DNA of 48,488 nt from Deltaproteobacteria bacterium (GTDB taxonomy: Bacteria; Desulfobacterota; WTBG01; CAIYCZ01; CAIRTM01). The stretch covers positions 1 through 48,488 of the forward strand of contig VGSH01000010.1 of the NCBI GenBank assembly GCA_016875025.1, in the 5' to 3' direction. Positions 1 to 48,488 of the stretch are shown in pieces. Position 1 is the stretch's first letter, and every line of letters starts with the position of its first letter. The position numbers and the translations under genes are program-made. The notes under the pieces are model-generated. The model was not told where the DNA came from. It saw only the letters and a list, made by a program, of their open reading frames with translations, and did not search any database.

Positions 1-265
1 CGCACAATTGCTATTTCCCACAACTTGATGACCTGTTGCATGCCGTCTCATGTCAGTTTGATCTGTGGAAATCGAGCAACGGAACGTTGCGTAAATTATG
101 CGCAGTTATTTAAGACGCTGTGTATAAATTATTTTGGACACTACTGGTAGTTATGTGCTCACGGGCCTGTTCAAAACCAATCACCGGAACAGCACGAACA
201 GCCCTGCCGGCCGGGCCTTACTTGCTGCTCCGGTAATGTATAGTGGACCAATCTGACTTGATTTT

Positions 266-766
266 ATGACACCGACAACGCATATAGCATCCGCATGTTT
301 GCTTACCGCGAGTATACTGCATTCCGGGGCCGGCCCTTACACAACCCTTGCCGTGGTAAGTATTGGCGCGCTGGCACTGCACTTTGCGCTTGACTGCATC
401 CCGCACGGATTCATAACCACGCCCTGGACCATTTTTAAAAAAATCGGGCCTGCGTCAGCTGAGCTGCTGCCCGGGCCATTGATACTGGCAGGCGCAATCC
501 TTGCGTTCGGCCATCCTTTTCTTTTTCTGCTTGCCGCCGGCTTCAGCCTGCTGCCTGATGTTTGCTCGACACTCGTCTGGCAGCGCAGCGGCATTGCAGA
601 CCTGTATGCTGTGCGCGCACTGCACAGGCTTCACCGGCTTGTTCACTGGTTTGAAACCGATCATCCCGACGGCAGCGTCACCCACATGTTTCCCAACAGG
701 CCGCTCCTGGCCGCAGAAGCCTGCTGTACCGCGTTGATCCTGGGCGCTTTGTTTGTGTTTCCGTGA
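266..766 (+). CDS. Small polytopic membrane protein, possibly YdjM-like
   Basis: The 166-residue product is strongly hydrophobic, with about four membrane segments broken by short polar loops. His and Asp residues sit near membrane boundaries (HIAS near the N terminus, DCIPHG near residue 63, LPDV near residue 117 and an HRLHRLVHW stretch near residue 150). This resembles the layout of the LexA-regulated YdjM-type membrane hydrolases, but the match is loose. It lies 45 bp upstream of recC on the same strand. A link to DNA repair would suit an SOS-regulated YdjM relative, but I see no LexA box. The start ATG has no clear ribosome-binding site. The function is unknown. Confidence 0.6.
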   Translation: MTPTTHIASACLLTASILHSGAGPYTTLAVVSIGALALHFALDCIPHGFITTPWTIFKKIGPASAELLPGPLILAGAILAFGHPFLFLLAAGFSLLPDVCSTLVWQRSGIADLYAVRALHRLHRLVHWFETDHPDGSVTHMFPNRPLLAAEACCTALILGALFVFP

Positions 767-811
767 GATGCAGGCTTTTACTGACGAACTCTTCATGCAC
801 GGGGAAAGCGC

Positions 812-3800
812 ATGGCCCTTGAGCTGATCTGCAGCAATCGCATGGAGCGCCTGTTCGAGGAACTGGTGCGCGAGCTGCGCCGCCCGTTGCATGATCCTCT
901 TGCGCCTGAGACCGTGATCGTGCACGGTCCGGCCCTGCAGCGCTGGCTGTCGCTGCGGTTAGCGCGCCGGCTGGGCATCTGCGCCAATACGCACTTTGAT
1001 TATCCCAATGCGGTTATATCAGCGCTCCTGCGCCGGGTGTTTCCCGGCCAGCCCGAGACCTCGCCCTTTGAACCGGATATTCTCACCTGGCGGATCATGG
1101 CCCTGCTGGGCGAATGCGTGCGGCTTGATGCGTTTGCGCCGGTTGCAGCCTACATGCAGAAGGCAACCCCGCGCATGGGCTTTCAGCTTGCAAGCCGCAT
1201 TGCCGCGGCATTCGACCAGTACCTCATCTACCGGCCTGACATGATCGCGGCCTGGCAGGCGGGCCGGCTCATAACCGGTGTTCGCCGGGAGGAGGCCTGG
1301 CAGGCTGAGCTGTGGCGCCGGTTGCATGCCGCTGCCGCCGGTCCTCATCGCCTTGAGCTGGCGCGATTGTTTTTCGATGTGCTTGTCTCCCGCCCGGAAG
1401 TCAGGCAGGGGCTTCCTGAGCGTCTGTCCATTTTCGGCATATCCTATCTGCCCCCGTTTCATATGGACTTTTTTGACCGGCTTTCTGCGTACGTGCCGGT
1501 GCGCATGTATGCGCTCAATCCCTGCAGGGAATACTGGGGCGACATCGTGTCTGAAGGCCGCGCTGCCCGGTTGAGCGGTGCGGCCGATCCCGGGGACATG
1601 TATTTTGAGCAGGGCCATGCCCTGCTGGCAGCCTGGGGAGCGCACGGCCGTGAGTTTTTCAGCCGCGCAGCCGAGATGAACCTCCCGGTGCAGGAATGCT
1701 TTGATGAAAGCCTGCCGCAGTCCATGCTCGGCTTCCTGCAGGCCGATATTCTCACACTCATCGACCGCCGGAGCCCTGCAAGCGAGTCGCAGGTGTGCGC
1801 CGTGGACGACCGCAGCGTGCAGGTGCATTGCTGCCACAGCGCCATGCGCGAGCTCGAAGTGCTGCGCGATCAGCTGCTGGATCTTTTCAGCTCACGAGCT
1901 GATCTGAAACCCGATGACGTTCTGGTGCTCACGCCCGACATGCAGCTCTATGCGCCCTGCATTCAGGCCGTGTTCGGCTCACCTGATGGAGTGGATCTGC
2001 CCTTCAGCATTGCCGACCGGCCACTGGGCGCAAGCGCCGGTATGGTGAGCGCCTTTGAGGCCCTGCTGCGCCTGCCCGGCAGCCGCATGCGCGTTTCAGA
2101 TGTGCTGCCGGTGCTGGAATGCCCGGCCGTGCAGCGCTCTTTCGGGTTGACGCTGGAGGACGTGGAAACTCTGCAGGAGTTAATCGTTGATACGCGCATC
2201 TGCTGGGCCCTTGACAAGGCTGACCGCCGGAGGGCCGGTGTGCCGGGTACGCATGAAAACACCTGGCGCTTCGGTCTTGACCGGATGCTGCTGGGATACG
2301 CCATGGATGAAGCTGACGGCATGTTCGAAGGCGTACTGGCCTGTGACGGCATGCAGGGTGACTCCGCCCGGCTGGCCGGGGTCCTGGCGGACATGCTGGA
2401 GCGCCTGGCCATGTTCAGGCAGGCTGCAGCGCAGGAGCGCTCCCTTGCCGGCTGGAGCGAGCTTGTGCAGGGGCTGCTGCGGAGCTTTTTTGACCCGGCC
2501 GAGGAGGACCAGTATGCCTGGGGCCGTCTGCAGCGCTGCGCTGCCCGGCCGGCCCTGCTGCAACAGCAGGCCGGATGCGAGCGGCCGGTTGCCTTTGAGG
2601 TGCTGCGTGAACTGCTTGCGCAGGAGCTGGCGCGCGCGCGGCACCCGGCCGGTTTTTTTTCCGGCTCCGTGACCTTTGCAGAAATGCAGCCCATGCGCGG
2701 AATTCCTTTCCGCGTTATCTGCCTGATCGGCATGAACGACCGCGCGTTTCCGCGGCAGGCATTCCCGCCCGGCTTTAACCTGATAGCACACACGCGCCGC
2801 CCCGGCGACCGCGAGAGCGGCAAGGACGACCGCTACATATTTCTGGAGGCCCTGCTCAGCGCGCGCGATGCGTTCATTGTCACCTATACCGGCCAGAGCC
2901 AGCAGGATAACGCGCATCTTCCGTCCAGCGTGCTTGTCAGCGAACTGCTCGATACGCTGGAACACGCATGCCGCGTTGAAGGCAAAGCGTTGCGAGAGCA
3001 TGTCCTCACCAGGCATTTCCTGCAGGCCTTTCATACCGGGTATTTCACGCCCGGCGCCCGCGCGCAGTCATTTTCAGAGCAGTATTGCGCCTGCGCGCGC
3101 GCAGTGGCAGACGGGCCGTCACCGGCGCAGGATTTTTTTGATCAACCGCTGAGCGCGCTGCCGGGTCCCCTTGCGCTGAGCGCTGATGACCTGGTGCGGT
3201 TTTTTAAAAACCCGTCGGCCTGCCTGCTGCGCGAGCGCCTGAATGTAGAGCTCGATCCCCGGGCCTTCAGCATTAGTGAGCGCGAAAGCTTCCGGCTCGG
3301 CGGTCTTGAGAGCTACTCGCTGGAGCAGGAACTGCTGCGCGATGTGCTGGAGGAGCGCGGGACGGACAGCTCATATGCGCGCTGCGCGGCCCGGGGCATA
3401 CTGCCGCACGGGCCTGCGGGACGGGCTGCCTGGGAGAGTTCTTTGCGATCAGTCACATCGTTTGTGGACGACCTGCGCAGAGCCGGACTGCCGGGTGCTG
3501 CGGGCGACATCCGCCAGCTGGAACTTGTGTTTGATGAGTGCACGCTGAGCACCGCAGTGCGCCTGCAGGCCGACGGCCGGCTTGTGCGCATGCGGTATGC
3601 CGCAAGCAAGCCGCAGGATTTTCTGGGAATCTGGATTGACTACCTCGCTCTGTGTTGTGCATCGGGCGCTCAGGCGCCATCAGCGCTGCTGGCCGGTCTT
3701 GACTCCAAAAAAGGCGGGAAAACCCGGGTGTGGCATTTCGGCCGGGTTGATGACCCGCGCTCCGTGCTGACGGGCCTGCTCGGGCTGTACCGGGAGGGCA

Positions 3801-4054
3801 TGTGCGCTCCGCTTCCCTTTATGCCGCGCACCTCTTTTGCCTATGCCGAGGCCGTATCTGCAGGTAAAACCATGCAGGAGGCGCGCACAGCAGCAGCCCA
3901 AATCCTTGAGCGCAATGATTTTAATACCAGTGAGCTTGATGACGTCTGCTTCGGGCGGTTTTTCGATGAAACCATTGTTGATGCTCCGGATTTTGACCGC
4001 TGCAGCCGCGCAGTGTTCGGTCCGCTGCTTGACCATTGTCAGCACCATGAGTGA
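812..4054 (+). CDS. recC: RecBCD exonuclease V, gamma subunit RecC
   Basis: RecC is the inactivated-helicase subunit of RecBCD. It splits the duplex and recognises Chi during double-strand-break repair. The 1080-residue product is close to the E. coli size of about 1120. Family signatures are readable: the N-terminal segment with HGPALQRWLS, the HCCHSAMRELEVL motif near residue 345 (the equivalent of SCHSPLREVEVL), and VTFAEMQPMRGIPF followed by LIGMNDRAFPR near residue 630. The start ATG follows a GGGGAAAG ribosome-binding site. The gene is first in recC-recB-recD, and recB starts 6 bp after its stop, so the three are almost certainly co-transcribed. Confidence 0.95.
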   Translation: MALELICSNRMERLFEELVRELRRPLHDPLAPETVIVHGPALQRWLSLRLARRLGICANTHFDYPNAVISALLRRVFPGQPETSPFEPDILTWRIMALLGECVRLDAFAPVAAYMQKATPRMGFQLASRIAAAFDQYLIYRPDMIAAWQAGRLITGVRREEAWQAELWRRLHAAAAGPHRLELARLFFDVLVSRPEVRQGLPERLSIFGISYLPPFHMDFFDRLSAYVPVRMYALNPCREYWGDIVSEGRAARLSGAADPGDMYFEQGHALLAAWGAHGREFFSRAAEMNLPVQECFDESLPQSMLGFLQADILTLIDRRSPASESQVCAVDDRSVQVHCCHSAMRELEVLRDQLLDLFSSRADLKPDDVLVLTPDMQLYAPCIQAVFGSPDGVDLPFSIADRPLGASAGMVSAFEALLRLPGSRMRVSDVLPVLECPAVQRSFGLTLEDVETLQELIVDTRICWALDKADRRRAGVPGTHENTWRFGLDRMLLGYAMDEADGMFEGVLACDGMQGDSARLAGVLADMLERLAMFRQAAAQERSLAGWSELVQGLLRSFFDPAEEDQYAWGRLQRCAARPALLQQQAGCERPVAFEVLRELLAQELARARHPAGFFSGSVTFAEMQPMRGIPFRVICLIGMNDRAFPRQAFPPGFNLIAHTRRPGDRESGKDDRYIFLEALLSARDAFIVTYTGQSQQDNAHLPSSVLVSELLDTLEHACRVEGKALREHVLTRHFLQAFHTGYFTPGARAQSFSEQYCACARAVADGPSPAQDFFDQPLSALPGPLALSADDLVRFFKNPSACLLRERLNVELDPRAFSISERESFRLGGLESYSLEQELLRDVLEERGTDSSYARCAARGILPHGPAGRAAWESSLRSVTSFVDDLRRAGLPGAAGDIRQLELVFDECTLSTAVRLQADGRLVRMRYAASKPQDFLGIWIDYLALCCASGAQAPSALLAGLDSKKGGKTRVWHFGRVDDPRSVLTGLLGLYREGMCAPLPFMPRTSFAYAEAVSAGKTMQEARTAAAQILERNDFNTSELDDVCFGRFFDETIVDAPDFDRCSRAVFGPLLDHCQHHE

Positions 4055-4060
4055 GTATGC

Positions 4061-7000
4061 ATGCAGGTTCTTGACAGCAACGACATTGCGCTTACTGGCA
4101 CGCACCTGATCGAGGCCAGCGCCGGAACCGGTAAAACCTATACCATCACCACGCTCGTGCTGCGCCTGCTGGTTGAGGGGGGCCTGCCGATTGACGCCAT
4201 CTGTGTAGTGACGTTTACCGAGGCCGCGACCGCGGAACTGCGCGACCGGATCCGCACGCGGATCAAGTGCGTGCTTGACGGCTTGAGCGGCAGGCCTGCG
4301 CCCGAAGATCCGTTTTTAAGCGAGTGCGCGGTCCTGCCTGCCGGGGATCAGGAGCGCTACAGCCGGCGCCTGCAGCAGGCCCTGTCGCGTTTTGACGAGG
4401 CTGCCATTTACACCATTCATGGATTCTGCCGCCGATTGTTGTGCGATTTTGCCTATGAAAGCGGCATGCAGTTTGACACCGAGCTTGTGACCGCGCAGGA
4501 TCAGCTGGTTCAGGAAACGGTCGATGATTTCTGGCGCCGTAATGCCGCAACTCTTTCGCCGCTGCTGAGCGCCTGGCTGCTGGAGAAAAAGATTGATCCC
4601 GATGCGCTCGCAAAACTGGCCGGAAAGGTCCTGGGCAATCCGCTTATGCACATTGTGCCAGCGGCTGAGCCGGTTGATACGGCCGGACCGGAAAGCTCTT
4701 TCGCGGCCGCATTCCAGGCTGCCGCACGGCTGTGGAGCAGCCATGGCAGCGATGTGAAAAACCTGCTCCTTGCGAGCGAAAGCCTGAACAAAGGCACGTA
4801 CAAATCCGCTTCGATTGAGGCCTGGGTCGAGGAACTCGGCATTTTTTTCAGCGCTCCTGCGCCGTCGGGCCTGCCGCCCGGAGCGCTTGAAAAATTCAGC
4901 GTTGAAACCCTTGAAAAAAAGTGCAAAAAAAACTGCTCAGCGCCGCAACACCCGTTTTTCGAAGTTGCCCGGCAGCTTTGGGCTGCGGCAGAGCATCTGT
5001 GCGCGAGCTACGACGCCCATATTCTGTATCTCAAAACAGCGCTGTGCGCCGGCATCAGAAGCGACATTACCCGCCGCAAGCACGCCGACAATATCCAGTT
5101 TTTCGACGACCTGCTGTTGGGTGTGCATGCAAGCCTGCAGGGCCCGGGCGGGCCGGCTTTCGCGCAGCGGGTGCGCGACCGGTTCAAAGCCGCCCTGATC
5201 GATGAGTTTCAGGACACCGACCAGCTGCAGTATGAAATTTTCAAAAATATCTTTGCGCATCCCGGCTCGGCCCTGTTTTTTATCGGCGATCCCAAACAGG
5301 CTATCTACAGTTTCCGCAGCGCCGACGTGTTCACCTATCTGACGGCAGCGGCCGATGCAGGCACACAACAGACCCTGACGACCAACTGGCGCTCAACTCC
5401 GGGATTGATCCGCGCGCTTGAGCTGCTGTTTTCCCGGCATGCGTCCGCGTTCGTGTTTGACCAGATACCCTTTGTGCCGGTGCAACCGGCAGGCACCGCG
5501 CGTGCTCCGCTCATGATCAGGGGCACAGGCACAGCCCCGCTGCAGGTGCGCCTGCTTGACTGCGGGAAAGAGCGCAACAGTAAAAAAGGTGCCCTGCTTA
5601 CACCGCAGGCCCGGGCAGCGATCTGTGCAGATATGGCACGTGAGATCGCCGTCCTGCTTGACGGAAATGCGACGCTGGATGGCCGTGTGGTTGAGCCCGC
5701 AGATATTGCCGTGCTGGTCAGAACGCACAGCCAGGCGCGCATGGTGCAAACAGCCCTGCGCTCACACGGCATTGCGTGCATCGTTCAAAACAGCGGCAAT
5801 GTGTTCGCATCCCCTGAAGCAGCCGACATGGCCCTGGTGCTCGCAGGTGTTGCGGCCCCGGACAACGCGCGTATGGTGCGCTCGGCGCTTGCAACCCGGC
5901 TTCTGGGCTGCACGGCCGGCCGGCTGCAGGCCCTTGATGCAGACGCCGCGCAATGGATGAGCGAGCTTGAGCGCTTCGTGCGTTTCAACCGGCTGTGGAG
6001 CGCCGGGGGGTTTTCCGCCATGCTGCGAGGGGTGCTGCTGGCATACAATGTGCTGCCCCGGCTCGCGGGCCTGCCGGCAGGCGAGCGCAGCATTACCAAT
6101 GTGCTGCATCTGGCCGAGCTGCTGCAGGAGCGCAGCACCCGGGCCGGATCAGGTATGTGGGAGCTGCAGCGCTGGTTCACCCGCCAGCTCAGCCAGCCGG
6201 AAGAGGACAGCGAAGCCAATCTGCTGCGGCTTGAAAGTGATCGCCGGGCCGTGCGTATCATGACCATGTTCAAGAGCAAGGGCCTTGAATTCGAAATCGT
6301 GTTCTGCCCCTTTACCTGGGGCGGGTCAAAAGTTACCGGAGCAGGATTTGTCTACCATGAGGAACACGGCGTGCGCGCGCTTGATCTGGGCTCCGTCCTG
6401 ATCGAGGAGCACCGCCTGCAGGCTGAAACCGAGGAGCTGGCTGAAAACCTGCGCCTGCTGTATGTGGCCCTGACCCGTGCGCGCAGGCGCTGCTGCCTGT
6501 ACTGGGGTGCGCTGCCCGGCGCCGGCACCTCAGCCCCGGCCTGGCTTCTTCACAACCGCGATATGGCAGGCCCCCCCGTACTTGCCGAGCTTGAGCAGCG
6601 GTTTTTTGAGCTCAGCGACGCTGATATTTTTGAGGAAATGCAGCGGCTGGCTGCGCAGGCTCCCGAATGCATCGAGGTATGCCGCGTGCAGCCGTCAGGT
6701 GCTTCAGGCCCGCTGCCCGCAAAGGAGCTGGCGATGGATCTCGCCTGCCGGACATTTGCGGGCCGTATCCATATGCCCTGGCGCATAACGAGCTTTTCCG
6801 CGCTTGTATCCGGCCGCGCGCATGAGGCCGAGGTGCAGGAGCGCGACAGCGACGCACATGTCAGCGAGCCGCTACAGGCGCCTGCCGCCCCGCACCAGGC
6901 GCCTGTTGTGCCGCCAGGCGCCCATACCGGCACCATGCTGCATGCTGTGCTTGAGCGTTTCACGTTTGCGCGCACCCCCAGCCCCGAGCTTGAAAGCCTT

Positions 7001-7654
7001 GTGGCAGAAACCCTTGCAGCCCATCAGCTCGACCATGCCCTGGCCAGCGCTGTCATCGACATGGTCTGCCGCAGCGCTGTGCAGCCTTTATCGACCCCGT
7101 TCGGCACGTTTTGCCTGGCCGATACCGAGCCTGAGCGCCGCGTGAGCGAAATGGGTTTTCATCTGCCGCTCAAACACACATCCAGCCGCAGCCTGCAGGA
7201 GCTTTTCAGCCGCCGGCGCATCGCGCATGTGCCGGCGGCCTTTGCCGACACGCTCGGCCGCCTGGTGTTTTCCCCGGTGCACGGGTTTTTAAAAGGCTTT
7301 ATCGATCTTGTGTTTGAACACGACGGCCGTTTTTACCTGATCGACTGGAAATCAAACCTGCTGGGCAGCGATCAGGAGAGCTATTGCAGAGAGCGTCTTG
7401 GAGCTGTCATGGCGCGCGATTACTATATCCTGCAGTATCATCTCTATGCCCTGGCCCTGCATGCCTGGCTTGGCTGCCGCATGAGCGGCTATGACTATGA
7501 GAAGCATTTCGGCGGCGTGTTCTACGTTTTTTTGCGCGGGCTGCGCGAAGACAGCGATCCTGACTGCGGCGTGTTTTACGACCGGCCTGAATACGGCTTC
7601 ATGCAGGCCATGGCACAGGCCCTGATCGACACGGGAGAGGCGCATGCGAGCTGA
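4061..7654 (+). CDS. recB: RecBCD exonuclease V, beta subunit RecB (helicase-nuclease)
   Basis: RecB is the 3'-5' UvrD-type helicase and the only nuclease of RecBCD, and it loads RecA after Chi. Visible in the 1197-residue product are the Walker A EASAGTGKT at residues 18-26, the Walker B LIDEFQDTD near 380, the helicase motif YVALTRARRR near 800, and the C-terminal PD-(D/E)XK nuclease core, IDLVFEHDG...YLIDWKSN, near 1085-1105. All expected catalytic residues appear intact. The C terminus overlaps the recD start by 11 bp, implying translational coupling. Confidence 0.96.
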   Translation: MQVLDSNDIALTGTHLIEASAGTGKTYTITTLVLRLLVEGGLPIDAICVVTFTEAATAELRDRIRTRIKCVLDGLSGRPAPEDPFLSECAVLPAGDQERYSRRLQQALSRFDEAAIYTIHGFCRRLLCDFAYESGMQFDTELVTAQDQLVQETVDDFWRRNAATLSPLLSAWLLEKKIDPDALAKLAGKVLGNPLMHIVPAAEPVDTAGPESSFAAAFQAAARLWSSHGSDVKNLLLASESLNKGTYKSASIEAWVEELGIFFSAPAPSGLPPGALEKFSVETLEKKCKKNCSAPQHPFFEVARQLWAAAEHLCASYDAHILYLKTALCAGIRSDITRRKHADNIQFFDDLLLGVHASLQGPGGPAFAQRVRDRFKAALIDEFQDTDQLQYEIFKNIFAHPGSALFFIGDPKQAIYSFRSADVFTYLTAAADAGTQQTLTTNWRSTPGLIRALELLFSRHASAFVFDQIPFVPVQPAGTARAPLMIRGTGTAPLQVRLLDCGKERNSKKGALLTPQARAAICADMAREIAVLLDGNATLDGRVVEPADIAVLVRTHSQARMVQTALRSHGIACIVQNSGNVFASPEAADMALVLAGVAAPDNARMVRSALATRLLGCTAGRLQALDADAAQWMSELERFVRFNRLWSAGGFSAMLRGVLLAYNVLPRLAGLPAGERSITNVLHLAELLQERSTRAGSGMWELQRWFTRQLSQPEEDSEANLLRLESDRRAVRIMTMFKSKGLEFEIVFCPFTWGGSKVTGAGFVYHEEHGVRALDLGSVLIEEHRLQAETEELAENLRLLYVALTRARRRCCLYWGALPGAGTSAPAWLLHNRDMAGPPVLAELEQRFFELSDADIFEEMQRLAAQAPECIEVCRVQPSGASGPLPAKELAMDLACRTFAGRIHMPWRITSFSALVSGRAHEAEVQERDSDAHVSEPLQAPAAPHQAPVVPPGAHTGTMLHAVLERFTFARTPSPELESLVAETLAAHQLDHALASAVIDMVCRSAVQPLSTPFGTFCLADTEPERRVSEMGFHLPLKHTSSRSLQELFSRRRIAHVPAAFADTLGRLVFSPVHGFLKGFIDLVFEHDGRFYLIDWKSNLLGSDQESYCRERLGAVMARDYYILQYHLYALALHAWLGCRMSGYDYEKHFGGVFYVFLRGLREDSDPDCGVFYDRPEYGFMQAMAQALIDTGEAHAS

Positions 7655-9470
7655 CGCACCCGTTACAGCTGCAACACTGTATGAGCGCGGGTATCTGGAG
7701 CCGCTTGATTATTATTTCGCGCGCTCCATAGCGCAGCTTGCCGGCTGCGCGGACGAATCCGTCATGCTGGCGGCAGCTCTTGCAAGCAGGTCTTCGCGCA
7801 TGGGGCATGTATGCCTTGATTTGAACGAAATCGGCGGCTCTCAGCTTGACACGCTCGCGGAAGTTCCGGCTGTATACCCGCAGCCGGATGTGTGGCGCAG
7901 CCTGCTTGAGAATTCCGGATGCGTGGGCGCGCCCGGTGACATACGGCCGCTGATTCTTGACGGGCATGGCCGGCTGTATTTGTACCGCATGTATCGCCGC
8001 GAGCAGCAGGCAGCCGCGCATATCATCGCGCGCTCCGGCCGCACGATCATGGCTGATGCGGAAGCGCTCGCGCACAGCTTTGCGCGCCTGTTTCCGCCGC
8101 AGGCGGATGTGCGGTTGCGCCTGGCAGCCTTCAGTGCGGCTGTTAAGCCCCTGTGCGTTATCTGCGGCGGACCCGGCACGGGCAAGACCACCACGGCAGC
8201 GCGCATCCTGGCCCTGCTGCTTGAGCAGCCGGGTCAGGGTCGTCGCCTTGCCCTGGCCGCACCCACGGGCAAGGCAGCCGAGCGCCTGCAAAGGGCCATT
8301 GCAGGAACGCTTCCCGGGCTCAACACCGCACCTGAGATACGAGAGGCTATTGCCGGCGAAGCCGTGACCCTGCACCGGCTGCTCGGCCTGCATCCCCGGC
8401 GGCCTGATGGGCGCTACACGCAGGGCCGCACGCTGCCGGCCGACATCGTGGTGGTTGATGAAGCCTCCATGGTCGATCTGCCGCTCATGGCCTGCCTGCT
8501 TGAGGCGCTCGCACCTGATGCGCGATTGCTGCTGCTGGGCGATTACAATCAGCTTGCCTCGGTTGCACCCGGCTCAGTGCTGGGTGATGTGTACCGGGCG
8601 GGATCATGCGAGCGCTACAGCGCGGAATTTCTGAGAGGCTTTGCCGCAGCAGGCCAGCGTCTGCCGGATGAGGCCGCGGTTCAGCAGGGCGCGGGCGCAC
8701 TTGTTGACTGTTTGAACGAGCTTACGATCAATTACCGCTTCTCTTCCGAGAGCGGCATAGCCCGGCTCAGCCGTTCTGTAACCTCAGGCGATGCGGACGC
8801 AGCCCTGGCACTTCTTGATCCCGCAGGCGGGGATGACATCGGCTGGAGCGCGCTCCCTGCAGCAGGATCTCTTGCTGCAGCCCTGCATGCAGGAGTGGTT
8901 ACGGGTTTCAGGGAGTATCTTTACTGCACTGATCCGCTTGAAGCGCTTGCGCTCTTTGAGCGGTTCCGGATCATGTGCGCGCTGCGCGAAGGACCCTTCG
9001 GCGTGCAGGCCCTGAACGCGCTTGTTGAAGCAGCGCTTGTTGCTGAAGGGCTGATCGCAAAAACCGGCCCCTGGTATCACGGCCGGCCGATTATGATCAC
9101 GCGCAACAATTACCAGCTGCGGCTCAATAACGGTGATATCGGCATTGCTTTTGCGCGGGAGAAAGGCGAGGCGCTTCGCGTATGCTTCGCGGACGCAGCA
9201 CACGGCCTGCGTGAATTCAGCCCTGATCAGCTCTCAGCCTGTGAAACAGCTTACGCCATAACCGTGCACAAGGCCCAGGGCGCCGAGTTCGACCGCGCGC
9301 TCCTGCTGCTGCCTGATCGCATGAGCCCTCTTCTCACGCGCGAGCTTGTCTATACCGGCCTGACGCGCGTGAGAACGCGCATCGACGTGTGGGCCGACCC
9401 GGCCGTGCTGCGCGCGGCAATCATCAGCAGGATCGAGCGCAGCTCGGGACTGTTTGATGCGCTGAGCTGA
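7644..9470 (+). CDS. recD: RecBCD exonuclease V, alpha subunit RecD (5'-3' helicase)
   Basis: RecD is the SF1B helicase that travels on the 5'-ended strand in RecBCD. The 608-residue product matches the E. coli length. It shows Walker A GGPGTGKTTT near residue 175, Walker B VVVDEASMVD near 270, the LLLGDYNQLASVAPGSVLGD motif near 300, and the C-terminal motif ITVHKAQGAEFD near 540 followed by YTGLTRVRTR. The ATG lies inside the recB end (11-bp overlap). A long palindromic repeat begins 3 bp after the stop and may act as the end of the operon's transcript. Confidence 0.96.
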   Translation: MRADAPVTAATLYERGYLEPLDYYFARSIAQLAGCADESVMLAAALASRSSRMGHVCLDLNEIGGSQLDTLAEVPAVYPQPDVWRSLLENSGCVGAPGDIRPLILDGHGRLYLYRMYRREQQAAAHIIARSGRTIMADAEALAHSFARLFPPQADVRLRLAAFSAAVKPLCVICGGPGTGKTTTAARILALLLEQPGQGRRLALAAPTGKAAERLQRAIAGTLPGLNTAPEIREAIAGEAVTLHRLLGLHPRRPDGRYTQGRTLPADIVVVDEASMVDLPLMACLLEALAPDARLLLLGDYNQLASVAPGSVLGDVYRAGSCERYSAEFLRGFAAAGQRLPDEAAVQQGAGALVDCLNELTINYRFSSESGIARLSRSVTSGDADAALALLDPAGGDDIGWSALPAAGSLAAALHAGVVTGFREYLYCTDPLEALALFERFRIMCALREGPFGVQALNALVEAALVAEGLIAKTGPWYHGRPIMITRNNYQLRLNNGDIGIAFAREKGEALRVCFADAAHGLREFSPDQLSACETAYAITVHKAQGAEFDRALLLLPDRMSPLLTRELVYTGLTRVRTRIDVWADPAVLRAAIISRIERSSGLFDALS

Positions 9471-9472
9471 GT

Positions 9473-9637
9473 CAGGCTGTTGAAAAGCCCCCGTCTGCCG
9501 TTCGACAGGCTCACGGCCCTGAGCATCGCCGAAGGGCTGCGTTGCGCTCGTCATTCGTCACTGCGGCGTACGCAACAGTACGCCTCATTCCTCATGACTT
9601 CGTGCGCCTTGCATACGGGGGGCTTTTAAACAGCCTG
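9473..9637. repeat. Long palindromic dispersed repeat, copy 1
   Basis: This 165-bp element is bounded by inverted arms: CAGGCTGTTGAAAAGCCCCC at the left and GGGGGGCTTTTAAACAGCCTG-type sequence at the right. Its core (TGCGTTGCGCTCGTCAT, GTCACTGCGGCGTACG, AGTACGCCTCATTCCT) is shared with a second copy at 27284-27407. The outer arms differ between copies but remain self-complementary. This copy also carries an extra internal segment with a TTCGACAGGCTCAC motif. It directly follows recD and could fold into a transcript-ending hairpin. A small stem TTTGCCT/AGGCAAA follows at 9638-9659. Confidence 0.8.
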
Positions 9638-9843
9638 TTTGCCTTTGCCGGGAGGCAAAACGGGTAGAAATGGTGCGCATGGAGCACCCTGCAAACTGCA
9701 AAATCCACGCATGCAATCTTCCTTCAAAGCCCTTATTTTTTTGTGTCCCGCCATAGACAATCAGCCCAAACTTCTCGACCGCTATTTAAATTATCAATTC
9801 GCTTATGAAAAAATGTCTGTGATAGAGTGGCCGTCATGTGCTT

Positions 9844-9936
9844 GACCGGTTACGCTGTCTGGTGATGGCCGCGGACTTCAAATCCGTTGGGCGCAACCCG
9901 CACGTTGCGCTGTTCAGTTCGATTCTGAAGCCGGTC
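9844..9936 (+). tRNA. selC: Selenocysteine tRNA (tRNA-Sec, anticodon UCA)
   Basis: The anticodon arm reads CGGA-CTTCAAA-TCCG with anticodon TCA. The D arm has a six-pair stem with a four-base loop (GCTGTC-TGGT-GATGGC), a tRNA-Sec hallmark. The long variable arm forms seven perfect pairs (GCGCAAC/GTTGCGC), and the T arm is TTCAG-TTCGATT-CTGAA. The acceptor ends GACCGGT and GCCGGTC pair with one G-U. CCA is not encoded. I read 12 stacked pairs for acceptor plus T stem rather than the usual 13, so the ends could be off by a base. Short ORFs over it on both strands are artefacts. Its presence implies UGA-decoded selenoproteins elsewhere in the genome. Confidence 0.85.
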
Positions 9937-10121
9937 TTTATCGTGCAAACATCACTCCAATCGGGCGTGCACATACGACCCGACTGGGACAGGCAAAATA
10001 TGGTATGGGCCGGATACGTCAAATCGGCCGGATGTTTTTTAAAAAATTGTCAGCAATGGAATAAAATCCCCTGCTTTGCGACTAACAGCAGTGTTGCGTA
10101 ATTATTTAATGCGGAGGATGC

Positions 10122-10892
10122 ATGGATACCACAGAGAACACCACCCCCACCACAGAGACCTTGAGAGAAAACCGGCCAAGGCCAGACGACGGGTATCGCA
10201 GGCTGCGGAGCTTTCAGCTCGCAACGATCATCTATGACGCCACGGTTTCGTTCTGCGACCGGTTAATTGACCGCAGTTCGCGCACGCATGACCGGATGGT
10301 GCAGGCAGCGCGCAGCGGAAGGCAGTATATCGCCGAGAGCAGCCGCGCGGCTGCAGCCGACAGCACAACAGCAGTGCATTTGACCAATGCGGCGCGCAAC
10401 AGTCTTGATGAATTACTGCTGGACTATGAAGACTTTTTGCGGCAGCGGAAACTGCGTACGTGGCCTAAGGACGGCAGTGAAGCGCAGGCCGTGCGCAACG
10501 TAGAGATCAAGCATGAGAACTCGGCGGCGCTTGATCCTGTGGCATATGCTGCCTGGCTTGAGCACAAAGACCCTGCAGTTGCTGCCAATGCGCGTATCTG
10601 TCTGATCGATCAGGTCGATTATCTGCTTGCCCGGCAGGCGACCGCACGGGAGCCTAGTTGTAACAGTCAGAGCTGCGGCAGCCATCAGCCGGCGGCAGAC
10701 CGCAGTTCCGAAAAAAAAGTTATAAAACATCTAACGGATTCTTCGGACACACATGCCCCGGCCTGCAAGCTCTGCGGAAAGCCAATGGCCCTGCGAACCG
10801 CCCGCACGGGCAAAAGCGCGGGCCGGTCGTTTTGGGGCTGCACGGGGTATCCGGAGTGCAAGGGTACCCTGCCGGGGGAAAAACCCGTCTGA
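10122..10892 (+). CDS. Four-helix-bundle protein with C-terminal topoisomerase-type zinc finger
   Basis: The N-terminal two thirds of this 256-residue protein (about 25-160) is helical and resembles the four-helix-bundle 'suffix' domain proteins related to 23S rRNA intervening-sequence proteins: YRRLRSFQLATIIYDATVSFCDRLI, then HDRMVQAARSGRQYIAE. The C terminus (about 214-250) is a topoisomerase-I-type C4 zinc ribbon, CKLCGKP followed by SFWGCTGYPECKGT. A good ribosome-binding site (GGAGG) precedes the ATG. A nucleic-acid-binding role is plausible from the zinc ribbon, but no function is established. It stands alone, between selC and rnhB. Confidence 0.75.
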   Translation: MDTTENTTPTTETLRENRPRPDDGYRRLRSFQLATIIYDATVSFCDRLIDRSSRTHDRMVQAARSGRQYIAESSRAAAADSTTAVHLTNAARNSLDELLLDYEDFLRQRKLRTWPKDGSEAQAVRNVEIKHENSAALDPVAYAAWLEHKDPAVAANARICLIDQVDYLLARQATAREPSCNSQSCGSHQPAADRSSEKKVIKHLTDSSDTHAPACKLCGKPMALRTARTGKSAGRSFWGCTGYPECKGTLPGEKPV

Positions 10893-11173
10893 GCTACAGC
10901 GTGTTCATGTGCAGGAGGTGAGCGCTGTTGAACCCGTTGCACTTCATAACCGTACGTGAAGCCTGGTCTGGGCAGCCCTTTTCAGTTGACTCAACGGGTC
11001 CGTTCGCCGTATATATTTTATCATGCAACAGCAGTTTTGCTTTGGCATATCTGACACACCTCTCCTCAGCCGGCCGCGGGACTATTACCGCCAGCATGTT
11101 GCAAGGCACGATCAGAACTATGACCTGTGCTGTCTGTCGATGAACCCCTGTTTACCTGCTCCATAACGGTTAT

Positions 11174-11842
11174 GTGACGGCCTGTATGACCCCATCAGTT
11201 CCGAGCCCTATGCCTGAACTTGCCGGCCGCCTGAAAACCATGCCGCAGCCTGAGCGCCTGCTCTATGCAGAAGGCTATCGCCATGTGGCCGGTACGGATG
11301 AGGCCGGCCGGGGCCCGCTCGCCGGTCCGGTCGTAGCCGCGGCCGTGATTCTGCCTCCCGGCTGGCACCATCCCGGCATCAAAGACTCGAAAAAGTTATC
11401 AGCCCGCGCGCGCGCCGAACTCTTCGGGATTATCACCGGCGCTGCCGTCAGCTGGAACTGGGCCGCGGTTGAAGCGTGCGACATCGACCGCATCAACATC
11501 CTGCAGGCCAGCCTGCTTGCCATGCGCACGGCCGTGCTCGCGCTTGATCCCGTCCCGGACTATCTGCTTATTGACGGGCCCCATGGTGTGCCGGGCCCTT
11601 TGCCGCACGCGGCAATTACGCGGGGTGACCAGAAAAGCCTGGTTATCGGGGCAGCCTCAATTGTGGCCAAGGTTGTGCGCGACGCCATCATGGAAAAATA
11701 CGATCGCCTGTTTCCTGCCTATCATTTTTCAAAAAACAAGGGTTATGGGACAGCAGCTCACATGCGAGCCCTGGCGCAGCACGGACAATGCAGCCTGCAC
11801 CGGCGCAGTTTTAAAATGGTTGTTTCGCCGGAGCAGACTTGA
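11174..11842 (+). CDS. rnhB: Ribonuclease HII
   Basis: RNase HII removes ribonucleotides and RNA primers from RNA:DNA hybrids. The signature GTDEAGRGPLAGPVV supplies the first Asp-Glu pair, KDSKKLS follows, LIDGP gives the next acidic residue, and DQKSLVIGAASIVAKVVRD carries the conserved Ser/Lys/Asp region. The listed start is a GTG; ATG codons at 11186 and 11210 are equally likely, and the last would give 210 residues, nearer the usual length. yraN follows 40 bp downstream, a pairing common in bacteria. Confidence 0.93.
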   Translation: MTACMTPSVPSPMPELAGRLKTMPQPERLLYAEGYRHVAGTDEAGRGPLAGPVVAAAVILPPGWHHPGIKDSKKLSARARAELFGIITGAAVSWNWAAVEACDIDRINILQASLLAMRTAVLALDPVPDYLLIDGPHGVPGPLPHAAITRGDQKSLVIGAASIVAKVVRDAIMEKYDRLFPAYHFSKNKGYGTAAHMRALAQHGQCSLHRRSFKMVVSPEQT

Positions 11843-11882
11843 TACTATTGGGGTGAGAGGGTGGGTCGGAACCTGCTGCAGG

Positions 11883-12272
11883 ATGAAAAAAGCGGGTACA
11901 TGCATGGCGCAGCATACGACTATCGGCGCGCAGGGCGAGGAAATTGCGGCCCGCTTCCTGCTGAGCAGGAAATATGAAATTCTGCATCGCAACTACCGCT
12001 GCCGCCACGGAGAAATCGACATCATCGCCCGCCTTAAAAACGTGTTTGTTTTTGTCGAGGTTAAAACACGGCGCAGCTGCGCTTTCGGCTCACCGCTTGA
12101 AGCGGTTTCGCTGAAAAAACAGCGTTCCATCAGTTGCGTGGCGCAGGCCTACCTGCAATACAACCGCCTGAGCAACAGCGCCGCCCGTTTTGATGTTATC
12201 GCCGTACTGCTGAGTGGCGGCAGCCCTGAAATCGAACATATAGAAAATGCTTTTGAACTGCCCGGTTATTAA
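11883..12272 (+). CDS. yraN: YraN/UPF0102 family endonuclease-fold protein
   Basis: This is a small restriction-endonuclease-like protein of the YraN (UPF0102) family, usually found beside rnhB. It has the expected G-x-x-GE-x-x-A start (IGAQGEEIAARFLL) followed by the PD-(D/E)XK-type core HGEIDIIARLKNVFVFVEVKTR, with Asp, Glu and Lys in place. The ATG at 11883 is chosen; an alternative ATG at 11904 (MAQHTT) fits the family start about as well, and neither has a strong ribosome-binding site. The reading frame stays open far upstream inside rnhB, but that part is a shadow. The exact biological role of the family is unsettled. Confidence 0.88.
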   Translation: MKKAGTCMAQHTTIGAQGEEIAARFLLSRKYEILHRNYRCRHGEIDIIARLKNVFVFVEVKTRRSCAFGSPLEAVSLKKQRSISCVAQAYLQYNRLSNSAARFDVIAVLLSGGSPEIEHIENAFELPGY

Positions 12273-12298
12273 CTGAGTCGTCGGCATTCCCGGTTGTT

Positions 12299-14281
12299 AT
12301 GAAAAAGTTACTCATTATCCTTCTGTGCCTTTTTGTGATCAGCGTTCTTGCGGCTTTGGGCGCTGCGGTCGGGGCCTACAAGTATTTCAGCCGTGATCTG
12401 CCCCGGATTGCCACTATGAAGGATTACCGCCCCGCGCTGGTGTCGCAGGTTTTCTCCGAAGACGGCCAGCTGATCGGTGAATTTTTTGTCGAGCGGCGCT
12501 ATCCGGTTGACCTCTCCGCAGTTGCCCCGGTCATGATCGACGCTATTCTGGCCGCCGAGGATGATCGCTTTTTTGAGCATCAGGGCATCAGTCTCTGGAG
12601 CATTGTGCGCGCTGCCTTCGCCAATCTGCGTTCGCGTGAAATCCGGCAGGGCGGCAGCACCATCACGCAGCAGGTCGTCAAATCACTGCTGCTCACCCCG
12701 GAGCGCAGTTACACACGCAAAATCAAAGAGGCGATTCTGGCCACCCGCATCGAGCAGTCCCTGGCAAAAGAGGACATCCTGACCCTGTACCTCAACCAGA
12801 TATATTTCGGCCGCGGCGCCTACGGGGTCGAGGCCGCGGCGCGTGTGTTTTTCGATAAACCGGCCAGCGCGCTGAACCTGGTTGAGGCTTCATATCTGGC
12901 CGCGCTGCCGAAGGCGCCGAGTTTTTACAGCCGGCTTGACCGCGCCCGCGAACGGCAGCACTACGTTTTGCAGCGCATGGCCGAGCTTGATCGTATTTCG
13001 CCCGAGCAGTTAGCGCAAGCCCTTGCAACGGATCCGCAGTTCCGCAAAGCGCAGAATGTAACGCTGTCGGCAGCACCGCACTTTGTCGAGTTCGTGCGCC
13101 GGGAGCTGGAGAAGACCTACGGCGCGGATGTGTTGTATAAAGAGGGCCTGCGGGTTGAAACCACGCTGAACCTGGAACGCCAGCGCGCTGCCGATGCTGC
13201 CGTGGCGCTTGGCATGGAAAATTATGAAACCCGCCAGAAGAAAGCCGATGCGGAGGGCCGGGTGCAGGCTGCGCTTGTCAGCCTTGATCCGTACTCCGGC
13301 AGCATTTTCGCGATGGTCGGCGGCCGCGATTATCATGAGAGCCAGTTTAACCGAGCGGTACAGGCGAAGCGGCAGCCCGGCTCATCGTTTAAGCCCATTA
13401 TTTACGCGGCCGCCCTGGACAAGGGGTATACAGCCGCAAGCATTATTGTCGACTCTCCGGTGGTGTTTGAGGCCGGCTCCCTGCGGCGCAGGACATTCTG
13501 GGAGCCGCAGAACTATGATAGAAAATTCATGGGCCCGATCACCCTTCGCAAGGCCCTGACCCTTTCGCGCAACGTCGTCACGGTAAAAATCCTGCAAGAC
13601 ATCGGCATTGACTATGCATTGGGCTATGCCCGGGCGCTGGGCCTTGATGGCGACTACACGCACGGGCTGTCGCTTGCGCTGGGCTCCTGCGGCGTGTCGC
13701 TGATCAACCTTGTCAAGGCCTACGGCGCTTTCTGCGCTGAAGGCGTGTATGCCGAGCCTGTTGCCATCACCCGCATTGTAAACCGCGACGGAGTCGAAAT
13801 TGCCCGCAACCGGCCGAAGCTGGTATCGGCGCTCAGCCCGCAGACCGCCTACATCATGACCACGCTGCTGCAAAGCGTGGTTGAGGAGGGCACCGGCAAA
13901 AAGGTCCGGGCACTGAACCGGCCCTGCGCCGGAAAAACCGGCACCACCAACGATGTGCGGGATGCCTGGTTTATAGGGTATACGCCCGACGTTGTGACCG
14001 GCGTGTGGGTCGGCTTCGATGACCTGCGCCCGCTGGGGCGCAGCGAGACCGGGGCTGTGGCTGCGGCGCCCATCTGGCTGGACTTTATGCAGAAGGTCTA
14101 CACGGATGAGCCGGTACGGTCATTTCGCATACCCGATGGCCTCGTGTTCGAGCGTATCAATCCCAAAACAGGGTATGCGCCTCAATCAAAATCGGAGCCG
14201 GCTATTTTTGAATGTTTCAAAGAAGGTACGCAGCCGATCAGGTTTATTCCTGCGCCGCTCACTACTGTTTTCGCAAACTGA
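12299..14281 (+). CDS. mrcA: Class A penicillin-binding protein 1A (glycosyltransferase/transpeptidase)
   Basis: This bifunctional peptidoglycan synthase has an N-terminal membrane anchor (residues 3-26). The GT51 glycosyltransferase domain follows, with AAEDDRFFEHQGIS near 83, GGSTITQQVVKSLLL near 118 and YLNQIYFGRGAYGVEAAA near 165. The transpeptidase domain has its SxxK nucleophile in QPGSSFKP near 360, an SxN element in SRNVV near 424, and KTGTT near 545. The length of 660 is at the short end for PBP1A; the OB-like insertion appears small. It starts 27 bp after yraN. Confidence 0.94.
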   Translation: MKKLLIILLCLFVISVLAALGAAVGAYKYFSRDLPRIATMKDYRPALVSQVFSEDGQLIGEFFVERRYPVDLSAVAPVMIDAILAAEDDRFFEHQGISLWSIVRAAFANLRSREIRQGGSTITQQVVKSLLLTPERSYTRKIKEAILATRIEQSLAKEDILTLYLNQIYFGRGAYGVEAAARVFFDKPASALNLVEASYLAALPKAPSFYSRLDRARERQHYVLQRMAELDRISPEQLAQALATDPQFRKAQNVTLSAAPHFVEFVRRELEKTYGADVLYKEGLRVETTLNLERQRAADAAVALGMENYETRQKKADAEGRVQAALVSLDPYSGSIFAMVGGRDYHESQFNRAVQAKRQPGSSFKPIIYAAALDKGYTAASIIVDSPVVFEAGSLRRRTFWEPQNYDRKFMGPITLRKALTLSRNVVTVKILQDIGIDYALGYARALGLDGDYTHGLSLALGSCGVSLINLVKAYGAFCAEGVYAEPVAITRIVNRDGVEIARNRPKLVSALSPQTAYIMTTLLQSVVEEGTGKKVRALNRPCAGKTGTTNDVRDAWFIGYTPDVVTGVWVGFDDLRPLGRSETGAVAAAPIWLDFMQKVYTDEPVRSFRIPDGLVFERINPKTGYAPQSKSEPAIFECFKEGTQPIRFIPAPLTTVFAN

Positions 14282-14332
14282 AACCGTCTCCGTCAGCTCA
14301 GCCTCCCCTCCGTTCCAGAGGCCGGTGATATC

Positions 14333-15250
14333 ATGAAGCAGCTTCGCATCGGATACCTTTCCACAATGCATCACAGCTCGCATATCCTGAAAGGATTGCG
14401 ATGGCTTGAAACCGGTCCCGGCATTGGGACGCAGTGGCATCTGTTCGGCACAGGGCCGGCAATGGTTGAGGCCTTTGCTGCGGGCGCGCTCGATATCGGC
14501 TATATCGGGCTTCCCCCGATGATGATTGCCGTGGGGCGCGGCATACCGCTCGTGTGTATCGCGGGAGGACACTGCGAGGGTACGGTCATGACCGGTGCGG
14601 CTGATATGCAGGCGCTTAGTGACTGCGCCGGCCCCCGCTGCGTGCTGCAGCAGTTCAGCGGCCTGAAACTGGGCGTTCCATCACAGGGCTCAATTCATGA
14701 TAGTATACTGCGGCACATGCTTGAGCAGAATGCGCTGGGTGCGGATTGTGTTGTGAACTACCCCTGGGCCGATCTGATCGCCGAAGATGTCAGGCAGGGA
14801 GCCCTTGCCGGTGCAGTCGGCACGCCGCCGCTGGCTGTCATGTGCTGCACATGGTATGGGCACAAGATCCTGCTGCCGCCGGCATCGCTGTGGCCGTTCA
14901 ACCCCAGCTGCGGCATAGCCGTGCACAGACGCATGCTGAATGAAGCCGCACTGCTGCACGATTTTTTACGCCTGCACGAACAGGCCTGCAATATGATCCG
15001 GCTGGAACCCGGACGCGCAGCTGTTGTAGTTTCCGGGGAGTTGAAGGCTGTCGATGCTGCGTTCATTGAGGAGGTTTTCGCCGTATCGCCGCGCTACTGC
15101 GCCAGCCTGCCGCCGGAGTATATTGAAGCGACAATGAAGTTTGTCCCTGTGCTGCAAACGATGGGGCGTCTGAAGGAAGCACTGTCAACCGATCAGGTTT
15201 TTAACGCAACCTTCATAAAAAAAATTCACCCGGATCCTGCGCACTATTAG
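14333..15250 (+). CDS. Substrate-binding-fold protein of the NMT1/SsuA/TauA type, without signal peptide
   Basis: The 305-residue protein has the two-lobed periplasmic-binding fold of the nitrate/sulfonate/thiamine-precursor class: RIGYLST at the N terminus, the conserved segment GPAMVEAFAAGALDIGYIGLPP near 42-63, then GLKLGVPSQGSIHD near 112. It begins directly with the first strand, with no signal peptide or lipobox, and no ABC permease or ATPase lies nearby. It may therefore act in the cytoplasm as a binding or enzyme-like protein (THI5-type enzymes share the fold), or be exported by an undetected route. A zinc-ribbon gene follows on the same strand. Confidence 0.75.
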   Translation: MKQLRIGYLSTMHHSSHILKGLRWLETGPGIGTQWHLFGTGPAMVEAFAAGALDIGYIGLPPMMIAVGRGIPLVCIAGGHCEGTVMTGAADMQALSDCAGPRCVLQQFSGLKLGVPSQGSIHDSILRHMLEQNALGADCVVNYPWADLIAEDVRQGALAGAVGTPPLAVMCCTWYGHKILLPPASLWPFNPSCGIAVHRRMLNEAALLHDFLRLHEQACNMIRLEPGRAAVVVSGELKAVDAAFIEEVFAVSPRYCASLPPEYIEATMKFVPVLQTMGRLKEALSTDQVFNATFIKKIHPDPAHY

Positions 15251-15363
15251 AGCATTTTTTACTATAAAACCACGATACCTGACGTGCTTGGCAGGTCCCG
15301 GCATACAGGGGTGCTTCAAGGGCCTGCTCGTCTGAGAAGCGCCAATAACGTTAAAGGATATAT

Positions 15364-15597
15364 ATGATGTCTGGTTGCAGCCATGAAGTGCTGACATTGA
15401 TGCCGCCGGCAGGTGCGCGCCTGCGCTGCCGGCACTGTCACCTGACGATCAGCGCGCAGGAGCTGGGTTCGGGCTGCTGCCCGGAATGCCTTGAAGCGCT
15501 TAAAGTTCAGCGCCGCGACTTTGAAGAGGTTCCCGACGCTGCAGCCGGCCGCACCCGCTACTGCTGCGAGGCCTGCGGCATGATACTGGACACCTGA
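15364..15597 (+). CDS. Small cysteine-rich zinc-ribbon protein
   Basis: The 77-residue protein has three cysteine clusters: CRHCH near residue 21, CCPECL near 39 and CCEACG near 69. This is enough for one or two zinc ribbons. An AAGGA ribosome-binding site lies 6 bases before the ATG, supporting translation. Proteins of this type often bind nucleic acid or act as metal-site adaptors, but nothing here sets the role. It lies 113 bp downstream of the substrate-binding-fold gene and may share its transcript. Confidence 0.65.
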   Translation: MMSGCSHEVLTLMPPAGARLRCRHCHLTISAQELGSGCCPECLEALKVQRRDFEEVPDAAAGRTRYCCEACGMILDT

Positions 15598-15720
15598 GCC
15601 GCTGCGTTTCCAGTTTTTGTTAGACACCCCACCTGTTTTTTACTATACTCCCGCACAACACAGCCGCCGCCGGCTATTTGCCATAAACCTTAATCTTTGA
15701 TAAAGCCTTAAAAATTCGTC

Positions 15721-15930
15721 ACACCGGTGAAAACCGGTGTCCAGTGTTTCTTTTAATAACTGAAATTCCTGGATTCCGGCTTTCGAGGCTGTGTCGCAAT
15801 AGCCAAATATGTCATTCCGAACGAATGTGAGGAATCTTAAGTAGTTGATTTCCTTGAACCAAAGATTTCTCCCTTCGGTCGAAATGAACGAAAAAATGGA
15901 TTGCGACACGGTCTCTTCGCCGGAATGACC
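15721..15930. repeat. Older hairpin repeat interrupted by a MITE
   Basis: An ACACCGGT-GAAA-ACCGGTGT hairpin (15721-15740) is followed by AT-rich sequence and then by the two halves of a second hairpin. The left half, ATTCCGGCTTTC, ends at 15784, and the right half, TTCGCCGGAATGACC, resumes at 15916. Removing the intervening element and one TTC copy restores an ATTCCGGC...GCCGGAAT stem of eight perfect pairs. It belongs with the CCGGAATGAC-type repeat seen again at 22461-22542. I see no gene in 15598-15987. Confidence 0.75.
15785..15915. mobile_element. 131-bp MITE with 16-bp terminal inverted repeats
   Basis: The left end GAGGCTGTGTCGCAAT (15785-15800) and right end ATTGCGACACGGTCTC (15900-15915) are inverted repeats matching at 14 of 16 positions, including ten perfect inner pairs. 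A TTC direct repeat flanks the element (15782-15784 and 15916-15918), consistent with a 3-bp target duplication. The interior is itself near-palindromic (CATTCCGAACGAATGTGAGG against CTCCCTTCGGTCGAAATG). It has no coding capacity, so a transposase elsewhere would have to move it. Confidence 0.8.
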
Positions 15931-15987
15931 AGAAACGGACAATCCGGATTTTTACGGGCGCGTCAATCTTTCCGGGGACCAATCGTT

Positions 15988-16908
15988 ATGAAAGCACTGC
16001 GAAACATCCTTGTCATTGTCGTTCTGCTGTATGCCGCGCTTATCGTCTACGCCTATCTGCCCTATCCTGTGTCTTCGCCGGAAACATTCGCCGGGAAAAA
16101 CAGTCATTTCATCAACCTTGGCGGTAAAACAATTCACTACACGGTTCAGAGCAGCGGCCCTGCGCTTATGTTGGTGCACGGATTCGGCGGCTCAACGCTT
16201 GCCTGGGACAAGCTGATACCCCTGCTCACGCCGCATTACACAGTCTACGCGCTCGACCTGCCCGGGTTCGGCCTTTCCGACAAGCCGGTTGACGCATCCT
16301 ATGCCCTGCCGGCTCAGGCCGACATCGTCTGCGCGTTAATTAATGCTTTGGGACTTGAAGAAACGGTCCTGATCGGCCATTCCATGGGCGGTGTGATTGT
16401 TGCTGACGCAGTCAGGAAATTGCCTGACAGGATCAAGGCGCTTATCATGATTGAGCCCGGATTTTATTACACGCCGCCGGCGTTTTTTCAAAATCTTTTT
16501 TTCCCGTTTGACCGGGCCATGGCAAAAATGTTTTACAGCCGCACGGGCCGCGAAAAAAGTTTTGTCGCTTCTTATTACGACACATCGCTGGTGACGGAAG
16601 AAATGATTGATGCGCTGTTGATCGCACGGCATACCCCGGGCGCGGTTGAGGCTATGCAGGCCATGAGCAGCGACCCTTCAGCGTATATAACCTACGAGAA
16701 TATCGCGGCTGCCGTTACCTGCCCCTCGCTGATGATCTGGGGTGAGCGCGGTGAGAAAACCCGCATTCGCGAAATTGAGGATTCTCAGCGCCTGATGAAG
16801 GGCTCGAAGCTTGTAATGGTAAAGAGCTGCGGCCATTACGTGCAGGATGAAAAGCCGGAACAGACCGCGCAGGCTATTCTGGCTTTTTTGCGGTCGCTGC
16901 CTTTTTGA
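15988..16908 (+). CDS. Membrane-anchored alpha/beta hydrolase
   Basis: The product is 306 residues from the ATG at 15988. An upstream TTG at 15901 lies inside the MITE and is rejected as a start. An N-terminal hydrophobic anchor (about 5-22) precedes an alpha/beta-hydrolase fold: oxyanion HGFGGS near 62, nucleophile GHSMGG near 127, and the catalytic histidine in CGHYV near 283. The usual acidic residue after IWGE is not obvious (ERGEKTR), so the acid may be displaced. The likely class is esterase, lipase or C-C hydrolase; the substrate is unknown. It converges on the chelatase operon with a 6-bp gap. Confidence 0.85.
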   Translation: MKALRNILVIVVLLYAALIVYAYLPYPVSSPETFAGKNSHFINLGGKTIHYTVQSSGPALMLVHGFGGSTLAWDKLIPLLTPHYTVYALDLPGFGLSDKPVDASYALPAQADIVCALINALGLEETVLIGHSMGGVIVADAVRKLPDRIKALIMIEPGFYYTPPAFFQNLFFPFDRAMAKMFYSRTGREKSFVASYYDTSLVTEEMIDALLIARHTPGAVEAMQAMSSDPSAYITYENIAAAVTCPSLMIWGERGEKTRIREIEDSQRLMKGSKLVMVKSCGHYVQDEKPEQTAQAILAFLRSLPF

Positions 16909-16914
16909 AACCAG

Positions 16915-19900
16915 CTATTCCAGCCCCCCTTCAAGCGCAAGCATAATATCCCGCAGTTTTTCAAGCTGTTCACCGGTTGCCTGCCAGTAGCCCCGGCGGC
17001 TTGACTCAAGCAGCACCTCGGCCATGCGCTGGGTCGCATACGGGTTGTTGCGCTCAAGGCGCGTGCGCATGCTGTCGTCAAATATCAGGCGCTCGGCCGC
17101 TTTGTCAAACACCCAGGACTCAACCGCGTGCGTGGTGGCCGCTAGGCCGAGCAGATACTCCACGCGGTCTTTTACGATTTTTCCGCCGTGAAAGTCGTGC
17201 GCGAGCATGCCTTCCAGCCAGCGCGGGTTGAGCGTGCGCGTGCGGGCCGCACGCGCAACAACAGACGCAAGCTCCTCCACATCGGTGTCGTCTCCGGCCT
17301 GGTCAACCACCATGATATCCGCGCTTTCAGCCCCGCAGGTTGCGGCTGCGCGCGCCATGCCGCCCATGAATTCGAAGTAGTGGTCAAGGTCGGTAACATC
17401 ATATTCGCTGCCGTCGCGCTCCTGCGCGATCAGCGCGACGCTTCCCAGCATGCTTTTAAGAGCTTGAGGGTTTCTGCCGGAACTGCCGCCGGTATAGGCG
17501 TGACTCATCGCCGCGGTAAAGGCTTTCCCGAGCTCATCTTCTGAATGCCACGATCCGGTTTCAATCAGCGCGGGCAGATCGGTTGCGTACTGATCAGGGG
17601 CCGGGCCGAACAGGCGCAGGGGCATGTCCCCGTCGCAGGCATCCGGCCGGCTCTGGCAGTGGCTGCGGATATAATTATCCTCTGCAGCTTCGTTCTGCTC
17701 CGCAGCCAGCGCACAGGCGCGGCTGATCAGGTCAATATGCGTGCCGAACGTGTCACGAAATATCCCGCACATGGAAACAAGCACATCAATGCGCGGCCGG
17801 CCAAGTTCCGGCAGGGGTATGACCTCGAGGTCTTTGAGCCACGCACTGGCGCGGTGCCGGATGCGCACACCCAGCAGATGCAAAATCATGGCAATGGTGT
17901 CGCCACCGGTTTTCATGGTCTCAAAGCCCCATAAAATAATGCCGACTGTTGCGGGATAGGCGCTGTGTTTGGAATGGTAGGTGCTTAGCAGCTTTTCAGC
18001 AGCCCGCGCGCCGCGTGCCTGCGCTGTGGGTGTGGGAATCAGGCGCGGGTCAAAGGCGTACATGCCCCGGCCCGTGGGGTAGACGTCCGGGTCGCGCAGC
18101 GGGTCACCGGCCCGGGCCGGAAACACATAGCGTCCGTCAAGCGCCCTCAGAAGTCCTGCGCTCTCAGCGCTGAAATCAAAACGTTTCCGCAGGTCAGCGA
18201 CATATCGGCAATAGTCCGCATCGCACCACGCTGGCGGCTCGCCGTCAAGCATGGCGTCAAGGGCCTGTGCAGCAGCCGCGCGCACGCGCTCTTCTTCAGG
18301 CGTATGTTTAATTGCCTGCCACTCAAGCCCGAGTTCGCGCGCAGCCAGCGTAAAAATTGATGGCTGCTCGCGCTCAAACTGCAGAGCCCCGAGCACAAGA
18401 TCGCGTTTTTCAAAATCCGAACAGTGCTTATCCAGAACATGCAGGCCGTGCGGGATCAGGCGGCTTTTGATGCGGTAGAGCTCTCTTTGCAGGTCATGGG
18501 GTTCAAGCGGCAGATGCAATTCGCGCGCAACAGCCTGTATGGCTTCAAGCGTTTCAGCGTTCGGTTCACGTTCATACTGTGCAAGCAAATCCTCGAGCAG
18601 CAGATAGTCTTCATACAGGCCTGAGGCAGTCATCGGGGGAGAAGCATGCGATACGCACAGGGCATAGCTCCTGCGTTTGGCGATCGTAGCCTCGGATGGG
18701 TTGCCGACCCAGTAATAATAGATATTGGGCAGGCTGCCCAGCAGCATGTCCGGAAAACATTCGCCCGAGAGCGCGATTTCCTTGCCGGGCAGAAATTCGA
18801 GCGTGCCGTGCGTGCCGAAATGGAGAACTGCATCAGCAGCGAACTCCTGTTCAAGCCAGCAGTAAAAAGCCAGATACTGATGATGGGGAACTAACGCCTT
18901 GTCATGATAAAGGCTGGCGCTTTTTTCATGGTCCCCGCGCGCAGGCTGCACCCCGATAAAGATATTGCCCAGCACAGCGCCCGGCACGAGCAGGTCCGTT
19001 CCGTCAACCATCAGCGTGCCAGGCGGCAGCCCCCAGGCATCAATGACCTGCTGCTGCACGCTCTCCGGCAAAGTACGGAACCACTCTTCATAGCGCGCCA
19101 GCGGCATCCGGAGGCCGCCGGGTTGCTGATACACAGGCGAGTTGATAATGCCGTGTGAGAGAAAAAAATCCTTCAGGCCGGTTTCAGGGATGTCAACCAC
19201 ATAACCGTGCGCGCGCAGGCGCTCAAGCATTCGCTCAAGGCTCACAAACACATCCAGATAGCCGGCCCCGGCAAGGCTGTGCTCGCCGGGGGGGTAGCTG
19301 TAGCAAAGCAGGGCAATTTTTTTCTGTTGAGCCGGCTTTGCGCGCAGGGCCAGCCATTTTAAAATGCGTCCGGCAAAGCGCTCAACGCGCTCAGGGATTG
19401 CTGCCTGGCGCTTGACGCATCCGATTGCGCCATCATCAACGACTTCCAAAGCACCCAGCATGAACGGCTCAACAGCGCCGTCGAGTTCCGGCAGGGTTAC
19501 GGCCAGCACGGTTTCAATCGGGCTGAGCCCGGTACTGCCTGCGCGCCAGGCGTCAAGATCGGTTTCAAAGGCGCGCAGGCCAACCAGCAGCGGCACATCG
19601 CACTCGCGCAAAAACTGATATATCACGTCCGGGTCACCGCCGTAGGGCCCGCCCCAGAGGCGAAAGTACTGCATGGTGATCAGCAGGTCGATACCGTCGC
19701 AGCAGGCCCTGAGCGCTTCCATATTGGCTTCAACGCTTGAAAAAATATTCAGCACATTGGCATGCGAGCACAGGCGCTCATAGAGCAGGTCAATTATCGG
19801 CACGCTGTCGCTGAAATGCATGCCGCCGTGCATTAAGACAGCAACAGTCGGCCGCTGCGGGGCAAAGCCGCTTGCGCGTTCATATGCTGCGCGGTCCGTG

Positions 19901-20517
19901 AACGTTCCCTTACCCGGACAGTACAGGCCCCAGGCCGGCACGCTTCGGGGCTTTTCAATGCGTTTAATCTGCCCACAGCCGCCGTAGTATTTAAGAAGCG
20001 TGAGCAGCATATTGTAGAGATTATCAACGCCGCCCTGCGCGTAATACTCCTGCAGGAGCATCCAGCGGTTCATGTCGCGCACCATGCGCAGCGGCAGCAA
20101 GCTTGAGAGCTTTCTGCCGAGCGCGGAGAATTTTTTGACCCGGATATAATCGGTGATGGAAAAGGAGCGGTCCTGGCTGGGCTTGAACATCACGCTGCCA
20201 GAAAACGCGCCCATGTGCGTCAGGGCGAAGATGTCATTGCTCACGGCTATAAGCACAACCACGGTCTTGTTCTGCCCGGCAAGCAGAGCGGGCAGGCTGC
20301 GGCCCAGACGCGTATCCGAGCGCACATCAATCAGGATGATATCAGCGGCTGCCACCGCTTCGCGCACCGGCTCAAGGCTTGCACTGTGTGATTCGAAGTC
20401 GTTAAAATAGAATTTTTTAACGCTGCAAATATCGCCGTGAACTGCTTGAACGCGTACAGCGGCATCGTTGAGATCAGCGGAATTGTCCATGGCGCTCAGG
20501 GCCAGTATGCGTATCAC
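16915..20517 (-). CDS. cobN: CobN-type large subunit of a cobalt/magnesium chelatase family enzyme
   Basis: This is the large, porphyrin-binding subunit of the ATP-dependent class I chelatases (CobN/BchH), which insert Co or Mg (possibly Ni here) into a tetrapyrrole ring. The 1200-residue product carries the family signatures HFGTHGTLEFLPGKE near 570 and SKHSAYPATVGIILWGFETMKTGGD further on. It starts at a GTG inside a GTGA overlap with the VWA gene's stop, so translation is coupled and the operon encodes the complete three-component enzyme. CobN rather than BchH is favoured because there are no other bacteriochlorophyll genes. The metal is uncertain; a NikR gene lies just beyond the operon. 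Confidence 0.9.
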   Translation of the reverse strand: MIRILALSAMDNSADLNDAAVRVQAVHGDICSVKKFYFNDFESHSASLEPVREAVAAADIILIDVRSDTRLGRSLPALLAGQNKTVVVLIAVSNDIFALTHMGAFSGSVMFKPSQDRSFSITDYIRVKKFSALGRKLSSLLPLRMVRDMNRWMLLQEYYAQGGVDNLYNMLLTLLKYYGGCGQIKRIEKPRSVPAWGLYCPGKGTFTDRAAYERASGFAPQRPTVAVLMHGGMHFSDSVPIIDLLYERLCSHANVLNIFSSVEANMEALRACCDGIDLLITMQYFRLWGGPYGGDPDVIYQFLRECDVPLLVGLRAFETDLDAWRAGSTGLSPIETVLAVTLPELDGAVEPFMLGALEVVDDGAIGCVKRQAAIPERVERFAGRILKWLALRAKPAQQKKIALLCYSYPPGEHSLAGAGYLDVFVSLERMLERLRAHGYVVDIPETGLKDFFLSHGIINSPVYQQPGGLRMPLARYEEWFRTLPESVQQQVIDAWGLPPGTLMVDGTDLLVPGAVLGNIFIGVQPARGDHEKSASLYHDKALVPHHQYLAFYCWLEQEFAADAVLHFGTHGTLEFLPGKEIALSGECFPDMLLGSLPNIYYYWVGNPSEATIAKRRSYALCVSHASPPMTASGLYEDYLLLEDLLAQYEREPNAETLEAIQAVARELHLPLEPHDLQRELYRIKSRLIPHGLHVLDKHCSDFEKRDLVLGALQFEREQPSIFTLAARELGLEWQAIKHTPEEERVRAAAAQALDAMLDGEPPAWCDADYCRYVADLRKRFDFSAESAGLLRALDGRYVFPARAGDPLRDPDVYPTGRGMYAFDPRLIPTPTAQARGARAAEKLLSTYHSKHSAYPATVGIILWGFETMKTGGDTIAMILHLLGVRIRHRASAWLKDLEVIPLPELGRPRIDVLVSMCGIFRDTFGTHIDLISRACALAAEQNEAAEDNYIRSHCQSRPDACDGDMPLRLFGPAPDQYATDLPALIETGSWHSEDELGKAFTAAMSHAYTGGSSGRNPQALKSMLGSVALIAQERDGSEYDVTDLDHYFEFMGGMARAAATCGAESADIMVVDQAGDDTDVEELASVVARAARTRTLNPRWLEGMLAHDFHGGKIVKDRVEYLLGLAATTHAVESWVFDKAAERLIFDDSMRTRLERNNPYATQRMAEVLLESSRRGYWQATGEQLEKLRDIMLALEGGLE

Positions 20518-21218
20518 AGCAGGTCCTCGAGATAATAATGGTCAGCGCTCATCATTGCAGCCAGCTCTTCCAGAAAGCCCAGGCTTCGGGCACAGTGCTC
20601 CGTCGTAACAAAAATCAGCTGCGCATGCAGCTGCTGCGCTGCCAGCAGGCGCATATCTCCTGCAAGCGAGCCGGTGTGGAAAACATTGGGCCGTCCGTCC
20701 GAGATCACAACGATTGTCACGGCTGCGCTGCGCTCTTTTTCCCCAAGCTCAAAAGCCTGCAGCATAGCAGCTGTGAGCGGGGTTTTGCCGCCGGTGGGGA
20801 TGGCGTCCAGAGCCCCGTCAACAGCGCTGTGGTCGCGCGTGGGCTCTACAACCACCTCAGCGCTGCTGCCGCGAAAGCAGATCAGGGCAACCCGGTTTTT
20901 CTTTTCATAGGAGTGCTGCAAAAACTGCCAGGCGAGCGTTTTTGCCAGGCGCACCCTGCGGTCCATGCGCATGGAAGACGATGCGTCGAGCGCAAGTATG
21001 CAGAGCCCCTCGGCCCGGCCCTGTTTGATTTTTTCCATGAGATGGCCGGGCTGAATGGCAAGCGAGCCGCTTTCGCGCACAGCCCGGCGGATGGTGGCGT
21101 CAAGGGCAACTGATCGGGGCGTCTCACACGGGCGAGAACTGATATAGCGGCCGCGCGATGTGTCGCGTACCGGCGCTTCACGGCCCCGGGAGGGACGCGC
21201 AACCGGGGGCGTCAGGAT
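20514..21218 (-). CDS. chlD: VWA-domain part of the chelatase medium subunit (ChlD/CobT-like), reached by -1 frameshift
   Basis: This frame encodes the C-terminal half of a ChlD/BchD-type subunit. First comes the conserved linker signature [25 protein letters not shown], then a von Willebrand A domain with the MIDAS motif DASSSM, a downstream GGKTPLT threonine and ISDGRPN. There is no ATG, GTG or TTG between the frame's upstream TGA and the GTG at 21080, and that GTG lies after the conserved RGRY linker. The segment therefore appears to be translated only by shifting from the upstream ATPase frame at the A10 run. The joined product (20514-22303) would be 596 residues: AAA+ domain, short linker, VWA domain. 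The stop overlaps the cobN start. Confidence 0.85.
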
Positions 21219-22303
21219 TTTTTTTTTACGTCCCCGCTGCGCTCAAACGGTTCCGGCTGTTCGTGTTCAATCTGCTGATCAAGGGCGCTTTCGATCTGCT
21301 GCCGGTCAAGTGGCCGGTCTTTTTCAAATGGTTTCTGGCGCAGGCGGTGCGGCAGGGCCAGCAGGGCCGCATCGATAACGTCCTGGCGCTCAAGGGTTGT
21401 CCGGCCGGCAAGCGCGGCAATGGCGGCAGCGGTTTTCTCCATCACGATATCGGCCCGGTGGGTGCGGATGCCGAGGCTTGCGGTAATCGTAACGATCTGC
21501 TCAAGCATCTCGGCGCTTTCTTGGACATCACCAAGCAATCCCTGGGCAGCGGTAATCTCTTGCATTAGTTTTTCCTGCTGGTCGGCGAAGCGTTCCTCAA
21601 ACGTCCAGCAGTCGCGGTCGAACTCTTTTCTGCGCTTTATCACCTCCAGCCGGTCAGCCGGGTCGGTCAGCGCGCCGACTTCAACGCACAGACCGAAGCG
21701 GTCAAGTATCTGCGGCCGCAGCCGTCCCTCTTCCGGGTTCATGGTGCCGACCAGGATAAAGCGCGCCGGATGATAGAGCGAGATGCCTTCGCGCTCGATA
21801 ACATTGACGCCCATGGCGGCTGCATCAAGCAGAATGTTGATCAGGTGGTCATCCAGCAGGTTGACTTCGTCGATGTAGAGAATATTGCGGTTGGCGCGGG
21901 CCAGGATGCCGGGCTCAAGGGCCTTGATGCCATCGGTGAGCGCCCGCTTGATATCAAGCGAGCCGATTACCATGTCCTCGGTGGCTGACAGCGGCATATC
22001 AACAATGTCCATGGCCTTTTCAACCCAGGGCAGGATGGCCTCGCGCTCGAAGCGCTGCTGGCAGGCCTTGCACATCAGGCGCATATTTTCCGGGTCGCAA
22101 TTAAATGGACAGCCTTCAACAACGCGCAGGCGCGGCAGCGTGTGGGCCAGGGCGCGCACGGCGGTGGATTTTCCGGTGCCTTTGTCGCCGGTGATGATCA
22201 CGCCGCCGACCGTGGGGTCGATTGCGTTGATCAGCAGGGCCTTTTTGAGCAGGTCCTGACCGACAATCGCCGACAGGGGGAAAATAACGAATTTATGATG
22301 CAT
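21212..22303 (-). CDS. chlI: AAA+ ATPase small subunit of the chelatase (ChlI/BchI-like); 0-frame product
   Basis: This AAA+ motor drives metal insertion. From the ATG at 22303 it is 363 residues with Walker [10 protein letters not shown] at 39-47, Walker [13 protein letters not shown] near 141-152, sensor [19 protein letters not shown] near 187 and an arginine-rich C-terminal helical domain. A cysteine group (C65, C69, C78, C81) resembles that of CobN-associated ATPases. A TTG at 22342 would extend it, but the 22303 ATG is preferred. Translation ends at a TGA four bases after a run of ten A's; a -1 slip there continues into the VWA frame. Normal termination would give the small subunit, shifting the medium subunit. 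Confidence 0.92.
21218..21227 (-). promoter_or_regulatory. A10 slippery site for probable -1 frameshifting
   Basis: On the coding strand the 0 frame reads GTA AAA AAA AAA TCC TGA. Re-reading one A gives AAA ATC CTG ACG and the open VWA frame. Nine bases beyond the run, CCCCGG and CCGGGG can pair across a 13-base loop, a spacing typical of stimulatory hairpins. A GGGGA segment just upstream could act as an internal Shine-Dalgarno stimulator. Transcriptional slippage on the A-run (insertion of one A) would have the same result. A sequencing error in the homopolymer is the alternative. Confidence 0.7.
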
Positions 22304-22318
22304 GGCAGTGCGCTCTCT

Positions 22319-22370
22319 ATGATGCTGTTTGGCAGGGAACAACCATAGCGCAGCATCATTGATATGTCAA
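22319..22370 (-). promoter_or_regulatory. Sigma-70-type promoter with 9-bp inverted repeat upstream of the chelatase operon
   Basis: On the minus strand TTGACA (22370-22365) and TATGGT (22347-22342) are 17 bp apart. A perfect inverted repeat, ATGATGCTG at 22319-22327 and CAGCATCAT at 22351-22359, places one arm between -35 and -10 and the other just after the expected start of transcription. This arrangement suits a repressor operator. NikR, encoded immediately beyond, is a candidate, but the sequence is not the E. coli NikR box. No cobalamin-riboswitch motif was seen. Confidence 0.6.
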
Positions 22371-22460
22371 ATATTTAAAATCGTGCTACCGTTAACGCCA
22401 TCAAACGTCTCGGTGCAACATAAGCATCAGGCGAGCGTCAGACCACACCTGACCCAGGGA

Positions 22461-22542
22461 GTGTCACCCCGGACACTGGATCCGGAACCCATGAAAAAAC
22501 CCTGGATTAAGGCTATCCGCTGCGCTCCTGCCGGAATGACAC
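22461..22542. repeat. Short palindromic repeat
   Basis: An imperfect inverted repeat runs from GTGTCACCCCGG to CCGGAATGACAC, enclosing an ACTGGATCCGG...CCCTGGATT region. Its ends and inner CCTGGATT/GCCGGAATGAC words match the interrupted repeat near 15770-15930. It occupies much of the 22343-22677 spacer, which otherwise holds only the divergent promoters of the chelatase operon and nikR. Confidence 0.55.
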
Positions 22543-22612
22543 ACCCATGTCCTGCCGCACGCGATCCGGCATCCATCTCTGCTACCCATTGAGATTGACC
22601 GGGCCGTCTTTA

Positions 22613-22641
22613 TTGACATTCCGGGAAATCGTTGCTATTTT
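22613..22641 (+). promoter_or_regulatory. Predicted sigma-70-type promoter of nikR
   Basis: TTGACA at 22613-22618 and TATTTT at 22636-22641 are separated by 17 bp. They lie 37 bp before the nikR ATG, which has an AGAGAGG ribosome-binding site. Confidence 0.6.
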
Positions 22642-22677
22642 TAAAAAAATTGTGCACGCCAAAGAGAGGTTGCTTCC

Positions 22678-23094
22678 ATGTCCACGTTAATCCGTTTCGG
22701 CATATCGCTTGACAAGACCCTTCTTGAATCATTTGACTCCCTGATCAGCGACCGCGGCTACACCAACCGGTCCGAGGCCCTGCGTGATCTTATCCGCGAT
22801 GAACTGGTGCGGCGCGAATGGCTCTCAGGCGACGTCGTAGCCGGCACCATTACGCTGGTCTACGATCATCATACCCGCGAGCTTAATGCACGCCTGACCG
22901 AAATCCAGCACAATCATCACAATGTTATTATCGCCACGCAGCACATTCATCTCGACCACCATAATTGCCTTGAGGTTATCGTGGTGCAGGGAACCCCCAA
23001 GGATATCGAAAAGCTGGCTTCACGGTTGAAGGCCGCCCGCGGTGTCAAGCACAGCAGCCTGACCATGGCCACCACGGGGAAAAACCTGCTGTAG
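22678..23094 (+). CDS. nikR: Nickel-responsive transcriptional regulator NikR
   Basis: The 138-residue protein has an N-terminal ribbon-helix-helix DNA-binding domain (STLIRFGISLDKTLLESFDS, then TNRSEALRDLIRDEL) and a C-terminal ACT-like nickel-sensing domain. The high-affinity Ni ligands of E. coli NikR (H76, H87, H89, C95) correspond to H78, H89, H91 and C97 (QHIHLDHHNC). It is transcribed divergently from the CobN/ChlID operon across a 375-bp spacer, which raises the possibility that Ni levels control the chelatase. No nickel transporter gene is in the window. Confidence 0.95.
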   Translation: MSTLIRFGISLDKTLLESFDSLISDRGYTNRSEALRDLIRDELVRREWLSGDVVAGTITLVYDHHTRELNARLTEIQHNHHNVIIATQHIHLDHHNCLEVIVVQGTPKDIEKLASRLKAARGVKHSSLTMATTGKNLL

Positions 23095-23164
23095 GCACTG
23101 CGGACGCATGTAGATACTACCAGATGCTGAGTCTGCCCGGCGCCTCTGTCACAGCCTTTCACTG

Positions 23165-23193
23165 TTGACATGCCGCCCACCGTGGATTAGTAT
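23165..23193 (+). promoter_or_regulatory. Predicted sigma-70-type promoter
   Basis: TTGACA at 23165-23170 and TAGTAT at 23188-23193 are 17 bp apart. They lie 54 bp upstream of the small membrane-anchored protein gene at 23248. Confidence 0.6.
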
Positions 23194-23247
23194 AGCCTTC
23201 AGTGCATATTTTAATAATCAGCAACCCAAAGTAATGAAAGCACTGCC

Positions 23248-23589
23248 ATGGTCGAGAAAACCCTGATTGTCATTATTGCCGTGGTGTTTTTTATGGCGAG
23301 CTGGTGGTGGTCCAATCGCCAGAATGCCACGGAGGATTTTTTTGAAGCCCGGCTGCGTGAGCGCGATGCGCTGATAGCGCAGCTGAGCACGCTGGCCCTG
23401 CCGCAGGTGCAGGGCAAAACCCCGGAGCAGGTGCGGGCTCTTTTTAAGACGCTTTTCCCCTCTCATGAGGTGCGTCTGGAAGATAACGCAGTGTACTTAG
23501 GCGATCTGGGCGTTCGGTTCTCTGAAGATGGGGCTGCCGAAGGCCTGTCTCTGCCCTGGAATACCGTCAAGCAGATACCGCCGCAGTGA
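23248..23589 (+). CDS. Small membrane-anchored protein of unknown function
   Basis: The 113-residue protein has one N-terminal transmembrane helix (about 4-21, followed by WWW). A charged helix with coiled-coil character follows (FFEARLRERDALIAQLSTLAL), then a small soluble domain with PEQVRALFKTLFPSHEVRLE. No family was recognised. It has its own predicted promoter and sits between nikR and a DMT transporter. It is probably a real gene, judging by promoter, codon usage and a coherent protein pattern. Confidence 0.65.
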   Translation: MVEKTLIVIIAVVFFMASWWWSNRQNATEDFFEARLRERDALIAQLSTLALPQVQGKTPEQVRALFKTLFPSHEVRLEDNAVYLGDLGVRFSEDGAAEGLSLPWNTVKQIPPQ

Positions 23590-23687
23590 GCAGACTGGTA
23601 TTACAAGCCCGCCGATGCGCCGACCCTCAAGGTTTTTCCCCCTGGCGCGCACCTTCCGGCATCGACAACAGCATGTAAGGAACGCTT

Positions 23688-24554
23688 TTGAAAACAGCCA
23701 ATCGACATGTGCGCGGCGCATTGCTGATTACTGCCGCCATGTTTCTTTTTTCAAGTATCGGTCCGTTCGTGCGCACGGTCGCGTTGCCGGTCGCCGTGAT
23801 CATCTGCATCACCTCCTGTCTGTCAGCGCTGTTTCTGCTGGTCTGGTTTGTCATCAGAGGGGACGTCAGCTCGCTTGATATCCGGGGCCATCGCCGCTGG
23901 CTGCTGCTTTCGGCCGTCTGCATCTTCGGCAATGTGTTCTGCTATTACCATGCCTATCGCATGACCACCATGGCGAACGCGGTCATCACCCACTATACCG
24001 CCCCGGTGTTTGCCGCCCTGCTTGCTCCGTTCATGCTGGGAGAAAAATGGGAGCGCGTTACCGGCATAGCCCTGCTCATATCGATGGCGGGAATGGTGCT
24101 TCTGGCGGGTGATGTTTCCCTCGGCAGGGCGCACATGGCCGGAACCGCCCTGGGCATGCTGTCCGGTCTTTTTTACGGCATTTCCATTGTTGTGGGAAAA
24201 CGCCTGGTGAGCCGGTACCGGCCCCCCGTGATCATGCTATACCAGTGCGCGGTTATTGCCGGCCTGGCCCTGCCGCTGGCAATGACCGGGCCCTGGGCCA
24301 TGACAGCGGGCACAGTGCTGGTATTGTGCTCCTACGCTGTCATGGTGGGCCTTTTGGCCGCGGGCCTGTACCTGAAGGGGCTGCGCCATGTGGAGGCGCA
24401 GCATGCAGGCATCCTGGCCTATTCTGAGCTGTTGTTCGTGGTGCTGCTGGGGGTGCTGCTGGGTGAAACGCCCGGTGCGCGCGTTGTCGCCGGCGGGGTT
24501 TTGATCGCGCTCAGCGGCTGGGTTATTCTGCGCGCTGAAAGCCGGAGCTCTTGA
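23688..24554 (+). CDS. DMT-superfamily (EamA) inner-membrane transporter
   Basis: The 288-residue protein has ten predicted membrane helices in two EamA repeats, the second starting near residue 148 (GTALGMLSGLFYGISIVVGKRL). The EamA-type segment ANAVITHYTAPVFAALLAPFMLGE near 91-114 is clear, with its counterpart GILAYSELLFVVLLGVLLGE near 246. The start is a TTG with an AAGGA ribosome-binding site six bases before it. Such proteins export or import small metabolites; the substrate cannot be told from sequence. It converges on the heptosyltransferase gene. Confidence 0.88.
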   Translation: MKTANRHVRGALLITAAMFLFSSIGPFVRTVALPVAVIICITSCLSALFLLVWFVIRGDVSSLDIRGHRRWLLLSAVCIFGNVFCYYHAYRMTTMANAVITHYTAPVFAALLAPFMLGEKWERVTGIALLISMAGMVLLAGDVSLGRAHMAGTALGMLSGLFYGISIVVGKRLVSRYRPPVIMLYQCAVIAGLALPLAMTGPWAMTAGTVLVLCSYAVMVGLLAAGLYLKGLRHVEAQHAGILAYSELLFVVLLGVLLGETPGARVVAGGVLIALSGWVILRAESRSS

Positions 24555-24586
24555 CGGGCTGCAGGCAGGTGTTTTTCAAGAGCCGG

Positions 24587-25681
24587 TTACAGGACCGCTT
24601 TCTGCAGCTTGAACGAATCCAGCATGATTTGAATGGCGCGGATGACGCTTTCCTCGCGGATGCCCTTCATGCAGTCGCGCCGCGGGCAGGCCCGCTTGCG
24701 GCAGGGGGCGCAGTCGACTTCATCGTGCAGGATGATGTGGGGGGTGCGGCTGTAGGGCTCGTTGACAACCGGGTCGGTCGGGCCGAACAGGCCGATGACC
24801 GGGGTTCCGGCAAAGGCCGCCAGGTGCATGGGGCCGGTGTCGCTTCCAAGATACAGGTCGCTTAAGCGGAATATTTCAGCCAGTTGACACAGGTTTTGAG
24901 TGCGCGGGGCGACGATGGCCCGGTATTTCATCTGACCGACAATACTTTTCACCATGTCCAGTTCGGCTCCCGCCCAGGTAAAAATAACCTGGGCGGCATG
25001 GGCCTCAATCACGGTATCGGCCACCACCGCATAGCGGTAGGGGTCCCAGCGTTTATAGGGTGTAATCGGGCTGGTGCCCGGATGCACAGCAATGATGGGC
25101 AGCTTCGGGTTGATCTGCTGCTGGCGGAAAAATTTCTGCACGGCTTCGCGGTCGGCTGCGGGAATATGAATGACCGGGCGCTCATGTTCAGATGAGAGGC
25201 CGAATTTTTCAAGCAGGTTTAAATTGCGCCTGATCCGGCTGACGCGTTTGCTGTCTTGATGGAAACGCAGATTATTGAAGAGATAATTGCCCTCGCGGCA
25301 AAACGGCATGGTAAATCCGACCCGCCGGGAGGCCCGGCTGAGCAGACTGATAATGCCGCTTTTGAAAAGCCCGTGGAAATCAAAGGTAAGATCATAGCCC
25401 CCGGCGCGAATCGGCTTCATAAAAGCGAAAAATTCCTGCAACCCGGAGAAAAAGGTAAGGGGAGAGGAAAGCTTGCGTGTGATAGCCTTCTTGGGGAAGA
25501 CAAACACCTCGTCAATGTCCGGATGGGCTCTCAGGATGTCAGCCGACGCTTCTTCCGTAACCCAGCCGAATGAAGCTTCCGGATAGTTTTTCCTCAGCAC
25601 CTGGAATGCGGGCAGCACCCGCAAAACATCGCCGATAGCGCTTAGGCGGATTATAAGAATTTTGCGTGCAGCATCCTGCAT
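24587..25681 (-). CDS. Glycosyltransferase family 9 (heptosyltransferase-like)
   Basis: This is an ADP-heptose:LPS heptosyltransferase-type GT-B enzyme of outer-core or inner-core LPS synthesis, peripheral to the inner membrane. The family start KILIIRLSAIGDVLRVLPAFQVLR is present, as are TFDFHGLFKSG near 108, HPGTSPITPYKRW near 205, and the nucleotide-sugar motif LYLGSDTGPMHLAAFAGTPVIGLFGPTDP near 266. A C-terminal cysteine cluster (CAPC, CPRRDC) is common in this subgroup. It is a single gene, divergent from the lipid kinase with a 124-bp spacer. Confidence 0.9.
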   Translation of the reverse strand: MQDAARKILIIRLSAIGDVLRVLPAFQVLRKNYPEASFGWVTEEASADILRAHPDIDEVFVFPKKAITRKLSSPLTFFSGLQEFFAFMKPIRAGGYDLTFDFHGLFKSGIISLLSRASRRVGFTMPFCREGNYLFNNLRFHQDSKRVSRIRRNLNLLEKFGLSSEHERPVIHIPAADREAVQKFFRQQQINPKLPIIAVHPGTSPITPYKRWDPYRYAVVADTVIEAHAAQVIFTWAGAELDMVKSIVGQMKYRAIVAPRTQNLCQLAEIFRLSDLYLGSDTGPMHLAAFAGTPVIGLFGPTDPVVNEPYSRTPHIILHDEVDCAPCRKRACPRRDCMKGIREESVIRAIQIMLDSFKLQKAVL

Positions 25682-25805
25682 TTACTTTAGCCGTAATCTA
25701 AGTTATTTTTAGTGCTGCGCAGAAAACCCGTGAGCAGCAAGGTGATTGGTCATATTTTGTATCAGGAATAGCACTAAATAGCAACTGACGATTGGAACAG
25801 CATCG

Positions 25806-26768
25806 ATGAAAAAGATATTATTTTTAGTCAATCCGGTATCCGGGGCCGGCGCAGGAGTGCCGCTTGCCGCCCGGATCGCACATGAAATGCGCTGCCGGAT
25901 GCCGGAGGGGTTCTACGACATTAGCTTTACTACTGCGGACTCGACCGCTCAGGCCCGGGACCTGGCCCCTTACTACGAAACCGTGGTGGCGGCCGGGGGC
26001 GACGGGACAATAAGCCACATTGCCCGCGGGATTGCCGGACTGAAGGAGCCTCCGCGCCTTGGCGTTATCCCGCTTGGCACCGGCAATGACTGCGCGCGCA
26101 GCCTCGGCCTGCTTCCAATCCTCCGCCAGGGGGGATTGGAAGCGCTCATTGACCTGAACATTGCGGGCCCCATACGCCCGGTCGACATGCTGACCTTCGG
26201 TCAGCGGATCATGTTTATAAGCTATGCAGGACTGGGACGTGATGCTGCTATCGCAGCGGCATTCGACCGCGTGCGCCGGCGTGCGCCATTCAGCACGCTG
26301 TGCGCCAAGGGCGGATCAAAACTGCTGTATTTTTTTATCGGACTTGCCTGCGCATGGCACACCTGCGCTCCGGGCATTGATGTGAGCTACCAGGCGCCTG
26401 ACGGTTCTTCGCATGAGTTGCATTTCCCGCAGCCGCTGTGCCAGCTGATCATCGGCAATATCGACTCCTACGGCGGGGGAGTTCGTATTTCTTCCAAAAC
26501 CCGCATGGATGACGGCCTTTTCGAGGTCGCGATCATGCGCGGGAGCGCGCGCTGGGTGTTGTTGCATCTCGGTCGATTGACCGGCGCATCCTATGACAGG
26601 TTCGGCTCTGCAGGTGCGGTTATCCAGGCCCGGCAGCTCAGCCTGCAGCCAGCAAGCTGCTCCATTGCCCAGATAGACGGCGAAACCGTCGCAATTGATC
26701 CCCATGCGCTGCTGGACGTACGCTGTGCTGCCCGCATTCAGATGATTGCCGCTCGGCCGCAGGGCTGA
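25806..26768 (+). CDS. Diacylglycerol/lipid kinase of the YegS/DgkB type
   Basis: The 320-residue soluble kinase has the diacylglycerol kinase catalytic domain: the NPVSGAG start, the nucleotide loop VVAAGGDGTISHIARGI near 62, PLGTGNDCARSLG near 93, and the C-terminal SLQPASCSIAQIDGE motif of the family. It phosphorylates a lipid (diacylglycerol or a related sphingoid or glycerolipid). The start ATG at 25806 begins directly with the first beta strand (MKKILFLVNP). It is a single gene upstream of rnpB. Confidence 0.9.
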   Translation: MKKILFLVNPVSGAGAGVPLAARIAHEMRCRMPEGFYDISFTTADSTAQARDLAPYYETVVAAGGDGTISHIARGIAGLKEPPRLGVIPLGTGNDCARSLGLLPILRQGGLEALIDLNIAGPIRPVDMLTFGQRIMFISYAGLGRDAAIAAAFDRVRRRAPFSTLCAKGGSKLLYFFIGLACAWHTCAPGIDVSYQAPDGSSHELHFPQPLCQLIIGNIDSYGGGVRISSKTRMDDGLFEVAIMRGSARWVLLHLGRLTGASYDRFGSAGAVIQARQLSLQPASCSIAQIDGETVAIDPHALLDVRCAARIQMIAARPQG

Positions 26769-26829
26769 GAGTAACCTGCTGGATTATTAATAAAGCGCCC
26801 GCCGGTTGAGTGCTGTGCCGCAGAATGCG

Positions 26830-26858
26830 TTGACATCACTTCAAAAACAGGCCACAAT
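26830..26858 (+). promoter_or_regulatory. Predicted promoter of rnpB
   Basis: TTGACA at 26830-26835 and CACAAT at 26853-26858 are 17 bp apart, placing the transcript start close to the first base pairs of the RNase P RNA P1 helix. Confidence 0.65.
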
Positions 26859-26872
26859 TAAACCACAGTGTG

Positions 26873-27274
26873 ACCGGAGCAGACAAAATGGTCGCTGCAG
26901 TGCAGCCACGGCCGGGCTGCAGAGGAAAGTCCGGGCTCCACAGGGCAGGATGGTCGCTAACGGCGACTGGGGGTGACCCTAAGGAAAGTGCCACAGAAAA
27001 CAGACCGCCTCGCGCCCCTGCGGTGCGGGGTAAGGGTGCAACGGTGAGGTAAGAGCTCACCAGTATCCCGGGTGACCGGGATAGCTTGGTAAACCCCATC
27101 CGGAGCAAGGCCAAATAGGGAAGCGCGAACGCCTACGGGCTGTTCAAAAAGCTGCCCGCTTTTACGCTTCCGGGTAGGCCGCTCGAGGCCTCTGGCAACA
27201 GGGGTCCCAGATGAATGACCATTGCCCCGCCTTTGCGCGGGGAACAGAACCCGGCTTATTGTCTGCTCCGGTTT
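26873..27274 (+). ncRNA. rnpB: RNase P RNA (M1 RNA), bacterial type A
   Basis: Catalytic RNA of RNase P, which matures tRNA 5' ends. Universal segments are readable: GAGGAAAGTCCGGGCTCC near the 5' part, GAGGTAAGAGCTCACCAG in the P10/P11 region, GGCAACAGGGGTCCCAGATG and the 3' ACAGAACCCGGCTTA. The two ends, CCGGAGCAGAC and GTCTGCTCCGG, form P1. P1 is immediately followed by TTTTTT, so it may also serve as terminator. The length of about 400 nt fits type A. ORFs drawn through it on either strand are artefacts. Confidence 0.96.
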
Positions 27275-27283
27275 TTTCCTTTT

Positions 27284-27407
27284 CAGGCGGTTGAAAAACG
27301 TCCGCCTTCTGCGTTGCGCTCGTCATGCGTCACTGCGGCGTACGAAAAGTACGCCTCATTCCTTATGACTTCGCGCGCCTTGCATCCGGACATTTTTGAA
27401 CCGCCTG
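27284..27407. repeat. Long palindromic dispersed repeat, copy 2
   Basis: This 124-bp element is bounded by CAGGCGGTTGAAAAA and its near-complement TTTTTGAACCGCCTG. It shares the core words TGCGTTGCGCTCGTCAT, GTCACTGCGGCGTACG, AGTACGCCTCATTCCT and GCGCCTTGCAT with copy 1 at 9473-9637. The inner hairpin GGCGTAC/GTACGCC is conserved, while its loop and the outer arms differ. It sits 10 bp after the rnpB terminator. Confidence 0.8.
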
Positions 27408-27457
27408 CAACCTTTTGAACGGTTACATGTCAACAACACACCCTGCTGGCGCAGGTA

Positions 27458-27919
27458 ATGACCTCTACCCGTGTAAATAAAACAATGGACCTGCAGGGCA
27501 AAAAAATCCTGGCCGTAGATTTTGGGACAAAGGCAACCGGGCTTGCCATTTTCGCTCCGGGTGATCCCTATCCGCGGCCCTACGATACTGTTGCCTATCA
27601 CAGTGACGATCAGCTGATTGCCGCCATTAAAGAGGCTGTCTCCGATGAAGGCATATCTGTTGTAGTTATCGGCATGCCGCGGTTTCTTGACAATCAGCCC
27701 AGCTCCATGACCGCGCGTGTTGAGGCCTTCAGCGCGAAGCTTGAGACGGCGCTCTCGCCGCTGCCGCTTTTTCGGCAGGACGAAGCCCTCTCAAGTGCTG
27801 AGGCTCGCGAGCGCATGCGCTCATCAGCGCGCTATAATTTTAAAGTCGATCCTGCCAGGATCGACGAATTGGCAGCATCAATTATTCTTGAAGATTTCCT
27901 GGCAGCCTTGAAAACGTAA
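27458..27919 (+). CDS. ruvX: YqgF/RuvX family RNase-H-fold protein
   Basis: The 153-residue protein has the RNase-H-like YqgF fold: first strand ILAVDFGTKATGLAIF carrying the catalytic Asp, VVVIGMPRFLDNQPS near 68 in the place of the family's GLPLNMDGT, and a DEALSS segment where DERLTT is usual. In other bacteria this family acts in pre-16S rRNA 5' processing or has been proposed as a Holliday-junction nuclease. ATG 27458 has a weak GCAGG site; ATG 27485 (MDLQGKK) is an alternative start. The stop lies within a 16-bp palindrome next to the ABC exporter start. Confidence 0.72.
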   Translation: MTSTRVNKTMDLQGKKILAVDFGTKATGLAIFAPGDPYPRPYDTVAYHSDDQLIAAIKEAVSDEGISVVVIGMPRFLDNQPSSMTARVEAFSAKLETALSPLPLFRQDEALSSAEARERMRSSARYNFKVDPARIDELAASIILEDFLAALKT

Positions 27920-27929
27920 GCGCTTACGT
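27914..27929. promoter_or_regulatory. 16-bp perfect palindrome at a gene junction
   Basis: ACGTAAGCGCTTACGT is fully self-complementary with no loop. It contains the ruvX stop codon and the first bases of the possible GTG start of the ABC exporter. It has the look of a protein-binding site rather than an RNA hairpin, but the binder is unknown. Confidence 0.45.
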
Positions 27930-29739
27930 GCTCATGAAAGAAACCATCCGGAAACTCTGTGTGCTTCTCACCCCGCGTGAGCGGCTGCTTGCCTGCCTGC
28001 TGTGTGCGGGCGCGTTCGTTTCGGCCCTTTTTGATGTTGCCGGTGTCGTATCTATCCTGCCCTTTATCGCGGTTGTGGCCAACCCTGACAGTATCGAAAC
28101 CAACCGCTGGCTGAACATGGCCTACACCGGCTTTGGCTTTGAAAGTTCGAACCGGTTTCTGGTGTTTCTGGGAACAGCGGTGCTGGTCCTGCTGATCGTG
28201 AATAATCTGTTCAGGGCGGTGTTTGCCTGGCTGCAGATCCGGTTTGTCTTCGGCCGCGAGCTCTCGCTTGCGCGTCGGCTGCTTGCGCGCTATCTTGCCC
28301 AGCCCTACATTTTTTTCCTCAACCGCAACACGGCCGAGCTCAGCCGCAATATTCTCTCCGAGGTCGCAACCGTCATCCGCGCCGTTTTGGCGCCCTGCAT
28401 TTCAATCGTGGAAAAATCGGTTTCAGCCCTGTTTATCCTAGCGCTTCTGCTGGCAATCGATGCCCGGCTGTCCATGATTACGGTGCTGATACTTGGCTGC
28501 GTATACGGCGGTCTGTATCTGTTCATCCGCACGCGTCTCGCGGTCTGGGGCAAAGAGCGGGTGCGTGAAAATTTGAACCGCTTCAAACTTTCCAGAGAGG
28601 CCCTGAGCGGCGTGAAGGACTTGAAAATACTCGGCCGCGAGCGCCATTTTTTAAACCGCTTCACCGAAAGCTCCGCAACCTATGCCCGCTGCGCTGCGCG
28701 CAGCAGCATCCTTTCTCTGCTGCCCTCCTATGCGCTTGAGGTAGTAGCTTTTGGGGGAATTCTCTGCATTGTGCTGTACTTCCTGGCGCTCAGGGAAAAT
28801 CTTGCGCAGCTGCTGCCTGTGCTGGCCCTGTTCGTGTTCGCAGCCAAGCGCATTATGCCGGCCCTGCAGAAGATATTCGCCGACATCGCCACCCTTCGCT
28901 ATAGCGCAGCAACCCTTGATGTTGTGCATGCCGACTTTGTCGCCACAGCGGCCTGCCCGGACATACCTGCCGGCGCTGAAAACCGCCTGACGCTGCACAA
29001 ATCGCTTTCCCTGCAGGGCATATCCTTTTGCTATCCGGACCGCGATGAGCCTGTGATCAGTGCGCTGAGCCTTGACATTCCGGCCAATACAACCGTCGCC
29101 TTTGTGGGTTCAACCGGCTCAGGCAAAAGCACCCTGATCGATATTATTATCGGCCTGCTCACGCCTGACTCCGGGCGCATGTGTGTGGACGGCTCCACCC
29201 TTGATGAAACAAACCGCTGCAGCTGGCAGCGCAACCTGGGATACGTGCCCCAGCATATCTACCTCAGCGATGACACGGTTGCCCGCAACATCGCCTTCGG
29301 CCTGTCTGACGGCCGCATCGACATGGAGCGCGTCAGGCAGGCGGCCCGCGTGGCAAACATCGCCGAATTTATCGAATCAGAACTCCCCGCAGGCTACGAT
29401 ACCTTGATCGGCGAGCACGGCGTGCGTCTGAGCGGCGGGCAGCGCCAGAGAATCGGCATCGCGCGCTCTCTCTACCATGACCCGGACGTGCTCGTTCTCG
29501 ATGAAGCCACCAGCGCGCTTGACAACATAACCGAAGAGGCGGTGATGGACAGTATCCGGGCCCTTGCCCGGCGCAAGACCATTATCATGATCGCCCACCG
29601 CATCACCACGGTTAAAGACTGCGACATGATTTATTTGATGGAAAACGGAAAAATTACAGCCCATGGTACCTACAGCGCCCTGATGGATTCATCCGAGACC
29701 TTCCGTGCCATGTCGCGCGAAAAAGACCGGTCTTTGTAA
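27928..29739 (+). CDS. ABC exporter, fused membrane and ATPase domains (MsbA/PglK type)
   Basis: This 603-residue half-transporter has an N-terminal six-helix membrane domain (to about 310) and a C-terminal nucleotide-binding domain with Walker A GSTGSGKST near 393, signature LSGGQRQR near 500, Walker B VLVLDEATSALD near 521 and a switch histidine in IAHRIT. The early segment FDVAGVVSILPFIAVVANP is typical of the PglK/oligosaccharide-flippase branch, so a lipid-linked sugar or LPS-type lipid is a reasonable substrate guess. GTG 27928 and ATG 27934 are both possible starts; neither has a strong ribosome-binding site. Confidence 0.9.
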   Translation: MLMKETIRKLCVLLTPRERLLACLLCAGAFVSALFDVAGVVSILPFIAVVANPDSIETNRWLNMAYTGFGFESSNRFLVFLGTAVLVLLIVNNLFRAVFAWLQIRFVFGRELSLARRLLARYLAQPYIFFLNRNTAELSRNILSEVATVIRAVLAPCISIVEKSVSALFILALLLAIDARLSMITVLILGCVYGGLYLFIRTRLAVWGKERVRENLNRFKLSREALSGVKDLKILGRERHFLNRFTESSATYARCAARSSILSLLPSYALEVVAFGGILCIVLYFLALRENLAQLLPVLALFVFAAKRIMPALQKIFADIATLRYSAATLDVVHADFVATAACPDIPAGAENRLTLHKSLSLQGISFCYPDRDEPVISALSLDIPANTTVAFVGSTGSGKSTLIDIIIGLLTPDSGRMCVDGSTLDETNRCSWQRNLGYVPQHIYLSDDTVARNIAFGLSDGRIDMERVRQAARVANIAEFIESELPAGYDTLIGEHGVRLSGGQRQRIGIARSLYHDPDVLVLDEATSALDNITEEAVMDSIRALARRKTIIMIAHRITTVKDCDMIYLMENGKITAHGTYSALMDSSETFRAMSREKDRSL

Positions 29740-29782
29740 CGCGCTTTTTAAGCCCTGCCCCTGGTTTTTTCCCTGTTCCCGG

Positions 29783-29811
29783 TTGACATAAGCAGAATGA
29801 TCAATTACAAT
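29783..29811 (+). promoter_or_regulatory. Strong sigma-70-type promoter of the tetR gene
   Basis: TTGACA at 29783-29788 and TACAAT at 29806-29811 are 17 bp apart. A CCGG inverted repeat begins 7 bp after the -10 box, over the expected transcript start. Confidence 0.75.
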
Positions 29812-29817
29812 TTAAAA

Positions 29818-29835
29818 AAACCGGCCAGCCGGTTT
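29818..29835. promoter_or_regulatory. Operator-like inverted repeat upstream of tetR
   Basis: AAACCGG-CCAG-CCGGTTT is a perfect 7-bp inverted repeat located at the expected transcription start of the TetR gene. This is the usual place for autorepression. The half site CCGGTTT recurs upstream of the first structural gene (30484-30490). Confidence 0.6.
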
Positions 29836-29846
29836 GGATTTTTACT

Positions 29847-30446
29847 ATGTCGGATAGATGTATGAAGATCAAAGACACAAGAAAAGAAAACATTTTTTCA
29901 GCAGCCCTGCAATGCTTTATCGAAAAGGGCTACGCTGAATCAAGCATCAGCATGATCGCCTCACGGGCGGGAATCAGCAAAGGAGGTCTGTACCACTATT
30001 TTCCAACGAAGCGGGAACTGTTTCTCGGGCTGTTTCTCTACCGCGTAAATCAATATTCCGAGCAGCTGAGAGACCAGCTGCACAATGAAAAAAGTCCGGA
30101 TAAACGCCTTAAAATGCTGGTGCGCGAGGCCGGCAGCCTGCTGGTGCATAATGAAGCTTTTTACCGGTTCTGCCTTGAGTTTCTCTCAATCGGCGTGCGC
30201 GATGCGGAAATACGTTCCGTTATGACGGATTTTTATAAAGAAACGGTGGGAATTTTTGCCCACATTGTCAACGAGGGCATCGACACCGGCTTATTTCAGC
30301 CGATCGACTCAAAAAAACTGGCCCGCATGCTCTACTTCACCGTGATGGGCGCATTTTTCACCTTTTTTTCAGTTGACCCGGATTTTACCTTTTCAGAGCA
30401 GTTCTCATTTCAGATTAATTTTATGCTGAAAGCATTGCAAGGCTGA
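29847..30446 (+). CDS. TetR-family transcriptional regulator of the tetrapyrrole-like cluster
   Basis: The 199-residue regulator has an N-terminal helix-turn-helix (SSISMIASRAGISKGGLYHYFPTKRELF, residues 31-58) and a helical C-terminal ligand domain. It is the first gene of the 30-40 kb cluster, and a stretch of 75 bp separates it from the heme/flavin fusion gene. Matching CCGG palindromes before both genes suggest it represses itself and the cluster. The ligand would probably be a substrate or intermediate of the pathway; this is inference. Confidence 0.9.
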   Translation: MSDRCMKIKDTRKENIFSAALQCFIEKGYAESSISMIASRAGISKGGLYHYFPTKRELFLGLFLYRVNQYSEQLRDQLHNEKSPDKRLKMLVREAGSLLVHNEAFYRFCLEFLSIGVRDAEIRSVMTDFYKETVGIFAHIVNEGIDTGLFQPIDSKKLARMLYFTVMGAFFTFFSVDPDFTFSEQFSFQINFMLKALQG

Positions 30447-30474
30447 GCGCATATATTTTTTGCACAAAAAACCG

Positions 30475-30488
30475 ACCGGACGTCCGGT
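30475..30488. promoter_or_regulatory. Second operator-like palindrome, before the first cluster gene
   Basis: ACCGGACGTCCGGT is a perfect 14-bp palindrome, extended by AAACCG on the left and TTT on the right, so it contains the same CCGGTTT half site as the site before tetR. A TACTAT -10-like hexamer follows at 30490-30495, but I see no convincing -35. Confidence 0.55.
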
Positions 30489-30521
30489 TTACTATGCACA
30501 CCCTACAACAGGAGAAGCATC

Positions 30522-31346
30522 ATGCACAAGAAAAAGACAGTTTCAATGGTATTCATGGCAGCGCTTCTGGTCAGCCTGGGCCTTGCCGACATTTCAACAG
30601 CGCAAAAGGCAGACTCCCTCGACAAAAAAGCCGAAGAGATTGCTGCTGCCGCAGCTGTAACCTCTAATCATCCCGAGATCCCGGAGGGCGTCTCCTGCAA
30701 CGACTGCCATACCATGACGATCGACGCCAATACCACGGCCACCCAGGTATGGCTGGGCGGTGAGTACCTCGGCAAGGCCGAGGGCGAAGGCCGCATGAGC
30801 GATGAGCAGCTCTGGGCGGAAATCAACAAGCTTCTCGGCGGCGGCAAGGCAGGCACCAAAACCTATGTTCTGGCAACCAGCATGAACAACCGGCCCCTTT
30901 CCACAACGGCCGAGTGGACCTTTGATCCCGGCAGAAGAATGCTGTACGGGGTTCATGAGATGAACACGGAAAAACTTGCCCATATCAAGGCCAATCCCTT
31001 TGTAAGCCTGAACTGGCACGACGAGTATGCAGGCATTGATGGCCCCTATCGCTGCTGCCAGATCAAAGGGCGCTGCGAACTGCTTGACGGCCAGCATCCG
31101 GATTTTGAAAAGATACTGATCGAGTTCGCACCCTACGAGGATGCGGCCACGCGTATGATGCCGCAAAACCCAACGCCTGAGCAGCGCGAGGAAGTGCTCA
31201 CGCGGGTGCGCGAGACGTTTAAAAAGCGCTTTCTCATGAGCCGCATCACCATCGACCGGATCACCATCGTCAACAAGGATTTCATCTCGAAGGGCTTCAG
31301 GAATGTCCAGCGCTGGGAGCGCGCTAACACCGGCGAAAAACCATAA
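30522..31346 (+). CDS. Exported c-type heme protein fused to a flavin split-barrel (PNPOx-like) domain
   Basis: The 274-residue protein has a signal peptide (positively charged start, hydrophobic core 8-22, AQ-type cleavage near 28). A single CxxCH heme-attachment motif, CNDCH, is at 59-63. A pyridoxamine-5'-phosphate-oxidase-like split-barrel domain follows from about 85 (YVLATSMNNRPLSTTAEWTFDPGRRMLYGVHEMN, then ANPFVSLNWHD). This points to a periplasmic redox protein with covalent heme and perhaps a flavin or tetrapyrrole in the barrel. HugZ-type heme-degrading proteins share the split-barrel fold. A GGAG ribosome-binding site precedes the ATG. The fusion is uncommon and I know of no defined function. 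Confidence 0.8.
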   Translation: MHKKKTVSMVFMAALLVSLGLADISTAQKADSLDKKAEEIAAAAAVTSNHPEIPEGVSCNDCHTMTIDANTTATQVWLGGEYLGKAEGEGRMSDEQLWAEINKLLGGGKAGTKTYVLATSMNNRPLSTTAEWTFDPGRRMLYGVHEMNTEKLAHIKANPFVSLNWHDEYAGIDGPYRCCQIKGRCELLDGQHPDFEKILIEFAPYEDAATRMMPQNPTPEQREEVLTRVRETFKKRFLMSRITIDRITIVNKDFISKGFRNVQRWERANTGEKP

Positions 31347-31406
31347 CCTGCCGGTGGCTCCGCATAGCTTTTGTGCATTAACGCAAACAAACCAGAGGGA
31401 GAAACC

Positions 31407-32210
31407 ATGAAGACAGTTGTTGTGACCGGCAGTTCAAAAGGCATAGGCCTGGGCCTTGCCAATGAGTTTTTAAAAAAAGGCTGCAATGTCGTTCTCAGCA
31501 GTTTCGCAAAAGATGAAATGATGCATGAATATGAGAAGGCCTGCGCCATCTATGGGAAAAAACGCGTGGCCGCGCAGGCCTGCGATGTCAGCAGTCTTGG
31601 TCAGCTCAGGCAGCTCTGGGAGACCGCGCAGAGCGCGTTTGGCCAAGTCGATATCTGGATGAACAATGCCGGCATCGCAAATACCACACGGCCCATCTGG
31701 GAGCTGGAAACACGTGAAATCCCGCGCGTAGTCAGCACCAACCTGACCGGCGTCATCTACGGAACGCAGGTCGCGCTGCAGGGCATGCTCAAGCAGGGCA
31801 GCGGCCAGATATACAACTCGGAAGGCTTCGGCAGCGACGACATGGTGCTGAGGGGCCTGAGCGTCTACGGTGCTACCAAGCGGGCCGGCCGCTATTTGAC
31901 CGAGTCAATGGCAGCAGAGCTGGAAGGCACGCCGGTACAGATCGGGACAATCAGCCCTGGAATCGTATTAACGGATTTTCTTGTGGACGACGTGCGTAAA
32001 ATGGCCCCTGAGCAGCGCGAACAGGCCAAGGCCGTCTACAATATCCTGGCAGACAGCGTTGAGGAGGTCACGCCGTGGCTGGTGGAGGAAGTGTTGAAAA
32101 ACACCGAAAACGGAAAACGAATTATCTGGCTCAACGAAGAGCGGACAAACCGGTACATGAATGACGAGGCCCGCCTGGGTCGCGATGTCTTCAGCCAGTT
32201 TGGCCTCTAA
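31407..32210 (+). CDS. Short-chain dehydrogenase/reductase 1, NYC1/NOL-like
   Basis: This classical SDR of 267 residues has the nucleotide motif TGSSKGIG near residue 7, NNAG near 86 and catalytic YGATK near 151. In place of the usual NxSS the active-site strand reads IYNSEGFGSDD. An N-x-(D/E)-G-x-GS pattern at this position is characteristic of chlorophyll b reductases NYC1 and NOL, which reduce a formyl group on a tetrapyrrole. The start is the ATG at 31407 behind an AGAGGGAG site. It is tandem with a paralogue of identical length 23 bp downstream. NAD(P)H-dependent carbonyl or alcohol chemistry is secure; the substrate is not. Confidence 0.85.
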   Translation: MKTVVVTGSSKGIGLGLANEFLKKGCNVVLSSFAKDEMMHEYEKACAIYGKKRVAAQACDVSSLGQLRQLWETAQSAFGQVDIWMNNAGIANTTRPIWELETREIPRVVSTNLTGVIYGTQVALQGMLKQGSGQIYNSEGFGSDDMVLRGLSVYGATKRAGRYLTESMAAELEGTPVQIGTISPGIVLTDFLVDDVRKMAPEQREQAKAVYNILADSVEEVTPWLVEEVLKNTENGKRIIWLNEERTNRYMNDEARLGRDVFSQFGL

Positions 32211-32233
32211 CCCATAGAATCAGGAGAATCACA

Positions 32234-33037
32234 ATGATATCTGCCGTCATAACCGGAAGCACAAAAGGCATCGGGCTCGGCCTGGCACAGGAGCTGCTCA
32301 AGCGCGGCTGTGCCGTGGCGATCAGCTCGCGTTCACGCAACAGCGTTGACACAACCGTTGAAGTCCTCGGCAAGGAGTTCGGAGCGGACAAGGTTATCGG
32401 CCGCACCTGTGACGTGACCGACCCCGCGCAGGTACAGGCGCTCTGGGATGCGGCCGCCGGGGCCTTCGGAAAAGTTGACATCTGGATCAATAATGCGGGC
32501 ATATCCCTTTCAAAAATCCTGCTCCGGGATCTGCCTCCAGAGCTGATAGCCCCGGTAGTAAACACAAATATGGTCGGCCTGATGTATGGATGCCAGGTCG
32601 CAGCGTGCGGCATGCTCAAGCAGGGCAGCGGCAGCATTTTTAATCTTGAAGGCCATGGCAGCAATGACATGCTCGTGCCCGGCCTGAGCATTTACGGCGC
32701 TACCAAGCGCGGCGTGCGCTATTTTACCGAAGCGCTCGCAGAAGAGTTGAAAACCACGCCGGTAAAAATCGGGGGCATGGGACCGGGCATCGTCATAACC
32801 GATCTGGTCCTGGAAGACCTGCGGCGCATGAGTCCGGATGATCGCGAACAGTCCAAAATCCTCATCAACATTCTGGCCGACACGGTCGACACCGTGGCTC
32901 CATTCCTGGTTGATGAGATGCTCAAGGAACCTGAAAACGGCGCAAGCATCCAGTGGATAACATCGGAGAAGGCCAATGCCCGCTTTGAGGATCCGGTCTA
33001 CCTTGAGCGCGACCTGCTGAGCAGTCACGGGATATAA
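32234..33037 (+). CDS. Short-chain dehydrogenase/reductase 2, NYC1/NOL-like
   Basis: The 267-residue SDR is a clear tandem paralogue of the previous gene: TGSTKGIG, NNAG, IFNLEGHGSND in the active-site strand and YGATKRGVRYFTEALAEEL with the Tyr/Lys pair. Both retain the N-x-E-G-x-GS pattern. An AGGAG ribosome-binding site precedes the ATG. Two copies may reduce two positions, work in sequence or form a heterodimer. Gene order suggests co-transcription with the whole cluster. Confidence 0.85.
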   Translation: MISAVITGSTKGIGLGLAQELLKRGCAVAISSRSRNSVDTTVEVLGKEFGADKVIGRTCDVTDPAQVQALWDAAAGAFGKVDIWINNAGISLSKILLRDLPPELIAPVVNTNMVGLMYGCQVAACGMLKQGSGSIFNLEGHGSNDMLVPGLSIYGATKRGVRYFTEALAEELKTTPVKIGGMGPGIVITDLVLEDLRRMSPDDREQSKILINILADTVDTVAPFLVDEMLKEPENGASIQWITSEKANARFEDPVYLERDLLSSHGI

Positions 33038-33103
33038 TACTTTTTTATTTCTTTAATGAGCCGGACAGCAGCCCTGCCGACCCACACCACAACGGAGTTA
33101 ATC

Positions 33104-33727
33104 ATGTACATTATTGGTTTTTCAGGCAGTCCCCGCCTGAACGGAATTTGTAGCCGTCTTATGCAGTCGGCTCTCGACGGCGCCCTGCAGCAGGGCGCGG
33201 ACGTGAAGCGCTACGACCTGATCAAGCTGGACATCAAGCATTGCCTTGGCTGCTGCCAGTGTATCTTTGACGATCCGCAACTGCCGGTCGGCCGCTGCCC
33301 GCTCAAGGATGACATGGCCGCCGTGCTGGAAGATTACATGCTCGCCGACGGCTATATTTTTGCGTGCCCGGTTTACCACGGCACAGTAACGGCATTGATG
33401 AAAAAATTCATCGAACGAAAGTTCGGCCTGTCCTGGCGTGCACCCGAGGCGGCGGGAAAGCTGCCCGAGTCCCGCGTGCCGGCGGATTTCAAAAAAAAGG
33501 CCATTATGATCGCTACCGGCAACTCGCCTGATGAATTCGTGGAAGTCATGGGTGATCCCTGCTTCGAGGTGATGAGTTCGGACTGGATGGTGGAGCAGGT
33601 TGAAACCGTGGGGAAAATGTATGTCGGCGGTGTGGAGACCCTGTCCCCGACCGATACCGAGGATCGTTTGAAAAAATCCTTTGATGCCGGTAGCCACCTG
33701 GTGGAGGCCATCCGAAAAGACCTTTAG
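33104..33727 (+). CDS. NAD(P)H-dependent FMN reductase / flavodoxin-fold protein
   Basis: The 207-residue flavodoxin-like protein has the FMN-phosphate loop GFSGSPRLNGICSRL near residue 4 and the CLGCCQCIFDD...GRCPLKDDM cysteine segment typical of the FMN-reductase/iron-sulfur-flavoprotein branch. ACPVYHGTVTALMKKFIER near 85 is also typical. Four cysteines (C-x2-C-x2-C, then C ten residues on) could hold an Fe-S cluster as in Isf proteins, but this is not assured. The start is ATG 33104 after CGGAG; an upstream extension from 33056 is rejected. It could supply electrons or reduced flavin to the other cluster enzymes. It is not UbiX. Confidence 0.82.
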   Translation: MYIIGFSGSPRLNGICSRLMQSALDGALQQGADVKRYDLIKLDIKHCLGCCQCIFDDPQLPVGRCPLKDDMAAVLEDYMLADGYIFACPVYHGTVTALMKKFIERKFGLSWRAPEAAGKLPESRVPADFKKKAIMIATGNSPDEFVEVMGDPCFEVMSSDWMVEQVETVGKMYVGGVETLSPTDTEDRLKKSFDAGSHLVEAIRKDL

Positions 33728-33813
33728 CGGCATATGCATTTTTATAATATCTGCCGGCACAGTGCCGCTGACTCAAAAAACAATCGCGCACCATTCAGCC
33801 TTTGGAGAAGAAC

Positions 33814-34383
33814 ATGGCCTATGTGACCCTGCCTAAAGTAACACCGCAGCAGAAAATACTTTTCGAACGTTTCGGCCTCCCGTTGATTGAAACCATGGAG
33901 GTTGACCACTTTGAACGTGAAGTTGCGAACTATCTCGATGCGCACAATGTTTTGAGCCTTTCGACCTGCCGCGACAACACGCCGCGCTGCACCACGCTGG
34001 AATATTTCAACAACGGGCTCACTGTGTATCTGTTCTCGGAAGGCGGGTGGAAGATCACCAACCTGAAGGCCAATCCCGCGGTGTCCTTCACTATCCACGA
34101 CCCCTATGATTCGGGAACGGATTATTTCGGCGCTTCGGGCCTGCAGGTCTGGGGCAGGGCCTCCCTTTTCAAACGCAAGGACGACCCGGAGCAGGCGGCC
34201 CTGATCCAGTCATACTATCGCCACTCGGAAGGGCTGAAGCGCCAGGGCCTGTATGAGGCCATCCAGGCGCTCAACTTTAATGTCATCACGATCGAGCCGG
34301 TTAAAATCTCCTATCTTGATCTGCGCAAGGGATTCCGCAGTTTTGTCTGGAAAAAAGATGCCTCTGCTGAGGACGAAGCATGA
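33814..34383 (+). CDS. Flavin split-barrel (PNPOx-like) protein 2
   Basis: The 189-residue cytoplasmic protein has the split-barrel pattern: EVANYLDAHNVLSLSTCRDNTPRCTTLEYFNNGLTVYLFSEGG, then KITNLKANPAVSFTIHDPYDS and GLQVWGRASLF. The same order occurs in FMN-binding and heme- or F420-binding family members; the cofactor cannot be read off. Start ATG 33814 follows GGAGAAG. Its stop overlaps the UbiD start (ATGA), so the two are translationally coupled and may work together. It is related to the product of the gene at 38740. Confidence 0.78.
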   Translation: MAYVTLPKVTPQQKILFERFGLPLIETMEVDHFEREVANYLDAHNVLSLSTCRDNTPRCTTLEYFNNGLTVYLFSEGGWKITNLKANPAVSFTIHDPYDSGTDYFGASGLQVWGRASLFKRKDDPEQAALIQSYYRHSEGLKRQGLYEAIQALNFNVITIEPVKISYLDLRKGFRSFVWKKDASAEDEA

Positions 34384-35876
34384 CCACGAAGAAAAAAAAT
34401 AAATTCCCCTTTGACTCTCTGAGAGACTATGCCGCAGCGCTCAAGGAGCAAGGCCGTTTTATTGAAATCGAGGAGATGGACCAGGACCGCTATGAGATGA
34501 CGGCGTTTTCCTACCGGCTGGAAGACCGCTTGCAGGACACCGCGCCGGCGTTTCTGGTCAGAAGGACAAAAATCAACGGCCGGACCTATGACATGCCGGT
34601 GGTCGGCAATCTTTTCAACGGTTTCGGTTCCGTTGCCCAATGTTTCGGTGCTCCGTTGGATGAGATGACTGAGAGCCGCTCCGAGATGCACGCCCTGGCT
34701 TCCCGCAAGATTCTAAACTGCCTCGGGGATGATTTCCGCTGGAAAACAATCGAGCCCGTTGTTATCGATAAAGCCCAGGCCGCCTGCAAGCAAGTTATTT
34801 ACACGGGGGAGGATGTTGATATTTTCCGTTTCCCCTGGATAAAAAACAATCCCGCGGATGGGGGCAGGTTCGTCAGTTCCGGCTGCGCGGTAATGCAGGA
34901 CCCGGAACTCGGCCGCAATGTGGGCACGTACCGCCTGCATGTCAAGGGGCCCCGGAAGGTCGGCATCTGCCTGACACAGCCCAGTCACGGGTTCCAGTTC
35001 GTTATGCGGGCGGCCGAGCGCGGCCTGGAACGTATCCCGGTGTCGGTTGCCGTGGGCGTCGATCCCCTGACCTTCATGATGAGCGGCACCCGGCTGGCCG
35101 ATCTCGGTGAGGACGAATTCGCCATTGCCGGTGGATTTCGCGGCAAGCCGGTTGAACTGGTAAAGAGCGAGACCAGCGACATTCTGGTCCCCGCCCATGC
35201 AGAGATCATCATTGAGGGAGAAATTCCCATTATGGAGGCCGAGGAAGACGGTCCTTACGGCGAGCTGTTCGGCTATATCGGTCACAAGCACCAGGCCTTT
35301 TATATCGATATCAAGGCTATCACCTGCAGGACCAGCCCCTGGGTCTACAATATATGGCCCGGCATCGGCGGAGCCTATTTGACCCTGCCCTGGGACGTTT
35401 CACATTTTGCGCGGTTGAAAAAAATAATGCGCAACCTCGTCAAGCTGTATACGCCCGTTGAAACGCCCTCCATAGTCATAATCAGCATTGATAAAAAACT
35501 TCCGGGCGAGGGCATCGAGGCCGGTATGATGGTTCTGGGCTACCGCATGGTGGGGTTCAGTAAAAAAATCGTTATCGTGGTTGACCGCGACATTGACCCG
35601 ACCGATACGGCGCGCGTAATGCATGCGGTCGGCACGCGCTGGCAGCCCCATCCGGCAAGTCTGCTGGTGAAGCAGTCGATCCATATTCCGGTCGAACCAA
35701 GCTGCCGCGAAATGTTTTTGAGCAGCAAGATCGTAATAGATGCCACCCGTCAGCTTTCCTCCGAAGGAGGGCCGAACATGTTCCCGCTCGACAACCGCAC
35801 GGTTGTCGAGGAGCGCGCCCCGGAAGCCTTCGAGATCGTTGACAGCAAATGGGCTGAATATTTCAATGACAAATGA
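34380..35876 (+). CDS. UbiD-family prenylated-FMN-dependent decarboxylase
   Basis: UbiD enzymes reversibly decarboxylate aromatic or alpha,beta-unsaturated acids using prenylated FMN from UbiX. The 498-residue product has the cofactor/substrate segment GRNVGTYRLHV with N180 and R185, and EEDGPYGELFGY near 288-299, in which E295 matches the catalytic Glu282 of fungal Fdc1. The position of Fdc1 Glu277 is Asp290 here. It overlaps the upstream split-barrel gene by 4 bp. No ubiX is in the window. In this setting it could remove a carboxyl from a tetrapyrrole side chain or from an aromatic acid; this is inference. Confidence 0.92.
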   Translation: MTTKKKNKFPFDSLRDYAAALKEQGRFIEIEEMDQDRYEMTAFSYRLEDRLQDTAPAFLVRRTKINGRTYDMPVVGNLFNGFGSVAQCFGAPLDEMTESRSEMHALASRKILNCLGDDFRWKTIEPVVIDKAQAACKQVIYTGEDVDIFRFPWIKNNPADGGRFVSSGCAVMQDPELGRNVGTYRLHVKGPRKVGICLTQPSHGFQFVMRAAERGLERIPVSVAVGVDPLTFMMSGTRLADLGEDEFAIAGGFRGKPVELVKSETSDILVPAHAEIIIEGEIPIMEAEEDGPYGELFGYIGHKHQAFYIDIKAITCRTSPWVYNIWPGIGGAYLTLPWDVSHFARLKKIMRNLVKLYTPVETPSIVIISIDKKLPGEGIEAGMMVLGYRMVGFSKKIVIVVDRDIDPTDTARVMHAVGTRWQPHPASLLVKQSIHIPVEPSCREMFLSSKIVIDATRQLSSEGGPNMFPLDNRTVVEERAPEAFEIVDSKWAEYFNDK

Positions 35877-35921
35877 TGCGCCGGCACATGCTGCCGTCGC
35901 ACGCGCTGAAAGGGAGGCGAC

Positions 35922-36731
35922 ATGTTTATAACAATACTGAAGTATGCATTTTTGGCCCTGCTGGGCATCGTGGTGCTTGCCGTGCTCGTGGCGGTGCCGT
36001 TTCTCATCAAAGCCCGCAAGGAAGGCGACCGCCTGTTCGCCCGCTATGCCTCCTATACCGACACCGAGCTGGTTCAGCGCTTTGATATGCGCGATTTTCC
36101 GGTTAAGCCGGAGTACAAAAAACTCCATCCTGCCAAGTTCCTCAAGATGATGAAATATGTGGTGTCAAGCCGGCAAGCCGATCGCCTCGCGCGGGTGAAC
36201 TCCCTTGACGTGACCATGTTGTACTTTATGAAAATGTACACAATGATGATCCGGCCCGACTACGGCTACAACCTGCCGGTTCTATCAGTCGATTTCATCT
36301 TCATCGGCGGTATGCGTGTCTATGTTATCGAGATCATCGACCCTGCCAAAATCGACGACCCAAACAAGGAACGCTGCTATAGTGAGGTGAAAAAATGGGC
36401 GGACCGGGTAGCGCAGTTCAAGCAGTCCAAAGTAAGTGAATGGTTTTACGATTTCATCACTGATTCCAGCATCCACATTTCCACGAACCGCACGGATGAC
36501 GAAGTGCTTTTTGAAATATACAAAACATATCTCAACAGCTATCTCAATATGGTCGAACGGGCTGAAAAAGTGACCCCGGAGCAGAGCAGGCAGCTGGAAG
36601 AGGGCCTTGAACTGTTTGTCACGACCCTGCTTGATAAAGGCGGGCCCGCGGTTAATGTCTTCAAGACCTTTCTGGGTCCCGAAAAGCAGCGCGATTATAT
36701 TCGGACCGTTATGTTCGGCCTTGAGAAGTAG
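35922..36731 (+). CDS. Membrane-anchored protein resembling ferredoxin-dependent bilin reductases (PcyA/HY2 family)
   Basis: The 269-residue product has one N-terminal membrane helix (about 5-28). The rest follows the bilin-reductase pattern as I recall it from PcyA. PDYGYNLPVLSVDFIF (112-127) aligns with the PLYGLPLFGCD stretch, so D124 matches catalytic Asp105, and VYVIEIIDPA matches the following strand. SEWFYDFITDSSIHI then TDDEVLF aligns with the W-x-x-IFS...FIRP...EERF segment, and FKTFLGPEKQRDYIRTVMFGL (247-267) matches the C-terminal FG-x-x-W...Y-x-x-x-LFD signature. A counterpart of PcyA His88 is not evident. A membrane anchor is unusual for the family. GGGAGG precedes the ATG. Confidence 0.65.
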   Translation: MFITILKYAFLALLGIVVLAVLVAVPFLIKARKEGDRLFARYASYTDTELVQRFDMRDFPVKPEYKKLHPAKFLKMMKYVVSSRQADRLARVNSLDVTMLYFMKMYTMMIRPDYGYNLPVLSVDFIFIGGMRVYVIEIIDPAKIDDPNKERCYSEVKKWADRVAQFKQSKVSEWFYDFITDSSIHISTNRTDDEVLFEIYKTYLNSYLNMVERAEKVTPEQSRQLEEGLELFVTTLLDKGGPAVNVFKTFLGPEKQRDYIRTVMFGLEK

Positions 36732-36778
36732 CAACTCAACCCGGTTAGTTCTGATAACGTATAGTCAGGAGAAAAAGC

Positions 36779-37525
36779 ATGAACGTAAAAAACGATTTTT
36801 CATTCCCCCCGCCCGGGCAGCTGGACACCATCAGGGCCTTTTATGCCGCAATAAACGGCAATGACTCTTTTGATCCGAAAACAGAGCAGGCATCGGGCGT
36901 ATGGAGCGCTGAAGTGCACTGCTCGCGCGGGCCAATACTTGAAAAGGCAGGCATGGCCATGGTGGAAATGTGCGGCGGATCGGTTGATGGCGCTTCGGCC
37001 GACATCAGGCTTCTGCAAACCCTTGCCTGGCCTGTATCAGCTGACGTGCCGGGTCTTATCATCATGGCCAGTACAAGCAAAATGGAAGGGGGCGATGTCA
37101 TCATTACGTTTTATGCGGACCTGATCGCCCAGAACGCCGCAGCAGCAGAAAGTGACAAAGAGCCCTTTACCACTGCCATGCGAACTTCGTGTGAAAGACA
37201 CGGCCGGGACCTGGCCGAGTATCAGGCTTTTTTAACAGGCCGGGGAATGCTTGGCGCCTGCGCCGCTGAGTGCGGCATGCTGTATTTTTTCGAGGAAAGC
37301 GATGCTGCGTTTTTGGATGATTGCATCAAAGCCGCGCTGCAGGCCTACCGCCTTATTCTCGACAGTGCCGGTTCCCGGGCCGGGGGAGACAAAGGCCGCA
37401 TGGCTGAATGCCGCGCAACTATCAGGGACTGGATGGTCACTCAGGACTACGGTGTCAAGGTGGCGCGCCAGAACGGCATACCTGATGAGCTTATGGGAAT
37501 TTACGGATTTCCTCCCGGGGTCTAA
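36779..37525 (+). CDS. Divergent HemF-like protein (coproporphyrinogen III oxidase fold), catalytic residues not conserved
   Basis: The 248-residue protein resembles oxygen-dependent coproporphyrinogen oxidase. GPILEKAGMAMVEMCGG (51-67) parallels the GGVFEQAGVNFSHVHG segment of E. coli HemF. RTSCERHGRDLAEYQAF (135-151) parallels its ARDLCLPFGEDVYPRYK. ECGMLYFFEESDAAFLDDC (164-182) parallels RGIGGLFFDDL...FDRC. The HPHNP histidine is replaced (MASTSK, 96-101) and the RRGRYVEFNL stretch is not kept, so it probably does not perform the O2-dependent HemF reaction. It may bind a tetrapyrrole for another purpose. An AGGAG site precedes the ATG. Confidence 0.6.
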   Translation: MNVKNDFSFPPPGQLDTIRAFYAAINGNDSFDPKTEQASGVWSAEVHCSRGPILEKAGMAMVEMCGGSVDGASADIRLLQTLAWPVSADVPGLIIMASTSKMEGGDVIITFYADLIAQNAAAAESDKEPFTTAMRTSCERHGRDLAEYQAFLTGRGMLGACAAECGMLYFFEESDAAFLDDCIKAALQAYRLILDSAGSRAGGDKGRMAECRATIRDWMVTQDYGVKVARQNGIPDELMGIYGFPPGV

Positions 37526-37588
37526 CGCGCATACATGGCACGCGCCGGCCCCAAAAAAAAACGACTAGAATTTGGAGAAACGACAAGC

Positions 37589-38614
37589 ATGCATATTCAG
37601 AAAAAAGGTCTTATCGTCTACGATTCGGTGTACGGGTCAACGGTTGAAGTCGCCTACTGGATAAAAAACATTATCGGCATGGATCAGTGCCTTGATGTGA
37701 AGCCACTGACACAGGTCATAACTGTTGCGCCCTATGACTATGTCATCATCGGCAGCGCAACGCGCATGGAAAAGCCCCTCAAGGGCATTTATGCCTTCGT
37801 GGAAACCCACAGGCAGCGGCTGGCCCGTAAACAGGTCTGCTACTTTCTGCTGTGCGGCGACTGCGATGAAACCATGGTACTGAATGTGCCGGGCAAGCCG
37901 CCGCACCTTATCGCCGGCAGGAACTATTTGCAGGACATACAAAAAAAATATCCCGAAATACGCCCTGTGGTCATCGGCGCCTTCGGCGGCCGGCAGGTAA
38001 TGCCCCGGCTGCAGAAAAAAGAAGCTCTGACCCTGTGGCTGCTGGAGAAACTGGCAAAAGAAGGGACTCCCTGGAAAGGCCTTGACATCTGGGAGTCGCT
38101 GATCGCCGAGCGCGTTGAGCTGTTCGCAAACGAGGTCCGTGAAAAAGTCCTTGGCGCCCCGCCCAATACAGAGATTGAGCGCTTTCGCTCCTGTTGGCAG
38201 TCGCTGCAGCCGGGAAGCCTCACTGACAGCGCAAAGAAAAAATACACGCCCAAGCCCTGTTTCGCGCATGAGGAAATGGCCAAACAGTATTTTACCCGCA
38301 GCAGGATACACGGTGACCTTGAGCTTGGCATACAGCTTTTGAAACAGTGGGCAACTGCCTGCGGCCTTGAGCTGAAAGAGCAGTCCCGAACGTTTTTTAA
38401 TATCTATTACCATGCTGTGAAATCCTACAGCGGCCGCAGCCTCACCATACACATTGTCGCTGCCACGCTGCCCGAAGACCCCGGCAACCTGCATGTTTCC
38501 TTCCGCTGCTATGCGAAAAAAGCAGTCCGGGGCGGTGCCCAAATAGACATCGCCGCTGCAGAAGAAATACTGTGGGCCGACGGCAGAAAAGCTGAGCCCG
38601 CGCCCGCCCGGTAG
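37589..38614 (+). CDS. HemG-like flavodoxin-domain protein with C-terminal domain of unknown function
   Basis: From the ATG at 37589 (GGAG site) the protein has 341 residues. Residues 1 to about 165 form a flavodoxin domain like menaquinone-dependent protoporphyrinogen oxidase HemG: GLIVYDSVYGSTVEVAYWI binds FMN phosphate, then YDYVIIGSATRMEKPLKGIYAFVETHRQRLARKQ and VVIGAFGGRQVMPRL. Residues from about 185 to 341 form an extra domain I do not recognise, with CFAHEEMAKQYFTRSRIHGDLELGIQLLKQWA and a beta-rich tail. It could be an electron carrier or an oxidoreductase for a tetrapyrrole. It is the last gene before a strong terminator-like hairpin. Confidence 0.68.
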   Translation: MHIQKKGLIVYDSVYGSTVEVAYWIKNIIGMDQCLDVKPLTQVITVAPYDYVIIGSATRMEKPLKGIYAFVETHRQRLARKQVCYFLLCGDCDETMVLNVPGKPPHLIAGRNYLQDIQKKYPEIRPVVIGAFGGRQVMPRLQKKEALTLWLLEKLAKEGTPWKGLDIWESLIAERVELFANEVREKVLGAPPNTEIERFRSCWQSLQPGSLTDSAKKKYTPKPCFAHEEMAKQYFTRSRIHGDLELGIQLLKQWATACGLELKEQSRTFFNIYYHAVKSYSGRSLTIHIVAATLPEDPGNLHVSFRCYAKKAVRGGAQIDIAAAEEILWADGRKAEPAPAR

Positions 38615-38631
38615 CACTCCTTCTCACACAT

Positions 38632-38686
38632 AGTGGGCAGATTTATTTTTTGCGCTTAGACGGAAAAATAAATCTGCCCACTTTTG
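38632..38686 (+). terminator. 19-bp perfect hairpin, probable terminator
   Basis: AGTGGGCAGATTTATTTTT (38632-38650) and its exact complement at 38664-38682 enclose a 13-base loop and are followed by TTTT. It ends the main cluster transcript after the HemG-like gene. Because the inner stem is A/T rich on both arms, it could also work from the other side. Confidence 0.7.
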
Positions 38687-38739
38687 TTCTTGGCCTTAAA
38701 GAAAGAGTAGTATATACAACTTGCCGAGGGAGGTGCATT

Positions 38740-39297
38740 ATGGCCATGCATGAATTAACTGATGCTGAACGTGAAAAGATGCTGGGCGAGCTCTTCCGCC
38801 TGCTCAAGATAACCCGGTGGCACCCGGACCGCGCAGAGCTCGAGCGGGAAATAATCGACTATCTCGCCAAGAACCAGCCCTTAACGCTTGCCACCTGCAC
38901 CGCGGACGGCAACCCGCACGTTTCCGTGGTGGACTATGTCAATGACGGGCTCGATCTGTATATTTTCAGCGAAGGCGGCCAGAAATTTAAAAACCTCGCC
39001 CATAATAAAAATGTCGCGGTCGGGATCGGCACTTCGGCCCGCACGATCACCTCGGTGCGCGGCCTCAACCTCTGGGGCACAGCCGATGTGTTTAATGACG
39101 GCACGGCCGAGTTCAAGCGGGCATTTGCCCTGTTTAAGCCCCTGCTTGATGATTTCGAGCAGAAGACCGGGATGCCGGCCTCGTTCCCGCCGGGCATGGC
39201 GCGCATCATCCGGATCACGCCGCACCGGATGGTTTATTTTCACTACCGCAAAGGAATTGCCCATGCCTGCTGGGATCGGGAAGAGCAAGGCGCCTGA
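38740..39297 (+). CDS. Flavin split-barrel (PNPOx-like) protein 3
   Basis: The 185-residue protein has LEREIIDYLAKNQPLTLATCTADGNPHVSVVDYVNDGLDLYIFSEGG, then KFKNLAHNKNVAVGIGTS and GLNLWGTADVF, the same order as the product at 33814, to which it is paralogous. Start ATG 38740 has an excellent GAGGGAGG site; the longer frame from 38650 runs through the terminator hairpin and is rejected. It lies after the terminator, so it probably has its own promoter or depends on read-through. The C terminus RMVYFHYRKGIAHACWD parallels LDLRKGFRSFVWKKD of the other copy. Confidence 0.8.
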   Translation: MAMHELTDAEREKMLGELFRLLKITRWHPDRAELEREIIDYLAKNQPLTLATCTADGNPHVSVVDYVNDGLDLYIFSEGGQKFKNLAHNKNVAVGIGTSARTITSVRGLNLWGTADVFNDGTAEFKRAFALFKPLLDDFEQKTGMPASFPPGMARIIRITPHRMVYFHYRKGIAHACWDREEQGA

Positions 39298-39353
39298 ATC
39301 GCGCGACCGGCAGGAACGCTTTTTCTTGTGCCTTTTTTCAAAAGGAAGAAAAG

Positions 39354-39386
39354 CCGTTCGTGGTGAGCTTGTCGAACCACGAACGG
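39354..39386. repeat. Perfect hairpin repeat A
   Basis: CCGTTCGTGGT (39354-39364) and ACCACGAACGG (39376-39386) form eleven pairs around GAGCTTGTCGA. It is a TTCGACAAGCTCAC-class dispersed repeat, in the spacer 39298-39540 between two split-barrel genes. Confidence 0.7.
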
Positions 39387-39405
39387 GTCTGCGGTACGCT
39401 CCGTT

Positions 39406-39443
39406 GTCCGTTCTACCCTTCGACAGGCTCAGGGTGAACGGAC
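39406..39443. repeat. Hairpin repeat B
   Basis: GTCCGTTC-t-ACCC and GGGT-g-AACGGAC pair around TTCGACAGGCTCA (one mismatch). It is the same class as repeat A, and the same TTCGACAGGCTCA word occurs in the palindromic element at 9473-9637. The two hairpins side by side could weaken transcription from either direction. Confidence 0.65.
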
Positions 39444-39540
39444 GATATTTTTTAGGCTATGCGATTTTTGGAAAATGCTATAGACGCACCCGGGCAGTAT
39501 ACTACCACCCTGTTGCAAACATCACGTGAAAGGATTGACC

Positions 39541-40023
39541 ATGCAGGTTGAACTCAAAACCATGTCGCAGGAACAGATTAATGAATTCTTAAATTCGCAG
39601 AAGGTCGGGCTGCTGTCGCTTTCTGACGGAAAAAGCGCCTATGCAGTGCCGCTGGGATACTCCTTTGACGGCAAGGACATTTACCTGACCATCGCCAACA
39701 AGGGCCGCAAGCTGGCCTATATCAAGGCCTGCCGCAACGTCTGCTTTACGGTCTACTGGCTGCAGGACAACTTCGGGGTCAAAACCGGAATGTCGTATAA
39801 ATCGGTTATCTGTGACGGCGTGCTGGAGCAGATCTCCGAGCCCGAGGCAATTACCAGGGTAATACGCAATGCAGAAAAGCACCTCGGTTTTCCGGAAGGA
39901 ACCTGGAATCATCTGCTTGAAATGACCTTGAAGGATCCGGCCAATTCCGGTTTCTGGAAGATCAACGTTACCCGTATCGGCAGTCAGATGGTTAATGACG
40001 TTAAAGAAGGGGCCGGGGCGTAG
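39541..40023 (+). CDS. Flavin split-barrel (PNPOx-like) protein 4
   Basis: The 160-residue protein belongs to a shorter branch of the split-barrel family (nitroimidazole-resistance/NimA-like): EQINEFLNSQKVGLLSLSDGKSAYAVPLGYSFDGKDIYLTIANKGRKLAYIKACRNVCFTVYW, then YKSVICDGVLEQI. Start ATG 39541 follows AAAGGA; a TTG-type extension at 39526 is not needed. It is separated from the previous gene by two hairpin repeats. FMN binding is likely; the substrate is unknown. It closes the co-directional run that begins with the TetR gene. Confidence 0.78.
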   Translation: MQVELKTMSQEQINEFLNSQKVGLLSLSDGKSAYAVPLGYSFDGKDIYLTIANKGRKLAYIKACRNVCFTVYWLQDNFGVKTGMSYKSVICDGVLEQISEPEAITRVIRNAEKHLGFPEGTWNHLLEMTLKDPANSGFWKINVTRIGSQMVNDVKEGAGA

Positions 40024-40127
40024 AAGCAGGGAGTTAGGCGCGCAGGGTAAATCCAATATTTGGCTGATCTCACCCTGAACACCGAACCCCATACTCCGGG
40101 CTGCCATGGCAGACCCTCTCACGTTTT

Positions 40128-41306
40128 TTATTCGCCGAGGTTCGCTATAGCGACTGCAACGGTTTCAGCCACCAGTCGGTGGCCGGCTGGTGACCAGTGC
40201 GCGTCGCGCTTTGAAAACAGGAATTCCGGGTCAGGATGAGCACGGAAAGCAGGGGTTGGGTCTATATAGGGTATATCAAGCTGCGCGCAGATCTCAGCGA
40301 GCCTGCTTGACGGACGGTCCCAGTCCAGCCCATCCGCATCAGGGTCGTAGCCCGCACTTTTCATTTCCGCTAAGAATATGTCTCGGTCAGTGCCTTCCCG
40401 TGTCGCCACGTAGACGACACCAAGCCTGCCGCCGGTCTTTACCATGGTGTCTCTGGCCCTGCTCAGCAGCAGTCTCACCGCTGTCCACGCACGATCCATT
40501 TCGGGCGTTGGGGGAGCATATATCTCGGGCAAAGAGAATACCATTTTGCCGGACGCTTCTTTTTTTTCGGTGCGCCGTGCAGCCTTGGGCTTTTGCGCCC
40601 TGACAATATCGCGGTTGCGCCGCGTCTTGAGCTTGTGATCGAGAAGCTCAAGGCTGTAGCGGGCGAATCCATACGCCCTGCTGTTGGCCTGGAACCAGAG
40701 TTTTACGGGCGACTTGAAGTTGTTCTGCACAGGTCTGTTTGCAATGTACAGCACATCATTGTCAGCGAGCTGCGCCACAGGGCGCCTGAGCTCCTTGTCG
40801 TCGAAGTTGTCCTCAAGGTCATTCCAGCAAAAGAAGATAAGCGCGAGATCCGGATCATAGCGAAGGCCCTCAAGCTCCAGGCGTAAAACTTCCTGCACGG
40901 TGCTGTACCCCTTGACGCCGAAGTTAATGGTTTCGGCAGCAGGCAGCAGGCCCTGCAGAACCGTCGAGACCATCTCGTGGTTTTCCACGCCATGCCCCCA
41001 TGCAAAGCTGTCCCCGAGAACCAGGATACGCCGTGTTCCGGGGGGCTTGACATAGTCTTTTTCAGCGTCACGCAGTCCTTTGCTGTTGCACACCATGCGC
41101 ACATCAAAGGCCCCCGGGAGGAAAAAACGCTCATTACTGTTCGGGCTGCACACCCAGCCGACATCGCGGTCATTGATATAAAGACCACCTTGAGATATCG
41201 TCATGCTCCCGACACCCGTCAGCCTGATAACCAGTTCACACATCAGCAGGGCAACGATTACGCTGACAAACGTCAGCGCACAGCACGCCATGTACTTCTT
41301 TATCAT
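40128..41306 (-). CDS. Membrane-anchored SGNH/GDSL-fold hydrolase or acyltransferase-like protein
   Basis: The 392-residue protein has an N-terminal signal/anchor helix (about 5-27), so the catalytic part faces the periplasm. The SGNH fold is visible: block I RRILVLGDSFAWGHGVE with the Ser near 95, block II glycine in INFGVKGYST, block III FFCWNDLEDNF with the Asn, and the C-terminal DAHWSPAGH with the Asp-His pair. Proteins of this kind modify exopolysaccharide or lipids. ATG 41306 follows GAAGGAG at good spacing; an upstream extension to 41348 is rejected. It is a single gene, with its own predicted promoter. Confidence 0.8.
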   Translation of the reverse strand: MIKKYMACCALTFVSVIVALLMCELVIRLTGVGSMTISQGGLYINDRDVGWVCSPNSNERFFLPGAFDVRMVCNSKGLRDAEKDYVKPPGTRRILVLGDSFAWGHGVENHEMVSTVLQGLLPAAETINFGVKGYSTVQEVLRLELEGLRYDPDLALIFFCWNDLEDNFDDKELRRPVAQLADNDVLYIANRPVQNNFKSPVKLWFQANSRAYGFARYSLELLDHKLKTRRNRDIVRAQKPKAARRTEKKEASGKMVFSLPEIYAPPTPEMDRAWTAVRLLLSRARDTMVKTGGRLGVVYVATREGTDRDIFLAEMKSAGYDPDADGLDWDRPSSRLAEICAQLDIPYIDPTPAFRAHPDPEFLFSKRDAHWSPAGHRLVAETVAVAIANLGE

Positions 41307-41349
41307 CAGGGACTCCTTCAGAATGCAGACTACGAACACATGCCGCATA

Positions 41350-41378
41350 TTTTTTCAGGAGCCGACGTGTTTGTCAAT
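41350..41378 (-). promoter_or_regulatory. Possible promoter of the SGNH gene
   Basis: On the minus strand TTGACA (41378-41373) is followed after 17-19 bp by an A/T-rich AAAAATAT segment. A GTGTCGACAC palindrome lies just upstream at 41384-41393. The -35 is perfect but the -10 is weak. Confidence 0.4.
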
Positions 41379-41488
41379 CTGAAGTGTCGACACACATCGG
41401 CAGTCCAAGGACTGTGCCATTGTGCTCTGTCCGGGAAAAAAGGGAACTATAAGCGCACCGCAGCAGGCGGATATTTTTTGACAGCCTG

Positions 41489-42913
41489 TTAATACACCTG
41501 AACGGGATCGGGGCTTTCCTGCCAGCCGCCGCCCATGGCCCGGCATAGGGCGATCACAGCGTCGAGTTGGTCGCGGCGCGCATCCGCCAGATCGATCTCG
41601 GCTAAAAGCGCCTGGCGCTGAATGTCGAGCACATCGATGATGCTGATATGGCCGCTGGCATGCTGCTTTTGTGAAAGCTCAAAACTGCGGCGCATGGCGC
41701 GGGCCCGCTCAAGCGAGGCCTCAAGAGCCTGCGCGGTTTTTGTGCCGGCCACAAGAGCATCGCGAGTTTCCCTGAAGGCGTTTTGAACGGTCTGCTCATA
41801 GTGCGCCAGCATCTGCTCGTGGCGGGCGCGGGCTGCCTTTTCGCGCGCGAACAGCCTGCCGCCTTCAAACACGGGCTGGGCCAGCGCGGCTGCCGTGTTC
41901 CAGACGTGAGCATCCCTGGTAAACAGTTCATTGAGCTCCGCGCTCACGAAACCCGAGCCGCCGGTCAGTCGAATTGAGGGGAAAAACGCCGCTCGTGCCG
42001 CGCCGATGCGGGCATTGGCAGCTATCAGCAGGCCTTCTTCACGGCGGATATCGGGCCGGCGGGTCAATAGATCCGAGGGGATGTCTTCGGGTATGCGCGG
42101 AAATACGTTCAGTTCTTCAAGCGCGCGGCCCTCTTCTGAAAACCCCTGCACAATGGCGGCCGGGCTGCGGCCGAGCAGCAGGGCAAGCGCGGTGCCGGCC
42201 TGCGAAAGCTGGTTTTCGCGGCGATGTACCAGCGCTGCGGTTGCAAGCCGGTCAGCCTCGATCCTGCGCAGATCAAGCTCCTGCGTGTAGCCTGCCAGAT
42301 AGCGCTTGCGATACATCTCGAACGTTATGTCATACGTGGCCAGCTGTTCGCGGGCTATGCGCGTCTGGGCCTCAACGGTGCGCAGATAAAAATACAGGGC
42401 CGCCACATCAGCTGTAAGCGTAAGGCGCACTGCGTCGCGGGCTGCCGCGGTTGCCAGCAGCTCGGCGCGTGCCGCTTCATCGAGGCGACGGTACAGGCCC
42501 CAGAAATCAAGTTCAAATGAAGCATATCCGAACGCTTCAAAAAAATCAGATGTGCGGCTGCCTGCGGGCGGAGCGTCCCAAAGCGAAGTGCGCTCTCTTC
42601 CGGCGGCGCCTGCAATGCCGAGTGCGGGAAGCCTGTCCGCCAGGGCCTCGCGCGCAAACGCACGCGCTTCCTCAACACGGGCTGCGGCTGCCGTGAGGTC
42701 GCGGTTATAGGCAAGCGCTTCGGTCTGAATGCGGTCAAGCGTGGAATCGTTAAAAATCTTCCACCAGTCGGCTGCTGTAAACGGGGCAAATTGTGCGGCA
42801 TCAGTATCGGTGGCCTGAGGCAGCTCAAGCTCGGGGCGAACATAATCGGGCCCGATAGCGCAGCCCGCCACCGGCAGCGCAATCAGGAGCAGTGAAAAAA
42901 CGTATCGCAGCAT
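41489..42913 (-). CDS. Outer-membrane efflux lipoprotein, NodT/OprM-type
   Basis: This is the TolC-like exit duct of the tripartite RND pump. The 474-residue product has a lipoprotein signal peptide with lipobox VAGC (Cys near 18), the NodT-family start GPDYVRPELELP, the ADWWKIFNDSTLDRIQTEAL segment and two internally repeated coiled-coil halves. Its ATG begins 1 bp after the stop of the pump gene, so it is co-translated with it. It is the last gene of the efflux operon. Confidence 0.93.
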   Translation of the reverse strand: MLRYVFSLLLIALPVAGCAIGPDYVRPELELPQATDTDAAQFAPFTAADWWKIFNDSTLDRIQTEALAYNRDLTAAAARVEEARAFAREALADRLPALGIAGAAGRERTSLWDAPPAGSRTSDFFEAFGYASFELDFWGLYRRLDEAARAELLATAAARDAVRLTLTADVAALYFYLRTVEAQTRIAREQLATYDITFEMYRKRYLAGYTQELDLRRIEADRLATAALVHRRENQLSQAGTALALLLGRSPAAIVQGFSEEGRALEELNVFPRIPEDIPSDLLTRRPDIRREEGLLIAANARIGAARAAFFPSIRLTGGSGFVSAELNELFTRDAHVWNTAAALAQPVFEGGRLFAREKAARARHEQMLAHYEQTVQNAFRETRDALVAGTKTAQALEASLERARAMRRSFELSQKQHASGHISIIDVLDIQRQALLAEIDLADARRDQLDAVIALCRAMGGGWQESPDPVQVY

Positions 42914-42914
42914 A

Positions 42915-45900
42915 TCAGGTTCTCACTTTCTCATTAAGCGCGGCTGCCTCCCGCGGAGCGGACAGACGCGTTTTCAGCAATCTGAATTTTTCGTTCATGC
43001 GCATGATCAGCACAAAAAACAGGGGTACGAAAAAGGTCGCGATAAAGGTTGATGCCAGCATACCGCCGACAATGCCGGTGCCCATGGAGTGGCGGCTGGC
43101 CGCGCCCGCTCCTGAGCTCACCACAAGGGGTATGCAGCCCAGCACAAATGTCATGGAGGTCATGATAATGGCGCGGAAGCGCAGCCGCGCAGCCTCAACA
43201 GCGGCCTGCACGACCGGCATGCCGCCCTCATAGCGCTTCAGGGCGAACTCGACAATCAGAATGGCGTTTTTGGCTGAAAGCGCGATGAGCGTTACCAGGG
43301 CGATCTGAAAATAAATATCATTGGGAATGCCCCGCAGCCAGATAAACACGATCGAGCCGAACAGGGCGAACGGAACGCCCGCAACCACGGCCAGCGGCAG
43401 GGTCCAGCGCTCATACTGGGCGGCCAGCACGAAGAACACGACAATAATGGCGAGAATAAAAGCAAAGAGCGCGGTTTTACCGGCAATTTTTTCCTGATAG
43501 GAAGTGCCGATCCAGTCAAGCGCATAGTCCTGCGGCAGCACCTCACGGCTGACATCCTCAAGCGCTTCCAGGGCCTGGCCTGAGCTGTAGCCGGTCGCGG
43601 GCGCGCCTGAAATTTTGCCGGCCGGAAATGCGTTGAAGCGCTCCACAATATCCGTGCCGACAATGGGCTCAAGCCGCACCAGCGAGGACAGGGGAATCAT
43701 CTTTCCGTCATCGGAGCGCACGAACACATCGCGCATATTGTCGGGCAGATTTCGAAAGCGGGCATCCGACTGCAGCATTACTTTGAAGGTGCGGCCCGAC
43801 CTGTTAAAGTCATTGATGTAATAGGAACCGAAGGTTGACTGCATGGTGGCAAACAGCATGTCTTTGGACACGCCGAGGGCGTATGCTTTTTCAAGGTCAG
43901 GCTCAACGCGGTACTGCGGCGTTTCAACCCGAAAGTTCGTTTCGATGCGGTCAATCTCCGGCCGTTCCAGGGCGGCCTGTATGAAACGGGCTATGACATC
44001 GGCGAGTTCATTGCTGTCGCCCCCGCCGCGGTTCTGGATAAAGCCTTCAAAGCCCCCCACCAGGCTTATGCCTTCAATGGCCGGCGGCGGGAAAAGAATA
44101 AAGCGCGCATCAGGTATGGCCTCTTCAGCCTGCTGCATCAGCTCGGCTGCGACAGCCTCAGGTGTCTGCGCGGGGCCTGAGCGTTCGCTCCAGTCCGTTA
44201 TATACAGGAAAATCGAACCCGAATTGTTTTTCATGGCGCCGGAAAGCAGGTCAATGCCTGCATAGGTTTCGACGCCCGTGATCAGGGGGTGTTTGTCGGC
44301 GATTTTTGCAAACGCGTCCATGGCCTGCTCAGAGCGCTGCAGTGACGCGCCTTCATCAAGGGTTGCAAAACCGAAAAGATAACAGGTATCCTCATTGGGC
44401 ACAAGGCTGCCCGGCACCCGCAGAAACAGATACAGCGTTACCGCCCCGATCAGGCAGAACGCCACAAGTGCTGCCGGAGCACGCTCGATAACCGCGCCGA
44501 CCCCGCGTGTATAGCGGCCGGTGGCTCTGCCGAACCAGGCATCGAAACGCTCCAATAGACTATTCGAGCTGCCGCGGCCGGGCCTCAGCAGCAGCGCGCT
44601 CAGCGCCGGCGTCAGCGTAAGCGCGACAATGCCGGATATGAATACGGCAACGCTGATCGTGATGGCAAACTGCCGGTACAGCGTGCCGGACAGTCCCTCA
44701 ATGAATGCAACCGGTGCAAATACCGCGCACAGCACCAGCACAATCGATACAATCGGGCCCGTCATCTGCTGCATGGTTTTGATGCTGGCCTCCCGGGGCG
44801 GGAGGCCTTCAGTGCGCATGGTGCGCTCGACATTTTCAATCACAATAATCGCATCGTCGATGACGGTGCCGATGGCCAGTATAAGCGCGAACAGGGTCAG
44901 CGTGTTGATCGAAAAACCGAACGCATACATGCCGGCGAAGGCTCCGATGATCGACACCGGCACCGCCAGGCAGGGTATCAACGTAGCGCGGAAGCGTTTC
45001 AAAAATATAAAAATGACCAGAAAGACGAGCAGCACGGCCTCAAACAGCGTCTTGACCACCTCGCGTATGGAGCTGCGCACAAAACTGGCGGTTTCGTAGG
45101 GAATGGCATAGTCAACGCCCGCCGGGAAGCGCTGCCTGAGCTCCTGCATGCGTTTTTCAACAGCATCGGCGGTAGCCAGCGCATTGGCGCCTGATCGCAG
45201 ATTGACAATGATCGGCACCATCAGCTCGCCGTCGAGCTTTCCGGTGAATTCATAGGTCAGGGCGCCCAGCTCAACGCGGGCGATATCCCTGAGGCGCAGG
45301 CTGCTGCCGTCAGGGTTGGCCCGCAGGACAATATCACCGAACTCCTCAGGGCTGTCCAGCCGTCCTTTGACAATCAGGGAGTACGCTCGTCCGGTATCAT
45401 TGTCAACGGGCGGCTGGCCGAGCTTGCCCGCGGCAAACTGCATATTCTGGCTGCGCACTGCCGCGGCGACATCATCTGCGGTGAGCCCGAGCTGGGCCAT
45501 TCTGTCGGGCTTAAGCCAGATGCGCATGGCATAATCGCGCGCGCCCCACAGCCAGGCATCGCTCACGCCCGGCAGGCGCTTGAGATCGTCGAGAACGTTG
45601 ATGAGAGCGTAATTGCTCAAAAATGTTGTGTCGTACACGTGTCCCGGCGAGAACAGGCAGATGACCTGCAGAATGGTCAGGGACTGCTCCCTGACCGTGA
45701 CCCCGAACCGGCGCACATCTTCGGGCAGGGTAGGCAGCACGGTCTGCACGCGGTTGTTGACATTGATGGTAGCCAGTTCAGGGTCGGTCCCCACCTCGAA
45801 TGTTACAATGATCTGGAGCTTGCCGTCGCTTGAAGCAAACGAGTTCATATAGATCATGTCGTTAACGCCGTTGATGGCCTGCTCAAGCGGCGCCGCAACC

Positions 45901-46082
45901 GTCTGTGACACCACCTCGGCGCTGGCACCCGTGTAGGTGGTTGTAACCGAAACCGTGGGCGGAACCAGTTCGGGAAACTGGGCTACGGGGAGGTTAAAGA
46001 TGGCAATGCCGCCGGCAAGCATGAACAGCAGCGAAATGGCGGTGGCAAATATCGGTCTGTCGATGAAAAAACGCGAAAACAT
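42915..46082 (-). CDS. RND inner-membrane efflux pump, HAE1/AcrB-type
   Basis: The 1055-residue proton-driven drug exporter has twelve membrane helices in two repeats. It opens with FFIDRPIFATAISLLFMLAGGIAIFNLPVAQFPELVPP. The proton-relay Asp pair lies in GTVIDDAIIVIENVERTMR near 410, and the second repeat shows the usual GIPNDIYFQIALVTLIALSAKNAILIVEFA near 925. Two large periplasmic loops fit AcrB architecture rather than the heavy-metal CusA type. It starts 9 bp after the membrane-fusion gene. The substrate range is unknown. Confidence 0.95.
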   Translation of the reverse strand: MFSRFFIDRPIFATAISLLFMLAGGIAIFNLPVAQFPELVPPTVSVTTTYTGASAEVVSQTVAAPLEQAINGVNDMIYMNSFASSDGKLQIIVTFEVGTDPELATINVNNRVQTVLPTLPEDVRRFGVTVREQSLTILQVICLFSPGHVYDTTFLSNYALINVLDDLKRLPGVSDAWLWGARDYAMRIWLKPDRMAQLGLTADDVAAAVRSQNMQFAAGKLGQPPVDNDTGRAYSLIVKGRLDSPEEFGDIVLRANPDGSSLRLRDIARVELGALTYEFTGKLDGELMVPIIVNLRSGANALATADAVEKRMQELRQRFPAGVDYAIPYETASFVRSSIREVVKTLFEAVLLVFLVIFIFLKRFRATLIPCLAVPVSIIGAFAGMYAFGFSINTLTLFALILAIGTVIDDAIIVIENVERTMRTEGLPPREASIKTMQQMTGPIVSIVLVLCAVFAPVAFIEGLSGTLYRQFAITISVAVFISGIVALTLTPALSALLLRPGRGSSNSLLERFDAWFGRATGRYTRGVGAVIERAPAALVAFCLIGAVTLYLFLRVPGSLVPNEDTCYLFGFATLDEGASLQRSEQAMDAFAKIADKHPLITGVETYAGIDLLSGAMKNNSGSIFLYITDWSERSGPAQTPEAVAAELMQQAEEAIPDARFILFPPPAIEGISLVGGFEGFIQNRGGGDSNELADVIARFIQAALERPEIDRIETNFRVETPQYRVEPDLEKAYALGVSKDMLFATMQSTFGSYYINDFNRSGRTFKVMLQSDARFRNLPDNMRDVFVRSDDGKMIPLSSLVRLEPIVGTDIVERFNAFPAGKISGAPATGYSSGQALEALEDVSREVLPQDYALDWIGTSYQEKIAGKTALFAFILAIIVVFFVLAAQYERWTLPLAVVAGVPFALFGSIVFIWLRGIPNDIYFQIALVTLIALSAKNAILIVEFALKRYEGGMPVVQAAVEAARLRFRAIIMTSMTFVLGCIPLVVSSGAGAASRHSMGTGIVGGMLASTFIATFFVPLFFVLIMRMNEKFRLLKTRLSAPREAAALNEKVRT

Positions 46083-46091
46083 GCGCCCCTC

Positions 46092-47249
46092 CTATTCAGC
46101 TGCAGCCGAATAGGGCTGCGTATCATCATGTGAAGCCGCGCGCACGGTCTGGCCGGGCAGCACTTTCATCAAGCCGGCCGTGACAATGCGCTCGCCGTCG
46201 GCCAGCCCCGCTGAAATAAGGCGCTGTGAGCCGACAGAGAGCTTTTCGGTTATTGGGCGCAGGTGCACCCGCATGTCCTTGTCGAGAACATAGACTGCCG
46301 AGCCCTGCTGCGAAACGAAAATAGCCTGCTTGGGGACAAGAATTGTCTGTTTAAGCTTCATGCTCCGTGGTTTGACACGCACGAACTGGCCAGGCATGAG
46401 CTCTGTATCAGGATTGGGCAGCTCGACTTTTGAGCGCACGGTCGCGGTTGCAGGGTCTTCCGTGCTGTCAGTGAAAACGATGAGGCCCGACTGTGGATGC
46501 TGTGTGCCGTCGGGGGTAATGACCACAGCCTCAAGCTCCCCCTCAGGCCACAGCAGTACGCCGCTGTTTTTCAGCTGCTTCATCAGTGTGAAATCAGCGC
46601 CGGGAACCGAGAAATTTACATATAATGGATCCACCTGCACCATGGTGGTCAGCAGGCTTGCCTCGGTGGTTGTTGCCACCAGCGTTCCAACCGAGCAGGA
46701 CTCCTTGCGCACGATGCCCGAGATCGGAGCGTATACCCGCGTATAGCCGAGCCGCACCTCGGCATCGCGCAGATTGGCGCGGGCAACCTGCAGGTCTGCC
46801 TGAGCGGCAGTGAAGGCCATTTCAGCCTCATCGCGCTCGCGCTCGCTGAGCGCATTATCTTTAAAAAGCCGGGCAATGCGCTCATGCTCGCGCCGGGTGC
46901 GCTCAAGCTGGGCCTCGGCCTGCGCAAGCACGCCGCGTGAGCGCTCAAGCTCGATCTCATAGGGCACTGGGTCGATTTGAAAAAGCTGCGTGCCCTGCTT
47001 GACGAACTGGCCTTCCTGAAACAGGCGCTTTTCCAGTATGCCGCCCACGCGCGCGCGCACCTCGACTTCCAGAAAGCCGGCCGTCTGGCCGATAAACTCG
47101 GGCTCCCAGTCAACATCCTCGGCCTTGATATCCATAATTTCAACAAGCGGGGGCGGGGGGACCTGCTCAGCGGTCTCGGAACTGCATGCCATTGCGGCAA
47201 GCATGCATACCATCAGAGGGGGGAAAAATGATTTCCGAATTTGTTTCAT
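46092..47249 (-). CDS. RND periplasmic adaptor (membrane-fusion) lipoprotein, AcrA-type
   Basis: The 385-residue adaptor joins pump and outer-membrane duct. A lipobox is present (MLAAMAC, Cys near 22). Next come the barrel-sandwich domain (EVEVRARVGGILEKRLFQEGQFVKQGTQLFQIDP), the alpha-hairpin (LAQAEAQLERTRREHERIARLFKDNALSERERDEAE), the second sandwich half (YTRVYAPISGIVRK) and a beta-barrel domain. Start ATG 47249 has a GAGG site; the longer frame to 47396 passes through a hairpin-rich leader and is rejected. It is the first gene of the pump operon, downstream of the TetR gene on the same strand. Confidence 0.93.
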   Translation of the reverse strand: MKQIRKSFFPPLMVCMLAAMACSSETAEQVPPPPLVEIMDIKAEDVDWEPEFIGQTAGFLEVEVRARVGGILEKRLFQEGQFVKQGTQLFQIDPVPYEIELERSRGVLAQAEAQLERTRREHERIARLFKDNALSERERDEAEMAFTAAQADLQVARANLRDAEVRLGYTRVYAPISGIVRKESCSVGTLVATTTEASLLTTMVQVDPLYVNFSVPGADFTLMKQLKNSGVLLWPEGELEAVVITPDGTQHPQSGLIVFTDSTEDPATATVRSKVELPNPDTELMPGQFVRVKPRSMKLKQTILVPKQAIFVSQQGSAVYVLDKDMRVHLRPITEKLSVGSQRLISAGLADGERIVTAGLMKVLPGQTVRAASHDDTQPYSAAAE

Positions 47250-47313
47250 GATGACCTCGATGCTGTGGGTTATTCTAAAAAACAATGTATGTTTTGGGCG
47301 GCGCTTCACCGGC

Positions 47314-47367
47314 TCAGACTGCGTCTGAACTGCAGGCCGGATGCCATCCCGAAGGGATGGTTCCGGC
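47314..47367 (-). promoter_or_regulatory. Hairpin-rich leader of the RND operon
   Basis: Between tetR and the adaptor gene are a TCAGAC-tgc-GTCTGA inverted repeat (47314-47328) and a long hairpin: GCCGGATGCCATCCC (47336-47350) pairs with GGGATGGTTCCGGC (47354-47367) with small mismatches around a GAA loop. They may attenuate read-through from tetR, or the shorter palindrome may be a regulator site. No clear promoter was found for the pump genes here. Confidence 0.45.
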
Positions 47368-47449
47368 ACGATGCGCTGCAGCAAGCTGCCGGACACGCTG
47401 CGCTTAGTCAGGCCTACAGCTACAGCTGATTTTTTTAATCCTGCTGCGA

Positions 47450-48094
47450 TTAGCGCCCGTTTGCCGATGCAATCAGGTATGCCTTAAAAACATTAATCTG
47501 CGTGTCCACCAGTCGCTCAAGCGTGAGCTGCCGGATAGGGTCTTCAAAGAACCCCTGCTTCAAATCGTAGAACAGGCCGTCAATGCTGGTGAACAGCAGC
47601 AGGGCCAGCTCGCGGCTGTCAGTACGTGCAGGCAGGCCCCTGCGTTCGAAATACTGCTCAACGGCGGTATAGACAAATCGGTACGACCGCTGAAGCTGTT
47701 CGTCAAAGCGCTTGATCAGCTCAGCCGGCAGATTAAGCCGGCGGTAGCTGATATCGAGCATGTCCCACATTTCGCGGTGCTCAAGAAAATAGCGCAGATA
47801 GGTTTTCAGCGCGGTTTCAATCTGTTCAAGCGGCTCCATATCCGGTCGGACAGCGCGCTCAAGCATGTCGTTTAAATGCTGGAAGCACTCCTCATATATA
47901 TGGGCATAGAGCGCATCTTTGTTTTCAAAGTAGAAATACAGGGTGCCGTTGGAAAGGCCAGACTCGCGGCAGATGTCGCGAATCGTGGTGGCGTGATAGC
48001 CTTTTTTAAGAAACAGCTTGCGAGCCGCCCGCACAATCGTGCGGACCCTGACCTTGCGCTGTTTCTCATGCTGTAGGGAGATATGGGGACGCAT
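47450..48094 (-). CDS. TetR-family regulator of the RND efflux operon
   Basis: The 214-residue protein has a helix-turn-helix at about 34-63 (TIRDICRESGLSNGTLYFYFENKDALYAHIYEE) and a helical ligand domain typical of AcrR-like efflux regulators. It is encoded directly upstream of the adaptor-pump-duct genes on the same strand (200 bp to the adaptor start), with a near-consensus promoter overlapped by two copies of an imperfect palindrome. Autoregulation and control of the pump are the natural inference. Confidence 0.9.
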   Translation of the reverse strand: MRPHISLQHEKQRKVRVRTIVRAARKLFLKKGYHATTIRDICRESGLSNGTLYFYFENKDALYAHIYEECFQHLNDMLERAVRPDMEPLEQIETALKTYLRYFLEHREMWDMLDISYRRLNLPAELIKRFDEQLQRSYRFVYTAVEQYFERRGLPARTDSRELALLLFTSIDGLFYDLKQGFFEDPIRQLTLERLVDTQINVFKAYLIASANGR

Positions 48095-48127
48095 TGTGCG
48101 ATAAATGCCTGAATGGGTTGATATTTA

Positions 48128-48174
48128 TAGAGCAGCGCTCCAAGCTTTATAGAACGGCGCTCTACAAATGTCAA
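48128..48174 (-). promoter_or_regulatory. Promoter and double operator-like repeats of the efflux tetR
   Basis: On the minus strand TTGACA (48174-48169) and TATAAA (48151-48146) are 17 bp apart. Two copies of an imperfect palindrome, TAGAGCAGCGCTC (48128-48140) and TAGAACGGCGCTCTA (48150-48164), start 22 bp apart, two helical turns. One fills the promoter spacer and one covers the transcript start. Confidence 0.7.
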
Positions 48175-48310
48175 TGTTTTTTACAGTTATTCGCACGATG
48201 GGTAGTGTGCCTGTTGACGCATTGCACTGTTCCGGACACGCTATTCTTGGTCCGGCCTGCTGCTGAGGAAAGATGGTTACAGATGCAAGGCGCGCGAAAT
48301 AATGTTATGT

Positions 48311-48334
48311 AGGGGCACGGAATGCCGTGCCCCT
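48311..48334. repeat. Perfect 10-bp inverted repeat
   Basis: AGGGGCACGG-AATG-CCGTGCCCCT is a simple hairpin of a type widely scattered in bacterial genomes. It lies in the 48095-48488 stretch, where apart from the tetR promoter I see no gene. Confidence 0.6.
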
Positions 48335-48400
48335 GTCGAGCGCTGCAGAGAGAAATGATGAGCGCAGGCTTCACACTGGAGTGCACCTGAATCGGCATAG

Positions 48401-48425
48401 GGGGCAGTCAATCTGACTGCGCCCC
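48401..48425. repeat. Hairpin near the window edge
   Basis: GGGGCAGTCA and TGACTGC-g-CCCC pair with one bulge around a short loop. The last 50 bases beyond it (a CCCGG/CCGGG-rich stretch) may be the start of an element cut by the window edge; it cannot be identified. Confidence 0.5.
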
Positions 48426-48488
48426 TGCCACACCACCCGGCATGCGGGTCCGCACCGGGCGGTTCGAAAAGTTGAGGTCATGAGAGAC

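Follow-up and report, generated by a model that had tools for sequence, protein, structure and literature searches.

A chlD gene with a probable frameshift site at a run of ten A's, beside nikR, in a deltaproteobacterial genome

The chlD gene of the window, by which the whole 48,488-nucleotide stretch analysed here is meant, is divided between two overlapping reading frames that meet at a run of ten A's (A10). This arrangement raises the question of whether the junction is a frameshift site, through which one gene supplies two chelatase subunits, or whether it marks two proteins with separate starts, a gene in decay or an error in the sequence. The comparisons below make it very likely that frameshifting at the A10 run, giving a ChlI-like and a ChlD protein, is real and functional.

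The two frames of chlD and their junction

Features of the chlD region, in window coordinates
Feature	Position	Strand	Evidence or remark
CobN/BchH-type large chelatase subunit, 1200 aa	16915..20517	-	PF02514, 1013.7 bits; TIGR02025 (BchH), 855 bits, above its cut-off of 829
-1 frame of chlD, RGRY linker and VWA domain, 234 aa	20514..21218	-	TIGR02442 positions 407-641; VWA_2; MIDAS; substitution pattern
CCCCGG (21208-21203)/CCGGGG (21189-21184) pairing 3' of the run	21184..21208	-	probably no stimulator; z about 0 to -0.7
A10 slip site (candidate), 0 frame GTA AAA AAA AAA TCC TGA	21218..21227	-	sequence; same in G001
0 frame of chlD, AAA+ ATPase, ChlI-like short product, 363 aa	21212..22303	-	TIGR02442 positions 1-341; Walker A
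NikR, divergent from chlD	22678..23094	+	PRK04460, 196 bits, over its cut-off

The run comprises exactly ten A's, and the 0 frame ends across it just as the first-pass annotation had read it, so that the C-terminus of the AAA+ protein is GDVKKKS. Read from the ATC at 21218, the -1 frame has 234 codons before it reaches its stop at 20514. A -1 shift joins 362 residues of the former to the 234 of the latter, and the coordinates of the 596-residue ChlD that had been proposed on this basis are right. In a profile search the two halves match consecutive stretches of one profile of 641 positions, TIGR02442. The AAA+ half scores 414 bits against TIGR02030 (BchI-ChlI), below that profile's cut-off of 467. 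The Walker A motif (GDKGTGKS) is intact in the AAA+ half, as is the start of the MIDAS motif (DASSS) in the VWA half. The joined reading is supported by the one-frame homologues, which bear both halves in a single chain.

The same junction is found in the second species of the genus (G001; contig CAIRTM010000102.1 of the uncultured delta proteobacterium MAG LaPlata_bin-1461, locus L033), where an identical stretch of 18 nucleotides, GTAAAAAAAAAATCCTGA, lies at the same point of chlD. Between the two species, identity is 91% in the AAA+ half and 77% in the VWA half; dN/dS (NG86) is 0.054/0.58 for the former and 0.15/0.70 for the latter. In the first 46 codons 3' of the run, 8, 8 and 24 differences fall on codon positions 1, 2 and 3 of the -1 frame (p 5e-4). 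By this pattern of substitution, the linker that directly follows the run is under purifying selection in that frame. The 16 codons up to the 0-frame stop differ between the species in one codon, and 3 of 349 such stretches are as alike.

The nearest upstream stop in the -1 frame is a TGA 8 codons before the ATC. No ATG, GTG or TTG lies between this TGA and RGRY in the window gene or in that of G001, as had been noted for the window, and an independent start of the VWA part ahead of RGRY was rejected on this ground. The -1 frame of the window gene has its first GTG at 21080 (codon 47). Slippage is what remains, because the linker is translated in the -1 frame and yet has no such start codon before RGRY.

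The 3.25-Mb genome has five runs of ten A's. The other four are situated ahead of a frame or between frames, in short frames that correspond to no clear gene, or on the antisense strand of an ATPase gene. They were rejected as extra recoding sites, since none of the four is clearly in sense within a conserved gene.

Two products from one gene

Translation would start at the ATG at 22303, and part of the ribosomes would shift by -1 at A_AAA_AAA within the run. Ribosomes that remain in frame would reach the TGA and release a 363-residue AAA+ protein like the ChlI small subunit, while those that shift would make the 596-residue AAA+/VWA medium subunit. Together with the CobN/BchH-type large subunit encoded downstream, whose GTG start overlaps the VWA stop of chlD, the two products would complete a chelatase of three parts encoded by two genes. 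When Antonov et al. (2013) tested frameshifted chlD genes in E. coli, the efficiency of the -1 shift was 10% for A7, 40% for A9 and 63% for A11 (PMC3711429). By interpolation between the last two, the A10 run might shift roughly half of the ribosomes.

A downstream stimulatory RNA structure is described as usual for frameshifted chlD (fs-chlD) genes (PMC9227772). The CCCCGG/CCGGGG pairing that had been proposed as a stimulating hairpin is present, but the role assigned to it did not hold up. Against shuffled sequence the fold shows no gain in stability (z -0.43, -0.02 and -0.66 for 40, 60 and 80 nucleotides), and G001 folds otherwise. Across 40-80 nucleotides in both species z is between 0 and -1.6 and the structures differ, so no downstream structure shared by the two was found. 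An Rfam search of 16000-24000 gave zero matches. A Shine-Dalgarno-like stimulator 5' of the run was also rejected: the window has GGGGA where G001 has GGCGA. Because the published efficiency follows run length (PMC3711429), a downstream structure is no strict requirement, and the A10 run alone may suffice as the signal.

The same two products could arise during transcription, if RNA polymerase slips on the A10 run and messages with A11 (or A8) carry the long frame. Homopolymers of at least 8 are typical sites of transcriptional realignment (PMC3711429), and A10 qualifies. Against this, what had been predicted for the chlD family and then tried out in E. coli was a programmed -1 frameshift, though by an assay that compares protein products (PMC3711429). 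Transcriptional slippage is a possible, if less likely, source of the long frame, and a ribosomal slip is tentatively preferred.

It is quite improbable that the run is A11 in reality and the gene one-frame, as in the sister genus. The run is a homopolymer, its relatives are one-frame, and the genomes of the window and of G001 are multi-contig drafts, in which A11 miscalled as A10 in both would mean a single frame. However, the error would have to be shared by two species with dS of about 0.6-0.8, which have the run length and the TCC TGA in common, and split chlD genes with A9 runs are common elsewhere. The comparison of run length with related genomes that had been suggested at the outset thus gave the same A10-TCC-TGA in G001 and an in-frame A9 in the sister genus. 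A separate VWA protein, started in the -1 frame at the GTG at 21080 or at a rare start codon and perhaps coupled to the upstream stop, would still contain the VWA domain if begun at codon 47. It is nevertheless very improbable: the linker ahead of that GTG is under selection in the -1 frame, neither species has a start codon before RGRY, and the one-frame relatives fuse the parts. There is even less to be said for a decaying gene, whose frame would have been broken by a loss-of-function mutation that became fixed in the genus. All nearest relatives are indeed one-frame, but the VWA frame, the MIDAS motif and CobN are intact in both species and the third-position bias is strong, which makes decay hardly credible.

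No separate chlI was found in the window genome or, likewise, in G001. Besides chlD, the window genome has just one MoxR-like ATPase, 32% identical, which was rejected as a second chlI. One CobN-type large subunit is present, and the genome agrees with the published genotype of cobN with a frameshifted chlD (PMC9227772). The absence of chlI is by itself weak evidence and no proof of a need for the short product, because the sister genus and several Methanobacteriales have a one-frame ChlD and also lack a chlI match.

Origin among one-frame relatives

In the sister genus (G002 and G008, loci L005 and L006) chlD is a one-frame gene with A9 at the same place, read TTA AAA AAA AAC. One A added to this in-frame tract gives exactly the arrangement of the window. 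Outside the family, two archaeal MAGs (69% and 63% identity) and Methanobacteriales (57-62%) come closest; their ChlD proteins are encoded in one frame, mostly without an A run. In a tree of 54 ChlD proteins, with 13 split genes sampled, the window's genus and the sister genus pair (support 100/99) inside a clade that is otherwise one-frame. A single clade of all 13 split genes was rejected (AU p 4.98e-6, 54 sequences). The tree program warned of long branches that meet near the root; the well-supported pairing of the two genera is unaffected.

Because the split gene falls within a group of one-frame relatives and a single split clade is rejected, the split chlD probably arose by growth of the in-frame A tract, apparently recently and independently, through an A added in the window's genus to a tract whose counterpart in the sister genus is in frame. 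One gain in the window's genus would be the simplest history; counts on the tree alone do not separate gain from loss. Kuznetsov et al. concluded that frameshifted chlD spread by transfer and that its signals did not evolve again (PMC9227772). The window case speaks against a single old fs-chlD group as a general rule. With one- and two-frame versions in sister genera, the birth of a programmed frameshift is directly open to study.

Other junctions were seen among the relatives. The A9 junction of the sister genus is itself an A_AAA_AAC site, after which the -1 frame stops within about 15 codons in both species; a -1 slip there would yield a protein about as long as ChlI, opposite to what the slip in the window gene would do. 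In Methanomassiliicoccales (L036-L038) chlD is split without an A run and has a conserved GACCCTTTCGCCTGA at the frame change, where a frameshift would need a site of another kind. In genomes of the order Methanobacteriales (L103, L104, L108, L110-L112) the ChlI-like frame closes with GATATAAAAAA(A) and then a stop, after which most of them have the ATG of the next frame. These are probably separate overlapping genes rather than frameshifts.

Metal context and known systems

The first-pass annotation had called the enzyme a cobalt chelatase. The chelatase subunits are there, but the cobalt/B12 label is weakened, as CbiC was not found, the TP-methylases are two and NikR is adjacent. Because CbiC (precorrin-8X methylmutase) was not found in the window genome, a draft in which absence is not absolute, and only two TP-methylases are present, by their length probably SUMT-HemD and RsmI, the organism does not look like a B12 producer, and the cobalamin pathway in which CobNST serves B12 synthesis was not found in the draft. 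The sister genus has six TP-methylases and CbiC. HemB is present in the window genome; G001 lacks HemB and SUMT, probably through a gap in the draft.

In the window genome and G001, NikR is next to chlD and divergent from it; in G002 and G008 it is also adjacent, but upstream and in the same direction. The intergenic region between chlD and nikR (22304-22677) contains GGTAGCACGATTTTAAATATTTGACA, almost unchanged in G001, a possible promoter and operator. In an archaeal relative (L035:7797-10582), genes of an ECF-type transporter (S component, CbiQ-like, double ATPase) separate chlD from cobN. Elsewhere in the window, a cluster at 30522-38614 contains two short-chain dehydrogenases and a UbiD-type decarboxylase, and 35922-36731 has a weak match to phycoerythrobilin:ferredoxin oxidoreductase, unexpected in such a bacterium.

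Hydrogenotrophic methanogens produce a NikR and a protein annotated as CobN1 in large amounts only when nickel is limiting (PMC12350162). For Methanothermobacter, an older review had suggested that such proteins include nickel chelatases (PMC3087415). A NikR-linked chelatase in an apparently non-B12 organism fits the former report, supposing that CobN1 is orthologous to the window's CobN. A role in the handling of nickel or tetrapyrroles under metal limitation is the leading guess, held with low confidence. The fuller proposal is doubtful: a nickel-responsive, non-B12 CobN/ChlD chelatase that methanogens have as well, whose single chain one extra A would have split into two subunits in one genus, while the sister genus might use its A9 in the opposite sense, with the slip giving the short product.

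Poly-A frameshifting of chlD is of a known kind. Like the fs-chlD genes (PMC3711429; PMC9227772), the window gene has AAA+ (ChlI-like) and VWA parts, in that order, in two overlapping frames with a -1 shift at A_AAA_AAA, and the slippery A-rich site in the overlap is kept in relatives, as A10 in both species of the genus (n=2). As in those systems, cobN is present and a separate small-subunit gene absent, in the window genome and in G001, and the small and medium subunits are proposed to come from one gene. The window gene differs in having A10 followed by TCC TGA, a very short linker and no conserved downstream structure, in being nested among one-frame relatives, and in its setting, a genome without CbiC and cobalamin methylases in which NikR adjoins chlD. 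With the one-frame ChlD of Methanobacteriales and the sister genus (L005, L006, L034, L035, L086-L094) it shares the protein clade, the short linker and the Walker and DxSSS motifs. These genes have a single continuous frame, with an in-frame A9 or A10 in the sister genus and L035, and mostly without an A run in Methanobacteriales.

In dnaX of Escherichia coli and Thermus, a slip site in an A run lets one AAA+ ATPase be made in two lengths for a single complex, and the window chlD likewise has an A run at which a slip would give two AAA+ lengths. In E. coli dnaX the shift leads to the short product, whereas in the window chlD it would lead to the long one. If the one-frame genes with A9 in the sister genus slip, theirs would be the dnaX-like arrangement. 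Two things are new in the window gene: it appears to have arisen recently and independently among relatives with a one-frame gene, and it is linked to nikR in an organism that apparently makes no B12.

Follow-up and report, generated by a model that had tools for sequence, protein, structure and literature searches.

A TetR-led gene island encoding bilin-reductase, HemF-like and flavodoxin homologues in an apparently anaerobic lineage of Desulfobacterota

Results

Gene content and boundaries of the island

The window, a stretch of 48,488 nt (contig VGSH01000010.1) from a deltaproteobacterium assigned to Desulfobacterota, contains a run of genes on the plus strand, and the gene calls in this block are upheld. 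The first gene encodes a TetR-family regulator (29847..30446; PF00440, 63.3 bits). It is followed by cPNPOx1 (30522..31346), combining a leader-like N-terminus, a CNDCH heme-c site and a split barrel that matches PNPOx_N at 26.2 bits, below the cut-off of 28.1. The CxxCH motif is retained in all four homologues found at E ≤ 1e-20, the N-termini of the family look leader-like as judged by eye, and the protein is probably periplasmic. Next come two paralogous SDR oxidoreductases (31407..32210 and 32234..33037; PF00106, 136.8 and 137.5 bits, respectively; mutual similarity 3e-85); both match generic SDR models, and the nearest solved relatives of the second one are ketoreductases. Further downstream are genes for a homologue of NADPH-dependent FMN reductases (33104..33727; PF03358, 64.4 bits) and a PNPOx split-barrel protein (33814..34383; PF01243, 46.7 bits), the start codons of both having been set in this work, and for a UbiD-family decarboxylase (34380..35876; PF01977, 182.4 bits; TIGR00148, 248 bits with the cut-off at 244.85). 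The FDBR homologue, the CPOX-like protein and the flavodoxin FlavG described below are encoded next, and the last gene of the island encodes another PNPOx split-barrel protein (38740..39297; PF01243, 49.9 bits), whose close homologues lie near CPOX-like genes in genomes G004, G005, and G008.

As a sister species (G001) has an empty site here, with the gene order DAGK–RuvX–ABC–PNPOx4, the block of 9.8 kb, about 29740–39519, is a present/absent island. In G001 the PNPOx4 gene immediately follows that of the ABC exporter, at a distance of some 25 bp; hence the gene of a Pyridox_ox_2 split-barrel protein (39541..40023, plus strand; PF12900, 64.6 bits) belongs to the flank, which places the end of the island near 39519. 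A sequence-only reading of the window had named TetR, UbiD, two SDRs and an FMN reductase, all borne out by profile search; the resemblance to NYC1/NOL (chlorophyll b reductase) that it ascribed to the SDRs is a putative one. It had also counted four split-barrel proteins in the cluster: profiles recover those at 33814, 38740, and 39541, but the one with CxxCH scores below the threshold, and the one at 39541 lies outside the island.

Candidate regulatory signals

A sigma-70-like promoter, TTGACA–17–TACAAT (29783..29811, plus strand), with 11 of 12 positions matching the consensus, precedes tetR. It is the best of ten sites in the 29600–40400 region, a number of sites not above chance, with the shuffle mean of 6.9. 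The palindrome AAACCGGCCAGCCGGTTT (29818..29835) covers the presumed transcription start and is likely the TetR operator; a second palindrome, AAACCGACCGGACGTCCGGTTT (30469..30490), is present in the interval between tetR and the next gene. The island is probably under TetR control. Matching CCGG palindromes had been taken as an argument for one regulon, and two real palindromes are indeed present in intergenic regions, but the CCGG consensus pattern does not clearly exceed the chance level, with four matches versus 1.1 expected (four of 100 shuffles reach this number), and the second palindrome is not among these four. Moreover, a perfect inverted repeat with 19-bp arms (38632–38650 and 38664–38682) and a 13-nt loop, a probable terminator or attenuator, is situated at 38632..38682, between the flavodoxin gene and the gene at 38740, and makes a single transcript for the whole run doubtful.

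FDBR homologue, CPOX-like protein and flavodoxin

The FDBR homologue (35922..36731, plus strand) has an N-terminal hydrophobic helix and matches PF05996 well above the cut-off (8.6e-15, 55.4 bits versus 31). Its D124 aligns with the catalytic Asp105 of solved PcyA, while T107 and L95 occupy the positions of PcyA His88 and Glu76, respectively, so that the residues expected of PcyA, the phycocyanobilin synthase, are not all in place. The combination of Asp at the Asp105 position and Thr at the His88 position is observed in all ten aligned FDBRs of the window type. Bilin reduction by this protein is a putative function, assigned from family membership.

The neighboring gene (36779..37525, plus strand) encodes a divergent coproporphyrinogen-oxidase (HemF)-like, or CPOX-like, protein. 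The product itself has no match in Pfam, NCBIfam or, searched as a single sequence, PDB. At the family level, PF01218 (Coprogen_oxidas) matches eight of 11 members of the CPOX-like alignment, the best at 6.4e-28, and the profile of this alignment matches solved CPOX structures (2aex, 4.8e-19). Asp D114 is invariant in all 11 members, whereas the position aligned to the CPOX Arg (by inferred residue numbering) is not Arg in the profile; the catalytic residues of CPOX we take to be human Asp282 and Arg262. The AF2 model, built from an alignment of two rows only, has pLDDT 39.3.

FlavG (37589..38614, plus strand) consists of a Flavodoxin_5 (HemG-type) domain (PF12724, 63.1 bits) and a C-terminal domain without an assigned fold (AF2 mean pLDDT 72.5), and has no leader-like N-terminus of the kind seen in its relatives. 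It accompanies a window-type FDBR at ten of 11 named loci. No FlavG is encoded beside such FDBRs at L086 in the sister species and at L039, the second window-type FDBR locus of the host genome. More generally, when the 119 immediate neighbors of FDBR and CPOX-like genes are sorted by Pfam family, Flavodoxin_5 comes first, with nine cases. In the Foldseek search with FlavG, FldH (8g64) ranks 17th, amid many ordinary flavodoxins. Thus, the products initially described as bilin-reductase-like and HemG-like do fall into the respective families, while the HemF-like label holds for the family, with no direct match of this member.

Multiplication of FDBR and CPOX-like genes in the class

Profile search identifies nine FDBR homologues in the host genome and 6–17 per genome in 13 of 17 genomes of the class (145 in total), and none in 41 other genomes of the phylum. 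PF01218 matches, 33 in total and 30 of them over the cut-off, are present in 11 of the 13 FDBR-bearing genomes, one to five per genome, and in none of the 45 genomes without FDBR. The Fisher test for co-occurrence yields 3e-10 on all 58 genomes and 0.006 within the class, both values ignoring phylogeny. The class is represented here by MAGs only, and, as the genomes are draft assemblies, absences are provisional.

The two families are also coupled locally. FDBRs are present in five of 28 runs containing CPOX-like genes, where rounded gene densities would predict about 0.3; in one of the runs, L065, the top-Pfam-scoring FDBR (129.6 bits) is found together with a CPOX-like protein of 97.4 bits. 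The complete gene set of the island is absent from every other locus examined, and neighborhood comparison shows that modules, not one fixed set, travel together across genomes: CPOX-like, FMN reductase and PNPOx genes, for example, are clustered in four genomes, the host included. The suggestion that these genes co-occur therefore stands for modules and not for the set as a whole.

Bilin entry points, heme synthesis and oxygen

In 20 genomes we observe no canonical heme oxygenase (PF01126), no HutW/ChuW over the cut-off (TIGR04107, 400 bits; the best score is 205.7), and no phycobiliprotein-type globin (PF00502, a proxy for BBAG). The first two results hold for every genome of the class. The island products have no globin, V4R or heme oxygenase match. 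The lack of known bilin entry points, noted earlier for the cluster, is thereby supported beyond the window as well. No match to heme-copper oxidase (PF00115) is found in the 13 FDBR-bearing genomes, the host genome being one of them; relatives of the host are uncultured and apparently anaerobic. AhbD heme b synthase is present in the host genome at 501.2 bits, barely over the cut-off of 500, which counts in favor of the O2-independent tetrapyrrole remodeling discussed below. The cut-off is exceeded in only five of the 20 genomes and in two of the 13 FDBR-bearing ones, which counts against it.

Discussion

We give a probability of roughly one half to the interpretation that the island, probably controlled by TetR, is a module with which an anaerobe reductively remodels, independently of O2, a hydrophobic pigment of the tetrapyrrole type. 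FlavG would donate electrons one at a time to the FDBR homologue; the latter, having no cofactor of its own, may reduce a double bond or a side chain of the bound pigment. The CPOX-like protein may bind the same type of substrate and act without O2, UbiD could strip a carboxyl group from it, the SDRs and split-barrel proteins may provide carbonyl and flavin chemistry, and the c-heme split-barrel protein would be active at the periplasmic face. We infer that the direction is breakdown or detoxification rather than synthesis. Characterized FDBR and CPOX members act on tetrapyrroles, and the joint multiplication of the two families, their shared runs, the association of FlavG with the window-type FDBR, the Asp and Thr of this subfamily, and the lack of heme oxygenase, HutW/ChuW and heme-copper oxidase matches speak for this interpretation. 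Counting against it are the Arg not retained in the CPOX-like family, the loci L086 and L039 without FlavG, and the leader-like N-terminus missing from the window FlavG. Of the tetrapyrrole pathway proposed initially, the FDBR and HemG-type assignments, the HemF-type one at the family level, and the absence of known entry points are supported, while a tetrapyrrole is the putative class of substrate.

A somewhat weaker, still serious competitor is that the FDBR/CPOX fold has been repurposed into a cofactor-free, ferredoxin- or flavodoxin-driven reductase of other hydrophobic conjugated molecules, such as polyaromatics, quinones, terpenoid or steroid-like compounds, one of which the island degrades or detoxifies. 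Indeed, the FDBRs are deeply diverged: the median pairwise identity among the nine proteins of the host is 17.2%, compared to 23.5% among five solved canonical FDBRs (partial sequences). The catalytic-position Asp is present in 28 of 54 aligned homologues and replaced by another residue (Glu, Asn, Thr, etc.) in 26; five of the nine host FDBRs do not have it, which also counts against a tetrapyrrole. The genomic context points the same way. At L038 a 4Fe-4S ferredoxin–FDBR fusion is followed by an AOR gene, and FDBR neighbors elsewhere include SDR with GlcD/GlcF, NmrA, and the GG-reductase family. In the host genome, a window-type FDBR operon (L039) is divergent to an RND/YCF48-like/DUF1302 set resembling the Ame system, which is linked to apolar monoterpenes. 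Enzymes of the UbiD and SDR families are a usual feature of aromatic metabolism, and generic partners (SDR, UbiD, OYE, FAD reductase, the Ame-like transporter) fit a non-tetrapyrrole hydrophobic substrate equally well. Against repurposing stand the joint multiplication and shared runs of two tetrapyrrole families, which it would not predict, the HemG-type flavodoxin as the commonest neighbor family, and the FDBR Asp conserved in all ten aligned members of the window subfamily.

Chance assembly of genes from different pathways behind one TetR promoter agrees with the lack of the full set at the other loci examined and with the absence of the island from the sister species, but is improbable given that sub-modules with close homologues recur across genera. 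Even less probable is canonical bilin biosynthesis, with biliverdin from heme oxygenase being reduced to supply a photoreceptor or bilin-binding globin with a phytobilin: the Thr/Asp pattern of the FDBR is pre-3-like, but the absence of PF01126 and PF00502 from the 20 genomes, the lack of globin, V4R and heme oxygenase matches in the island, and 6–17 FDBR copies per genome all count against it. Conventional heme synthesis by HemF and HemG, with oxidoreductases of unrelated function encoded alongside, an explanation prompted by the adjacent HemF-type and HemG-type domains, is the least probable given AhbD in the host genome, no HemF-model match of the CPOX-like protein, and no PF00115 match.

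Returning to the remodeling of a tetrapyrrole, we tentatively suggest a broader scenario, where this Desulfobacterota-type class has built a new O2-independent branch of tetrapyrrole metabolism. The multiplied FDBR and CPOX homologues would dismantle or remodel imported chlorophyll-, bilin- or heme-derived pigments, with electrons supplied by flavodoxin, ferredoxin fusions and AOR-linked carriers. If so, neither FDBR nor CPOX is bound to oxygen, and a larger anaerobic superfamily would include the photosynthetic FDBRs as one of its branches. Rockwell et al. propose that both families are oxygen-dependent, and their multiplication in genomes with no canonical heme oxygenase and no heme-copper oxidase match bears on this proposal; an assay of one such FDBR or CPOX-like protein would inform the origin of bilin reductases. 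Were the substrate a sedimentary pigment, these genes would be candidates for the breakdown of chlorophyll or heme under anoxia; the titles and abstract openings of five papers on how chlorophyll is degraded anaerobically in lake sediment mention no such genes.

Comparison with known systems

The CPOX-like family resembles HemF in its profile, compared at the level of the family, and has Asp, Pro, and Glu at invariant positions in common with it. However, HemF is an O2-dependent enzyme of heme synthesis, while CPOX-like proteins are present in multiple copies in apparent anaerobes, some of them in FDBR runs, and do not retain the Arg.

A parallel in non-photosynthetic bacteria is provided by the pre-PcyA FDBR clusters of heterotrophs (pre-1, pre-2, pre-3; PMC10151467). 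The pre-3 FDBRs, one tested member of which is active, share the Thr/Asp pattern with the window protein. Such clusters contain either globins (BBAG) accompanied by V4R and Fe-S proteins or, alternatively, a B12-binding protein; heme oxygenase is typical, though not universal, in pre-1 and pre-3 clusters, whereas no product of the island matches any of these proteins. Conversely, many paralogues per genome and flavodoxin, CPOX-like, SDR, UbiD, and split-barrel neighbors are observed here. The string "Desulf" is absent from the main text of that paper.

The HmuF/FldH flavodoxins of Fusobacterium, which reduce anaerobilin anaerobically (PMC10404700), likewise exemplify a flavodoxin-fold protein of an anaerobe in tetrapyrrole reduction, the role proposed for FlavG. 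HmuF itself acts on anaerobilin produced by the radical SAM enzyme HmuW, while no HutW/ChuW passes the cut-off here; moreover, unlike HmuF, FlavG partners an FDBR and has its own C-terminal domain. Finally, BilR reduces bilirubin and is accompanied in some operons by flavodoxin-like BilS (PMC10769871), again pairing a linear-tetrapyrrole reductase with a flavodoxin-like protein. In the host genome a BilR-long-like OYE lies near another FDBR (L040), but it scores 384 bits versus the cut-off of 750, and the search with the back-translated HGDR motif has no match there. BilR is an Old Yellow Enzyme, and the reductase of the island is an FDBR homologue.

Gene content, control and family assignments

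The island (29740–39519) carries genes at 29847–39297, all on the forward strand and encoding, in this order, TetR, a split barrel with a heme-c site (CNDCH), two SDRs, an FMN reductase, a PNPOx protein, UbiD, a bilin-reductase homologue (FDBR, 35922–36731), a HemF-like protein (CPOX-like, 36779–37525), a flavodoxin (FlavG, 37589–38614) and a last PNPOx protein.

The bilin-reductase-like protein of the sequence-only reading is confirmed: PF05996 matches the window FDBR at 55.4 bits (cut-off 31) in a profile search, a 10-member FDBR profile finds the solved structures of PUBS (2.5e-13) and PcyA (6.4e-10), and the family assignment is secure. The predicted HemF assignment of the next protein holds at the family level only, as the window member has no direct family match in profile or single-sequence searches, while PF01218 matches eight of its 11 relatives and human CPOX is matched by the family profile at 4.8e-19. 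FlavG has, as originally read, a HemG-type Flavodoxin_5 domain; its additional C-terminal domain has no fold match in Foldseek among the matches listed, nearly all of them flavodoxin-type proteins. A HugZ/HutZ identity was rejected for the product of the gene at 38740, which scores just 25 bits where the cut-offs are 240 and 225.

Ahead of tetR, a near-consensus promoter (29783–29811) precedes the palindrome AAACCGGCCAGCCGGTTT; a second, related one lies between tetR and the next gene, an arrangement that would be compatible with TetR autorepression. Of the earlier claim of one regulon these two related palindromes stand, but matches to the palindrome consensus are not clearly above chance, and a perfect 19-bp hairpin lies between the genes of FlavG and the last PNPOx protein, so that this last gene may be transcribed apart from the rest.

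Island boundaries and origin

In the sister species, genes of DAGK, RuvX, the ABC exporter (69% identity) and a split barrel (82% identity to the 39541–40023 product) are consecutive, the latter gene starting approximately 25 bp past the exporter end. Hence, about 9.8 kb, from past the exporter to approximately 39519, is present in the window's species and absent from the sister species, and the gene at 39541 is outside the island: three of the four split barrels initially counted in the cluster belong to it, and the fourth, to the flank. The G+C content of the island (54.2%) is lower than in the remaining window (58.5%) and than in all 40 overlapping same-size left-flank windows (57.3–61.5%). 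In mean third-position G+C, island genes (0.669) hardly differ from flanking ones (0.679), and the island is therefore likely derived from within the same lineage.

At the right edge, 39298–39540, two hairpin-forming stretches resemble dispersed repeats. Beside the island, the reverse strand at 41489–48094 carries efflux-type genes (OEP by profile, an RND transporter and a fusion protein by eye) and a second TetR-like regulator. Farther away, three successive large ORFs at 812–9470 (1080, 1197 and 608 aa), RecC-, RecB- and RecD-like by eye, are followed by a selenocysteine tRNA gene (9844–9937).

Multiplication of FDBR and CPOX-like families

All genomes considered are draft assemblies. The genome carrying the window has nine PF05996 matches, all above the cut-off, one with an in-frame stop inside the matched stretch. 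In its class, 13 of 17 genomes have 6–17 matches each and four have none, the total being 145 at E <= 0.001, some below the cut-off; none is found in 41 other genomes of the phylum. One homologue (G007:C171:1700-2368) has four in-frame stops and is apparently decayed.

PF01218 has 33 matches, 30 above the cut-off, in 11 of 58 genomes, every one of which is FDBR-bearing; of the FDBR-bearing genomes, just the window's own and the sister species lack one. As the CPOX-like copy of the own genome is missed by this model, Pfam counts of the family are lower bounds. Fisher's test on the co-occurrence yields 3e-10 in 58 genomes and 0.006 within the class, uncorrected for shared ancestry. An early iterated FDBR profile recruited CPOX-like members; after rebuilding without them, the two families have zero hits in common, and hence we do not claim their sequence homology. 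The FDBR tree is midpoint-rooted with partial sequences of canonical members, and no branching order is drawn from it.

FDBRs, RCCR and CPOX are proposed in PMC10151467 to have arisen with oxygen, an idea that the FDBR/CPOX-bearing genomes of this class put directly to the test. Heme-copper oxidases, searched as PF00115, have no match in any of the 13 FDBR-bearing genomes and matches in three of 20 overall. Titles and abstract beginnings of the papers listed, exclusive of most subscription papers and preprints, mention no FDBR or CPOX expansion in the lineage.

Gene neighborhoods

Neighborhoods were compared for loci with 82 FDBR homologues and 28 CPOX-like genes, forming 98 distinct co-directional runs. 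FDBR is present in five of 28 CPOX-like runs (the window, L061, L063, L065 and L067) vs. approximately 0.3 expected from rounded gene densities (150 FDBRs, 13 genomes, 3400 genes per genome). One of them, L065, combines the FDBR that has the top Pfam score (129.6 bits) with a CPOX-like protein (97.4 bits) and also includes DUF2284, Fe-S and AOR-like proteins. Among 119 scanned immediate neighbors of FDBR and CPOX-like genes, no Pfam family is more frequent than Flavodoxin_5 (9); it is followed, among the 25 most frequent of 98, by FMN_red (7), NAD_binding_10/NmrA (6), SDR (4), FAD-binding reductases (4), alpha/beta hydrolases (3), PNPOx_N (3) and AOR (2). The 25 families listed in the NCBIfam scan are nearly all overlapping SDR models.

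FlavG and the window-type FDBR occur together at 10 of the 11 named loci, the exception being L086; a CPOX-like gene separates the two in the window, and in L079 a small ORF plus an FDBR-like gene. The order GG-reductase-like–FlavG–FDBR is observed in several loci, and FlavG is absent from the second window-type FDBR locus of the own genome (L039). Taxonomic labels at the 11 named loci, which come from 10 MAGs, are Thermodesulfobacteriota, Deltaproteobacteria or Proteobacteria. Part of the isolate names (LaPlata, Alinen sediments, Lac Pavin, Zod) suggest a lake or spring, and the rest are uninformative. Close relatives of the window CPOX-like gene in three genomes (G004, G005, G008) have close homologues of both the FMN reductase and the last PNPOx protein of the island within ~5 kb; two more distant ones (37–39% identity) have neither nearby. 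Thus, the expectation that the island genes travel together is borne out for these partial sets, but FDBR and CPOX-like genes mostly occur in separate runs.

At seven loci (L059, L068, L069, L076, L104, L125, L126), two FDBR homologues stand in tandem within one run, frequently accompanied by an SDR; such pairs might form heteromeric reductases or act in sequence. In the own genome, the FDBR homologue at L044:5859-7583 (contig C78) adjoins a methyltransferase for which BchU is the top NCBIfam model (85.8 bits, cut-off 276), and L040:5450-10505 (contig C35) holds a row of Flavin_Reduct/PCP_red-like (both sub-threshold), BilR-long-like Old Yellow Enzyme (OYE), NmrA-like and FDBR genes; the NmrA–FDBR adjacency is seen in six genomes, own included. 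With 384 bits (cut-off 750), long-form bilirubin reductase is the top model of this OYE, BaiCD scoring 371, and a BilR identity was rejected given this score and the missing HGDR motif.

Candidate substrates

We assign a probability of about one half to the island acting on tetrapyrroles, because two tetrapyrrole-linked families have multiplied jointly and are coupled in some operons, a HemG-type flavodoxin is present, and the methyltransferase and OYE at other FDBR loci of the genome have BchU and bilirubin reductase as best models, both sub-cut-off. Somewhat less probable, yet a serious competitor, is repurposing of the FDBR/CPOX fold as a reductase scaffold for other hydrophobic molecules: the FDBR homologues are strongly divergent, 26 of 54 aligned ones having no Asp at the catalytic position, and the partners (UbiD, SDR, OYE, GG-reductase family) are of generic types, but the joint multiplication and operon coupling of two families with tetrapyrrole-acting members speak against it.

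Heme biosynthesis was rejected as the island role, as the own genome has AhbD, barely above the cut-off (501.2 bits vs. 500), and would, on this match, be expected to form heme b through siroheme, with no need for CPOX. AhbD exceeds the cut-off in just five of 20 genomes (G000 and G002 among the FDBR-bearing ones; G003, at 497.8, is just under), and so this argument is not extended to other relatives. The anaerobilin pathway is dismissed, HutW/ChuW being above the cut-off in none of 20 genomes and the sub-cut-off matches taken to be putative HemN/HemW-type proteins. The canonical bilin pathway was rejected, in agreement with the sequence-only reading, as neither canonical heme oxygenase nor a phycobiliprotein-type globin (searched as PF00502) is found in these 20 genomes.

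Electron supply and comparison with known systems

FDBRs have no cofactor of their own and receive single electrons from a carrier. The FDBR homologues would be driven by flavodoxin or ferredoxin, given the conserved FlavG–FDBR pair and a natural ferredoxin–FDBR fusion elsewhere in the own genome. The latter, L038:8048-9031 (contig C2), combines 4Fe-4S ferredoxin and FDBR domains in 327 aa and is followed by a gene of an aldehyde ferredoxin oxidoreductase (AOR); FDBR homologues in G003, G004 and G005 are near this length (326–331 aa). By eye, leader-like N-termini are present in the CNDCH split barrel and in most relatives of FlavG (window FlavG has none), and the N-terminus of the window FDBR forms a hydrophobic helix, so that some of the reactions may take place in the periplasm.

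All ten members of the window FDBR subfamily have Asp at PcyA Asp105 and Thr at His88; Glu is missing at the Glu76 position of the window protein. The Asp105/Thr88 pattern is that of pre-3 FDBRs, of which, according to PMC10151467, the tested member reduces biliverdin.

At L039, the second window-type FDBR operon is flanked by divergently oriented genes of an MMPL-type RND transporter, a YCF48-like protein and a DUF1302 protein; judging by sequence starts, L073, L075, L082 and L087 have the same order, and L074, RND and YCF48-like genes. This set resembles AmeABCD of Castellaniella, which PMC6394551 describes as an HAE3-type RND set linked to apolar monoterpenes and including a protein compared to photosystem II assembly factors; that paper mentions DUF1302 once and DUF1329 once. 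By analogy, an Ame-like set beside an FDBR operon suggests a hydrophobic substrate that would cross the envelope.

Follow-up and report, generated by a model that had tools for sequence, protein, structure and literature searches.

A membrane-anchored relative of ferredoxin-dependent bilin reductases in a probably anaerobic member of the Thermodesulfobacteriota

The protein encoded at positions 35922 to 36731 of contig VGSH01000010.1, here called P0001, almost certainly belongs to the family of ferredoxin-dependent bilin reductases (FDBRs). Plants and cyanobacteria reduce bile pigments with such enzymes, which are known for making light-harvesting and light-sensing pigments downstream of an O2-dependent heme oxygenase. 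The host of P0001, however, is an oxygen-shunning lake-sediment bacterium without a known route of bile-pigment synthesis. P0001 is part of a lineage-specific radiation of FDBR genes, and its position beside a relative of coproporphyrinogen III oxidase (CPOX), a heme-making enzyme with the FDBR fold, suggests an unrecognized anaerobic chemistry. P0001 is likely a reductase driven by flavodoxin or ferredoxin.

RESULTS

Identification of P0001 as an FDBR-family protein

The window, meaning the whole stretch of 48,488 nucleotides that was analyzed, contains P0001 within a run of genes on the forward strand, as follows.

29847-30446, + strand: regulator of the TetR family, probably controlling the cluster
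30522-31346, + strand: exported split-barrel protein with a CxxCH heme c motif; PNPOx_N match just under the Pfam cut-off
31407-32210, + strand: short-chain dehydrogenase (SDR)
32234-33037, + strand: short-chain dehydrogenase, so assigned from its sequence likeness to that at 31407-32210
33104-33727, + strand: FMN_red-family flavoprotein; similar genes adjoin P0002 orthologues in loci L110 and L111
33814-34383, + strand: split-barrel flavin- or F420-type oxidoreductase (PNPOx-like)
34380-35876, + strand: UbiD-family (prFMN) decarboxylase, 45 bp upstream of P0001
35922-36731, + strand: P0001, membrane-anchored FDBR-family protein of 269 amino acids (269 codons); transmembrane helix at residues 8-29, FDBR domain at about 34-269; T107 corresponds to PcyA H88 and D124 to PcyA D105, and GG240-241 replaces the C-terminal Asp motif
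36779-37525, + strand: P0002, divergent protein of the CPOX/HemF superfamily, 248 amino acids, 47 bp downstream of P0001
37589-38614, + strand: Flavodoxin_5-domain protein with a C-terminal extension of about 190 amino acids, candidate electron donor
38740-39297, + strand: split-barrel flavoprotein; similar genes lie beside P0002 homologues in L110 and L111
39541-40023, + strand: split-barrel flavoprotein (Pyridox_ox_2)

The ATG start of P0001 has a strong Shine-Dalgarno sequence, AAAGGGAGGCGAC, just 5' of it. A sequence-only reading had proposed the FDBR relationship from two motifs, YGYNLPVLSVD and FKTFLGPEKQRDYIRTVMFG, both of which were found in the P0001 translation, and the proposal was borne out by a significant profile match and a predicted alpha/beta/alpha sandwich. 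The Pfam model PF05996 (Fe_bilin_red) matched residues 51 to 265 over profile positions 9 to 227 of 228, with an E value of 8.6e-15 and a score of 55.4 bits (cut-off, 31). The NCBIfam models for PebB (1.3e-11) and PebA (2.4e-10) also matched, far under their equivalog cut-offs. A phmmer search of PDB sequences with P0001 found Guillardia PebB (1.6e-7), and a profile built from 14 P0001 orthologues (A1) matched the known FDBRs PebB (4.1e-14), PcyA (4.6e-10), PebA (1.3e-6), and HY2 (1.7e-4). The PF05996 match, together with these matches to PDB FDBRs, indicates that the likeness is real and not due to chance. A first scan of genome contigs with P0001 alone as the query gave no match.

The AF2 model of P0001, predicted from 12 sequences, had a pLDDT of 91.3 and a pTM of 0.86 and showed a long N-terminal helix followed by the FDBR sandwich. 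When this model was compared with known structures by Foldseek and VIA-align, the top matches were PebB, PcyA, HY2, PebA, RCCR, and PebS. The predicted structure aligned with PcyA at a Z score of 25.7 and an rmsd of 2.4 Å over 230 residues, with PebB at Z 25.1, and with red chlorophyll catabolite reductase (RCCR), a plant enzyme that shares the fold at about 10% identity and has no such membrane helix, at Z 21.7. CPOX came next at Z 17.6, and unrelated folds gave Z scores of 4.8 or less.

Active-site residues and membrane anchor

Residue equivalences were taken from alignments to Nostoc PcyA and cyanobacterial PebA and PebB. As had been read from the sequence, D124 aligns with Asp105 of PcyA and no equivalent of His88 is present, that position being Thr107; both residues are invariant in 14 of 14 orthologues. 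The position of PcyA Glu76 is Leu95, such that both PcyA hallmarks, Glu76 and His88, are missing, and PebA and PebB have Asn at position 88 where P0001 has Thr107. With Glu76 and the Asp of the C-terminal DPA motif missing, P0001 is not a PcyA, though the DPA motif itself is no FDBR-wide feature, as it is missing from PcyA also. The DPA of PebA and PebB is GGPA in the membrane-anchored clade, and DPG is mostly kept in the soluble paralogues of the class that were inspected. With Gly-Gly in place of the DPA Asp, the activity of P0001 may be lost or changed.

According to a 2023 study, the heterotroph pre-PcyA enzymes of the pre-3 group have Asp105 with Thr at position 88, and one of them turns biliverdin into phytochromobilin and phycoerythrobilin (PMC10151467). 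P0001 fits the pre-3 residue pattern in having Asp105 and Thr at position 88 and in lacking Glu76.

The predicted N-terminal membrane helix was confirmed at residues 8 to 29 (mean KD, 2.8), and such a helix is found in all 14 orthologues. By the positive-inside rule, the charges of P0001 are ambiguous as to topology. The neighboring flavodoxin has, by eye, an apparent export signal in those relatives with a complete N terminus and none in the window copy, and given this difference the FDBR domain may face either periplasm or cytoplasm. Apparent export signals were seen on flavodoxin-like proteins encoded by the flavodoxin genes of loci L052 to L058 and L062 and at L051:4050-8040; exported proteins of this kind would be flavodoxins in the periplasm.

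Gene neighborhoods of P0001 and its relatives

The genes that recur around the membrane-anchored FDBR in relatives encode a geranylgeranyl-reductase (GGR)-like flavoprotein and a flavodoxin, and the flavodoxin gene adjoins the FDBR gene in the window and in most relatives. To these, the window cluster adds the TetR regulator, two SDRs, the FMN_red protein, the UbiD protein, and four split-barrel proteins, one of them exported and bearing the heme c motif. This heme c split-barrel protein is of the flavin type and is kept in four other loci, with CxxCH before the barrel in each (L053:4984-5796; L065:4512-5318; L110:2995-3807; L114:12575-13372). In several relatives, genes for an RND transporter, a DUF1329 protein, and a YCF48/COG4447 protein adjoin the GGR-flavodoxin-FDBR genes, and this set for transport of hydrophobic compounds is likewise found beside the GGR-FDBR pair of another copy (L065) in the host genome. 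A comparable set of transport genes works in monoterpene metabolism in Castellaniella (PMC6394551).

Elsewhere in the window, at 16915-23094, genes for a CobN/BchH-type chelatase, a BchI-like AAA subunit, and a NikR-like protein lie in a row. A role of the CobN and BchI genes in the system was rejected, since they lie far from P0001 on the opposite strand and cobalamin synthesis would account for them.

Radiation of FDBR genes in the class

Nine genes of the host genome, which is 100% complete at 3.25 Mb, match PF05996, one of them with an in-frame stop. Within the Thermodesulfobacteriota class, 13 of 17 genomes carry 6 to 17 such genes each, 145 in total, and outside that group a sample of 297 genomes of the phylum yielded one genome with one match, below the cut-off. 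The named relatives are metagenome-assembled genomes labeled Thermodesulfobacteriota or 'Deltaproteobacteria', several of them from lakes. Searches of plasmid and phage collections found only cyanobacterial and cyanophage FDBRs and chance matches. The FDBR subfamilies of the class vary at positions 88 and 105, and the following genes represent part of their range.

L001, L002, L003, L005, L006, L007, L008, and L070:5859-6464: the eight further FDBR genes of the host genome, in several deep subfamilies; the copy on contig C78 has an in-frame TAA
L006:1102-2082, L064:9049-10032, L112:1729-2712, L120:2697-3674, L121:6135-7118, and L123:8847-9839: ferredoxin-FDBR fusions
L108:3668-4381, L118:6220-6939, and L119:2751-3470: PebA-like FDBRs of the class

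In an IQ-TREE phylogeny of canonical FDBRs and those of the class, in which the deep nodes are weaker, the membrane-anchored clade has a UFBoot of 99. Joined with a clade of soluble proteins as its closest relatives, it forms the sister group (UFBoot 99) of the canonical PcyA, PebA, and PebB together with their relatives from the class. One FDBR of the class shares 29% identity with cyanobacterial PebA (5e-19) and groups with PebA and PebB in the tree. Downstream of the PebA-like gene in L108 lie a ferredoxin-like gene, an AFOR-like gene, and then a CPOX-like gene.

One type of paralogue, represented by the L006 protein and its orthologues, carries a 2[4Fe-4S] ferredoxin domain, called from its CxxCxxCxxxCP motifs, as an N-terminal fusion. 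The fusion would be a self-sufficient, bilin-reductase-like architecture, and it supports electron input of the ferredoxin type in this group of FDBRs. The fusion genes often adjoin SDR, FAD_binding_4, and CCG Fe-S genes, or a tungsten AFOR gene. The FDBR copy of contig C11 has in its neighborhood, at L068:13662-14393, an archaeo-eukaryotic primase domain of a TOTE conflict system.

P0002 and the link between FDBR and CPOX

P0002 by itself had no match in Pfam, the CPOX family (Coprogen_oxidas) included, but its family profile (A2) matched CPOX structures in the PDB, 2aex at 4.4e-19 and 3ejo at 3.7e-18. Its C-terminal motif is DYG where PDB CPOX proteins have DRG (Asp-Arg-Gly), and no Pfam-level CPOX was found in the host genome; P0002 is thus not an ordinary HemF. 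A structure prediction for P0002 from a two-row alignment was uninformative, with a pLDDT of 39. FDBR and CPOX-like genes also lie near each other in L107, where they are adjacent, and in L108 and L109. Genes of the superfamily further occur as tandem or nearby pairs in L112, L114, L115, L120, L123, L091, L093, and L050. The gene at L050:2381-3115 (minus strand) has no Pfam match, scores between FDBR and CPOX, and sits on a long branch between the two families.

CPOX is known to have the FDBR fold with no significant sequence similarity (PMC10151467). An iterative HMM search merged the two families, and since profile drift is possible in such a search, the relation was assessed by hhalign with controls, the sets being assigned to FDBR or CPOX from the first tree. 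The alignment of 70 FDBR-like against 20 CPOX-like sequences of the class gave an E value of 4e-10 at a probability of 96.7 over 207 columns, versus 0.13 or more for column-shuffled controls, 0.41 for a reversed one, and 0.016 or more for eleven unrelated families. Canonical FDBRs matched the class FDBRs at 5.7e-35 and the CPOX-like set at just 0.0054, such that the link shows only with the class sequences. The alignment of membrane-anchored FDBRs matched that of P0002 directly only weakly (E value, 0.0045), significance being reached only with the full class sets.

Anaerobic host and bilin sources

Among 16 genomes of the class, none had a match to heme oxygenase (PF01126), to the phycobiliproteins and BBAG (PF00502), to HugZ-type DUF2470, or to cytochrome bd. 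COX1 was found in only two class genomes, both of them FDBR-free. The host had been thought a probable anaerobe, and this is supported by its 100%-complete genome, in which neither COX1 nor cytochrome bd was matched. Two other routes were considered. The radical-SAM model for the anaerobilin route (HutW/ChuW) matched every genome and every control, with none in the class above the curated cut-off, and HugZ-type heme degradation by the split-barrel neighbors was ruled out on the lack of DUF2470. With no known bilin-forming enzyme present, reduction of biliverdin by P0001 is less likely.

DISCUSSION

P0001 is like PcyA, PebA, PebB, PebS, and HY2 (PF05996) in sequence profile, fold, and the central Asp105 equivalent, but differs from the canonical enzymes in its N-terminal membrane helix, Thr at position 88, the lack of Glu76, GGPA in place of DPA, the adjoining flavodoxin gene, and the heme-oxygenase-free anaerobic host. 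It resembles the pre-PcyA enzymes (pre-1, pre-2, and pre-3) of heterotrophs in its nonphotosynthetic host, and pre-3 in particular in Asp105 and Thr88 without Glu76 (PMC10151467), but differs in its membrane helix and in the 6 to 17 paralogues per genome. Nor is the pre-3 gene cluster with a heme oxygenase and a phycobiliprotein-like globin matched, PF01126 and PF00502 being absent from 16 class genomes. CPOX/HemF has the same fold and a divergent member encoded by the next gene, and class sequences link the families, but CPOX/HemF is an O2-dependent oxidative decarboxylase and P0001 itself is no CPOX.

We give about even chances to P0001 being a membrane-tethered reductase, driven by flavodoxin or ferredoxin, of a hydrophobic conjugated substrate that is probably a tetrapyrrole not derived from heme oxygenase. 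To our knowledge, every characterized member of the superfamily (FDBR, RCCR, and CPOX) acts on tetrapyrroles, and this, with the CPOX-fold neighbor, makes such a tetrapyrrole the best single guess. P0001 would, like other FDBRs, carry no cofactor of its own. The conjugated substrate would bind between the sheet and the helices, electrons would arrive singly from the neighboring flavodoxin or a ferredoxin, and Asp124 and Thr107 would steer protonation, leading to reduction of a double bond. The helix would hold P0001 at the membrane, within reach of a hydrophobic substrate. The tetrapyrrole might, for example, be a pigment that is imported and derives from chlorophyll or heme. P0001 and its neighbors (the CPOX-fold protein, the split-barrel flavoproteins, the SDRs, and UbiD) would process it together, as one step of an anaerobic pathway.

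Against this, the UbiD, SDR, GGR-like, and terpene-type transport neighbors are about as consistent with a hydrophobic substrate that is no tetrapyrrole. The main rival, possible though clearly less probable, is that the FDBR scaffold has been reused and that P0001 reduces an isoprenoid, polyene, quinone, or aromatic compound in anaerobic catabolism. The genomes lack a bilin source and a bilin-binding globin, the number and diversity of FDBR paralogues in each would suit such reuse, and TetR is a further neighbor in keeping with it; the tetrapyrrole substrates of all characterized relatives, the retention of D105, and the adjoining CPOX-fold gene speak against it.

A further reading, which is improbable, makes P0001 a conventional pre-3-type biliverdin reductase that draws on an unrecognized bilin source. 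The split-barrel fold includes heme-degrading and biliverdin-reducing enzymes, and proteins of this fold are present in the cluster. The Asp105 and Thr88 pair also is as in pre-3 (PMC10151467), but no heme oxygenase, DUF2470/HugZ, HutW above the cut-off, or phycobiliprotein-like globin was found, and with no terminal oxidase found in the host genome, an O2-dependent opening of heme is unlikely. Slightly less probable still is a biosynthetic rather than catabolic step toward an unknown tetrapyrrole cofactor. The CPOX-like neighbor and the chelatase and BchI-like genes on the same contig (16915-22342) would agree with this, but the latter lie on the opposite strand at a distance of 13 kb and suit a role in cobalamin synthesis, and the genes around the FDBR copies look catabolic. 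That P0001 is a noncatalytic, membrane-bound protein for pigment binding or delivery, as the lost DPA Asp and the paired same-fold genes, suggestive of partner complexes, might indicate, is very unlikely given the invariance of D124 and T107 in 14 orthologues and the conserved flavodoxin neighbor.

Returning to a reductase of tetrapyrroles, we tentatively extend it to the lineage as a whole, in a reading that is doubtful. An anaerobic Thermodesulfobacteriota lineage may have radiated the FDBR/CPOX fold into a broad family of cofactor-free reductases driven by flavodoxin or ferredoxin, some soluble, some fused to ferredoxin, some membrane-anchored, and some paired. These would serve to degrade tetrapyrroles from the environment, or other hydrophobic pigments, under anaerobic conditions, and the lineage may preserve a sequence bridge between FDBR and the CPOX of heme synthesis.

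With the sequences of the class, FDBR and CPOX can be joined at the sequence level, whereas their relation was earlier visible only in structures (PMC10151467). The presence of 6 to 17 FDBRs per genome in anaerobes free of heme oxygenase, an argument of which the lack of a terminal oxidase in the host genome is part, implies a substantial role of the family beyond the synthesis of bilins. It bears on the origin of PcyA in heterotrophs, and it suggests where to look for anaerobic turnover of chlorophyll- and heme-type pigments.
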